The notes under the pieces were generated by a model. That model did not search any database and was not told the origin of the DNA. It worked only from the letters and a program-made list of their open reading frames with translations. The position numbers were made by a program, and so were the translations under genes. DNA of 44,967 nucleotides from Prevotella sp. GTDB lineage: Bacteria > Bacteroidota > Bacteroidia > Bacteroidales > Bacteroidaceae. This document shows positions 1 through 44,967 of this stretch, in pieces. The stretch covers positions 1-44,967 of the forward strand of contig JAGCRH010000053.1 of assembly GCA_017964785.1 (NCBI GenBank). The letters run 5' to 3'. Position 1 is the stretch's first letter, and the number at the start of each line of letters is the position of its first letter.

Positions 1-1
1 T

Positions 2-2728
2 GCCAATGTCAACACCAAGATCACTGACGAGCAGTATGAAGCACTCGTCAAGGAGTTCAAGGGCGACAAGGACGTGAAGACCCAGGCGAACAGGATCTTC
101 CCCAAGAAGGAGAAGAAGGAAAAGCCGAAACCCAAGGAGCCTGTGGTAGTGGAGACGGTGGCTAAGGAAGAGCCTCGCCAGTCATTCACCCCCTTAGGCA
201 AGATAGACCTTGACAGTCTTAATGGCAAGAAGACTGCGCCAGCAGCAAAGCCTGCCAAAGAGGATAAACCTGCACCTGCGACTGCTGTCGAGAGTCCGGT
301 GAAGGAAAAAGTGAAAGTTGAGGAAGTAAAGGAAAAAGAGGTCAAACCCGAGTCTGTGGCTGAGGTGAAGCCGGATATGCCGGAAACCCCGGAGAGTCCG
401 AATGTTCCGGAAGTGTCAGAGCAGCCAGAACCTCAAAAAGAGACAGAGAAGGCTCCTGAAGTCTTCAAGTTGAAGACCGAGCAGAAGGCTGCGCCCAACC
501 TCAATGTGGTTGGAAAGATCGACCTCGACTCGCTCAACCAGAGTACGCGTCCAAAGAAGAAGTCCAAGGAAGAGCGCCGTAAGGAGCGTGAGGAGAAACA
601 GGCTCAGTTGCACGGTGGCGCCAACGGTGAGAAACGGAAGCGCGAGCGTATCAAGGGCGGTAAGGAACGCGTGGATATCGAGGCTGCTGCCAACCAGGAC
701 AATGGCAAGAATAATAAGAAGAACAATAAGTCCAAGGGCGGTAACCAGAACTTCCAGGACAGCAATAACCAGCAGCAGGGCGGCAAGAAGAACAAGAAGA
801 ACCGTCCTGTGAAGCCACTCGAAGTGGATGACGAGGCTGTGGCCCGTCAGGTCAAGGAGACGCTGGCCCGTCTGACCTCGAAGAACCAGAACAAGAAAGG
901 TGCCAAGTACCGTCGTGAGAAGCGTGATGCCGTGGCTGAGCGCATGAACGAGGAGATGGCAGCAGAGGCAGCAGAGAGCAAGGTGCTGAAACTGACCGAG
1001 TTTGTGACGGTGTCTGAACTCGCCACCATGATGAACGTAGGTGTAAATCAGGTCATCGGTACCTGTATGAGCATCGGTATCATGGTGTCCATCAACCAGC
1101 GCTTAGATGCTGAGACCATCAATATCGTGGCTGAGGAATTTGGTTTTACCACTGAGTATGTGAGTGCTGAGGTGCAGAACGCCATCACAGAGGAGGAGGA
1201 CGACGAGAACGATCTCGTGACACGCGCTCCGATCGTTACGGTGATGGGACATGTTGACCACGGTAAGACTTCATTGCTCGACCACATCCGTAATACCAAC
1301 GTGATTGCCGGTGAGGCTGGTGGTATCACTCAGCATATCGGTGCCTACAACGTGAAACTGAAAGATGGTCATAGTATTACCTTCCTCGATACGCCAGGTC
1401 ACGAGGCCTTCACCGCTATGCGTGCCCGTGGTGCCCAGGTGACGGATATTGCTATCATCATCGTGGCTGCCGACGACTCCGTGATGCCTACCACCAAGGA
1501 GGCCATCGCCCATGCTCAGGCTGCCAATGTGCCGATGGTATTCGCCATCAACAAGATCGATAAGCCAGGTGCCAATCCCGATAAGATCCGTGAGGACTTA
1601 GCCAATATGAACCTCTTGGTAGAGGACTGGGGCGGTAAGTACCAGTGTCAGGAAATCTCAGCCAAGAAGGGTATCGGTGTCTATGAACTGTTGGAGAAGG
1701 TGTTGCTCGAAGCCGAGATGCTCGACTTGAAGGCAAACCCCAACCGCAAGGCTACCGGTTCCGTCATTGAGAGTTCACTCGACAAGGGTCGTGGCTATGT
1801 ATCTACCGTACTCGTGTCGAATGGTACCTTGAAGATTGGTGATGTTGTCATTGCAGGTACGGCCTGGGGTCGTGTGAAGGCGATGTTCAACGAACGTAAC
1901 CAGCGTATCGAACAGGCTGGTCCTGCCGAGCCCGCCATCATCCTTGGACTGAACGGTGCGCCTACCGCTGGTGACTCCTTCCACGTGATGGAGACGGAGC
2001 AGGAGGCTCGCGAAATCGCCAACAAACGTATCCAGTTGCAGCGTGAGCAGAGTCTGCGTACTACGACCAAACTCGGACTCGATGAGTTGTCACACCGTAT
2101 TGCTCTGGGTGAGTTCCATGAGTTGAACATCATTGTGAAGGGTGATACCGACGGTTCTATCGAGGCTCTGTCAGATTCCTTCATCAAACTCTCTACGGAG
2201 AAGGTACAGGTGAATGTGATCTCAAAGGCTGTGGGTCAGATCTCAGAGAACGATGTCATGCTGGCTTCGGCTTCCGAGGCGATTATCATCGGTTTCCAGG
2301 TGCGTCCTTCTGCCGATGCCCGTCGTGCTGCTGAGCGCGAAGGTGTCGAGATCAACACCTACTCTATCATCTACGATGCCATCGACGATGTGAAGCAGAC
2401 CATGCAGGGTATGCTCGACAAGGTGAAGAAGGAGGTGATCTCTGGTGAGATTGAGGTGAAGCAGGTGTTCAAGATATCGAAGGTGGGTACCGTTGCCGGT
2501 GGTCTGGTGACCGATGGTAAGGTACACAACAAGGATAAGGCCCGTGTGATCCGCGATGGTATCGTGATCCACACCGCTCCTATCGATGCCCTGAAACGCT
2601 ACAAGGATGATGCCAAGGAAGTGGCAACAGGCTTGGAGTGCGGTATCTCGCTGGTCAACTTCAACGACATCCAGGTAGGTGATATCATCGAGACCTTCAC
2701 AGAGATTGAGGTAGAACAGAAACTGTAA
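2..2728 (+). CDS. infB: Translation initiation factor IF-2 (5' end outside window)
   Basis: GTPase that delivers initiator fMet-tRNA to the 30S subunit and promotes subunit joining in the cytoplasm. The frame is open from base 2 and reads into the window, so the first few dozen codons lie upstream; the internal GTG at 74 is not the start. After a long Lys/Glu/Pro- and then Asn/Gln-rich linker (roughly the first 300 residues seen) comes the IF2 N-domain ([15 protein letters not shown]), then the G domain with G1 [10 protein letters not shown]3 DTPGHEAF, G4 NKID and G5 SAKK, followed by the beta-barrel and C-terminal domains. The long low-complexity linker is usual for Bacteroidota IF-2. Only 34 bases separate it from the next gene, which suggests that the phosphatase and suf genes are read from the same transcript. 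Identification is secure. Confidence 0.97.
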
Positions 2729-2762
2729 AAAGCGGAGCACATCCGACAAAGTATAAGAAGAA

Positions 2763-4748
2763 ATGAAGTTCTTTAAGAAAGACAAACGCCCTTATCCGAA
2801 ATCATTCTCGAAGCGGCTGACGTGGCGCATCACGCTCGTCATGTTTATCGTGATGGCGTTAGCTTCATATATTCTATACGAGATGTGCTATCAGTTGATA
2901 GTAGAAGGTTCAGAGTTGACGATGCGATATGTCCTCAAGTCAGAAAAACAATCTATTCATAGTACGATTTCTGAGATTAAGGCCGTCTCTGTCAACACTG
3001 CGCCTCAGATAGAGGAGAACCTCGATAAGCCTGAGAAACTCCATGCCATCATGAAACAGATGGTAGAGTTAAACCCCGCTATCCATAGTTGTGGCCTCAG
3101 TTTCATCGAAGACTATTATCCAGCCAAGGGACATCAGTACTGTCCCTATGCCTATCGCAAGGATAGCAGTGAGGTGGTTGTTAAGACGTTGGGTGACAAG
3201 AATCATGACTACCTGCATGAGGAATGGTTTACGAAAGCCCTTGCGTCAGAAGAGGGCTATTGGGCAAAGCCGTTTTTCGATGATATCGACCATACGACGC
3301 CTTTGGTGCCGTGGGTAATGCCTATCCATGACCGTCAGGGCAAGACTATAGCCGTATTAGGCGTTGACTTGGCATTGCAGTCGTTGAGAGAGGAATTATC
3401 TATCCAAGCATATAAGGAACAGATATTCAGTGGGATAAGTTCCCAGGCTTTGTCTATCTTTAACTTCGCCATCACCAAGGATGGTACCTATCTGATGCAC
3501 CCCGATAGTTGTCGTGTCATTAAGGAGAACTATTTTACCTTCTGCAATACCTCGTCGGATTCCTCTGACGATGAATTGGGTCGGGAAATGTGTGAAAACG
3601 AGGAAGGAGATATGTCATCTGTTAACATCGAAGACGAAGATCTCTATGTACGTTATAGGGCTATTCCTGATACCGATTGGTCTATTGCCATGGTTTGCTC
3701 TAACGCTCTGATAAATGGAGTAGCCAGTGTTTTAGGCATCCTCTTAGCACTCTTCTTTATGATTCCCAACTTGCTCGTCGTCATCTTTATGGGACGCCAT
3801 TTCGTGAAGAAAGCAGCCAAGCCCATACAGCAGTTGGCGGCATCGGCTGATGAGGTTGCCAAGGGTAATTTCAAGACACCATTGCCACCACTGAAGAGCC
3901 GCGATGAGATCCACCAGTTGCGCGACTCATTTGAGGGTATGCAACACTCTCTGACGACATATATAGATGAACTGAAAGAGACGACTGCCTCGAAGGCCGC
4001 TATCGAGAATGAACTGAAAGTGGCCCACGACATCCAGATGTCGATGCTTCCCAAGACCTTCCCACCCTACCCAGAGCGTGACGACGTGGATATCTACGGT
4101 AAGTTGATGCCTGCGAAGGATGTGGGTGGCGACCTCTTCGACTTCTATATCCGCGACGAGAAACTATTCTTCTGTATAGGTGATGTCTCAGGCAAGGGCG
4201 TTCCTGCTTCATTGGTGATGGCTATGACGCGTTCCCTGTTCCGAAATATCTCCCTGCACGTGTCTGAGCCGAATGTGATTGTGAAGGCGCTCAACGCAGC
4301 AGTGGCCGATGGGAACGAGACGAATATGTTCGTCACACTCTTCCTGGGTGTGCTCGACCTGCATACGGGTGTACTCCAATACTGTAATGCAGGACACGAC
4401 TCACCGCTGTTGATAGGAAAGGATGTCAGAACGCTGGATTGCGACTCAAACCTGCCCATCGGTGTGATAGGCGACTGGGCATTTTCGCGTCAGGAGATAC
4501 AACTGGAGTCGCAGACCACCATCTTCCTTTATACCGATGGTCTCAACGAGGCAGAAGACAGTATGCACGCCCAGTTTGGTGAGAGTCGTATCATCCGTGT
4601 GGCAGAGTCACAGTTGGTTGATGGACCTGTAAAGCCTGACACTATTGTCACTCAGATGGAAGAGGCTGTCCATCACTTCGTCGATGAGGCTGAGCAGAGC
4701 GACGACCTGACGATGCTCGCCATCAAATATATAAAGAATGGATCATAA
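2763..4748 (+). CDS. Membrane sensor PP2C/SpoIIE-type serine phosphatase
   Basis: 661 aa. An N-terminal transmembrane segment (about 22-45) is followed by an extracytoplasmic Cache-like sensor region (about 50-315), a second transmembrane segment (about 318-343), a HAMP domain (about 343-400) and a SpoIIE/PP2C phosphatase domain (about 415-655). Phosphatase motifs are intact: [38 protein letters not shown] and SDDLTMLAI, covering the metal-binding aspartates. The family dephosphorylates Ser/Thr on regulators such as anti-anti-sigma (STAS) proteins in response to an external signal. No STAS or anti-sigma partner is seen in this window. The gene lies between infB and sufB; its last 11 bases overlap the sufB start, so the two are probably translationally coupled. 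The ligand and target are unknown. Confidence 0.9.
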
Positions 4749-6189
4749 GGACAATAACGAGTATGTGCGCAGTATTGCCGAACAGAAATATGAGTTTGGC
4801 TTTACGACGGATGTACATACGGATATCATAGAGAAAGGTCTCAACGAGGATGTCGTCCGACTCATCTCTCAGAAGAAAGGGGAGCCGGAGTGGATGCTTG
4901 AATTCCGATTGAAAGCCTTCCGCTACTGGAAAGAACAGACGGAGCCCCAATGGGGACATGTCCATGTGCCTCCCATCGACTATCAGGCCATCTCCTACTA
5001 TGCCGACCCCATGGCGAAAAAGCCGAAGGGCGACGGGAAGATTGACCCAGAACTCGAAAAGACTTTTGATAAGTTAGGCATCCCCCTTGAAGAGCGTCTT
5101 GCCCTCAGTGGCAATACTGCAGTCGATGCCATCATGGACTCCGTGAGTGTAAAGACCACCTTCAAGGAGAAACTCCGTGAAAAAGGTGTCATCTTCTGTT
5201 CCATTGGCGATGCCATCAAGGAGCACCCTGATTTGGTGCGCCAGTATCTGGGTACGGTGGTGCCTTACAAGGATAATTTCTTTGCTGCCCTCAACTCAGC
5301 CGTTTTCAGCGACGGGTCGTTTGTGTATATTCCCAAAGGGGTGCGTTGTCCGATGGAACTCAGCAGTTATTTCCGCATCAATGCTAGGAATACAGGTCAG
5401 TTTGAACGCACGCTTATCATTGCGGATGATGATGCCTATGTCTCTTATCTCGAAGGCTGTACAGCCCCCATGCGTGACGAGAACCAACTGCATGCCGCTA
5501 TCGTGGAGATCATCGTGATGAATCGGGCTGAGGTGAAGTACTCCACCGTTCAGAACTGGTATCCTGGCGATGAGAACGGTAAAGGTGGTGTACTCAACCT
5601 TGTGACGAAACGTGGCGACTTACGTGGTGTTGACTCCAAACTCTCGTGGACACAGGTCGAGACGGGCTCTGCCATCACGTGGAAATACCCCTCATGTATC
5701 ATGCGTGGCGACAATTCTCAGGCGGAGTTCTATTCCGTCGCTGTGACCAACAACTACCAAGAGGCAGATACAGGCACGAAGATGATTCATATCGGTAAGA
5801 ACACCAAGTCGACGATTATCTCGAAGGGTATCTCCGCTGGTCACTCCCAGAACTCATATCGTGGTCTTGTTCGTGCCGCAGCAACGGCAGATAATGCCCG
5901 CAACTATTCTTCTTGCGACTCGCTGCTCTTGGGCTCCAACTGTGGCGCCCATACCTTCCCCTATATGGATGTGCACAACGATACAGCCATCTTCGAACAC
6001 GAGGCTACTACCTCGAAAATCTCAGAAGACCAACTCTTCTACTGCAACCAGCGGGGCATCCCCACAGAACAGGCTGTAGGCCTCATCGTCAATGGCTACG
6101 CCAAGGAAGTACTCCAAAAACTCCCCATGGAGTTTGCCGTCGAGGCTCAGAAACTATTAAGTGTATCATTAGAAGGAACCGTAGGATAA
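4738..6189 (+). CDS. sufB: Fe-S cluster assembly scaffold SufB
   Basis: 483 aa, normal length. SufB forms the SufBC2D complex on which Fe-S clusters are built from sulfur delivered by SufS. By position from the conserved C-terminal EHEATTSKI motif, the Cys in SSCDSLL (residue 393) matches the sulfur-accepting Cys405 of E. coli SufB, and the Glu of EHEA matches Glu434. The right-handed beta-helix core and the [13 protein letters not shown] helix are also present. The ATG lies inside the end of the upstream phosphatase gene (11-base overlap), and sufC follows four bases after the stop. No promoter is visible directly upstream, so transcription from the infB operon is inferred. Confidence 0.97.
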
Positions 6190-6193
6190 AGAT

Positions 6194-6948
<755 letters not shown>

Positions 6949-6949
<1 letters not shown>

Positions 6950-8316
6950 TGGGTAGCGAGCAACAATACATAGACCTGTACGAGCAGTGTCGCACGATGA
7001 TTTGTGCGCATAGCAGCGACGTCATGAATAGCGTGCGCGATGAGGCTTTCGAGCATTTCAAGGCGCAGGGTTTCCCGTCGAAAAAGGTGGAGCGCTACAA
7101 GTATACTGACATGCAGCAACTCTTTGCGCCTGACTATGGATTGAACCTCAATCGTCTCCAAATTCCCGTCGACCCCTATAACGCTTTCCGCTGCGATGTG
7201 CCCAATCTGAGTACAAGCCTTTATTTTGTGGTCAACGATATGTTTTATCATGACGATAAGCCCAAAGGCCATTTGCCTGAGGGTGTCATTGTGGGGTCGC
7301 TGTGCGATCATCCTGAACTTGTGGCTAAGTACTATTCGAAACTTGCTAAGACGAGTGAGGATGCCATCACAGCCCTCAACACCATGTTTGCACAGGATGG
7401 ACTCTATGTCTATGTGCCTCGAAATGTGAAAGTCGATCGTGCCATTCAAGTCATCAACATTTTGAAGGCACCAGGTAATCTCTCACCTCTCACCTCTCAC
7501 CCCTCACCTCTAAATATTATGGTGAACCGTCGTGTGCTCATCATCCTTGAAGAGGGTGCAGAAATCAAGATGCTCTTCTGTGACCATGCTGCTGATGATA
7601 GGAATTTCCTTGCTACACAGGTCATCGAGGCCTACGTAGGCGAGAATGCCTCACTCGACCTCTATTGCATGGAGGAGACGCACCATAAGAATGTCCGTGT
7701 GAGTAATGTCTATATCGACCAGCAGGCCAACAGTCGTGTGAACCACAATGTCATCACCCTCCATAATGGCATCACCCGCAACAAACTCGACCTTACCTTC
7801 TCTGGCGAGGGTGCCGAGTGCCAGTGTTATGGTTGTGTGATTGCAGACAAACAGCAGCATGTGGATAACAACACGCTGATCACCCATCGTGTGCCTCACT
7901 GTACCTCAAACGAACTCTACAAATATGTGCTCGACGATAAGGCTGTTGGCGCTTTTGCTGGAAAGGTCTTGGTAGAGCATGGTGCTCAGAAGACCACCTC
8001 ACAGATGACCAATCAGAACCTCACTGCCACAAAGGAGGCCCGTATGTACACCCAGCCCATGCTCGAAATCTATGCTGACGATGTGAAGTGTGCGCATGGC
8101 TCGACTGTTGGCCAACTCAACGATGCGGCCCTCTTCTATATGCGTCAACGGGGCATTTCACTCGAAGAAGCCAAACTCTTGTTGCAGAACGCCTTCATCA
8201 ACGAGGTCATCGACCACATGGCGCTCGAACCCCTCCGTGATCGCCTCCACTACCTCGTAGAGAAGCGCTTTCGTGGTGAACTCAACAAATGCTCAGGTTG
8301 CAGACTCTGTAAATAA
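6949..8316 (+). CDS. sufD: Fe-S assembly protein SufD with repeat-encoded insertion
   Basis: 455 aa from the ATG that overlaps the sufC stop; a GTG three bases earlier is a possible but less likely start. SufD pairs with SufB and SufC2 and is needed for iron entry. The conserved AHGST motif (His about 383) corresponds to the functional His360 of E. coli SufD, and the C-terminal FYMRQRGIS helix is present. Unusually, residues of the sequence NLSPLTSHPSPLN (bases 7480-7511) are encoded by a tandem heptamer repeat placed between the N-terminal helical domain and the beta-helix, just before MVNRRVLIILEEGAE. The protein remains in frame and all core motifs are kept, so it is probably functional. 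The C-terminus GCRLCK carries two extra cysteines. Confidence 0.95.
7480..7511 (+). repeat. CTCTCAC heptamer repeat inside sufD
   Basis: About four tandem copies of the heptamer CTCTCAC/CTCACCT, one with a C substitution, lie in frame and encode SPLTSHPSPL at a domain boundary of SufD. The same motif recurs at 18201-18234, 25701-25734 and 36690-36722. Confidence 0.9.
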
Positions 8317-8352
8317 AAAAGGAGGCTCACTCTGTGAAGTGAACCCCCTTGT
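8317..8352. terminator. Probable bidirectional terminator after sufD
   Basis: An A-run, then an imperfect stem (AAGGAGGCTCAC against GTGAACCCCCTT, two mismatches, 8-base loop), then T-rich DNA. It lies between the convergent ends of sufD and the secreted-protein gene, so it could serve both. Confidence 0.6.
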
Positions 8353-8367
8353 TTGTATTTTGCCCGA

Positions 8368-9144
8368 TTACTTTACAATCGTCTTTTTGCCGTCTTGGAT
8401 GCGGATACCCTTGGCATTCTTGGAGGTCTTGTGACCCTGAAGGTCGTAGGAGTCGCTACCAGTAGTATTGTTCAGTTTAACGCCTAAGATGGCAGTTACC
8501 TCACCGTTGTTGGCGGCATGCTGGATCTTCAAGTCACTGGCCGATGCAGCCTGCTCCACCCAAGTGAAACCACAGCGTGTGGGCAGGAAGGTTTTATCTG
8601 CCTCAGTCCTCACAAGCACGCTTTCCAGTGGTGTCACATCCTGCTTTGAAGGAATGCCATAACGTCCCACCTTCTCCATGCTCTCCCAACTGCTGCCGAA
8701 AGTCACGATGTTGCCCTTGTTGTCAGTCATACGAATAGCCTTGAGTTCTGGGTCGAAGTTCAGGACATCAGTGTTCTTTACCCTCAGATACTGTGCTGTG
8801 GGTGAGTAGACCAGATAAGGTACGCCTGCCTGAATGCCTTCATCTGTGCAGTCCACAAAAATGAGGTTCAGTGTTGCACCCTCCTGTTGGATACCTGCCA
8901 GACGCTCCACCCTCAGGTCTTTGGCAGCAACTGCCACTTGCTCAGCCGTCAGGGAGAAAGGCAGACAGAGGGTATTGTAACCTGCATAGAAATAGCGATT
9001 CAACTGGATGGTCTGCTCGCTGTTCTGCATCAACTCTATATCCAGTTTTGAGGAACTGGCATAGATGTTCTTCACTCTGTTTTGTGCAAGGGCCGTCGTA
9101 CTCAGGCCCATTGCCAAAATCACTAAAAGTACTAGTTGTTTCAT
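8368..9144 (-). CDS. Small secreted protein with Prevotella-type C-terminal tail
   Basis: 258 aa from the ATG at 9144; the longer frame to 9189 would run into the promoter. A clear signal peptide (MKQLVLLVILAMGLSTTALAQ) ends in AQ. The mature part contains NRYFYAGYNTLCLPFSLTAEQV, a motif type I recognise from modular surface proteins of Prevotella, and ends with a conserved-looking tail (YDLQGHKTSKNAKGIRIQDG and a basic KKTIVK end). No enzyme motif is visible. It stands alone between sufD and sufS on the opposite strand, with its own promoter, and so interrupts what is often a continuous suf cluster. Function unknown; an extracellular or surface-attached role is inferred from the signal peptide and tail. 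Confidence 0.75.
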   Translation of the reverse strand: MKQLVLLVILAMGLSTTALAQNRVKNIYASSSKLDIELMQNSEQTIQLNRYFYAGYNTLCLPFSLTAEQVAVAAKDLRVERLAGIQQEGATLNLIFVDCTDEGIQAGVPYLVYSPTAQYLRVKNTDVLNFDPELKAIRMTDNKGNIVTFGSSWESMEKVGRYGIPSKQDVTPLESVLVRTEADKTFLPTRCGFTWVEQAASASDLKIQHAANNGEVTAILGVKLNNTTGSDSYDLQGHKTSKNAKGIRIQDGKKTIVK

Positions 9145-9175
9145 ACGCAATAAGTTTATAAGTTTGGTCTGGGTG

Positions 9176-9206
9176 CAAAGATAGTACAAATCGAGTAAAT
9201 AACCAA
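9176..9206 (-). promoter_or_regulatory. Bacteroidota-type promoter of the secreted-protein gene
   Basis: On the minus strand, TATCTTTG (9176-9183) is preceded at a 20-base spacing by TTG (9204-9206). Predicted transcription starts a few bases downstream, giving a leader of roughly 25 bases before the ATG at 9144. Confidence 0.75.
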
Positions 9207-9254
9207 ATATTTTTTGAGTTTTTTCGAGATGCGGCCTGTTTTCGACGTTCGAGC

Positions 9255-9345
9255 CTGTGTCAGTACTGATACCAGCGCACTGCAGTACGTCCTAAGGCGC
9301 ACTCGAGTGCGCAAGTATACGCACTATGACATTCTTACGATCGTT
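9255..9345. repeat. Cluster of palindromes upstream of sufS
   Basis: In the 266-base gap between two divergent promoters lie TCAGTACTGA (9260-9269), ACTGCAGT within an imperfect GCGCACTGCAGTACGT element, and a perfect 16-base palindrome GCGCACTCGAGTGCGC (9297-9312). The second and third elements resemble each other. No ORF or known RNA is seen here. Possible roles are operators, a cruciform, or decayed mobile palindromes; I cannot choose among them. Confidence 0.6.
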
Positions 9346-9360
9346 TTTCAACGGAATTAT

Positions 9361-9391
9361 TTGGTAGGATAATATCTTTTTTGTATTTTTG
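9361..9391 (+). promoter_or_regulatory. sufS promoter
   Basis: TTG (9361-9363), a 20-base spacer and TATTTTTG (9384-9391) fit the Bacteroidota primary sigma consensus. The sufS ATG at 9411 follows after a short leader. Confidence 0.75.
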
Positions 9392-9410
9392 CAACCTAAA
9401 ATACGCAAAT

Positions 9411-10685
9411 ATGTACAATACAAATAAGGTGCGCGAGGATTTCCCGATTCTGGGACGAGAGGTATATGGCAAGCCGCTGGTCTATCTCGACAATGCAGCG
9501 ACGACGCAGAAGCCGCTGTGTGTGCTTGATGCGATGAGGGACGAGTACCTCAATGTGAATGCCAATGTGCATCGTGGGGTGCACTACCTGAGTCAGCAGG
9601 CAACAGACCTGCACGAGGCGGCTCGTGAAAAGGTGCGCGAGTTTATCAATGCCAAAAAGACGGAGGAGATTGTGTTTACACGTGGTACGACAGAGGCTAT
9701 TAATCTGGTGGCCTCGTCGTTCTGCGAGAGTCAGATGCAGGCAGGCGACGAAGTAATCGTCACGGAGATGGAGCACCACTCGAACATCGTTTCGTGGCAG
9801 TTGCAGGCGATGAAACGGGGGATAGTGGTGAAGCATATCCCCATTACGGACGATGGAAGACTCGATCTCTCACTTCTCACCTCTTTCCTCACACCTCTTA
9901 CAAAAATCATCAGCGTGGCGCATGTGAGTAATGTGCTGGGGACGATTAATCCTGTGGAGGAGATTATCCGTATCGCCCACGAGCATGGCATTCCCGTATT
10001 AGTAGACGGTGCCCAGAGTGCGCCACACTTCCAAGTAGATGTGCAGGCGATGGACTGCGACTTCTTCGCTTTCAGCGGACACAAGATGTACGGGCCAACG
10101 GGTATCGGTGTGCTCTATGGCAAAGAGGAATGGCTCGAAAAACTGCCTCCCTATCAGGGCGGAGGTGAGATGATCGACAAGGTGACGTGGGAAAAAACCA
10201 CCTTCGAGCGTCTGCCGTTTAAGTTTGAGGCTGGCACACCTGACTATATTGCGACCCACGGACTGGCTAAGGCCATCGAGTATATCCAGGCACTTGGCTT
10301 CGACGCCATCCAACAGCATGAGCAGAAACTCACCCGCTACTGTATGGAGCAGTTGCAGACCATCGAAGGGATGAAAATCTACGGGCCGAGCACACTGGGG
10401 TCAGGAACCTCTGTGCACTGCTGGAGTGCACAGAGGTTCCTGACCCCAGTGTGCTCTCGCGACGCTGTTGTTTCGTTTAACGTGGGTGATATCCACCACT
10501 TGGATATGGGAACGCTCTTGGATCGCTTAGGCATTGCTGTACGTACGGGCCACCACTGTGCCCAGCCCCTGATGGATCGTCTGGGTATCTCTGGCACCGT
10601 CCGTGCTTCGTTTGCGCTCTATAATACGAAGGAAGAAGTAGATACCCTCGTGGCAGGCATCCGAAGAGTCAGTCAGATGTTTTAG
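9411..10685 (+). CDS. sufS: Cysteine desulfurase SufS with palindromic insertion
   Basis: 424 aa from the ATG at 9411; an earlier in-frame start would overlap the -7 element. This PLP enzyme converts cysteine to alanine and passes persulfide sulfur to the SufBC2D scaffold. The PLP lysine is K225 in [10 protein letters not shown] and the catalytic cysteine is C383 in [11 protein letters not shown], the SufS-type active-site loop. Two oddities are visible. First, [12 protein letters not shown] (bases 9865-9900) looks like a decayed copy of the heptamer repeat. Second, between KIYGP and AVVSFNVGD the protein has about 20 extra residues encoded almost entirely by a perfect inverted repeat (10388-10456). 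Reading frame and catalytic residues are intact. rnhB starts 2 bases after the stop. Confidence 0.95.
10388..10456. repeat. Perfect 32-bp inverted repeat inside sufS
   Basis: Arms at 10388-10419 and 10425-10456 are exact reverse complements with a 5-base loop (GCTGG). The left arm contains GGGGTCAGGAACCTCTGTGC. The element is in frame and adds about 20 residues (core [13 protein letters not shown]) just before the strand leading to the active-site cysteine. It resembles a mobile palindromic element (REP-like) inserted into a coding region; no transposase is seen nearby. Confidence 0.95.
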
Positions 10686-10687
10686 GT

Positions 10688-11326
10688 ATGTTGTTAAATC
10701 ATTATTACGAAGGCAAGATTGAGGCAGGCTGCGACGAGGCTGGTCGAGGCTGCCTGGCAGGCAGCGTGTATGCAGCGGCTGTCATCCTGCCACCAGACTA
10801 CCAAAACGAACTCCTCAACGACTCGAAGCAACTGACAGAGAAGCGTCGTTACGAACTCCGTGAGATCATCGAGCGTGATGCTGTGGCCTGGGCAGTAGGT
10901 ATCGTGACACCTGAGGAGATTGACAAGATCAATATCCTGAATGCCTCGATACTCGCAATGCACCGAGCCTTAGACCAACTCAAAGTGCGCCCAGAGGCCA
11001 TCATCGTGGATGGCAACCGCTTCAAACCCTACTATCCACCATCACCCAACACCCATCACCCAACACCCATCATCCATACCACCATTGTGAAGGGCGACGG
11101 GAAGTATCTCTCCATTGCTGCAGCGAGCATCCTCGCCAAGACCTATCGAGATGACTATATGAATGGTCTCGCAAAAGAATATCCCCAGTACGACTGGCTG
11201 TCGAACAAGGGCTATCCCACGAAGAAGCATCGTGAGGCGATCAAACAATATGGTATTACCCCCTATCACCGCAAGAGTTACAACCTTTTAGGCGATGGTC
11301 AATTGTCTCTTGACTTCGATTTTTAG
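10688..11326 (+). CDS. rnhB: Ribonuclease HII with repeat-encoded insertion
   Basis: 212 aa. Removes RNA from RNA-DNA hybrids, including single ribonucleotides in DNA. The N-terminal [14 protein letters not shown] motif supplies the catalytic Asp-Glu pair, IIVDGNRF and [20 protein letters not shown] are typical, and the [20 protein letters not shown] region is complete. Between RFKPY and TIVKGDG about 14 residues ([14 protein letters not shown]) are encoded by two copies of a 14-base repeat. The enzyme is otherwise normal. It lies directly behind sufS and probably shares its transcript. Confidence 0.96.
11036..11082 (+). repeat. CCATCACCCAACAC repeat inside rnhB
   Basis: Two exact copies of a 14-base unit plus partial copies, C-rich on this strand and so G-rich and C-free on the other. 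In frame within rnhB; belongs to the same style of dispersed C-poor repeats seen elsewhere in the window. Confidence 0.88.
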
Positions 11327-11344
11327 TTTTTTCAGCCAAAATAT

Positions 11345-11375
11345 TTGGATTTCTATTTTATTTGTACTATCTTTG
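11345..11375 (+). promoter_or_regulatory. Promoter of the BtuD-like ATPase gene
   Basis: TTG (11345-11347), 20-base spacer, TATCTTTG (11368-11375). Only 9 bases separate the -7 element from the ATG at 11385, so the mRNA should be leaderless or nearly so. Confidence 0.75.
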
Positions 11376-11384
11376 CCCCACAGA

Positions 11385-12179
11385 ATGAAAAGTGATACAA
11401 TCAGACTGAGTAACCTGAGCATCGGGTATCGTGGTAAGAACGGTACACGGGTGGTGGCGGCTGGTATCAGTGCAGCCATCAGAAGCGGGGAACTGACCTG
11501 TCTGTTGGGCGCCAACGGTGTGGGTAAATCCACGCTGCTCAGAACACTTGCCGCCTTCCAGCCAAAACTCGATGGCAAGGTGCTGATTGAAGGGCAGGAG
11601 ATCACAACGTTCAATGATAAGGAACTGAGCCGGATGATCGGTGTGGTGCTGACGGAGAAGCCCGACATCAGGAATATGTCTGTACGCGAACTGGTGGCTT
11701 TGGGGCGTTCGCCCTATACGGGCTTCTGGGGAACGCTGCATGAAGATGACTGGCAGGTGGTGGACGAGGCCATCCGTGCCGTCAGGATAGAACCGTTCCG
11801 AGAGCGTATGATCCATACCCTCTCCGACGGTGAGCGGCAAAAGGTGATGATTGCAAAGGCCCTGGCGCAGCAGACACCCGTCATCTACCTCGACGAGCCA
11901 ACAGCCTTCCTCGACTTTCCCAGTAAGGTGGAGATGATGCAACTATTGCGCCAACTGGCTCAGACACAGCAGAAGACAATCTTCCTCTCCACCCACGACT
12001 TCGAACTGGCCTTGCAGGTGGCTGATATCCTCTGGCTGATGGAAAAAGACAAGAGTGGTACCCGTCTGAATATCGGAACGTCGCAGGAACTGGCGCAGAG
12101 CGGAGTACTTGCCCGCTATGTGGAGCGTCCTGGCATCAGTTTCGACCCTACCACCCTCTCTGTAAAGGTGAAAAAGTGA
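11385..12179 (+). CDS. ABC transporter ATPase, FecE/BtuD type
   Basis: 264 aa from the ATG at 11385; the longer frame beginning at 11295 overlaps rnhB and the promoter. Walker A GANGVGKSTLLRTL, signature LSDGERQKVMIAKAL, Walker B VIYLDEPTAFLD and the switch His in STHDFE are intact. The family energises FecCD-type permeases that import iron-siderophore, heme or cobalamin. Linkage to a CobD-like gene downstream and an FecCD permease beyond favours cobalamin or cobinamide uptake, as BtuD, but siderophore uptake is not excluded. Its stop codon TGA falls inside a tandem AAGTGAATAGTGAATAA-type repeat that fills the gap to the next gene. Confidence 0.85.
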   Translation: MKSDTIRLSNLSIGYRGKNGTRVVAAGISAAIRSGELTCLLGANGVGKSTLLRTLAAFQPKLDGKVLIEGQEITTFNDKELSRMIGVVLTEKPDIRNMSVRELVALGRSPYTGFWGTLHEDDWQVVDEAIRAVRIEPFRERMIHTLSDGERQKVMIAKALAQQTPVIYLDEPTAFLDFPSKVEMMQLLRQLAQTQQKTIFLSTHDFELALQVADILWLMEKDKSGTRLNIGTSQELAQSGVLARYVERPGISFDPTTLSVKVKK

Positions 12180-12206
12180 ATAGTGAATAATGAATAGTGA
12201 ATAATT
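12165..12206 (+). repeat. GTGAATAATGAATA repeat at an ATPase-cobD gene junction
   Basis: Tandem GTGAATA/ATGAATA units fill the gap and include the stop codon of the ATPase gene; the next ATG follows directly. No C occurs in the repeated part of this strand. Confidence 0.85.
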
Positions 12207-13229
12207 ATGATTTACGGACACGGAGACGACACATACCGCTACGGTGATCAGATTAAAATGAATTTCAGTTCTAACATCTACCAACGGGCAGACCTTTCGG
12301 AACTGAAACAATATCTGGCTACACGGCTCGACGCCATCGGCAACTATCCGGAGCCGGAACCTCGGGCATTGGAGGCACTGATTGCAGAAAAGTTGGAGAT
12401 ATCTCCCGATATGGTGATGGTGACCAATGGGGCCAACGAGGCCATCTACCTCATCGCACAACTCTATCGTCATTGGGCTTCCGTCATTCCGCAGCCCACC
12501 TACAACGAGTATGCCGATGCCTGTCGGATGTTCGGACATACCATCTCCTACGATCGTAATGATGAACTCAATATACTGCCCGAAGACCGTATCTACTGGT
12601 TGTGTAATCCAGACAATCCGACGGGTAATGTGCTGCTGAAATCGCTCATCACCCATATCATCCGTAAGCATCCTCGCTACCTCCACGTTATTGATCAGAG
12701 TTATGCGGACTACACCCTCCAACCGATGCTCCAACCGAAAGAACTACTCGACTGCTATAATGTGATGATCATCCAATCGCTCTCGAAGAAATACTGTGTC
12801 CCAGGTCTGCGGCTCGGTTATCTGACGGCTTCACCTATTATTATAGAACGCCTGCGCGATATCCGTCAACCTTGGACGGTGAACGCTCTCGCCATCGAGG
12901 CAGGCAAATGGTTGATAGAGAACGACCCGAAGGTACTGCCTGACCTGAATGAATATCTGGAGGAGGCCCAACGACTCAAACAGGCACTGTCGGAGATAGA
13001 GGGACTGATGGTGATGGACACCCAGACACACTATATGCTGGTGAATATCGACTGGGCCACCAGTCAGGAACTGAAAAACTGGCTCATAGAAAATCACGGT
13101 ATTCTGATCCGTGATGCCTCCAACTTCCACAGTCTTGACGACCATTGTTTCCGTGTGGCAGCCCAGACACCAGGGGAGAACGACGCCCTGATCAGTGCCA
13201 TCAAGGCCTACCGCGAAGAAAAACAATAG
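12207..13229 (+). CDS. cobD: CobD-like threonine-phosphate decarboxylase
   Basis: 340 aa fold-type I PLP aminotransferase-like protein. The N-terminal MIYGHGDD matches the typical start of CobD (GHGGD) rather than of histidinol-phosphate aminotransferase. SLSKKYCVPGLRLGYL carries the PLP lysine, and NPDNPTGN is the usual aminotransferase motif. CobD makes (R)-1-amino-2-propanol phosphate, which links the corrin ring to the nucleotide loop of cobalamin. Position directly behind a BtuD-like ATPase suggests cobinamide salvage. HisC-like activity is the main alternative. It meets the convergent permease gene with only 3 bases between the stop codons. Confidence 0.75.
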   Translation: MIYGHGDDTYRYGDQIKMNFSSNIYQRADLSELKQYLATRLDAIGNYPEPEPRALEALIAEKLEISPDMVMVTNGANEAIYLIAQLYRHWASVIPQPTYNEYADACRMFGHTISYDRNDELNILPEDRIYWLCNPDNPTGNVLLKSLITHIIRKHPRYLHVIDQSYADYTLQPMLQPKELLDCYNVMIIQSLSKKYCVPGLRLGYLTASPIIIERLRDIRQPWTVNALAIEAGKWLIENDPKVLPDLNEYLEEAQRLKQALSEIEGLMVMDTQTHYMLVNIDWATSQELKNWLIENHGILIRDASNFHSLDDHCFRVAAQTPGENDALISAIKAYREEKQ

Positions 13230-13232
13230 GAC

Positions 13233-14246
13233 TTATTTCCTGCCTTTGGCAATGACGTAGATGATGACTGGCGCACCCATGATCGGTGTGACAGCATTCA
13301 GTGGTATGACACCGTTCTCACCAGGCAGGAAACAGATGATGTTACAGATAAGAGCCACCACAGCCCCACAGAGAATAGTGGCAGGCAGGAGCACACGGTG
13401 GTTGTCTGTCGTCAACAGCAGACGGGCGATGTGGGGTACAGCTAGTCCGATGAAGGCCACAGGTCCACAGAACGCAGTGGTGATGGCAGTTAGGATACCC
13501 GTCACGATGAGGAGCCAGTTGCGGGTGCGCAGGATGTTGATACCCAAATTCTCTGCATAACGGTCACCCAGCATCAGGGCATTCAGGGGTTTGATGAGCA
13601 ACAACGCCCCAATCAGTCCGAGGATGGTGATGGAGGCAAAGACAGGCATCGTCTTCATCGACACCCCACCGAAGGAGCCCATCCCCCAGACCATATACGA
13701 CTTCACACCTTCATCCGTCGCGAAGAAGTTCAGCAGCGAGATGGCGGAGTTGGAGATATAACCGATCATAATACCGATAATCAGCAGCATCACATTGTTC
13801 CGGACAATACTGGAAAAGAAGAAGATGACTGCCATCACTGCCATTGCTCCAATAAAGGCCGCTATCAATATTGCCACAAAACCCGAGATGCTGACAGAGC
13901 CTGCCGAGATGCTGCCTCCTAAAAGCAGCATCACCAAGGCCACACCCAGTCCGGCACCACTGTTGATACCGAAGATACTCGGACCAGCCAACGGATTACG
14001 GAAAGCCGTCTGCAACATCAGTCCACTGACAGCCAGCGCACCTCCGCAGAGCATCGCTGTGATGGCCTGTGGCAATCGGGACTCGAGGATGATAAATCGC
14101 CAGGAGCGTTTTGCCGTCTCGTCACCCAATAGGATCTGTACGACATCCACCACAGGAATCTTGATGGATCCCATCACCAGATTGAGCGCAAAGAGAACAA
14201 TAATCAAAAGTCCCAATCCGATACAATAGAGCGTACCTTTATTCAT
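13233..14246 (-). CDS. FecCD/BtuC-family ABC permease
   Basis: 337 aa with about ten hydrophobic segments. Family landmarks are present: SRLPQAITAMLCGGALAVSG, LQTAFRNPLAGPSIFGINSG and GPVAFIGLAVPHIARLL, the last containing the coupling helix that contacts the ATPase. It would form the inner-membrane channel for corrinoid or siderophore uptake. It is convergent with the ATPase and cobD genes rather than co-transcribed with them, so pairing with that ATPase is an inference from proximity. No riboswitch is seen between its start and the GH9 gene. Confidence 0.85.
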   Translation of the reverse strand: MNKGTLYCIGLGLLIIVLFALNLVMGSIKIPVVDVVQILLGDETAKRSWRFIILESRLPQAITAMLCGGALAVSGLMLQTAFRNPLAGPSIFGINSGAGLGVALVMLLLGGSISAGSVSISGFVAILIAAFIGAMAVMAVIFFFSSIVRNNVMLLIIGIMIGYISNSAISLLNFFATDEGVKSYMVWGMGSFGGVSMKTMPVFASITILGLIGALLLIKPLNALMLGDRYAENLGINILRTRNWLLIVTGILTAITTAFCGPVAFIGLAVPHIARLLLTTDNHRVLLPATILCGAVVALICNIICFLPGENGVIPLNAVTPIMGAPVIIYVIAKGRK

Positions 14247-14256
14247 TTAGACGTGA

Positions 14257-14264
14257 CAAAATTA
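14257..14264 (-). promoter_or_regulatory. Candidate -7 element for the permease gene
   Basis: TAATTTTG on the minus strand, 10 bases before the ATG at 14246. No TTG at the expected distance, so this is tentative. Confidence 0.45.
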
Positions 14265-14327
14265 CTAAATCTTGCAACAAAAAGCGAAATAATTGCCGAA
14301 AAAATTTTAAATACCCCATTTATTTTG

Positions 14328-14335
14328 TATTTTTG
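14328..14335 (+). promoter_or_regulatory. Candidate -7 element for the GH9-GH3 operon
   Basis: TATTTTTG, about 24 bases before the GH9 ATG. The upstream TTG is not at the ideal distance. The 113-base gap to the divergent permease gene holds nothing else I recognise. Confidence 0.5.
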
Positions 14336-14359
14336 TAGCGGAAAATAAGAGTTAAGCCA

Positions 14360-16717
14360 ATGACAATAAAACAATTCCATGCTGTCATGGTAGGATTACT
14401 ACTCCTGACAGCCACCCCCGCAGCAGCCACGAAAATGATTGGGCTCAAAGTGATTGATAAGGATTACCTCATGGTACATTTCCGTGACGGTGAAGTACAT
14501 TACAGGGATAACGGCACAGGAACGAGTGCCTATCTCGGTCATTCCTTTGCCGAGGGTGACGATACGTTGCTCGTATTCGGCGAACGCCTGAAAGTGGGCG
14601 AGGCCCAAAAGGCCGGTCTGTGGAAAATCAGTTCCACGGATGACAAGTCGTTCGCTGCTGCCCAGCCCCTGAATGTCTGGCGCAAGTCAAAGCCGATGAA
14701 TACTGACAACACGTTGAAGAGCGAACTCGACCACTGGCTCTTCCTCCAATTGCCACAGTCGATGAAACAGGGCCGTACCTATACCGTCACCATTCCCAAG
14801 GGTATTGGTGCCGATAAGGAGACGGTCTCTATTTGCTTCGACATCTGGAATGCACAGTCGGAGGCTGTCCATGTCAACATCATGGGCTACTCTCCTGCCG
14901 AAGCCCTTCATGCCGCAGACCTTTACCAGTGGTTGGGCGATGGTGGACAGCGCGACTATAAGGCTTGGGAGGGCAGGAAGGTTTGGCTCTATCAGGTCAA
15001 CACCAAGAAGAAGCAGAGTGTAGGAACGGTGAAATTCTGGAAGTCTGTTGCCGCTGCCGATAAAGAGGCAGGTGGAAAGAATCTGGTGGGTACGGATGTA
15101 TGGAACATCGACTTCAAGGGAGTGCAGCCCGGCTGTTACCGTCTGGTAGTAGAAGATGTGGGTTGTAGCATGGACTTTGAGATCGGTAATGAGGTCTATT
15201 ATGAACCCTATCGCTATTCCGTGAGGGGCTACTATTATATGCGTCTGGGCGAGCCCATCGACCCCAAGCATGTATGGCCCGTGCCCCGTCAGCCGCAGTT
15301 CATCCCAGAGACCGACCCCAAGGGATTCACCGTCTATAAGACCGACTTCCATCCTTGGAGTCCGGGTTGGCGCGAACTGCGCACGGACGTCTGGGACGAA
15401 CCTCACTTCAAGCCCCTCAAGGCTTCCATCTTCTGGCAGCACCGTCTGCCGGGTAATCCCGTGAACACAGAGGTGAAGGGCGGTCACTCCGACGCCTTCG
15501 ACTGGGACCGTCATCTGGCCCACGTCAGCAATATCTACGATATGCTCCTGCCATATATCCTCACGAATGGCCATCTGACGGAGGACGCCCTGGGTATCCG
15601 CGAGAGTGGCAACGGCATCCCCGACCTCATCGACGAGGCCCGCAACGAGGTGGACTTCTTCCTCTCCATCCGCGACGGCGAGGCTTATTCGCAGGGTGTC
15701 ACCAACCCCTGCGCCGACTGGAGCGTGATGTTCCAGGCAGGCTGTACCACAATGGCGGCCTGGGCCAACGCTGCCAACTGCGCCGTGCTGGGCGAGGCGT
15801 TCCGTCTGCAGAAGAATGACTCCCTGCGGCAATACTACACCGACGAGGCTATCAAGGCCTTCCGCTTCGCCAGCAAGCAGGAGAACCAGCAACTCGACGA
15901 TATGCAGGACATCGGCAGTATGCAGATGCGGGGGCGCGACTTCCGTCAGTTGGCTGCCGCCTTCCTCTATAACCTCACCGGCGACGAGCAGTGGGAGAAG
16001 ATCATGGCAGAGGAGAGTATGATCAAAGATGGTCAGTCGCTGCTCTTCAACAAGGGCCGACAGGGTTTCTTCGGTGTCGGTGTCACCAACCAGTTTGATG
16101 CCAGAGCCATCCCCTTCTGTCAACTCTGGGCCGCTGCCGCCTATATCACCTGTCCCCATCCGCGCCACTATGCCGACCTCTACCAGAACCTGAAGGCCAG
16201 CATCAATGCACAGGCAGAGGCGTATAATATCAGTCACGTCGCCGAGCGTCCTTCACGCCGTGCAGCCAACGACAGCCGTTGGCAAGTCTCGCAGAACCTG
16301 CAACTGGTGATGCTCGCCCACTACATCGCCGACAAACCGCGCAAGAAGCAGTTGGAACAGGTGATGTACACCGAGGCCGGTTGGGCCTTGGGGCGCAATC
16401 CAGGAAATATCGTGGAGATGACGGGCTTAGGTGAGCGTCATATCACCGATGTCTATACCACAGGTCGTAACGACGGCGAGCCTGGTACGCATCCTGGACA
16501 GACCCCCTTCAACGGTACGGAAACCTGGTCGCCAGGCAACGGCGGTGATGCCCGAATCCTGTTGGATCGTTGCTATCCCGCTTGGAATGATGGCGGTTGG
16601 CCCCGTCAGGAGTCGTACTTCAACCAACGGTATATGTGGGTGAATGGTGAATTCACACCCCGTGAGACCATGCGTGGCAAGATGGCTCTCTTAGGCTATC
16701 TCTATGCAATTAGATAA
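14360..16717 (+). CDS. Secreted glycoside hydrolase family 9 (cellulase-type)
   Basis: 785 aa with a signal peptide (about 1-23, ending PAAATK). An N-terminal Ig-like CelD-type domain (about 160-280) precedes an (alpha/alpha)6 catalytic domain. GGHSDAFDWDRHL corresponds to the GH9 motif with the catalytic base Asp; NGIPDLIDEARNEVDFFL and the C-terminal LGRNPGNIVEMTGLG are typical, and a Glu in the terminal WVNGEFTPRE region is in place to be the acid. Likely acts on beta-1,4-glucan or cello-oligosaccharides in the periplasm or outside; exo-glucosaminidase activity occurs in relatives. The GH3 gene follows after 32 bases, which suggests stepwise conversion of oligosaccharides to glucose. The DNA is GC-rich in the middle. 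Confidence 0.88.
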   Translation: MTIKQFHAVMVGLLLLTATPAAATKMIGLKVIDKDYLMVHFRDGEVHYRDNGTGTSAYLGHSFAEGDDTLLVFGERLKVGEAQKAGLWKISSTDDKSFAAAQPLNVWRKSKPMNTDNTLKSELDHWLFLQLPQSMKQGRTYTVTIPKGIGADKETVSICFDIWNAQSEAVHVNIMGYSPAEALHAADLYQWLGDGGQRDYKAWEGRKVWLYQVNTKKKQSVGTVKFWKSVAAADKEAGGKNLVGTDVWNIDFKGVQPGCYRLVVEDVGCSMDFEIGNEVYYEPYRYSVRGYYYMRLGEPIDPKHVWPVPRQPQFIPETDPKGFTVYKTDFHPWSPGWRELRTDVWDEPHFKPLKASIFWQHRLPGNPVNTEVKGGHSDAFDWDRHLAHVSNIYDMLLPYILTNGHLTEDALGIRESGNGIPDLIDEARNEVDFFLSIRDGEAYSQGVTNPCADWSVMFQAGCTTMAAWANAANCAVLGEAFRLQKNDSLRQYYTDEAIKAFRFASKQENQQLDDMQDIGSMQMRGRDFRQLAAAFLYNLTGDEQWEKIMAEESMIKDGQSLLFNKGRQGFFGVGVTNQFDARAIPFCQLWAAAAYITCPHPRHYADLYQNLKASINAQAEAYNISHVAERPSRRAANDSRWQVSQNLQLVMLAHYIADKPRKKQLEQVMYTEAGWALGRNPGNIVEMTGLGERHITDVYTTGRNDGEPGTHPGQTPFNGTETWSPGNGGDARILLDRCYPAWNDGGWPRQESYFNQRYMWVNGEFTPRETMRGKMALLGYLYAIR

Positions 16718-16749
16718 AGGTAAAAAAGTAAGAAAGTAAAAAATAGATT
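16718..16749 (+). repeat. GTAAAAAA-type repeat at the GH9-GH3 junction
   Basis: Irregular GTAAAAAAGTAAGAAAGTAAAA units fill the gap before the GH3 start; C-free on this strand. Confidence 0.65.
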
Positions 16750-19272
16750 ATGACAAACAATGGTTTTATGACAAAGGTAATGGGATTGGTAAAAGGTGTT
16801 TTACCTTTTTACCTTTTTACCCTTTTACCTTTAACAACTACGGCTCAGCAGCCCGCTATCCCACGTGATGCGAGGATGGAGGCAAAGATTGAAAAGACCC
16901 TCGCCCGTATGACCCTCGACGAGAAGATCGGACAGATGCTCGAACTGAACCTTGATATCATCGGAAAGATGACGGTAGAGAATGCAAAGGTGGATCGTGA
17001 GAAGGTCCGTTCCGTATTGCAGCAGTACGGCAGGTCGGCACAGGAGATTGATAACACGTTGAAGATGACAGACCAGCAGATCATCGACAGACTGGGCGGT
17101 TTTCCCGTAGACATCTATCAGGGCGATACCAAGCGTGTCTGGAAACTCAATGAGACCATGCTCGATACGCTCATCTCCAAGTGGAAGGTGGGTTCCATCC
17201 TCAACGCCCCAGGTACCCGTGCCCCCAAGGTAGACGAGTGGCAGAAATGGATCCGTGTGATCCAGGAGAAGTCGATGAAGTATCTCGGCATCCCTGATAT
17301 CTACGGTCTTGACCATAACCATGGTGTCACCTATACCCAAGGTGGTACGCTCTTCCCACAACCTATCAATATCGGTGCTTCGTTTAATATCGATTTGGCC
17401 TTCAAGGGCGCAGAGATTACTGCCTATGAGAGTCGTGCGGCCAACTGTCCCTGGGTGTATAACCCCGTCGTCGACCTCAGTCGTGACCCGCGCTGGCCCC
17501 GTGTCTGGGAAAGTTTCGGTGAGGATGCCATCGTCAACGCCAAGATGGTGGTGGCAGAGATCAAGGGTTATCAGGGTGATGATCCCAATCATATCGACCA
17601 GTATCACGTAGGTACCAGCACCAAGCACTATTTTGCCTATGGTGCTCCGTGGACAGGTAAGGATCGTACACCTGCCTACCTCTCACCGCTGATGCTCCGT
17701 GAGAAATACTTTGAGCCTTTCAAGCAGGCTGCCCTTGCAGGCACATTGACGATGATGGTCAACTCTGGTTCCATCAACGGTGTTCCCGTTCACGCCAGTT
17801 ATGAGTATCTGACAAAATGGTTGAAAGAGGATCTGCAATGGGATGGTTTCCTCGTCACCGACTGGGCCGACATCAACAATCTTTTCTCCCGTGAGAAGGT
17901 CGCAAAGGATAAGAAAGATGCCATCCGCATCGCCATCAATGCCGGAATCGATATGTCGATGGATCCATACAGCGTGGAGTTCTGTATCCTGCTGAAAGAA
18001 CTGGTGAACGAGGGTAAAGTGAAGATGTCGCGTATCGATGATGCCGTGCGCCGTATCCTCCGTGCAAAATACCGTCTGGGTCTCTTCGATCAGCCGAACA
18101 CAGGCGGTAAAGGCTTCGAGAAATTCGGCTCTGATGAGTTTGCCGCCGCCTCCCTCCAAGCCGCCGAGGAGTCTATGATCCTCTTGAAGAATGAGGGTGA
18201 TCTCTTACCTCTCACCTCTCACCTCTCACCTCTCAAAAAGATCCTACTTACAGGTCCAAACGCTAACCAGATGCGCTGTCTGCATGGCGGTTGGAGTTAC
18301 ACCTGGCAGGGTTCGAAGGCAGAAGACCTCTCCGAGAAATATAATACAATTTATGAGGCTCTCTGCAATAAGTATGGTAAGGAGAACATCATCCTCGAAC
18401 AGGGTGTGACCTATAATGAGAACGGTGCCTACTATGACGAGAATGCGCCTGAGATCGACAAGGCCGTTGCTGCCGCTACACAGGTGGATGTCATAATCGC
18501 TTGCATTGGTGAGAACTCCTATACCGAGACCCCAGGTAACCTTACCGACCTCTGGCTCTCCAACAACCAGCGCGACCTTGTGAAGGCACTCGCCAAGACG
18601 GGCAAGCCGATTATTCTGGTACTGAATGAAGGTCGTCCGCGTCTCATCGCCGACATCGAGCCGTTGGCAAAGGCGGTGGTGGATATTCTCATCCCGGGCA
18701 ACTATGGTGGTGACGCACTCGCTAACCTCCTGGCTGGTGATGCTAACTTCTCCGCGAAGATGCCTTACACCTATCCCCGTGAGATCAATTCACTGAACAC
18801 CTACGACTATAAGGTCAGCGAGGAGGTGGGTACGATGGCAGGTGCCTACAACTATGATGCGAAGGTCTCGTTGCAGTGGCCCTTCGGCTATGGTCTCAGT
18901 TACACCACCTACGAGTACAGCAACCTGAAAGTCGACAAGTCCTCATTTACAGCAGATGACATCCTCATCGTTACCGTCGATGTGAAGAATACGGGCTCTC
19001 GTGCCGGCAAGGAAGCCATCTTGCTTTATAGCAGCGACCTCGTCGCCAGCATCGTGCCAGACAACAAGCGCCTGCGCGACTTCACGAAGATTGCGTTGCA
19101 GCCTGGTGAGACGAAGACTGTCACCTTCCGTCTGCCCGCCAAGAGTCTTGCCTTTGTAGGTGCAGATGGCCGTTGGACCCTCGAAGAGGGTGACTTCATC
19201 CTGAAAGTCGGCAATCAGATCGTTCCCACCGCCTGCTCCCAGACCAAAATCTGGGACACCCCGAACATCTAA
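16750..19272 (+). CDS. Secreted GH3 beta-glucosidase
   Basis: 840 aa. The signal peptide core ([13 protein letters not shown]) is encoded by a tandem octamer repeat. Domains: GH3 N-terminal TIM barrel (about 45-400), with the nucleophile Asp in [15 protein letters not shown]3 C-terminal alpha/beta sandwich (about 460-690); and a fibronectin III-like domain at the end (about 735-825). The loop at the start of the second domain ([13 protein letters not shown]) is encoded by the heptamer repeat. Normally releases glucose from cellobiose or related beta-glucosides. It follows the GH9 gene, probably on the same transcript. The sequence has no lipobox, so it is likely periplasmic or secreted. Confidence 0.92.
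16798..16833 (+). repeat. TTTTTACC octamer repeat encoding a signal-peptide core
   Basis: About four TTTTTACC units in frame encode [10 protein letters not shown] in the GH3 beta-glucosidase signal peptide. The reverse-complement repeat GGTAAAAA does the same at 34565-34600 and 41415-41448. Confidence 0.9.
18201..18234 (+). repeat. CTCACCT heptamer repeat inside GH3
   Basis: Nearly five copies of the CTCACCT unit encode [11 protein letters not shown] at the entry to the second GH3 domain, in frame. Confidence 0.9.
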
Positions 19273-19330
19273 AAGCACAAGTGTAAAAGATATTTCGAAC
19301 ATACCGGATCCGAAAAAAACTCATATATTT

Positions 19331-19361
19331 TTGGTTGCTTGCGTGTTTATTTGTAATTTTG
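19331..19361 (+). promoter_or_regulatory. Promoter of the DUF6057-like gene
   Basis: TTG (19331-19333), 20-base spacer, TAATTTTG (19354-19361); ATG at 19384. It indicates a new transcription unit after GH3. Confidence 0.75.
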
Positions 19362-19383
19362 CATCGAAATTTGTGCAACAAGT

Positions 19384-21216
19384 ATGAAAATTAAAAAAAA
19401 GTATCTTACATTAGGGATATGGCTGGGGGCACTGGTGGTGATAGCCGGAGCCTTGTTGATATTTGAGAGTGACCAACTTTGGAAGATACAGGAGAAGAAC
19501 CTCTTCCTCTGTTCGATGCTCTATTTTAAAGAGCAGATCGTGGTGCCTGGAGGGCTGCTTACCTGGTTGGGTACGTGGTTCACGCAGTTCCTGTATTACC
19601 CGTGGTTGGGGGTGTTGCTGCTTTGTGCCTGGTGGTTATTGCTGATGGTCATTATCAAACGGGCTTTCCGCATATCTGACAGATGGGCCATTCTGATGCT
19701 CATACCCGTCGCCATCCTGTTGCTGACCAATATGAATATGGGCTACTGGATATATATACTGAAACTGAGGGGTCATTTCTTTGTAACAACTATTGGGACG
19801 ACTGCTGTTGCGGCCCTATTGTGGGGCTTCCGCTGCATTCCTGACAAGAACTATTATCGTGCTGTATATATTTTCCTCGCTTGTGCATTAGGTTATCCGC
19901 TGATGGGTATCTATGGACTCGCAGCGGCTCTGATTTTGGGCATCTGGTCGTGGCGGTTGTCAGCCACTAAGACGGGGGCCATTGTCAATAGTGTGGTGGC
20001 CGTTCTGAATGTCGTTGCTGTACCATTGTTCTGCTACCGATATATCTACTACCAGATCAACTTATCCAATGTCCTTTGGGCGGAACTTCCGCTCTTCTAC
20101 CTCACGGAAGAATACCACACCTATTATATACCTTACTATCTGTTGGCTCTTTTCTTTGTGATTTTGGTCGTGGCCTACCATGCCGACCGTCAGGTCGCTA
20201 AGCCCATGAAGAAACTCTATTACCTGCTGTGTCAGGCAGTGGTAGCCGTCCTGTTGGTGGGCAGTGTCTACCATTTCTGGATGAAGGACGAGAACTTCCA
20301 CCACGAATTGACCATGCAGCACCGTATCGCCAACCTCGATTGGATAGGCGTATTAGAGGAGGCAAGTACCCAGAAGGACGAACCGACACGGGCCATCGTG
20401 ATGATGCGTAACCTCGCCCTCTCACGAATTGGCAAACAAGGTGACACGATGTTCCTCTACAAGAACGGCTCCAAGGCCTACGATGCCCCCTTTGGCATGC
20501 GTCTGATGCTGGTGGCTGGGCAGATGATCTACTACCAATACGGTATGCTGAACTACTGTAATCGCCTGAGCATGGAAATGGGTGTGGAATTCGGTTTCCG
20601 AACAGAGGACTATCAATTGTTAGTGAACTGTGCCCTTCTCGAAGACGATAAGCCTCTGGCCCATAAGTATATCAACATTCTGAAACAGACCATCTTCTAC
20701 AGCGATTGGGCTGAACAGGCCGAGGCCCTCTTAGGTCATCCCAATCTGATTGCCAAGGATGCAGAACGCGAGCCCATCACCCACATGCTCCATTATGACA
20801 ACTTTCTCGGAGGAGATAATGGTTACACAGAAAGTTTCCTCATGACACAACTGGTGAGGAGTACCTATACTGGTGACCCCATCTTCCAGGAGCAAACCCT
20901 GTTGGCCACCCTGTGGACCAAGGACATCCAACAGTTCTGGTATCATTTCTATGGCTATGTCAGACTGCATCCCAAAAGTTCAATCCCACGTTACTATCAA
21001 GAAGCCGCATACCTTTACGGTAAAATAGAGAACAGAAAGGATCTGGACAGGTCACCTTTTGATAAAGGTGTCAAGGATACTTTCGAGCGTTTTATGACCT
21101 CTGCTTCCAATTACGAGAATAAGAGTGTAGAGAAAGGGCGTCAGGGGCTCTATCCCTTCTTTGGAGAGACCTACTATTACGACTACTATATGATGAGGAA
21201 TTTACCAGAGTACTAA
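19384..21216 (+). CDS. Polytopic membrane protein, DUF6057-like
   Basis: 610 aa. The first ~290 residues hold about eight or nine hydrophobic segments; from about residue 298 (YHFWMKDENFHHELTMQHRI) the protein is soluble and helical, and this part may form TPR-like repeats. The arrangement and wording resemble the Bacteroidota family I know as DUF6057; that assignment is from memory. No catalytic motif is visible. The next gene, a CxxCH-containing propeller lipoprotein, follows after 34 bases filled by a GTGAAAA-type repeat, so the two are probably co-transcribed and may work together at the envelope. Function unknown. Confidence 0.65.
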   Translation: MKIKKKYLTLGIWLGALVVIAGALLIFESDQLWKIQEKNLFLCSMLYFKEQIVVPGGLLTWLGTWFTQFLYYPWLGVLLLCAWWLLLMVIIKRAFRISDRWAILMLIPVAILLLTNMNMGYWIYILKLRGHFFVTTIGTTAVAALLWGFRCIPDKNYYRAVYIFLACALGYPLMGIYGLAAALILGIWSWRLSATKTGAIVNSVVAVLNVVAVPLFCYRYIYYQINLSNVLWAELPLFYLTEEYHTYYIPYYLLALFFVILVVAYHADRQVAKPMKKLYYLLCQAVVAVLLVGSVYHFWMKDENFHHELTMQHRIANLDWIGVLEEASTQKDEPTRAIVMMRNLALSRIGKQGDTMFLYKNGSKAYDAPFGMRLMLVAGQMIYYQYGMLNYCNRLSMEMGVEFGFRTEDYQLLVNCALLEDDKPLAHKYINILKQTIFYSDWAEQAEALLGHPNLIAKDAEREPITHMLHYDNFLGGDNGYTESFLMTQLVRSTYTGDPIFQEQTLLATLWTKDIQQFWYHFYGYVRLHPKSSIPRYYQEAAYLYGKIENRKDLDRSPFDKGVKDTFERFMTSASNYENKSVEKGRQGLYPFFGETYYYDYYMMRNLPEY

Positions 21217-21250
21217 GGAGTGAAAAGAGAGAAATGAAAAGTGAAAAGTT
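21217..21250 (+). repeat. GTGAAAA-type repeat between the DUF6057-like and propeller genes
   Basis: Units of the form GTGAAAAG/ATGAAAAG run directly into the start codon of the lipoprotein gene. Confidence 0.7.
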
Positions 21251-22750
21251 ATGATTAAGAAATTAGCATATATCGTTTTTTGTCTGGTTGTGGTAGGATG
21301 TGGTGGACCTTCTGTGCCAGAGGTATTTACAGACTCCAAGGTTCTGCCTAAGATATACCCTGACTATATCGATGTAACAATCCCTATCAACATGGCTCCG
21401 CTCACCTTTGAACTTGACGAAGCCGCAGACAATATGATTGCCCGTTACGCCTTTGGGGATGAAGAGATTGTCTGTGAAGGCAAGGCCCAGCCGGATCTGG
21501 ATGAATGGCGCACATTGGCGGAAAAGGCGAAGGGCAATGCCATCACTGTAGATGTCTATGCTTGTAAGGCTGACCAATGGACGCACTACAAACCTTTCAG
21601 CATCTTTGTGTCGCCCGACAGCATCGATAGTTACCTGAGTTACCGTCTCATCTATCCTTCCTTCGTCAGTTACGAGGCCCTAACCATCAATCAGCGTTGC
21701 TTGGAGAACTATGACGAGAGCGTAATCTACGACAATGTGCTTTGTAGTTTTGAGAAGGACGGACAGTGCATTAACTGCCATAACTACCAGCAGTACAATC
21801 CCGAGCGCATGCAGTTTCATGCTCGTCAGAATAACGGAGGTACTGTCGTCACCTACGACGGACACACCAAGAAGGTGAACATGCGTAACGACTCTATCCT
21901 CTCGGCAGGTGTCTATCCTGCCTGGCACCCTTGGCTGAAACTTATTGTCTATTCCACCAATAGGACCAACCAGAGTTTCCACACTACCCATCCTAACAAG
22001 ATTGAGGTGTACGACTCACAGAGTGATCTCATTGCCTACGATATCGACAAAGGTGAGATTACCAACCTTGAGAACGACACCACAGAACTGGAGGTATTCC
22101 CCGCCTGGGCTCCTGACGGTAAGACACTCTATTATTGCAGTGCCCATTACGTGAAGAAAGATTCAACCCTTTCGAGACCCCGCGAAGTTGCAAAGCGTTC
22201 AGAGGAAATAAAATACAATATATATAAGAAGAGTTTCGACCCCGAGACGATGGCCTTCGGCCCCCGTGAATTGGTTTTTGCTGCCGACAGCCTCAACAAG
22301 AGTGCGACACTGCCCCGTATCTCACCTGACGGACGCTACTTGATGTTCGCGCTGGCTGAGTTCGGTGTGTTCCATATCTGGCACCATGATGCCGACCTCT
22401 GGCTGCTTGACCTCCAGACAGGTGAGGCACGGGCCACAGAAGATATTAACTCACCTGATACGGAGAGTTATCACTCCTGGTCGAGCAACGGCAAGTGGGT
22501 GGTATTCAGCAGTCGCCGTGATGACGGTACCTATACGCGTCCCTTCTTTGCCCACATGGATAAGGACGGACACGGCACCAAGCCCTTTGAGTTGCCTTCT
22601 GCCGACCCGAACTATCATCGTGAGTTCATGCGGTGCTATAATATCCCGGAATTCATGCACGGCCCCGTCACCATCAAGCCTCAGACCTTTGCGGACATCC
22701 TGAAAGGCGAAGGCGAGCCCGTGAAATACGTCCAGAAACTGACGAAGTAG
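21251..22750 (+). CDS. TolB/PD40-type propeller lipoprotein with CxxCH motif
   Basis: 499 aa. Lipobox VVVGC with the lipidated Cys at 17. The N-terminal domain leads to ECx-like motif QCINCHNYQQ: Cys173, Cys176 and His177 form a single CxxCH, the covalent heme attachment signature of c-type cytochromes. Later segments such as PAWAPDGKTLYYCS, PRISPDGRYLMFAL and HSWSSNGKWVVFSS are PD40/TolB beta-propeller blades. It is thus a candidate envelope heme protein, though one CxxCH alone can be coincidental or bind metal otherwise. It pairs with the upstream membrane protein. The gene ends 5 bases from the convergent buk stop, with no clear terminator. Confidence 0.75.
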   Translation: MIKKLAYIVFCLVVVGCGGPSVPEVFTDSKVLPKIYPDYIDVTIPINMAPLTFELDEAADNMIARYAFGDEEIVCEGKAQPDLDEWRTLAEKAKGNAITVDVYACKADQWTHYKPFSIFVSPDSIDSYLSYRLIYPSFVSYEALTINQRCLENYDESVIYDNVLCSFEKDGQCINCHNYQQYNPERMQFHARQNNGGTVVTYDGHTKKVNMRNDSILSAGVYPAWHPWLKLIVYSTNRTNQSFHTTHPNKIEVYDSQSDLIAYDIDKGEITNLENDTTELEVFPAWAPDGKTLYYCSAHYVKKDSTLSRPREVAKRSEEIKYNIYKKSFDPETMAFGPRELVFAADSLNKSATLPRISPDGRYLMFALAEFGVFHIWHHDADLWLLDLQTGEARATEDINSPDTESYHSWSSNGKWVVFSSRRDDGTYTRPFFAHMDKDGHGTKPFELPSADPNYHREFMRCYNIPEFMHGPVTIKPQTFADILKGEGEPVKYVQKLTK

Positions 22751-22755
22751 GAATT

Positions 22756-23826
22756 CTACATATAGACCTTGGCCTGACGCTTCCCACGAAGGACGGCAAG
22801 GGCATTAAGGGCCAAGGCTTCCATCTCATCCTCTCCAGGGAAGCAACGGATGGGTGCTAGAAAGTCAATACGCTTTCGTAGACGACTGACGATATACTCT
22901 GAACGTGCCAAGCCACCTGTCAGTAGGATGGCATCGATGTTACCACAGAGCACAGCACTTTCAGAGGCGATATGCTTCGCCACATGATAGATCATCGCAT
23001 TGAGAATCAACTCGGCCTGTTTGTCGCCATAGTCCTCGATACGACGAAGCACCTCACGCACATCGTTGGTACCCAGATGGGCATTCAAGCCTGCCTTGCC
23101 CGCAATACGCTTCAGCAGTTGTTTCTCATTGTATTTTCCACTGAAACAGAGACGGATCAGGTCGGAAGCCGGCAGACTGCCCGCCCGTTCGGGAGAGAAA
23201 GGCCCTTCACCATCGAGTGCATTATTGGCATCGACCGCTCTTCCCTTTTGGTGGGCAGCCACAGAGATACCGCCACCCATGTGACAGATAATCAGGTTCA
23301 GGTCTTCATATTCCTTACCTATCTCAGCCGCATAGCGACGGGCGATAGCCCGTTGGTTCAGGGCATGCCAGATGCAGATGCGGTTCATCAAGGGCGAGCC
23401 GGAGATACGGGCATAATCGTTGAGTTCATCCACCACACCCGGATCAGCGATAAACGAACGGCAACGGGGGATGGAGGTTGCTATTTCGTGGGCTATCAGA
23501 CAACCAAGGTTACAGGCATGATTATGCAGGGCGATACCACTGTGTGTGTCCTGAATCATCAGGTCGTTGATTTCATAGACACCACCTTCGAGGGGCTTTA
23601 CCAGTCCACCCCGTCCGATGACGGCATCAAACGCCACTGGGATATCGGCCTGGCGCAACTCGTTAATGACTAATTGCTTGCGGAAGTCCTGCTGTTCAAT
23701 GACATCGTCGAAACCTGCCAGTTCCTCTGGGGTATGTACGATATTACGCACCAGCACGGGGGTCTCATCCTCGAAGACAGCCATCTTCGTCGACGTAGAG
23801 CCCGGATTGATAACAAGGATTTTCAT
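22756..23826 (-). CDS. buk: Butyrate kinase
   Basis: 356 aa, ASKHA-fold kinase that interconverts butyryl-phosphate + ADP and butyrate + ATP. Motifs: N-terminal INPGSTSTKMAVFEDE (phosphate 1), CHMGGGISVAAH, and ILLTGGLARSEYI near the C-terminus. Length and motifs fit Buk rather than acetate kinase (about 400 aa). Its ATG overlaps the ptb stop by four bases (ATGA). Related enzymes also act on branched-chain acyl-phosphates such as isobutyryl-phosphate, so the true substrate may not be butyrate. Confidence 0.92.
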   Translation of the reverse strand: MKILVINPGSTSTKMAVFEDETPVLVRNIVHTPEELAGFDDVIEQQDFRKQLVINELRQADIPVAFDAVIGRGGLVKPLEGGVYEINDLMIQDTHSGIALHNHACNLGCLIAHEIATSIPRCRSFIADPGVVDELNDYARISGSPLMNRICIWHALNQRAIARRYAAEIGKEYEDLNLIICHMGGGISVAAHQKGRAVDANNALDGEGPFSPERAGSLPASDLIRLCFSGKYNEKQLLKRIAGKAGLNAHLGTNDVREVLRRIEDYGDKQAELILNAMIYHVAKHIASESAVLCGNIDAILLTGGLARSEYIVSRLRKRIDFLAPIRCFPGEDEMEALALNALAVLRGKRQAKVYM

Positions 23827-24659
23827 ATAGCGGCGAGGGCGAGGGAGTAGTACTTGGATTCCGGACTATCGGCTCGGGAGGGCAGCACACAGCAGCATTG
23901 GGTGCCTTGCAGCACGCCGGCCGTTTTGGCATAGCCGAAGAGGGTGATGGTCTTATAGAAAACATTACCTGCCACGATATCTGGGAAGATCAGCGCATCA
24001 GCCTGTCCGTCGATGACTGAATGAATGCCCTTCTCACGGAGACTCACGCTGTCTAATGAGGTCTTCAAATCTAGTGGACCGTCGATGATGCAACGTCCGA
24101 ATTTCCCCGTTTGTGCCTCGGCGATGATTTCGAGATAGTCGACGGTATAGGGGAAGGTCTTGGCACTCACTTTTTCAGCACAGTGGATGAGTGAGATACG
24201 GGGTTCCTCGATACCAAGTGCATGACAAACATAGTTCATATAGTGAATCTGCTGACGGCGCTGGGCCTCGGTGGGTACGGGTATCACAGCCGCATCGGTG
24301 AAGAAGAGCAGTTTCTCGTATTTGGGAATCTCAGCCATTGCCACATGGGTCAGCACATGACCCGGACGAAGGATGCCGTTCTCCTTATCCAAGATCGCAC
24401 GCAGGATGACATCGGTATTGATAAGACCTTTCATGAGGATATCGGCCTCGCAGTTCTTACACAGTGCCACTGCCCTACGGGCACACTCGTCCTTATCGTC
24501 ACCATCCACATAGATGGGTTCGATAAACCCCATCTCCTTGCCTTTCTCTACGGCATAACGGGTACTGGCATCATTGGCACACACCACCGCCACACGCTTC
24601 TTGTCCCCCCGCTGTTGGAGGAACACAATCATGTCGTTCAATGTCCTGATAGACTGCAT
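23823..24659 (-). CDS. ptb: Phosphate butyryltransferase
   Basis: 278 aa from the ATG at 24659; the longer frame to 24770 runs through the promoter. It converts acyl-CoA + phosphate to acyl-phosphate, feeding the kinase encoded next. The C-terminal half has the phosphotransacetylase fold signature (IIDGPLDLKTSLD, DALIFPDIVAGNVFYKT and the acidic loop in between). No other butyrate-pathway gene occurs here, so the pair may work in amino-acid fermentation or short-chain acid activation. Transcribed from the promoter at 24687-24717. Confidence 0.9.
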   Translation of the reverse strand: MQSIRTLNDMIVFLQQRGDKKRVAVVCANDASTRYAVEKGKEMGFIEPIYVDGDDKDECARRAVALCKNCEADILMKGLINTDVILRAILDKENGILRPGHVLTHVAMAEIPKYEKLLFFTDAAVIPVPTEAQRRQQIHYMNYVCHALGIEEPRISLIHCAEKVSAKTFPYTVDYLEIIAEAQTGKFGRCIIDGPLDLKTSLDSVSLREKGIHSVIDGQADALIFPDIVAGNVFYKTITLFGYAKTAGVLQGTQCCCVLPSRADSPESKYYSLALAAI

Positions 24660-24683
24660 ATCTTTATAATTTTTGGTTTTATG

Positions 24684-24717
24684 CTGCAAATATACGAAAT
24701 AATTTGTATCTTTGCAA
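24684..24717. promoter_or_regulatory. Overlapping divergent promoters of ptb-buk and GH95
   Basis: Minus strand: TATATTTG (24687-24694) with TTG at 24715-24717, spacing 20. Plus strand: TATCTTTG (24707-24714) with CTG at 24684-24686, spacing 20. The -33 site of each abuts the -7 site of the other, so polymerases cannot occupy both at once. Confidence 0.75.
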
Positions 24718-24733
24718 ACGAAAGCAATTAAAA

Positions 24734-27130
24734 ATGATGATAATGAGGAAAATTTATCTTTTTGCGGCACTGCTCACACAGGGGATAGGCCCTCTGTGTT
24801 CCGCAGGCTACGCACAGGAATTTCAGTCCCCGTGTGATCAGGCACCGATGGTGCTCCAATATGACCAACCCGCCACTTATTTCGAGGAGTCACTACCCAT
24901 CGGCAACGGAAAGATCGGTGCCCTTGTCTATGGGGGTACAGATGACAATATCATCTACTTGAATGATATCACTTTCTGGACGGGCAAGCCTGTGGACAGG
25001 AATCTCGACAAAGATGCCCACCAGTGGATACCTGCCATCCGCGAGGCACTTTTCAACGAGGACTATGCCCTTGCCGACTCCCTACAGTTGCATGTACAAG
25101 GTCCTAACTCGCAGTATTTTCAACCTCTCGGTACCTTGCACATCAAGGATCTCAGTTTGGGAGAAGTCAGCAACTATCACCGTTGTCTCAACCTTGACTC
25201 GGCCATCATTAAGGATAGTTATGTACGTGATGGGAAACCGGTCACAAGAGAATACTTTGCCTCAAATCCTGACAAACTCATTGCCATCCGTCTGAGCGGC
25301 AACATCAATTGCCGCATTGCCCTGACAGCGCAGGTACCCCACAAGGCAAAGGCTATTCCTACACAACTTACTATGACGGGCCATGCCTTAGGCGACTCAC
25401 AGGAGAGTATCCACTTCTGTACCATGATTAACGTGAAGACTGACGGTGAAGTATCGGCTGCAGATTCCTCATTGACCATTACCCAAGCAAAGGAAGCGAT
25501 TATCTATATTGTCAACGAGACCAGTTTCAACGGCTTCGACAAACATCCTGTGAAAGAAGGTGCTCCCTACTTGGAGAATGCTGCCAATGACCTCTGGCAC
25601 ACGCAGAACTATACCTACGACGAGTTCTATAATAGACATCTCGCAGATTATAAGACCTATTATGACCGTGTGAAAATCAGTCTTGGAGGCAGTAAAGAAA
25701 CCTCTCACCTCTTACCTCTTACTTCTCACCTCTTAAAAGATTATACTGACAAGGGTGGCCAAAGCCGCTACCTTGAAGAACTCTACTTCCAGTTCGGACG
25801 CTATCTGCTCATCTCCTCTTCAAGGACGGAAAATGTGCCTGCCAACCTACAGGGACTCTGGGCACCTCAACTTTTACCACCCTGGCGCGGCAACTATACT
25901 GTGAATATCAACCTCGAAGAAAACTACTGGCCTGCCTTTGTGGCCAATATGGCAGAGATGGCACAGCCGCTCGACGGTTTCGTGAAGGCTCTTGCCACCA
26001 ATGGCCAATATACAGCCAAGAACTATTATAACATAGGTGAAGGTTGGTGCTCCAGCCATAACTCCGACATCTGGGCCATGACGAACCCCGTGGGTGAGAA
26101 AAACGAGAAACCCGAGTGGGCTAACTGGAATTTGGGTGGTGCCTGGCTGGTACACACCCTTTGGGAACGCTATCAGTTTACCCAAGACAAAGACTATCTG
26201 AAGACTGTCGCCTATCCATTGATGAAAGGGGCTGCCGACTTCTGCCTGAATTGGCTGATAGACAGTCCTATTGTTCCTGGCGAACTAATTACCGCTCCTT
26301 CGACCTCGCCAGAAAACGAATACAAGACCGACAAGGGCTATCACGGTATGACCTGCTATGGTGGTACGGCGGACCTCGCCATCATCCGCGAACTGTTTAT
26401 CAACACCATTGCGGCAGGCAAGATCCTCGGCGAGAAAGACAAGAAGATGGAGAAGGCACTCGCCCGTCTGCACCCCTATACGGTTGGTCACATGGGTGAT
26501 ATCAACGAGTGGTATTACGACTGGGACGACTGGGATTTCCAGCACCGTCACCAGAGTCACCTCATCGGCCTCTATCCAGGTCATCACCTGACAGATGCAA
26601 CCCTACAGAAAGCAGCCGAACGCTCTTTGGAAATCAAAGGCGACAAAACCACTGGTTGGAGTACGGGCTGGCGCATCAACCTCTGGGCACGATTGCATAA
26701 GCCTGAACAGGCCTATCACATCTATCAGAAATTGCTGACGTATGTGTCACCGGATAAGTATCGTGGACCGGATCGTCGTCGTTCTGGAGGAACCTACCCC
26801 AACCTCATGGATGCCCATCCGCCCTTCCAGATTGATGGAAACTTCGGTGGTACGGCAGGAGTCTGTGAGATGCTCATGCAATCTTCAATGTTCAATGATC
26901 AATGTTCAATTGAACTATTGCCTGCTTGTCCTGAGGCTTGGAAAGACGGTGCCGTCAGCGGACTCTGTGCCCGTGGTGGCTACGAGGTTTCATTTCAGTG
27001 GAAAGACGGTAAGGTGCGTGACTGTAGCATCAAGGCCAAGAAGGCTGGCACAGTCACCTTATTATATAATGGGCAGCAGAAGACCCTTAAATTCAAGGCT
27101 GGTCAGACGCTTCCTGTAAAAACTTGGTAA
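24734..27130 (+). CDS. GH95 alpha-L-fucosidase (secreted)
   Basis: 798 aa from the first ATG after the promoter (24734; 24743 also possible). Signal peptide ends SAGYAQ. The N-terminal domain begins YDQPATYFEESLPIGNGKIG, typical of GH95. Active-site motifs are intact: NYTVNINLEENYW (two Asn that activate water), STSPENEYKT (acid Glu) and PPFQIDGNFGGTAG (Asp). Expected to release alpha-1,2-linked fucose, or L-galactose in some relatives, from host or plant glycans. Two repeat-encoded segments are present: [14 protein letters not shown] between the N-terminal and catalytic domains, and SSMFNDQCSIE near the C-terminus. Its 3' end overlaps the convergent DUF3109 gene by 38 bases. Confidence 0.92.
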   Translation: MMIMRKIYLFAALLTQGIGPLCSAGYAQEFQSPCDQAPMVLQYDQPATYFEESLPIGNGKIGALVYGGTDDNIIYLNDITFWTGKPVDRNLDKDAHQWIPAIREALFNEDYALADSLQLHVQGPNSQYFQPLGTLHIKDLSLGEVSNYHRCLNLDSAIIKDSYVRDGKPVTREYFASNPDKLIAIRLSGNINCRIALTAQVPHKAKAIPTQLTMTGHALGDSQESIHFCTMINVKTDGEVSAADSSLTITQAKEAIIYIVNETSFNGFDKHPVKEGAPYLENAANDLWHTQNYTYDEFYNRHLADYKTYYDRVKISLGGSKETSHLLPLTSHLLKDYTDKGGQSRYLEELYFQFGRYLLISSSRTENVPANLQGLWAPQLLPPWRGNYTVNINLEENYWPAFVANMAEMAQPLDGFVKALATNGQYTAKNYYNIGEGWCSSHNSDIWAMTNPVGEKNEKPEWANWNLGGAWLVHTLWERYQFTQDKDYLKTVAYPLMKGAADFCLNWLIDSPIVPGELITAPSTSPENEYKTDKGYHGMTCYGGTADLAIIRELFINTIAAGKILGEKDKKMEKALARLHPYTVGHMGDINEWYYDWDDWDFQHRHQSHLIGLYPGHHLTDATLQKAAERSLEIKGDKTTGWSTGWRINLWARLHKPEQAYHIYQKLLTYVSPDKYRGPDRRRSGGTYPNLMDAHPPFQIDGNFGGTAGVCEMLMQSSMFNDQCSIELLPACPEAWKDGAVSGLCARGGYEVSFQWKDGKVRDCSIKAKKAGTVTLLYNGQQKTLKFKAGQTLPVKTW
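25701..25734 (+). repeat. CTCACCT/CTTACCT heptamer repeat inside GH95
   Basis: About five units, with TCACCT/TTACCT/TTACTT variants, encode [11 protein letters not shown] between domains of the fucosidase, in frame. Confidence 0.88.
26882..26915 (+). repeat. TTCAATG(A/T) repeat inside GH95
   Basis: TTCAATGTTCAATGATCAATG-like units, in frame, encode SSMFNDQCSIE in a loop before the LLPACPEAW strand. The opposite strand reads ATTGAACATTGATC, C-poor. Confidence 0.85.
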
Positions 27131-27707
27131 CCTCTAATAATTCCCGATACCAGGTTTCACCAAAGCGGCGAATCAGCGGGTCTTTCAGAAACTGATACAA
27201 GGGAAGGTTCAGTGCCTTCCCTTTTTCGATAGCTGCCTTGCAGACGTCCCAACGATTGTAGTTGAGGCCAATGAGATTTTCCCCGATCTTCTTAACACGA
27301 ATTGGATACAATGCACAACTGACAGGTTTGCAGAATCGGGTCTTTCCTGCCCTGAAAGCCTTCTCCAAGGCACAGAGGCAGCAATCGTGGATGCCTTCCA
27401 AATCATCATAGAAAGTAAAGACACAGTCCTTGCCTCGTACGATGCTTGTCACGAGGTCTCCCTCCTGATCGGTATAGGCCACACCCTGTTTGTCGATGAC
27501 GGATTGGGCCGAGGCAGAGAGATCACCCCATACCTCATCGAGACAGTCCTCTATTTCTGCGATTTCTTCCATTGTGACAGGTGCACCTGCAACACCTTCG
27601 ACACAGCACTGTCCTTTACAGACACTCAGGTCGCAACAGAACTTCTCCGTCAGAATCTCTGACGAGAGCAGCACGTCGCCAACTTGAATTATGGGAGGTA
27701 GTTTCAT
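27093..27707 (-). CDS. DUF3109 cysteine-rich protein
   Basis: 204 aa from the ATG at 27707 (MKLPPIIQVGDVLLS); the longer frame to 27734 begins in the ung tail. Cysteine groups CCDLSVCKGQCC, DCCLCALEKAF and FCKPVSCALYPIRV resemble YkgJ/DUF3109 proteins, thought to bind metal or an Fe-S cluster. Cytosolic, with no signal peptide. Function not established. It follows ung by 20 bases, so the two are probably co-transcribed. The 3' end overlaps GH95 tail to tail by 38 bases. Confidence 0.85.
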   Translation of the reverse strand: MKLPPIIQVGDVLLSSEILTEKFCCDLSVCKGQCCVEGVAGAPVTMEEIAEIEDCLDEVWGDLSASAQSVIDKQGVAYTDQEGDLVTSIVRGKDCVFTFYDDLEGIHDCCLCALEKAFRAGKTRFCKPVSCALYPIRVKKIGENLIGLNYNRWDVCKAAIEKGKALNLPLYQFLKDPLIRRFGETWYRELLEVTKFLQEASDQP

Positions 27708-27727
27708 TAGATGTGATAAGTGAAAAG

Positions 27728-28393
27728 TTACCACTCAATGGGACTCATGCCGTTTTCTTGCAAGTAGGTATTGCAGCGGGAGAACTGATGCTGGCCGAAC
27801 CAGCCACCACGATTGGCAGAAAGCGGCGAGGGGTGCACAGATTCTAATACAAGATTCTTGCTCTTGTCAATCATATAAGCCTTGCTTCTGGCATAGCCGC
27901 CCCAGAGCATATAGACGATATGTTCGCGATGTGTCGCCAATGCCTGAATGGCTGCATCCGTGAACTTCTGCCAACCCAGCGTAGAATGACTATTCGCCTG
28001 GTGGGCTCTCACCGTCAGCGAGGCATTCAGCAGCAATACACCCTGTTCAGCCCAGCGTGTCAGATTGCCAGAGGCAGGAATAGGCGTACCGAGGTCATCC
28101 TGTATCTCCTTGAAGATGTTTTGCAGTGAGGGTGGAAACATCACGCCGTCCTGCACGGAGAAACTCAATCCATGGGCCTGTCCTGGCTCGTGATACGGAT
28201 CCTGTCCGATAATCACCACCTTCACCTTGTCAAACGGACAGAGGTTAAAGGCATTGAAGATCAGTCGTCCTGGAGGATAACAGGTGGTCTGCATATACTC
28301 CTGTCGCACGGCTGTCGTCAACTGTACGAAATACGGTTTCTCGAACTCTGCGCCAAGGTGGCCCTTCCAAGTTTCTTCTATCTGTACATTCAT
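27728..28393 (-). CDS. ung: Uracil-DNA glycosylase
   Basis: 221 aa from the ATG at 28393 (MNVQIEETW); the frame extends further upstream but only through the promoter region. Removes uracil from DNA at the start of base excision repair. Motif A GQDPYHEPGQAHGLSFSV carries the catalytic Asp; motif B HPSPLSANRGGWFGQHQFS carries the catalytic His and the minor-groove intercalation loop. Normal family-1 length. A candidate -7 TAACTTCG lies at 28414-28421 on the minus strand. Confidence 0.97.
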   Translation of the reverse strand: MNVQIEETWKGHLGAEFEKPYFVQLTTAVRQEYMQTTCYPPGRLIFNAFNLCPFDKVKVVIIGQDPYHEPGQAHGLSFSVQDGVMFPPSLQNIFKEIQDDLGTPIPASGNLTRWAEQGVLLLNASLTVRAHQANSHSTLGWQKFTDAAIQALATHREHIVYMLWGGYARSKAYMIDKSKNLVLESVHPSPLSANRGGWFGQHQFSRCNTYLQENGMSPIEW

Positions 28394-28523
28394 CTCTATA
28401 ACTATTTTGGCTGCGAAGTTACTCATTTTATCCCGAATAACGTCATATTTTCCAAGAAAAATGTAATTCTTCAAGACTGGGGCATTCGCGTAATCTTTCA
28501 AACAATCTTTTCTCATAAACTTT

Positions 28524-28553
28524 TTGTAGTTTCAAGAAAAAGTTGTATCTTTG
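28524..28553 (+). promoter_or_regulatory. Promoter of the BadF-type kinase gene
   Basis: TTG (28524-28526), 19-base spacer, TATCTTTG (28546-28553); ATG at 28582. Confidence 0.75.
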
Positions 28554-28581
28554 CCGTTGAAATAACTAATTATATTATCAA

Positions 28582-29493
28582 ATGTTGAAGAATAGCCTCA
28601 TACTGATCGCTGACAGTGGTAGCACAAAGGCTGACTGGACGCTTCTTAACCCATCCGACCGTGATGGAAATGGCATAATCGCCACGTTTCAAACTCAGGG
28701 TATCACGCCCATCCACCAGACACCTGAACAGATCAGGCAGATTATCGGACAGGAACTGGTACAACAACTGTCATCCTTCCCCCGAGCCCGTCTGATAGAC
28801 TCTGGCGTTCTGGAAACACCATTGCTGTCAAACCTCAATGTGGTGTTCTATGGTAGCGGATGTACACCAGTCCATGCACCACACATGCGTCAGTTGCTGA
28901 CGAGTGTCCTCTCGACGCAGACTGTTGAGGTATATAGTGACCTGATGGGTGCTGCCCGCGCCCTCTGCCAACAGGAGGAGGGTATTGCCTGTATCCTGGG
29001 AACAGGAGCCAATAGTTGCCTGTACAACGGACAGGAAATCGTGCAGAACACTCCTGCACTGGGCTATATCTTGGGCGACGAGGGTGGCGGTTCCGTGCTG
29101 GGACGAATGTTCATGAATGCTATCTTCAAGAATCCAGACTTTGCGAGCATCCGGGATGAGTACCTGAGTAAAGAGAAACTAACGCAGGCCGATGTTATCC
29201 GTAAAGTCTATCATGAACCCATGGCCAATCGCTTCCTGGCTACCACCTCCTTATTTATTGGTGAACATCTTGACAATCCACTTTTGCAACAGTTGGTGGT
29301 TGATAATTTCCGCAGTTTCTTCCAGCGAAACATCAAGCCCTACGGTCGTCGTGACCTGCCTGTCAGTTTTGTAGGTAGCATGGCCCAACACTATCCCGAC
29401 CAGTTGAAAGCAGCAGCCCGTGCGGAAGGTTTTATCATCGGACATGTTGCCAAGAGCCCAATGGAAGGTTTGGTTACATACCATAAGAAATGA
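28582..29493 (+). CDS. BadF/BadG-family kinase, GlcNAc-kinase-like
   Basis: 303 aa ASKHA-fold ATPase. Phosphate-1 motif IADSGSTKADW, then ILGTGANSCLYNG and GYILGDEGGGSVLG, which are hallmarks of the N-acetylglucosamine kinase branch of the BadF/BadG/BcrA/BcrD family. Likely phosphorylates an amino sugar in the cytosol during glycan or cell-wall recycling. It has its own promoter and ends at a strong terminator. No other amino-sugar gene is adjacent, so the substrate is inferred from the family only. Confidence 0.85.
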   Translation: MLKNSLILIADSGSTKADWTLLNPSDRDGNGIIATFQTQGITPIHQTPEQIRQIIGQELVQQLSSFPRARLIDSGVLETPLLSNLNVVFYGSGCTPVHAPHMRQLLTSVLSTQTVEVYSDLMGAARALCQQEEGIACILGTGANSCLYNGQEIVQNTPALGYILGDEGGGSVLGRMFMNAIFKNPDFASIRDEYLSKEKLTQADVIRKVYHEPMANRFLATTSLFIGEHLDNPLLQQLVVDNFRSFFQRNIKPYGRRDLPVSFVGSMAQHYPDQLKAAARAEGFIIGHVAKSPMEGLVTYHKK

Positions 29494-29524
29494 AAAGGCG
29501 CGACTCAAAACGAGCCGCGCTTTT
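29494..29524. terminator. Bidirectional intrinsic terminator
   Basis: A-run, stem GCGCGACTC/GAGCCGCGC (one mismatch) with loop AAAAC-type bases, then TTTTCTTT. The A and T tracts flank both sides, so it can end both the kinase (+) and gpmI (-) transcripts. Confidence 0.85.
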
Positions 29525-29545
29525 CTTTATTATATGATGTTACGG

Positions 29546-31066
29546 TTAATCCGTAATCAGGTTCTCACCCGTCATGTCGGCAGGCTGCTCCAATCCCATG
29601 ATGTGCAGAACGGAAGGAGCCACGTCGGCCAGGCGACCGTCCTTCACAGTGGCGCTGTTGTTGTTCGTCACGTAGATAAACGGCACAGGGTTGAGTGAGT
29701 GTGCAGTGTTGGGCGTACCATCGGGGTTGATAGCGTTGTCTGCATTACCGTGGTCGGCAATGATGATAGCCTCGTAGTCGTTGGCCTTGGCAGCCTCGAT
29801 AACCTCACGCACACAGTTGTCCACAGCCCAGACAGCCTTGGCAATGGCGTTGTAGATACCCGTATGACCCACCATATCACCGTTGGCGAAGTTCACGACG
29901 ATGAAGTCGTACTTGGCCTCGTTGATGGCAGCCACAAGTTTGTCCTTCACCTCATAGGCGCTCATCTCGGGCTTTAAATCGTAGGTAGCCACCTTTGGAG
30001 AGGGCACCAGGATACGATCTTCATTCTCATAAGGAGCCTCACGACCACCATTGAAGAAGAAGGTCACGTGTGCATATTTCTCCGTCTCGGCAGTATGGAG
30101 TTGCTTCTTGCCCTGCTTGCTCAGGTACTCGCCCAGGGTGTCCTCTACATTCTCCTTGGGGAAGAGGATATGAACACCCTTGAAGTTAGCATCGTATGGG
30201 GTCATGCAGTAGTATTGCAGTCCTGGGATGGTCTTCATACCCTGCTCAGGCATATCCTCCTGCGTCAGGGCGATGGTCATCTCCTTGGCACGGTCGTTAC
30301 GGAAGTTGATGAAGATGACGACATCACCTTCTTCGATAGTGCCATTGACAGAAGCATTGTGAATCGGCTTGATGAACTCATCCGTCACACCCTCGTCGTA
30401 ACTCTCTTGCATGGCCTGAACCATATCCGTAGCCTGCTTACCCGTGCCGTTCACGATCAGGTCGTAGCCCTCCTTCACACGCTCCCAGCGCTTGTCACGA
30501 TCCATGGCGTAGAAACGACCTACAATCGAAGCGATGGCAGCATCATTGGCAGCACAGACCTTCGAAACCTGCTCGATAAAGCCCTTACCACTCTTGGGGT
30601 CGGTATCACGACCGTCCATATAGCAGTGTACAAACACCTGATTTTTCAAACCGTATGCCTTACCGATTTCGATGAGTTTGAACAGATGGTCGAGGCTGGA
30701 GTGCACACCACCATCGCTAGTCAGACCCATTAGGTGCAATTTCTTGTTGTTTTCCTTGGCGTAGGTATAGGCAGCCTTTACCTGGGGATTCTCCATGATA
30801 GAGCCATCCTTGCAGGCACGGTTGATCTTCACCAGATCCTGATACACGATGCGTCCAGCACCGATATTGAGGTGACCCACCTCTGAGTTACCCATCTGAC
30901 CGTCGGGCAGACCGACATCCTCACCAGAGGCCTGCAACTGAGAGTGGGCTGATGTTGCTGTTAACAGATCGAGGTAAGGTGTGGGGGTATTAAAAATCAC
31001 GTCACCCTTACCATGCTTACCGATTCCCCATCCGTCGAGAATCATCAAAAGTGCTTTCTTTGCCAT
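29546..31066 (-). CDS. gpmI: 2,3-bisphosphoglycerate-independent phosphoglycerate mutase
   Basis: 506 aa, full length. Interconverts 3- and 2-phosphoglycerate in glycolysis using two Mn ions. N-terminal [11 protein letters not shown] and [14 protein letters not shown] (phosphoserine nucleophile), [43 protein letters not shown] and [10 protein letters not shown] (metal ligands) are intact. Transcribed alone, from a -7 at 31109-31116 to the terminator at 29494-29524. Confidence 0.97.
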
Positions 31067-31108
31067 AATTTATTCTTATTTTAATGTCTTTTTTCTGTTT
31101 TGCGGGTG

Positions 31109-31187
31109 CAAAGTTACGAAAAATCATCTAATTTTACCATTCTTTTTTCATAATAATTTGCTGGTTCAGTTTTTTTGTGTAATTTTG
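31109..31187. promoter_or_regulatory. Divergent promoters of gpmI and the DUF4348-like gene
   Basis: Minus strand TAACTTTG (31109-31116) for gpmI. Plus strand TTG (31158-31160), 19-base spacer, TAATTTTG (31180-31187) for the lipoprotein gene. The two are about 60 bases apart and do not overlap. Confidence 0.7.
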
Positions 31188-31225
31188 CGGCCGAAATTAG
31201 TCACCATAACCATATACATTAGATT

Positions 31226-31855
31226 TTGAAACACATAGTTGGCATTTTATCAGTAGCATTGCTGTTAGACGGATGTCTGATGATGGCATGCTGTGGAGGA
31301 TTAGGTCATGAAGATTCCAATGTGGTGGACTCTGGCCAGGTGATTCTGAAAGATTCTGTAACCAAAGCCGATCATCTGGCATCTGAGATGGCATTACAAG
31401 TGGAGAGTGGAATCGTGTTGGAACAGGTACGTAACATCTACAACATTGTCAAACACGAGAGTCAAAACCTGGGCGGGAGCGTAGACAGCGACCTGCTCGA
31501 TAAGGCTTATTGTTCAAAGTCGTGGAACGAATTGCTGGCGGCTGTACGCAGAAAGGAGTTCCAAACAAACAATATGTTCTTTGAAGTCAACCACTGGACG
31601 ATGGCCTATGACACAAATATCGTCAGTTTCGACGAGTTTGAGGTCAAGTACTGCCATATCGGTGCCGACAATGAACGTTTTGCCAGCATCGACTTCACCG
31701 TATATACCCCTGATACCTATATGCCTGCACGTGTTGACCTGGTGTACGAGGATGGAGAATGGAAGATTGACAATTTCCATCATCTGAAATACATGATGGA
31801 TATGAAGGAATGCATGTGGGAGTTTTTGCAGAACGACCACTTAGAATTCATCTGA
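31226..31855 (+). CDS. DUF4348-like secreted protein, TTG start
   Basis: 209 aa. The frame opens with TTG at 31226; a stop codon lies directly upstream in frame, the first internal Met is residue 19, and the promoter fits a leader of about 30 bases, so a TTG start is the best reading. The N-terminus (KHIVGILSVALLLDGCLMMACC) is hydrophobic with two possible lipidated cysteines; the first would have Asp before Gly-Cys, an atypical lipobox. The rest ends in a compact domain (PARVDLVYEDGEWKIDNFHH) resembling DUF4348/DUF3828 proteins. Function unknown. It stands alone between gpmI and a convergent nuclease gene. Confidence 0.7.
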   Translation: MKHIVGILSVALLLDGCLMMACCGGLGHEDSNVVDSGQVILKDSVTKADHLASEMALQVESGIVLEQVRNIYNIVKHESQNLGGSVDSDLLDKAYCSKSWNELLAAVRRKEFQTNNMFFEVNHWTMAYDTNIVSFDEFEVKYCHIGADNERFASIDFTVYTPDTYMPARVDLVYEDGEWKIDNFHHLKYMMDMKECMWEFLQNDHLEFI

Positions 31856-31890
31856 AAAAACGAGGTTCAACTGACCATTGCCAAAGGTTT

Positions 31891-32718
31891 CTATTTGTCA
31901 AGTAGAGAATACCCCAAGTTGTTTATTTTGCAGGCAGCAATAATCTGGTCGATGACCTCGTCCATTTTGGGGACGGGGGCCACATAGTAGGTGGGATAGT
32001 CGGGACAGAGCACCACTAAATTCATTGCCTTGATGCGGATGCCGTAGTTTTTCTCTAACATATAACGGTAGAGGTTCTGCTGCATACAATAATGATAATA
32101 AGGTGTATCGGGCAGACTGATACCGTTGAAGCCACGCTTGCCGGCAAAGCCCTCGACAATGGGAGCACCCTGCGTGTTCACCACCTTGCCACTGCGCTTC
32201 CAGTCGTAGATAGTAAACTCACCGTCAGCCTCCTTGCAGATCATGTCGATGGTGCCAGCAATATTCAGTTCCGTATCGAAGACAGGCCACTCCTGACGAT
32301 AGGGCGCAATACGGTAATCTTTAACAAAACAGAGGAAATGCTGCTTTTCCCGTTCCACGCTGATATGCTCGACGGCTCCTGCATACTCAAAGGCATAGTC
32401 GGTTCCGAAAGAGCCATCACGGAAAAAGTTCTCCGTCTGTTCGTGTACGAACGTGCCCACCTCGCAGGCCATCTTGCTGTTACGGTCCCATTTCGTCAGC
32501 GTCTCTTCGATGGGGATGCCGTAGCGCTCCCACTGCCGACGGGCTGCTGCCTCCGCATCGAAGCGTTCAAAGAAATAGGCTATCAGTGAACTGACGGACA
32601 AGAGCCGCTGTTGGCCTTTGTACGTGTAAATATGGCCCTCTGGCTCAAAGTCGATGTACTGGTCTTGTTCATACAGACCGGCATCGGTGAAGGACTGCAT
32701 TTTTTCCTGTAGTGTCAT
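31891..32718 (-). CDS. PD-(D/E)XK superfamily nuclease-like protein
   Basis: 275 aa from the ATG at 32718; the longer frame to 32751 crosses the -7 element. Motifs match the RecB/Cas4-like PD-(D/E)XK fold: His in GTFVHEQTE, Glu and Asp in EWPVFDTELNIAGTIDMI, the DWK motif in FTIYDWKRSGK, and the YCMQQNLYRYML (QxxxY) helix. All metal-binding residues are present, so nuclease activity is plausible. There is no helicase, CRISPR or phage gene nearby. It could act in repair, recombination or defence; I cannot decide which. Confidence 0.8.
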   Translation of the reverse strand: MTLQEKMQSFTDAGLYEQDQYIDFEPEGHIYTYKGQQRLLSVSSLIAYFFERFDAEAAARRQWERYGIPIEETLTKWDRNSKMACEVGTFVHEQTENFFRDGSFGTDYAFEYAGAVEHISVEREKQHFLCFVKDYRIAPYRQEWPVFDTELNIAGTIDMICKEADGEFTIYDWKRSGKVVNTQGAPIVEGFAGKRGFNGISLPDTPYYHYCMQQNLYRYMLEKNYGIRIKAMNLVVLCPDYPTYYVAPVPKMDEVIDQIIAACKINNLGYSLLDK

Positions 32719-32738
32719 TATCTTTCTTTTTTTGTCCG

Positions 32739-32746
32739 CAAAGGTA
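32739..32746 (-). promoter_or_regulatory. -7 element of the PD-(D/E)XK nuclease gene
   Basis: TACCTTTG on the minus strand, 20 bases before the ATG. No clear TTG at the expected distance. Confidence 0.6.
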
Positions 32747-32790
32747 CGCATTTTTTCTTAATTCTTAGTTCTTTATTCTCATTTTATTCG

Positions 32791-32798
32791 TATCTTTG
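32791..32798 (+). promoter_or_regulatory. -7 element of the aldo/keto reductase gene
   Basis: TATCTTTG, 26 bases before the ATG at 32825. The -33 region is TT-rich but without a clean TTG. Confidence 0.65.
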
Positions 32799-32824
32799 CA
32801 ACCAGAATACCAAAAACAATTAGT

Positions 32825-33796
32825 ATGAAGGAACTGTATCTGGCGGATAAGAACCGTTACACGAATGGGATGGAGTACGAGCGCTGTGGGCGTTCAGGTG
32901 TATTATTGCCTAAGGTGAGCCTCGGCTTCTGGCATAATTTCGGAAGCGTGGATCCCTACGAACGGAGCCGGGAGATTACCCACTACGCCTTCGATCATGG
33001 TATCACCCACTTCGACTTAGCCAACAACTACGGTCCTGTCTATGGCTCTGCTGAGGAGACGCTGGGACGACTCATGGACGAGGATTTCCGTCCTTATCGT
33101 GACGAACTCTTCATCTCGACGAAAGCAGGCTACGACATGTGGCCTGGGCCTTACGGCGACTGGGGGAGCAGGAAGTACCTGATGGCCTCGCTCGACCAGA
33201 GTCTGAAACGGATGAGGATAGACTATGTGGACCTCTTCTATAGTCACCGCTACGATCCCAACACCCCGTTGGAAGAGACACTGCAGGCATTGGTGGATAT
33301 TGTCCGTCAGGGCAAGGCCCTCTATGTAGGCATCTCCAACTGGCCCCTTGAACCGCTTCGCTTCGGCTATGACTATCTGAAAGCGCACGATGTGCCCTTG
33401 CTAATCTATCAGGGACGGCTCAATATGCTTGACCGCAAGCCGCAGGACGAGGGTATCCTCGATTTCTGCGCTGAGAAAGGGGTGGGGTTCATCGCCTTCT
33501 CTCCGTTGGCACAGGGGCTGCTGACAGACCGCTACCTGAACGGTATTCCGGCAGACAGTAGGATGGCCAAGGAGAAGTTCCTGAGAAAAGAGATGCTGAC
33601 ACCGCAACTCTTAGAGAAACTAAAGTATTACAATGAGGTGGCAGGCAGCCGCAGTGAGACACTGGCAGAGATGGCACTCGCCTGGATCCTCCACCAGAAA
33701 GGCGTCACCTCCGTACTCGTTGGGGCCAGTAGCACGGCTCAGTTAGAGAAGAACCTCAAAAGCGTCAGTGCCGCCCCGTTTGGCGAGGAACTATAA
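32825..33796 (+). CDS. Aldo/keto reductase, YghZ (L-glyceraldehyde-3-P reductase) type
   Basis: 323 aa NADPH-dependent (beta/alpha)8 oxidoreductase. The catalytic tetrad is visible: Asp in THFDLANNYG, Tyr in the same motif, Lys in FISTKAGYDMWPGPYGDWGS and His in YSHRYDPNTP. The MWPGPYGDWGSRKYL segment is characteristic of the YghZ/AKR14 group, which reduces aldehydes such as L-glyceraldehyde-3-phosphate and methylglyoxal. Cytosolic. Ends 7 bases from the convergent DUF3108 gene. Confidence 0.9.
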   Translation: MKELYLADKNRYTNGMEYERCGRSGVLLPKVSLGFWHNFGSVDPYERSREITHYAFDHGITHFDLANNYGPVYGSAEETLGRLMDEDFRPYRDELFISTKAGYDMWPGPYGDWGSRKYLMASLDQSLKRMRIDYVDLFYSHRYDPNTPLEETLQALVDIVRQGKALYVGISNWPLEPLRFGYDYLKAHDVPLLIYQGRLNMLDRKPQDEGILDFCAEKGVGFIAFSPLAQGLLTDRYLNGIPADSRMAKEKFLRKEMLTPQLLEKLKYYNEVAGSRSETLAEMALAWILHQKGVTSVLVGASSTAQLEKNLKSVSAAPFGEEL

Positions 33797-33803
33797 GCGG
33801 CTT

Positions 33804-34652
33804 TTAGTTGATCTTCGAAGTCATCGGACTGCGAACACCTGAGTAACCCTTGAGGAAAGCCTTGGCGGAGCCGAAACTGAGGAACATATCCAGACGTACG
33901 GGGATATGGTTCTGGTCGTCGGTGATATAGAACCGGATCAACTCATGGCTCTTGCCGTCCTCACGCTCATAGAACGAGAATACCAGACAACGGAACTTTT
34001 CCTTTGTACCGTTCATCTTGAAGTTCTCCTTACCACGGTATTCGAGCCAGGAGTTCGTCAGGTGACGAGCATCACTGATAGGCATGGCGATGGTCTGGTG
34101 CTTCTTCATCTTCGAGGCATCGAAGTTACGGGCACGGAGGAAGATAGACATCATATCGTAGATACAGTTCTTATAGGTGCTGGTTTTCCAGTGCTGCTCG
34201 CCATCGGCATCAATACGGTGCTTCTTCAACTGGCAGTTGCCATTAGGATAAGAGTACCAGATCTCATCCACGTAGTAACGGCTGCCTTCACGGGCTCCCT
34301 TGCGGAAATAAAGCGGTGAGAGGTCGGGGTTACAGTAACTGAGCAGCGTGTCGCGCATCATGAAATATTTATCGAGTTTACTGTTGCCTCGGGTGATAAG
34401 ATACGACTTCCAGGCATCCTTGCCCTCAAACTTCGTCATCTTGGTATCCATCGAAGCTGATCCTACCTTCACCCAGATGAACTGCCAGTTGAAGTAGAGG
34501 TCGTATTCAAGGGCCTCACCCGACTTAAATGCCGTATTGTCTATGCCACACTGGGCAGAAACAGATAAAGGTAAAAAGGTAAAAAGGTAAAAAGGTAAAA
34601 GACATCTTACCATACCTGTTACCATATCATATACTTTTTTCTTCATATCCAT
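33804..34652 (-). CDS. DUF3108 envelope protein
   Basis: 282 aa with a signal peptide whose core, [18 protein letters not shown], is encoded by the GGTAAAAA octamer repeat (complementary strand). Mature protein opens CGIDNTAFKSGEALEYDLYFNW, typical of DUF3108, a periplasmic all-beta family of unknown function. Start at 34652, or at the Met two codons later. Third gene of a minus-strand operon behind the Ig-like lipoprotein (11-base gap). Confidence 0.82.
   Translation of the reverse strand: MDMKKKVYDMVTGMVRCLLPFYLFTFLPLSVSAQCGIDNTAFKSGEALEYDLYFNWQFIWVKVGSASMDTKMTKFEGKDAWKSYLITRGNSKLDKYFMMRDTLLSYCNPDLSPLYFRKGAREGSRYYVDEIWYSYPNGNCQLKKHRIDADGEQHWKTSTYKNCIYDMMSIFLRARNFDASKMKKHQTIAMPISDARHLTNSWLEYRGKENFKMNGTKEKFRCLVFSFYEREDGKSHELIRFYITDDQNHIPVRLDMFLSFGSAKAFLKGYSGVRSPMTSKIN
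34565..34600 (-). repeat. GGTAAAAA octamer repeat encoding the DUF3108 signal-peptide core
   Basis: Four GGTAAAAA units on the plus strand; read on the minus strand they encode [11 protein letters not shown]. Nearly the same peptide is encoded at 16798-16833 and 41415-41448 in unrelated proteins. Confidence 0.9.
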
Positions 34653-34663
34653 TTTTCTACTTT

Positions 34664-36664
34664 TTACAGTCTGATTCCTTTTGTCTTGAGGTACTCGATA
34701 CCGAGTTGCTTGGCACGTTCGACATTACGGTTCTTGAGTTGCTTGGCCTTGTCGGGTTTCTGCTTGGTAATCGCCAGAGGCTTCTGCTTAAAACGGGGCG
34801 TGGAGGTCAGGTTCCAGGATTCTGTGACATCCCACTTCTCCTTGCACTCTATCTCCCTCGGATAATAATACACGGCCTCCGCCTGACGGTCGGCATCATA
34901 GTCGCCTGTATCCCATTGCCCGTTGTTGTTGGCATCAATATAGGCACAGAAATAGTATTTGCCAGGACTGACATAATTGAACTTAGCCGAATTTCCTTCA
35001 ACACGTACTTCCTTCAATACACCACCGGAACTGTTCAGCATCTGTACGACAATGGTAGAGTCGACAGCATCCACACCACTGATATTGAACAGCAACGAAC
35101 TGTACTCTTCTGTCTTTTTCACCCTGATGCCCTGTTTGTAGGGATTTGACACAAGACCGTATAAATCCACGAAAGCCGCAGAGTCAATCTCAAGACTGTA
35201 TTCCAGACCGGGCTTCCAGTCTGCAATAATTTCGTACTGCCGGATGGCATTCTCCACAGGACGGAACTCGCACTCTGCCTTATACCAGAGGGTGTCTATC
35301 TGCGAATAGAGATGGACGGCAGAGGTGTCGCAATACATTAACGGCACTGGCATCTCGATGGTCACTTTCTCATCGGGATTCAACTGCGAGGGTACATTAT
35401 ATTTCGGTTCCAACGCCTTTACGGGATAGATGGAGTCGTACTTCTCCTCCCGTTTCTTTTTCTTTTCCTGTTCCTTCTGCCATTTCTCTATTTCCTTGGC
35501 CTGCTCCTTCATGCGCTTCTCGTAGGGTACCTTTGCCAAGGCCTCAAGGGCTGAGTCGGTTTGTAACACCAGATTACCCAGCGTGTCTGTCATCCGATAG
35601 GAGATATCCATCATCAGGGTGTCTATATTGACAAGCATCGTGTCGCGCAACCAGTAGTGGATGGTGTCACGCTGCTCGTTGGTCTCAATGACAAAGGCAC
35701 TGTCGGCATTGAAGTTCAGACCTTTGATTTCCGGCAAGAGGGAGTCGCCATAAGTGAAATACATCGAGAACTTGTTCGGTTCCACACGCTCCGTCTTCAA
35801 CAGCGAACGGTCTGTCTGCGTATGGGTAAAGGCAAGCAGTGTGATATCGTCGGGCAGGAAATGGGTATAGGGCACCTGCAACAGGGCATCAATATGCAGC
35901 GAGTCGCGCCAGACGGTATCTGTACGGGTATCGGGCTTCGATGAGGGCTCGAAGATGTCGTGGCTGAAGGCAATCATCTCACTCTTCTGTGTAAAACGGA
36001 AGTCTCCGTCGTTTTCCTGTAAGGCATAGGCCCGATACGTACCAGGTGCCACACCCTTCACCACGAAATGCCCGCTGCCGTCAGTACGTGACACACGCAT
36101 CATAGGCTTGGTCTTGAAGGCGGAGTCAGTCAGGTCGGCATAGAGTCCGACAGAGATACCCTTCACGGGTTCCAGATTGCTGGCATCCAGCACATAGCCC
36201 GATACCTCGAAGGTATCAATCTGCTCACCCGTTGAGAAACTATAGGTGAAGTTACCCATCGGATTACCTTCATTGTTGTCGCTGATAGCATCACTGAAGT
36301 CAATGGTATAGGTGGTGTTCTCCTTGAGCGTGTCCTTCAGTTCTACTACAATCTTCTTACCGGCAGCCTTGATCTCTGGCATCTCCAACTGAGGGGGCGA
36401 GACGACGACCTTGTTCGTCGCATCTTCCAGTTTGATGTATTCATCGAAATAGATCGTCACTTTCTTTTGTTTCACATTCGTGGCCTGATCCGCTGGTGAT
36501 GCCCCAATGACCTGTGGCGGGTCATCATCGTACCAGCCGCCATCGGGCGATCCCATCCTGGCACAAGAAGAAAAGAGGTAAGAAGTGAGAGGCAAGAGGT
36601 AAGAGATTACCCCTGCCGCCACAAGCATCCGCATATATTCTGTATTGCCTTTCCTCTTTGACAT
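34664..36664 (-). CDS. Lipoprotein with SbsA-type Ig-like domain
   Basis: 666 aa. The signal peptide (core SYLLPLTSYLFSSC, Cys about 34) is built from the heptamer repeat. An Ig-like/SbsA (Big_5) domain follows (about 48-150: PPQVIGASPADQATNVKQKK, ending YSFSTG), then carboxypeptidase-regulatory or SdrD-B-like beta modules (YVLDASNLEPVKGISVGLYA; AYIDANNNGQWDTGDYD) and a Lys/Glu-rich coiled segment (about 390-420). A surface or periplasmic envelope role is inferred; no enzyme motif is seen. It sits between the acyl-adenylating enzyme and DUF3108 in one operon, an order I believe to be common in Bacteroidales. Confidence 0.8.
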   Translation of the reverse strand: MSKRKGNTEYMRMLVAAGVISYLLPLTSYLFSSCARMGSPDGGWYDDDPPQVIGASPADQATNVKQKKVTIYFDEYIKLEDATNKVVVSPPQLEMPEIKAAGKKIVVELKDTLKENTTYTIDFSDAISDNNEGNPMGNFTYSFSTGEQIDTFEVSGYVLDASNLEPVKGISVGLYADLTDSAFKTKPMMRVSRTDGSGHFVVKGVAPGTYRAYALQENDGDFRFTQKSEMIAFSHDIFEPSSKPDTRTDTVWRDSLHIDALLQVPYTHFLPDDITLLAFTHTQTDRSLLKTERVEPNKFSMYFTYGDSLLPEIKGLNFNADSAFVIETNEQRDTIHYWLRDTMLVNIDTLMMDISYRMTDTLGNLVLQTDSALEALAKVPYEKRMKEQAKEIEKWQKEQEKKKKREEKYDSIYPVKALEPKYNVPSQLNPDEKVTIEMPVPLMYCDTSAVHLYSQIDTLWYKAECEFRPVENAIRQYEIIADWKPGLEYSLEIDSAAFVDLYGLVSNPYKQGIRVKKTEEYSSLLFNISGVDAVDSTIVVQMLNSSGGVLKEVRVEGNSAKFNYVSPGKYYFCAYIDANNNGQWDTGDYDADRQAEAVYYYPREIECKEKWDVTESWNLTSTPRFKQKPLAITKQKPDKAKQLKNRNVERAKQLGIEYLKTKGIRL

Positions 36665-36725
36665 CTTCTCTTTTCTCGCTTATTTACATTTCTCTTACTT
36701 CTCACCTCTTACCTCTCACCTCTCA
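36568..36725 (-). repeat. Heptamer repeats flanking the start of the Ig-like lipoprotein gene
   Basis: Two tracts. 36568-36612 (AGAGGTAAGAAGTGAGAGGC style) encodes the lipoprotein signal-peptide core. 36690-36722 (CTTACTTCTCACCTCTTACC style) fills the gap upstream, and contains the stop codon of the acyl-adenylating enzyme gene (TGA at 36716-36718). Confidence 0.85.
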
Positions 36726-38212
36726 TTCAATCCCAGCAGTTGCTCTATCGTCTCTCGACTATTACTCAGGCGGGGCACCTTGTGCTGTCCACCCAACTTC
36801 CCACGCTGTTTCAGCCAGTCGTTGAAAAGGTTTGGACGGGCCTCAATGATCTCAAGAGGCTGTAAGGTGATATTCTTATAGCGCTTGGCCTCGTAGTCGC
36901 TGTTGATTTCCTGCAAACGTTTGTCGAGCAACTCCGCAAACTGCTGAAGGTCAGCAGGTCGCTTGGCAAACTCAATGATCCATTGGTGACGGCACTTCGC
37001 ATTTGCATCCATAAAGACGGGGGCAGCAGTATACTCCGACACCTCGGCACCTGTCTGTTCACAGGCGTAGGCCAGTCCCTTTTCAGCATTGTCCACGATC
37101 AGTTCCTCACCGAAGGCATTGATGAAATGCTTCGTACGACCTGTGATGATGAACTTATATGGATTGGTCGACGTGAATTGGATGGTGTCACCGATCTCAT
37201 AGCGCCAGAGTCCGCAACAGGTGGAGATCACCATTGCGTAGTTCTTACCCGTCTCCACCGCCCAAAGAGGCACTGGGTCGCCTCCGTCCATCGGAATGAA
37301 TTCATAAAAGACATCATAGTCGAGCATCAGAAGCATTGACTTGTCTGTCGGATTATCCTGCAAGCCGAAGAAACCCTCACTGGCATTATAGGTCTCCATA
37401 TAATGCATATTGGGCGAGGTGATGAGTTGCTCGTATTGCTTGCGATAGGGCGTAAAGGCCACACCACCGTGGAAGAACATCTCGATATTCGGCCAGACCT
37501 CTTCCAGATGAGTCTTTCCTGTGATCTCCATCATCCGTGTCAGCACGGAGAGCATCCAAGATGGCACTCCTGAGATATTCGTCACGTTCTTGTTCATTGC
37601 CTCACGGGCAATCTTGTCGCGTTTGATCTCGAAGTCGCCGATAAGGGCGGTCTGCTTCTTCGGCACACGGACAAGGTTGGCCAACGGGTTGATGTTTTCG
37701 ATGAGGATGGCGCTGAGGTCACCCACTAATGAGTCCTTCAGATTATAATTAGGTGCATGGCTGCCACCGAGGATGAGGGCCCGTCCGTCGAAGATTTTCG
37801 ATTTCGGGTTGTTTCGCAGATACATTGCCACAGCGTCGAAGCCACCCTGATAGTGCATCCGCTTCAAGCCTTCCCGACTGACGGGGATGAATTTCGACTT
37901 GTCGTTGGTGGTACCGGATGACTTCGCATACCACCTGACCCGACCCGGCCAGAGGATATCCGTCTCACCGTGACGCATACGGTCTATCGACTCTTTTAGT
38001 TCCTCGTAGGTATTCACGGGGATGTGTTTTACAAAGTCCTCGTAGCCTTTCATGGAGACGAAGGCATGGCTCCGTCCGTATTCCGTGTCCTGAGCCTCAG
38101 CAACCAGACGACTCAGCACAGCCCTTTGCAGGGTCTCTCCTCCGTTCTGATGCTTCTCCAGTTCCCGCTGGCGAGCCTCAAACACTTTCCTTACTATGCG
38201 GGTTATACTCAT
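36716..38212 (-). CDS. GH3 (auxin-conjugate) family acyl-adenylating enzyme
   Basis: 498 aa from the ATG at 38212; the frame's first possible start, a TTG at 38224, lies in the -7 element. Member of the ANL/firefly-luciferase superfamily branch named after plant GH3 acyl-acid amido synthetases (unrelated to glycoside hydrolase 3). Visible motifs: YAKSSGTTNDKSKFIPVS (ATP P-loop-like), METYNASEGFFGLQ and LWRYEIGDTIQFTS, then FINAFGEELIVDNAE. Plant relatives adenylate an acid and couple it to an amino acid; the bacterial substrate is unknown. First gene of the operon with the Ig-like lipoprotein and DUF3108. Confidence 0.88.
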   Translation of the reverse strand: MSITRIVRKVFEARQRELEKHQNGGETLQRAVLSRLVAEAQDTEYGRSHAFVSMKGYEDFVKHIPVNTYEELKESIDRMRHGETDILWPGRVRWYAKSSGTTNDKSKFIPVSREGLKRMHYQGGFDAVAMYLRNNPKSKIFDGRALILGGSHAPNYNLKDSLVGDLSAILIENINPLANLVRVPKKQTALIGDFEIKRDKIAREAMNKNVTNISGVPSWMLSVLTRMMEITGKTHLEEVWPNIEMFFHGGVAFTPYRKQYEQLITSPNMHYMETYNASEGFFGLQDNPTDKSMLLMLDYDVFYEFIPMDGGDPVPLWAVETGKNYAMVISTCCGLWRYEIGDTIQFTSTNPYKFIITGRTKHFINAFGEELIVDNAEKGLAYACEQTGAEVSEYTAAPVFMDANAKCRHQWIIEFAKRPADLQQFAELLDKRLQEINSDYEAKRYKNITLQPLEIIEARPNLFNDWLKQRGKLGGQHKVPRLSNSRETIEQLLGLNER

Positions 38213-38221
38213 ATCAGGGTG

Positions 38222-38229
38222 CAAAATTA
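38222..38229 (-). promoter_or_regulatory. -7 element of the acyl-adenylating enzyme gene
   Basis: TAATTTTG on the minus strand, 9 bases before the ATG at 38212, so the mRNA would be leaderless or nearly so. A weak TTG lies upstream at a non-ideal spacing. Confidence 0.6.
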
Positions 38230-38316
38230 CGCAAATCTATTGTAACAAGGGAAGAATTTACGATTTTTTTAATTACTTTGCACCCTGTAACATCAAATCC
38301 CCTTAATGGGAAAAAT

Positions 38317-39453
38317 CTACAGTTTCTTGTAGTAGCGGGGGGGGGCGAGGCCTTCGATTTTGGGGTGGAGAATGCGGATGAAGTCGTTGAGGAGCCAGTC
38401 GGGACGGAAGGGAGACTCTTCATAGAACGGGGAACGTTCGACATCGCAGCCATAGACATTCTTCTGGCGGAAAGCCTTGAACTGGTCGTAACCATGATGC
38501 TCGGCGCTGAGTTCGGCATAGGTGATGTCGTGGTCGCTGCTGTAGCGGAAGAGCCACACATCAGCCTCACCAGCCTTCTCCAAGACAGCCTCGAAGGGGA
38601 GGGAGACAGAGCCGCTGTGCTCATCCTTCGCCCAAGGATAATCACCACCTGCATCCTGAATCATCTGTCCGATGGTGCTCTGACCGCCTGGCACATACCA
38701 GACACTGCCTGTCACCTTGTCGAGTAACACAGAGGGACGGTTCTTTTTTGTTATCAGTTTTTTTAGATCGTTGTAGTGTTTGTCAACCTCGTCAAACAGA
38801 CTATCGGCCTTCTGCTCACAGCCGAAGAGGATGCCGTAGAAACGTAGCCACTCAGCACGGCCCAAGGGTGTCTTTTCCATATATTCGGCGCACTCCACGA
38901 GGGGGATGTCTATCTCTTCGAGTTTGCCGTAGCCCCCGCTGTTCTCGAAAGGAGAGAGGAAGATGGCATCAGGCCGCTGGTCGATAATCTTCTCCACCAC
39001 AGGACTGAGTCCGTCGCCCACATCGGCGATCTTGCCTTTTTTCACCTGTTCCTGAATCCAGGGAATCTTGATGTACTTCAAATCGGCTACACCAGAGATA
39101 CAGTCTTCCTTGCCGAGTGACATCAGCATGGCGCAGTGGACTGTGGTGAAGATGGTGGAATGAGTCAGTGGTGTACGGATGATAGTGGAACCGTTTGCTT
39201 TTGCCAAAGTTTCGGCAGTTTGTTGATCCGCCGAACTAGCAGAAGAGGGGATGAGCACATACCGATGCAGTGTCATCCCCTCTTTCCACGGGTTTTGAAG
39301 TGACGCCACCACATAGCCATCGTATCTCACGACACTAAGCAGGGTGGCGTACTTGAAGGTGACGGTGTCGCCCTCGGCCTGCACAGAGGAGGTCTGGCCC
39401 CCCTTGCAGGCAGAGAACAATGTCACCAGGAATAATAATTTAACGTATTTCAA
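38317..39453 (-). CDS. btuF: Cobalamin-type substrate-binding lipoprotein (BtuF-like)
   Basis: 378 aa. Lipobox TLFSAC, Cys 16. Class III periplasmic binding-protein fold: an N-terminal domain with ISGVADLKYIKIPW, a DAIFLSPFENSGG segment, a long linking helix (EWLRFYGILFGCEQKADSLF) and a C-terminal domain ending in PFRPDWLLNDFIRILHP. The family delivers corrinoids, siderophores or heme to FecCD/BtuCD transporters; its place at the end of a riboswitch-led btuB-btuG operon favours corrinoids. A run of nine C residues lies eight codons before the stop (GLAPPRYYKKL). Starts 6 bases after the DUF4465 stop. Confidence 0.85.
   Translation of the reverse strand: MKYVKLLFLVTLFSACKGGQTSSVQAEGDTVTFKYATLLSVVRYDGYVVASLQNPWKEGMTLHRYVLIPSSASSADQQTAETLAKANGSTIIRTPLTHSTIFTTVHCAMLMSLGKEDCISGVADLKYIKIPWIQEQVKKGKIADVGDGLSPVVEKIIDQRPDAIFLSPFENSGGYGKLEEIDIPLVECAEYMEKTPLGRAEWLRFYGILFGCEQKADSLFDEVDKHYNDLKKLITKKNRPSVLLDKVTGSVWYVPGGQSTIGQMIQDAGGDYPWAKDEHSGSVSLPFEAVLEKAGEADVWLFRYSSDHDITYAELSAEHHGYDQFKAFRQKNVYGCDVERSPFYEESPFRPDWLLNDFIRILHPKIEGLAPPRYYKKL
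38337..38345 (-). repeat. Nine-base homopolymer C tract in btuF
   Basis: Exactly nine C on the coding strand near the 3' end of btuF. Slippage would alter only the last few residues or extend the protein. It could also be a sequencing or assembly error site. Confidence 0.9.
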
Positions 39454-39459
39454 GGTCTT

Positions 39460-40245
39460 TTACTTTATAATCTCGATATCATCGATACAGATGTAGGTTG
39501 GTGTGGTCAGACCATAGTCGTTTGCCCTCGAACCACCGAAGCCGAAGGAGATAGAACTGATGTTCTTGAAGGCATCAACATTGCTCAGGTCACAGTACTT
39601 CCACTCCTTGACATAGTCGCCGTCCTTGGCGAGACTGATCTCATAACGGGCACCACTCATCGATCCGTTGGCAGGTGTTGGCATGATGTAGCATGACAGC
39701 CAGTCTTCTGCCTCGAACTTGCCAGGAGTCATACCGTCGCCATTGAGGATGGCGTCCACGGTCCAGGCATTGTTGGTGTACCAGAAGCCCTTCAGAGTGA
39801 CGGGCTTTTCAAATTCAATGCTCTCGCCGAAAGTATAGACCACACAGAAGTTGTCGCCGCTATGTGCACCACCAGCGATACAGTTGAACTGGTCGGGTGT
39901 CATCGTTTCAGAACTAAAGGTCGTTGCTGTACGGTTAGAGATGGCAAAGCCCGACCAACTGGCCCAGGCAGGGGTATAGTTGGCTACGAATTTGGTATCA
40001 GACTCAGTGTAGAAACAACTGTAGGCTTGGGATCCCCAGTTGTCGAACGGCGTACCTGTCTCGTCACCACACCAATAGCCGTTAGCATTCAAAGGCTGGC
40101 TTTCAAAAGAGATGAGATACTGTTCTGTTTCCGGGATGATGTCACCAATGTCACCAATGGAATTGTCCTCATTGCTACAAGCGGTGAATGACATTGCAAA
40201 GCCACCTACGATGGCTGCGAGTGCGAAAAATTTTTTTGTTTTCAT
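39460..40245 (-). CDS. DUF4465 surface lipoprotein of the corrinoid operon
   Basis: 261 aa. Lipobox SFTAC (Cys 23) followed by SNEDN, an acidic stretch like the Bacteroidota surface-export signal, so it is probably displayed outside the cell. The mature protein (ISFESQPLNANGYWCGDET, YSCFYTESDTKFVANYTPAW, CIDDIEIIK end) is an all-beta DUF4465 domain. Family members frequently neighbour btuB/btuG genes. It may correspond to the BtuH-type B12-binding surface lipoproteins described in Bacteroides, but I cannot verify that match here. Located between an EF-hand protein and btuF in one operon. Confidence 0.82.
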   Translation of the reverse strand: MKTKKFFALAAIVGGFAMSFTACSNEDNSIGDIGDIIPETEQYLISFESQPLNANGYWCGDETGTPFDNWGSQAYSCFYTESDTKFVANYTPAWASWSGFAISNRTATTFSSETMTPDQFNCIAGGAHSGDNFCVVYTFGESIEFEKPVTLKGFWYTNNAWTVDAILNGDGMTPGKFEAEDWLSCYIMPTPANGSMSGARYEISLAKDGDYVKEWKYCDLSNVDAFKNISSISFGFGGSRANDYGLTTPTYICIDDIEIIK

Positions 40246-40276
40246 AACTGTTTTGTTTTAAAGTGAAACATGTTTA

Positions 40277-41503
40277 TTAATAAAGTTGACTATAGATCAT
40301 ATTGACTACGGCGATGATGTCAGCCACTGTCACGCTTCCGTCACCGTTGACGTCGGCTGCTTCGCGAGTGATTCTGTCTGTTTTGCCGAATATGACATCG
40401 GTGATGGCAATGATATCACTGGCTGTGATGTGTCCGTCTCCGTCAACATCGGCTTTGCGGGCCATCTCCTGTGCCTGACGGATGGCCTGAAGTGAGGCTT
40501 CGAGGTGGATATCCTCGGCACCCGCAAACTCCGTAGAGGTCTCGCCCCACCATTCGGGCTGGGGACATTTCTGGTTCAAACCCGTATAGACTCTGACGAA
40601 GTCGATGAAGTCGAGGTGGACAGGCTGGCGGTTCTCATCGACAGCCCAGGAGATATCGATACCACAGCCCTCATAATTATAAGAGGTAGCATCAGCATTG
40701 TCGGTGAAGTTGGGCAGGTTGTCGGCATAGCCATAACGGAAGCCGATGAGCACATAGTAATAGGGGCTCCAGCCCTGATCCACCTTGTCAGAGAGGTTCT
40801 GCATATTGTTGGGCAGACGGGTGCCTCGGAATGTCAGTCCGTCGGGTAACCACTGGGGATAATACTCCTGTGTATGGTAGTGGTTACGGTCGATGGTGCC
40901 ACTATTGCCACGATTGTCTATCCAGGGAATGTCTCCCATCGGGTTCTTGTGGTATGTTACCTCATAGTCATACATCACTTTTCCTACACTATCCACGTCG
41001 CAACTGCCACTGATTTCATACCAGGGGTCGTCAGGCAGACCGTTGCCATTGGCATCTTTTGACACCATCACCACACCCGCCTCATTCATGCCGCCGAAGA
41101 CGAGTTTTTTCATCTCCTGATAGGCATTGCCCCAGACGGCGAAGTCGCGCTGACCAGGAAGATTGGCGATGGAGTGGTCGAAGTGGAAAGTGATATAGCC
41201 GCCCCAGCCGCCGAGGGCAACGATATGGGCATCCGGGTCTGTAAGACTCTTGCCTGCAAGATTTTCGTTGCATTTGCGAATCATATCGGCCTCCGTGTCG
41301 CCTTCCTCGTATTCTGGTGCGTCGTTGACATACTGTCCGGGAGCCGGGCGGTATTCATCTACCGCCTGGATATATTTCGAGTGCTCCGTCACATCGTCCA
41401 TCCGCTGGGCAGATAAGGGTAAAAGGGTAAAAAGGTAAAGAGGTAAAACCGCCAATACCCTTACCATCATTTTTGTCCTGTAATTCGAAAGCACGGTAAT
41501 CAT
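40277..41503 (-). CDS. Secreted protein with dockerin-like EF-hand repeats
   Basis: 408 aa from the ATG at 41503; a start at 41470 (MMVRVLAV) would give a tighter signal peptide. The signal-peptide core [14 protein letters not shown] is repeat-encoded. The main domain (about 40-340) contains HIVALGGWGGYITFHFDHSI and SKDANGNGLPDDPWYEISGS, and is an all-beta domain I recognise only as a cell-surface protein of B12-type loci. The C-terminus has two dockerin-type calcium loops, DVDGDGHITASD and DVNGDGSVTVAD. No catalytic motif. Calcium binding is very likely; a role with BtuB/BtuG is inferred from operon position. Confidence 0.75.
   Translation of the reverse strand: MITVLSNYRTKMMVRVLAVLPLYLFTLLPLSAQRMDDVTEHSKYIQAVDEYRPAPGQYVNDAPEYEEGDTEADMIRKCNENLAGKSLTDPDAHIVALGGWGGYITFHFDHSIANLPGQRDFAVWGNAYQEMKKLVFGGMNEAGVVMVSKDANGNGLPDDPWYEISGSCDVDSVGKVMYDYEVTYHKNPMGDIPWIDNRGNSGTIDRNHYHTQEYYPQWLPDGLTFRGTRLPNNMQNLSDKVDQGWSPYYYVLIGFRYGYADNLPNFTDNADATSYNYEGCGIDISWAVDENRQPVHLDFIDFVRVYTGLNQKCPQPEWWGETSTEFAGAEDIHLEASLQAIRQAQEMARKADVDGDGHITASDIIAITDVIFGKTDRITREAADVNGDGSVTVADIIAVVNMIYSQLY
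41415..41448 (-). repeat. GGTAAAAA-type repeat encoding the EF-hand protein signal-peptide core
   Basis: GGGTAAAAGGGTAAAAAGGT-type units on the plus strand encode [11 protein letters not shown] on the minus strand. Confidence 0.9.
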
Positions 41504-41530
41504 AATTCCTAATTTCTAATTCCTAATTTA
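41500..41530 (-). repeat. AATTAGGAATTAGA repeat at the btuG 3' end
   Basis: On the minus strand AATTAGGAATTAGAAATTAG-type units contain the btuG stop codon and run into the ATG of the next gene. Confidence 0.85.
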
Positions 41531-42684
41531 AATCGGAACGCTGCGTGAGCGGGTATGTCGCCAGTCTTCACCTTCCAGTCGAAGGTACCGTCGGGGAGGA
41601 AGTGCAGCAGTTCACCGCTGGAAACATAGTTTTTGGCATCCATCAGGTAGAAGTCCCTGTGAATGGGATTCACGATGATGCCATAGGGCATACGGATCTT
41701 CTGGATCTCCGGGGCAGTGGAGAGGCTGTTGGTGACAATCTGGTGGGTACGTACATTGATGATGCCGTAGGTGACGGTATTCTTCATCGTCACCTCGCTC
41801 CACTGACTGCCGTAGAAATAGAGCGAGTCACCCACGATGCACAGGTCGCTGACGGCCTGGTCCAGGTGTCCGCCAACCTGCATCTTGCCATTAGCATCCT
41901 TTGTCAGCCACCAGAGACTGCCCGTTTCATTGGTATAGTTGCCTCGGGCCGTCACCCAGAGTTGTCCGTATCTGTCGGCCTTCACATGGTGCAGGTTAGG
42001 AGCCACCTCTATCTTGTCTGTCTCCTGCATCGTCTTGAGATCTATCATACTCACCGTACTCTCATAGCCCTGTCCCGTCATCCCCTGATAGCCTCCACTA
42101 TTCGCAACGAAAAGATGATTGCCGAGGATAGCCATCTCTTCGGGCTGGTATCCGACAGTACAGGAGTCTGTCTTCTGCAATGAAAGTGTGTCTACTCTAT
42201 AGACCATCCCTAAGGGTGAGGTGCCATCGCCATAGACGGGACTGACATACGAAGAGACGTATGCAAAACCATCCTTAAACGTCACATTGCGACAGTTGGG
42301 GATGTCCACCTTTCCAATTCTGACAGCATCCTCAGCACGGGCCACCTCCACCTTGTTGGAACAGTTGATGACGAGCCAGAGGCGCGAGCCGTATATCTGA
42401 CAGTCGTTGCCCACATCGCCCAGCATCATCACCGTAGTGGGGTTTCGCTCGGAATAGATATTTCTATAGTAATGCACCGTCTCGTCATTTCCCGAGAGGT
42501 CGAGGTAGTCGAGGGTTGATTTGTTGGAACCCATATTCCCCTCGTTGAGCAGGTACATCCCGATGATCTCACTCTTCACCGTCTTCCCACCAGTGTTGAT
42601 ATCCTCCATCGGTACCACCATCACATCGTCTCTGCAAGAGGCGAGCATCAGGAGGGGCCATATGTAAAGCCATAGTCGTTTCAT
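41509..42684 (-). CDS. btuG: Surface corrinoid-binding beta-propeller lipoprotein (BtuG-like)
   Basis: 391 aa. Lipobox LLMLASC (Cys 17) followed by RDD, acidic residues as in Bacteroidota surface lipoproteins. The body is a YncE/DUF5074-type seven-bladed propeller (for example LYLLNEGNMGSNKSTLDYLD, DVGNDCQIYGSRLWLVINCS, YQPEEMAILGNHLFVANSGG). In Bacteroides, BtuG sits on BtuB and captures B12 with very high affinity. Here it overlaps the btuB stop by four bases (ATGA), as expected for a receptor-lid pair. Surface location and B12 function are inferred from the family and riboswitch context. Confidence 0.85.
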   Translation of the reverse strand: MKRLWLYIWPLLMLASCRDDVMVVPMEDINTGGKTVKSEIIGMYLLNEGNMGSNKSTLDYLDLSGNDETVHYYRNIYSERNPTTVMMLGDVGNDCQIYGSRLWLVINCSNKVEVARAEDAVRIGKVDIPNCRNVTFKDGFAYVSSYVSPVYGDGTSPLGMVYRVDTLSLQKTDSCTVGYQPEEMAILGNHLFVANSGGYQGMTGQGYESTVSMIDLKTMQETDKIEVAPNLHHVKADRYGQLWVTARGNYTNETGSLWWLTKDANGKMQVGGHLDQAVSDLCIVGDSLYFYGSQWSEVTMKNTVTYGIINVRTHQIVTNSLSTAPEIQKIRMPYGIIVNPIHRDFYLMDAKNYVSSGELLHFLPDGTFDWKVKTGDIPAHAAFRFKLGIRN

Positions 42685-44711
42685 ATCTCAACACTTAAAG
42701 TGACGGCATAGTTACGACCCGGCATGGGGTAGTTGACAATAACCTCGTAGTCCTGGTCTAAGATATTATTGACATCCAGTTGCGCCCTCCAGAGCACCTT
42801 CTGCCATTGGAATTGGCAGACAAGGCTCAGGTCGCTGGTGTACCAGGGTTCCATGTGGTTATAGAGAATATTCTCCTGTTCGTCGTAGCGTTCGCCTGCA
42901 TAGATGAACGAGTAGTTCAGATCCCAGTTCTTGTAACTGAGGCCGAGGATGGCGGAGCCGGAATGCCAGGGGATGTAGGGTATCTGGTCGTTGTAATAAC
43001 TATCATCGGGGTCCGTCACGTCTCGTGCATCTTGGTAGGTGTATTGGGCCCGGGCCGTAGCCACCAGATCCTTGCCAATCTGGAAGTCTGCCTCTGCCTC
43101 CACATCAATGCCCTTGATATGCACCTTACCCAGGTTGAGCATCGTCCAACGGAACTGCTGTCCTTTGGGGTAGGCCACGATCTTGTCGTGTACGGTATTA
43201 TAATAGGCATCGAAGTGCATCTCCGCATGACGGATGACGCCATGCTCGAAGTGCTTGTTGAGGGCGAAGCCTGCATCGTACTGCAAGGCACTCTCCGGCA
43301 CGAGGTTGGCATTACCCATATCGGTATAGTAGAGGTCATTGAAGGTGGGCATGCGGAAACTCTTCTTCACATAGGCCCGCATCGAGAAGAACGTGCCTCG
43401 GAAGGGATAGATATTCACGAAGAGGGCAGGGGTGAGTTTCGAGAGCGAATGACTCCCGTGATGTGTCTTATCGTGGATGAAGGTGGCGAGCACGGAGCCT
43501 TGTGCCTTCAGGTGTTTGTAATCGACGGCAGTAGCCAGACTCACGAGGTTGGAGAGACGTGTCGGGAAGGCGAAATTATAGGTGTCGGCATTGAGTTTGT
43601 TCCACTTGAAGTCGTAACTCAGCGAGGCACTCCAGTTGGGTAGCAGTTCCAGCACGTTGGCGGTAGAGAGATAGAACTCCTGTTGCTTGTAGCGGTTGTC
43701 AACGGGCAGTTGCGTGGAGTCCTTATTCACATAGTGGGTGTTGTAGTAGGCGTACTTCGCCAGCCAACGGGTACTGAATCCGTTGCCGATGTTCTTGTCG
43801 AAGGCTGCCTGCACAAAGGTGTTCAGGTCTTGTTGGCGCTCTCCTCTTCGCCACACGTTATTGACGATGGCCCCAGGGATGCCTCTTGCGGAATTGTAGA
43901 GATAACCCTTCACCTGCCAACCGCCCTGATCCAGTCGTCCGAAGAGGTTTGCCTCGATACGTTCGGCATGGATGTCGCCGTTCTGACGCACGGCGGTTGT
44001 GTCCCAGGCTGTCTCACCGTTCGGATAGCGCCGTTCGTAACGGAACTTATACTTTCCACTGGCTGTCAGGAAACCCGCACTCACTGAAGAACTCACTGCT
44101 TCAGAAAGTCTCTGTTCCCAGAGAGTCGAGAATCGGAACATATCACTGCTTCCATACTGCGCCTTAAACTTCAACCGATAATTCTGCATGGAGAGATCAG
44201 GTGCCTTCGTACGGATATAGATGGCTCCTGCATTCCCGAAGTCGGAGGCGGGTTGGAAGATGGCACTCTTCTGACCATTGTAGAGAGTGATCTCCTCCAC
44301 ATTGTCGAGCGAGAACTGTCCCAGGTCTATCTGTCCGTTCTGGGCATTGCCCAACTGCACACCGTCGTAGGAGATACCTAAATGATGTGTTCCCATCGAA
44401 CGGATGTTTACAGTCTTGATACCACCCACACCGCCATAGTCCTTCAACTGGATGCCAGAGAAATAACGCAGGGCATCGGCTACGGAGTGGGTATTGAGTT
44501 TTTCCAACATCTCACCGTTCAGCTTCTGACTCGGTACCACCTCTCGCATAGCAGGTCTTGACACCACGACAATCTCCCGAACATGTTGTACAGAATCCAA
44601 TCTGCTCTGCGCCATAGAAGTGAAAAGCGAAAAGTAAAAAGTGAAAAGTAGCAGCAGAACAATCCGCCACCGCTTCACGCAGATACCTATCCCATACCTT
44701 TCACTTTTCAC
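42681..44711 (-). CDS. btuB: TonB-dependent outer-membrane corrinoid receptor (BtuB)
   Basis: 676 aa from a GTG at 44711. A second GTG at 44678 would give a canonical signal peptide starting KRWRIVLLL, so the start is uncertain. The signal-peptide core (LLLFTFYFSLFTSMAQ) is repeat-encoded. Plug domain at about 40-165 (LNTHSVADALRYFSGIQLKD, GGIKTVNIRSMGTHHLGISY), then a 22-strand barrel ending in YAVTLSVEI. There is no N-terminal carboxypeptidase-regulatory or SusC domain, which fits BtuB rather than a glycan receptor. A cobalamin riboswitch precedes it. It would import corrinoids captured by BtuG. Confidence 0.92.
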   Translation of the reverse strand: MKSERYGIGICVKRWRIVLLLLFTFYFSLFTSMAQSRLDSVQHVREIVVVSRPAMREVVPSQKLNGEMLEKLNTHSVADALRYFSGIQLKDYGGVGGIKTVNIRSMGTHHLGISYDGVQLGNAQNGQIDLGQFSLDNVEEITLYNGQKSAIFQPASDFGNAGAIYIRTKAPDLSMQNYRLKFKAQYGSSDMFRFSTLWEQRLSEAVSSSVSAGFLTASGKYKFRYERRYPNGETAWDTTAVRQNGDIHAERIEANLFGRLDQGGWQVKGYLYNSARGIPGAIVNNVWRRGERQQDLNTFVQAAFDKNIGNGFSTRWLAKYAYYNTHYVNKDSTQLPVDNRYKQQEFYLSTANVLELLPNWSASLSYDFKWNKLNADTYNFAFPTRLSNLVSLATAVDYKHLKAQGSVLATFIHDKTHHGSHSLSKLTPALFVNIYPFRGTFFSMRAYVKKSFRMPTFNDLYYTDMGNANLVPESALQYDAGFALNKHFEHGVIRHAEMHFDAYYNTVHDKIVAYPKGQQFRWTMLNLGKVHIKGIDVEAEADFQIGKDLVATARAQYTYQDARDVTDPDDSYYNDQIPYIPWHSGSAILGLSYKNWDLNYSFIYAGERYDEQENILYNHMEPWYTSDLSLVCQFQWQKVLWRAQLDVNNILDQDYEVIVNYPMPGRNYAVTLSVEI
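44619..44650 (-). repeat. AGTGAAAA octamer repeat encoding the BtuB signal-peptide core
   Basis: GTGAAAAGCGAAAAGTAAAA-type units on the plus strand; on the minus strand they encode LLFTFYFSLFTS. A further copy at 44697-44725 (CTTTTCACTTCTTCACCTCT style) overlaps the annotated GTG start. Confidence 0.85.
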
Positions 44712-44773
44712 TTCTTCACCTCTCTATTTCCTCGTTGCCGTCTAATCCCAGAGACAGGCAAACGACCAAAACA

Positions 44774-44927
44774 AATCGGCAGGTCTTCTGACTTGTCGTC
44801 TGGCAGCAAACGTCTTCCCGATAATCTCAGTGACGATGTGTTTGCGCCGAAAAAGACGACTCACAGCAGCGGGTCTGCTCGGGATTTCCACCCGATTCCC
44901 TATTAGTCACCTAAAGGTGAACCGATT
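44774..44927 (-). ncRNA. Cobalamin riboswitch controlling btuB operon
   Basis: On the minus strand the closing stem AATCGG (44922-44927) pairs with CCGATT (44774-44779). Between them are GGGAATCGGGTGGAAATCCC-like core bases, GCTGCTGTGAG and the B12 box AGTCAGAAGACCTGCC (44778-44793), the diagnostic conserved elements of adenosyl-/methylcobalamin riboswitches. Binding of B12 should repress the receptor operon. About 60 bases separate it from the btuB start; whether it acts on translation or termination cannot be told by eye. Confidence 0.93.
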
Positions 44928-44935
44928 GTCGGGTG

Positions 44936-44965
44936 CAAAGATACGAAAAAACGAGCGAAGAACAA
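44936..44965 (-). promoter_or_regulatory. Promoter of the btuB operon
   Basis: Minus strand TTG (44963-44965), 19-base spacer, TATCTTTG (44936-44943). It lies just outside the riboswitch, so the leader RNA begins with it. Confidence 0.8.
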
Positions 44966-44967
44966 AA

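Follow-up and report, generated by a model that had tools for sequence, protein, structure and literature searches.

Introduction

Tandem repeats with units of seven nucleotides (nt) have been described in several bacterial groups. In Xanthomonas, heptameric repeats mostly consist of four units; they are situated between aligned genes, and closely spaced inverted pairs are common among them (Rehm et al. 2015, PMC4692102). According to that account, the heptamers of Xanthomonas and Nostoc are G-rich, capable of forming G-quadruplexes and under-represented in coding regions, and an earlier proposal cited there puts the heptamer excess down to polymerase slippage. As far as the description in PMC4692102 goes, the arrays reported here for Prevotella resemble these heptamers in their 7-nt units, ca. 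four copies, inverted pairs and turnover between related species. Unlike them, the Prevotella units are many and not G-rich, comprise both 7-mers and 8-mers, and are found also in signal peptide (SP) cores and protein loops.

The CTCTT repeat of Neisseria opa (PMC3960869) is likewise a simple repeat of non-triplet unit within an SP-coding region; however, the opa pentamers are described as varying in number and phase-varying a surface protein, whereas the Prevotella arrays are clustered in length and lie in varied genes. In Beggiatoaceae, arrays of the heptamer TAACTGA also occur near gene starts and stops, one orientation having stops in all frames (MacGregor 2015, PMC4679880), but this is a single unit for which that account describes no role in SPs. 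The P6b element of the Nostoc trnL intron (PMC4476775) offers a parallel in that repeat-built stem-loops have been swapped for another class repeatedly across lineages, although the case reported there concerns one intron site. The tandem repeats of Borgs (PMC9879509) are similarly lineage-specific and enter genes, but in coding regions they are reported as multiples of three. Finally, the BrickBuilt MITE of Porphyromonas (PMC4596501) also has repeat arrays within inverted-repeat elements; in contrast, its units are given as 23 nt long and always intergenic.

Among the literature matches listed, in a search with subscription papers mostly outside its scope, none concerned array-encoded SPs in Prevotella. 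Here we analysed a stretch of 44,967 nt of Prevotella sp. DNA (the window), which is part of a draft genome (G000; 2.88 Mb, 147 contigs), together with further DNA of the same genome and of its relatives.

Results

Signal peptide cores and other arrays in the window

The original prediction was that short tandem repeats encode the hydrophobic SP cores of five exported proteins of the window, and for four of them clear 7- or 8-nt arrays were found. A 34-nt TTTTTACC array (16799..16832, plus strand) encodes an 11-residue SP core of the GH3 glycosidase (16750-19272), and another 34-nt TTTTTACC array (34567..34600, minus strand) encodes an 11-residue core of the DUF3108 protein (33804-34652). The 11-residue core of the dockerin/EF-hand protein (40277-41503) is encoded by a TTTTTACC-type array (41415..41448, minus strand), and the core LLLLFTFYFSLFT of the TonB-dependent receptor (42681-44711) by a TTTTCAC array (44618..44649, minus strand). 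When each stretch was compared with 500 controls (499 base permutations and one Markov sequence), the observed periodicity was reached by 0 of 500 in each of these four cases. The fifth core, SYLLPLTSYLF of the Big_5 (Ig-like) lipoprotein (34664-36664), corresponds to a degenerate CTCTYAC array (36573..36605, minus strand). For this protein the claim needs qualification, since in the window genome the stretch is weakly periodic, with 9 of 500 controls reaching the observed value, and the near-perfect form of the repeat is seen in several orthologs (L036, L042, L043 and L047-L049), which have clear CTCTTAC arrays at the corresponding position. The SP features (basic n-region, hydrophobic core, and cleavage site or lipobox Cys) were judged from sequence and hydropathy alone. 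The near-identical core peptides read as had been stated, and the proteins were rightly called unrelated, falling into separate Pfam families (GH3, DUF3108, Big_5, Dockerin_1/EF-hand and TonB plug). Since a cobalamin riboswitch (44761-44941, minus strand) lies near the gene of the TonB-dependent receptor, the label BtuB given to this receptor is fitting.

Arrays were also found in the window away from SPs, in places that the original prediction had missed. A 32-nt CTCTCAC array (7480..7511, plus strand) encodes a loop of the cytoplasmic protein SufD, and a degenerate CTCTCAC array (9867..9898, plus strand) lies within a class V aminotransferase gene, which is probably sufS, the name being taken from its neighbours. 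Further arrays occur within the RNase HII gene (CATCACCCAACACC; 11039..11077, plus strand), in the GH3 protein whose SP is array-encoded, here at an internal loop (CTCTCAC; 18202..18235, plus strand), and twice within the GH95 gene (CTCTYAC, 25700..25733, and CAATGTT, 26879..26910, both plus strand). Three arrays to which no strand was assigned lie at gene borders: an AGTGAAT array (12175..12203) immediately ahead of a gene starting at 12207, an AGTGAAA array (21219..21249) immediately ahead of a gene starting at 21251, and a TAATTCCTAATTTC array (41503..41528) at a two-gene border, overlapping the end of the gene at 41509-42684. A process specific to SPs was rejected, since intergenic spacers and the loops of SufD and GH3 hold arrays too.

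Period, length and copy number of the arrays

In a 327-kb sample of the same genome, 18 period-7 and 10 period-8 segments were detected at score 14, while periods 4-6 and 9-13 gave 0-2; this sample was partly picked for pattern hits, which affects the period counts as well as the orientation and partner counts below. Order-2 Markov sequences made as a control for this sample contained no period-7 or period-8 segments at score 14. The sample of relatives (1.41 Mb) consisted of the DNA around 80 lipoprotein orthologs, kept out of 479 found, which are mostly Prevotella or Prevotellaceae records and in many cases derive from rumen metagenomes; the window's own genome is accordingly taken to be that of a Prevotella, probably of rumen origin. 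It contained 104 period-7 and 46 period-8 segments, and any other period between 4 and 13 gave at most 6. Tandem units of 7 or 8 nt are in excess of both chance and other unit sizes. SP cores rich in Phe, Leu and Ser could look periodic by chance or codon bias, and the Ig stretch by itself would fit such an explanation; for the arrays as a class, however, it was rejected as having practically no probability, on the strength of the codon-shuffle, permutation and internal hydrophobic controls and of the arrays outside hydrophobic segments.

The number of copies peaked at 4.5 for 7-mers (95 segments) and at 4.0 for 8-mers (45 segments), to which a smaller cluster of 2-2.5 copies, close to what could be detected, and some long arrays are added; orthologous sites were counted repeatedly in this tally, and across the samples in general orthologous arrays are not independent of one another. 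The total length was ca. 32 nt at both unit sizes. At score 11, 167 of 227 arrays measured 26-36 nt and 16 measured 40 nt or more. Since the median length was 30-34 nt whether arrays were intergenic, N-terminal or within coding regions, the length of SPs alone is not what sets the length of the arrays.

The clustered length bears on the idea that the arrays are phase-variation switches, in which a change in unit number would shift the frame and turn an exported protein on or off, as in Neisseria opa. Units of 7 or 8 nt do shift the frame, the opa CTCTT repeats are described as lying in the leader-peptide region (PMC3960869), and one tract ahead of the DUF3108 gene shows a 35-nt difference in the close relatives L068 and L045. 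Nevertheless, a switch of this kind appears improbable, as array lengths cluster, the units inside SP arrays show point differences from one another, and the tabulated SP arrays are in frame, although the search method favours in-frame ones.

Orientation, reading frames and enrichment in N-terminal hydrophobic segments

Of the 64 arrays with their centre no more than 150 nt from a called gene start, 60 were pyrimidine-rich on the coding strand. The original prediction held that the repeat gives a working core in whichever frame it is read, and the part concerning frames was borne out: 58 of the 64 start-proximal arrays were stop-free in all three frames, a number that fell to 4 of 64 when they were inverted. 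Because three does not divide the unit length, an array runs through all frames, so that one stop-free unit suffices in coding DNA. Arrays at gene ends were mostly in the opposite orientation, with 1 of 13 being pyrimidine-rich, and can supply the stop codon.

N-terminal hydrophobic segments carried the repeats more often than internal ones did, contrary to one of the outcomes that the original prediction had named as refuting it. In the pooled samples, arrays at score 11 were present in 23 of 851 N-terminal vs 11 of 3663 internal hydrophobic segments, a ca. nine-fold difference obtained with a gene finder and a hydropathy rule that are both crude; at score 9 the same comparison gave 25 vs 19. 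Control periods showed no N-terminal excess in the same pooled segments (851 vs 3663). The unpicked part of the own-genome sample, the picked contigs having been separated out in this count, gave 4 of 191 N-terminal vs 1 of 830 internal hydrophobic segments (Fisher p 0.005), and the relatives, with the Ig gene left out, gave 15 of 659 vs 4 of 2833. Within the first 45 codons, 56 of 1340 genes (Ig genes included) had an array, against a mean of 0.15 after codon shuffling.

Inverted partners and predicted RNA folds

Arrays close to one another tend to be inverted. Of 45 near array pairs, 60% reached a score of at least 14 when compared as inverted copies and 2.2% when compared as direct copies, and 2.5% of random pairs reached it as inverted copies. 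Inverted partners within 150 nt accompanied 53 of 118 arrays between genes, 30 of 64 at the N-terminus, 6 of 56 inside coding regions and 3 of 13 at the C-terminus. Direct partners accompanied 11 of 251 arrays, and shuffled flanks gave 2 of 251. The members of inverted pairs were separated by some 25-110 nt.

Three of the five SP arrays in the window have an inverted partner upstream, a feature overlooked by the original prediction. That of GH3 (AAAGGTAAAAAAGTAA...; 16716..16743, strand not assigned) lies upstream of the gene start, where the preceding gene ends, and is missing from the ortholog L110. That of the lipoprotein, a CTCTTAC/CTCTCAC array (36692..36723, plus strand), lies upstream of its start, and that of the TonB receptor (TTTCACTTTTCACT; 44699..44719, strand not assigned) has the cobalamin riboswitch on one side and the SP array on the other. 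No such partner was found at the DUF3108 or dockerin SP arrays of the window. In predicted RNA folds, the 5' regions of the lipoprotein and of the TonB receptor each gave a z of -4.9, with the 36692..36723 arm pairing with the lipoprotein SP array, and the 5' region of GH3 gave a z of -2.2. No significant hairpin was predicted at the DUF3108 gene (z -0.9) or the dockerin gene (z +0.7).

These pairs raise the possibility that the RNA hairpin came first, namely that an inverted pair forming a stem around the start codon is selected, that this stem would tune translation or mRNA stability, and that the SP core is incidental to the downstream arm. The pairing is consistent with this, as a reverse-complement arm at score 12 or more lies upstream of 26 of the 40 SP arrays of the lipoprotein and a direct arm upstream of 0 of 40, and as inverted partners are common at intergenic and N-terminal arrays but not at internal coding ones. 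Moreover, z ranged from -4.9 to -5.8 in two window genes and four relatives, the latter chosen for their inverted pairs, and one spacer was seen by eye to contain a hairpin whose arms are arrays in some genomes and plain sequence in others. Such an origin nonetheless seems rather unlikely, given that the array SPs of DUF3108 and the dockerin protein have no significant hairpin and that of GH3 a modest z, that 14 of the 40 lipoprotein arrays have no such arm, and that the single ortholog with an ordinary SP that was folded (L029, z +1.4) shows no hairpin.

Distribution of the arrays and candidate enzymes

The arrays are patchily distributed in the genus. Among the sampled near-complete genomes of the same genus (16 in all, 39-80 kb each), none was found in G010, G016, G024, G026 and G084, one each in G075, G076 and G102, and 3 to 8 in each of the remainder; these counts include two dinucleotide runs (in G003 and G076). 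Among strain-named records, arrays were found in L053 and L061, and none in ca. 22 kb each of L050, L055, L064 and L067. In the rest of the order, 2 arrays were found in 286 kb, comprising 20 stretches from 20 other genomes, some of them very short. The 16-mer TTTTTACCTTTTTACC was present in 49 of 120 genomes of the genus, including the window's own. Elsewhere in the order it was present in 5 of 148 genomes, among which a backward control pattern was commoner. An assembly artefact is unlikely, since arrays occur in genomes of one or two contigs (G045, G061 and G117) as well as in the strain-named L053 and L061.

Of 456 array ends, 17 had the sequence GATTAC no more than 12 nt away, 22 times the background, although some of these ends are orthologous. 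In addition, one 45-bp spacer was found in opposite orientation in related genomes. Together, these two features suggest inversion or template switching at the inverted arms. They could also be taken to indicate a mobile element of MITE or REPIN type, in which a transposase would move an element with paired arrays as its arms, single SP arrays being solo arms, and the clustered length and inverted pairing would be in line with it. On the other hand, many unrelated unit sequences occur in one genome with no arm sequence shared per family, and no target-site duplication was recognised by eye in the aligned sites. Y1 transposase (PF01797), the sole transposase family compared, was present in 7 of 9 array-rich vs 3 of 8 array-poor genomes; these numbers are small, and array density in the 17 genomes was taken from samples of 39-80 kb (larger for the window's own genome). 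Of the 14 stretches bearing the transposase gene, 4 hold an array, none nearer to the gene than ca. 1.5 kb. A mobile element is thus considered an unlikely source. A reverse transcriptase writing the arrays in the manner of telomerase, as DRT10 does with 9-nt repeats, would account for short fixed units of several sequences and has a bacterial precedent according to PMC12632851. However, a reverse transcriptase domain (PF00078) was found in 6 of 9 array-rich vs 7 of 8 array-poor genomes, and the array-rich genomes G028, G046 and G055 gave no PF00078 match, though a lost or very divergent enzyme is possible there; we regard this explanation as very improbable.

Comparison with orthologs

Arrays at the SPs were compared with the corresponding regions of orthologs. 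An array SP was found in 0 of 29 fetched same-genus orthologs of GH3 (72-90% identical), the start of one of them (L133) being ambiguous. When the window was aligned with L110, both the upstream gene and the mature GH3 protein aligned, and the stretch between them differed. The internal loop of GH3 has the CTCTCAC array in the window and in L112. In L117 and L120 it has arrays that are shorter and of different units, and in most other fetched orthologs it is without an array. The CTCTCAC array in the SufD loop was likewise matched by an array in 0 of 29 fetched orthologs.

For the other proteins, rows without an anchor motif were dropped (5 of 25 for the TonB receptor, 1 of 25 for the dockerin protein and 11 of 81 for DUF3108, the window being included each time). 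Arrays were located in or near the N-terminus in 6 of 20 anchored rows of the TonB receptor and in 7 of 24 of the dockerin protein, in five of which 24 the matched domain is not N-terminal, and in or just before the N-terminus in 20 of 70 rows of DUF3108. In L234, L239, L268 and L045 the array lies ahead of the core and not within it. Several unit types were observed at each of these genes, and the dockerin orthologs have other array types or none.

The original prediction would have been refuted by the same peptide being encoded without the repeat in orthologs from distant genera; in the comparison made here, which covered the genus, orthologs without an array mostly have different, ordinary SPs and do not keep the peptide. 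DUF3108 departs from this in part, since a minority of its orthologs have an array-like peptide without an array at the score used; we read these as candidate eroded arrays. The alignments support the view that arrays stand in for SP cores which orthologs encode by ordinary sequence. The original prediction had gone further in proposing repeat insertion or expansion as a route to new or replaced secretion signals. Its replacement part is supported, as arrays substitute for the ordinary cores of orthologs; a mechanism of SPs driven by expansion, in the form proposed, is not supported, given that arrays are also intergenic or in loops, cluster in length and in many cases form inverted pairs, and that part of the lipoprotein turnover resembles cassette exchange. 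Among the orthologs compared, no array insertion or expansion within an SP was caught in progress.

Turnover of the lipoprotein 5' cassette

An SP array was detected at score 9 in 40 of 81 lipoprotein sequences, and the window's own lipoprotein is among the 41 rows without one. Within this one genus, the lipoprotein SP is of at least six array types or has an ordinary core. On a tree of the mature protein (81 sequences, eight coarse SP classes), the SP class changed at least 34 times, a figure that is approximate because 23 of 77 inner branches of this quick tree are weak and the classes, assigned by regular expressions, contain some errors and a few doubtful labels. Array presence and absence changed 18 times on the same tree. 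When labels were shuffled 200 times, the mean was 41.5 changes and the minimum 36; the lower observed number indicates that SP class is only slightly tied to descent.

The SP class was kept in 13 of the 17 lipoprotein pairs whose flanks were each at least 85% identical. A swapped cassette (49-58% identical) was seen in 3 of the 17, namely L045/L068, L040/L051 and L040/L045, in which the whole 5' stretch differs between flanks that are 86-94% identical. The pair L097/L104 was rejected as a fourth class difference, being a labelling artefact. A further swap was seen in L047/L071 (flanks 81 and 93%), where the change begins in the final codons of the upstream gene and runs as far as the lipobox Cys. 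Conversely, the cassette of L065/L068 is 90% identical vs 79 and 77% for its flanks. A cassette at least 8 points above the mean of its flanks was found in 32 of 2926 pairs, 10 of them with ordinary SPs, and a cassette 12 points above both flanks in 0 of 2926 lipoprotein pairs; the case for cassette transfer thus rests on a few aligned examples. From these alignments, part of the turnover at the lipoprotein resembles the passing of entire cassettes from one lineage to another.

Discussion

Based on these results, we consider it likely that arrays of ca. 32 nt with 7- or 8-nt units, often in inverted pairs, are dispersed in these genomes, that arrays landing in SPs replace the SP core, and that some of the resulting cassettes have been exchanged. 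The course of events is hypothesised as described below. Arrays would arise by strand slippage or template switching, the favoured course being slippage with template switching followed by selection. They are located where sequence can change freely, that is, in spacers, loops, gene ends and SP cores. In the pyrimidine-rich orientation, most of the units found are free of stops whatever the frame, and the residues that they specify, among them Phe, Leu, Tyr, Thr, Pro and Ser, could serve as a usable hydrophobic core. An array landing in an SP core may then substitute for the old core, and the resulting array SPs presumably function in export. Once formed, some of these 5' cassettes, which reach from where the upstream gene ends as far as the cleavage site, would be exchanged between lineages, probably by homologous recombination in the conserved flanks.

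SPs are degenerate in sequence, and the acquisition of new ones by genomes is seldom visible. As at least six array types and ordinary cores occur at one gene, the origin and turnover of SPs can here be traced on trees and tested with reporters. The arrays also show how a non-triplet unit can be tolerated in coding DNA, and their length of ca. 32 nt and patchy presence in Prevotella raise the question of what makes them.

A broader reading can be put forward tentatively, with some doubt: the paired-array cassette may be an exchangeable 5' module that circulates among Prevotella species by recombination and resets translation and export. Its parts would be the stop codon of the upstream gene, a hairpin stem, a ribosome site and start codon in the loop, and an SP core in the second arm. 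If this is true, the genus would hold a pool of interchangeable secretion-and-start modules made from simple repeats, and the exchange of these modules would repeatedly reset the translation and export of otherwise conserved surface proteins.

Variation at array sites in related genomes

The sites of the arrays of 7- or 8-nt tandem units were examined in stretches of related genomes around orthologs of the window genes (L-numbered, with coordinates within each stretch). The clearest change in unit number was seen in the AGTGAAN tract upstream of the DUF3108 gene, which differed by 35 nt, or five units, between the close relatives L068 (11915-11989) and L045. The AAGGTCA arrays of L105 (825-1194) were unusually long, reaching 102 nt, ca. 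3-fold the common length.

At a site with GTTTATA arms, the 45-bp spacer ATGATTAC...GTTATCAT of L071 (13125-13227) was present as its exact reverse complement in L047 (12862-12975), the arms being the same. L048 (at 3203) and L049 (at 5580) carried this spacer in the orientation of L071 with a few differences, and a second related copy was located in L071 at 16497.

Another short spacer, upstream of a conserved gene beginning ATGGAATTAAAAAG and which we take to be the acpP-fabF spacer, was compared by setting L060 (2487-2567), L069 (4106-4194), L079 (108-193), L105 (5627-5712) and L106 (5660-5777) against L064, L050 and L107. Some genomes had array-armed inverted repeats there, and others had what looks like a plain hairpin.

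In the genome that holds the window and in its relatives, GATTAC or a variant immediately adjoined arrays of unrelated units, 22-fold above background, and TAAT, TATT, GGTAAT or similar sequences lay 5' of many CTCTYAC arrays.

Inserts of a different kind (KSPCLGGQQELSPKQGRQEGS, SSPQGGNEGG and HPSLREGLGG) were found in the SufD and GH3 loops (L161 and L137) and at the N-terminus of the Ig-like lipoprotein (L091). These are the permissive places that the arrays also occupy, and inserts of this kind at them point to a second dispersed family of short repeats.

Dockerins and the cobalamin riboswitch

The C-terminal end of the EF-hand protein (window 40277-41503) is a type I dockerin. A search of its own genome with this protein gave 14 matches, and those listed besides the EF-hand gene itself fell on the dockerin end; dockerins thus look frequent in these genomes.

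A cobalamin riboswitch (window 44761-44941, minus strand) lies immediately upstream of the array hairpin and the TonB-dependent receptor gene, and the hairpin could interact with the expression platform of this riboswitch.
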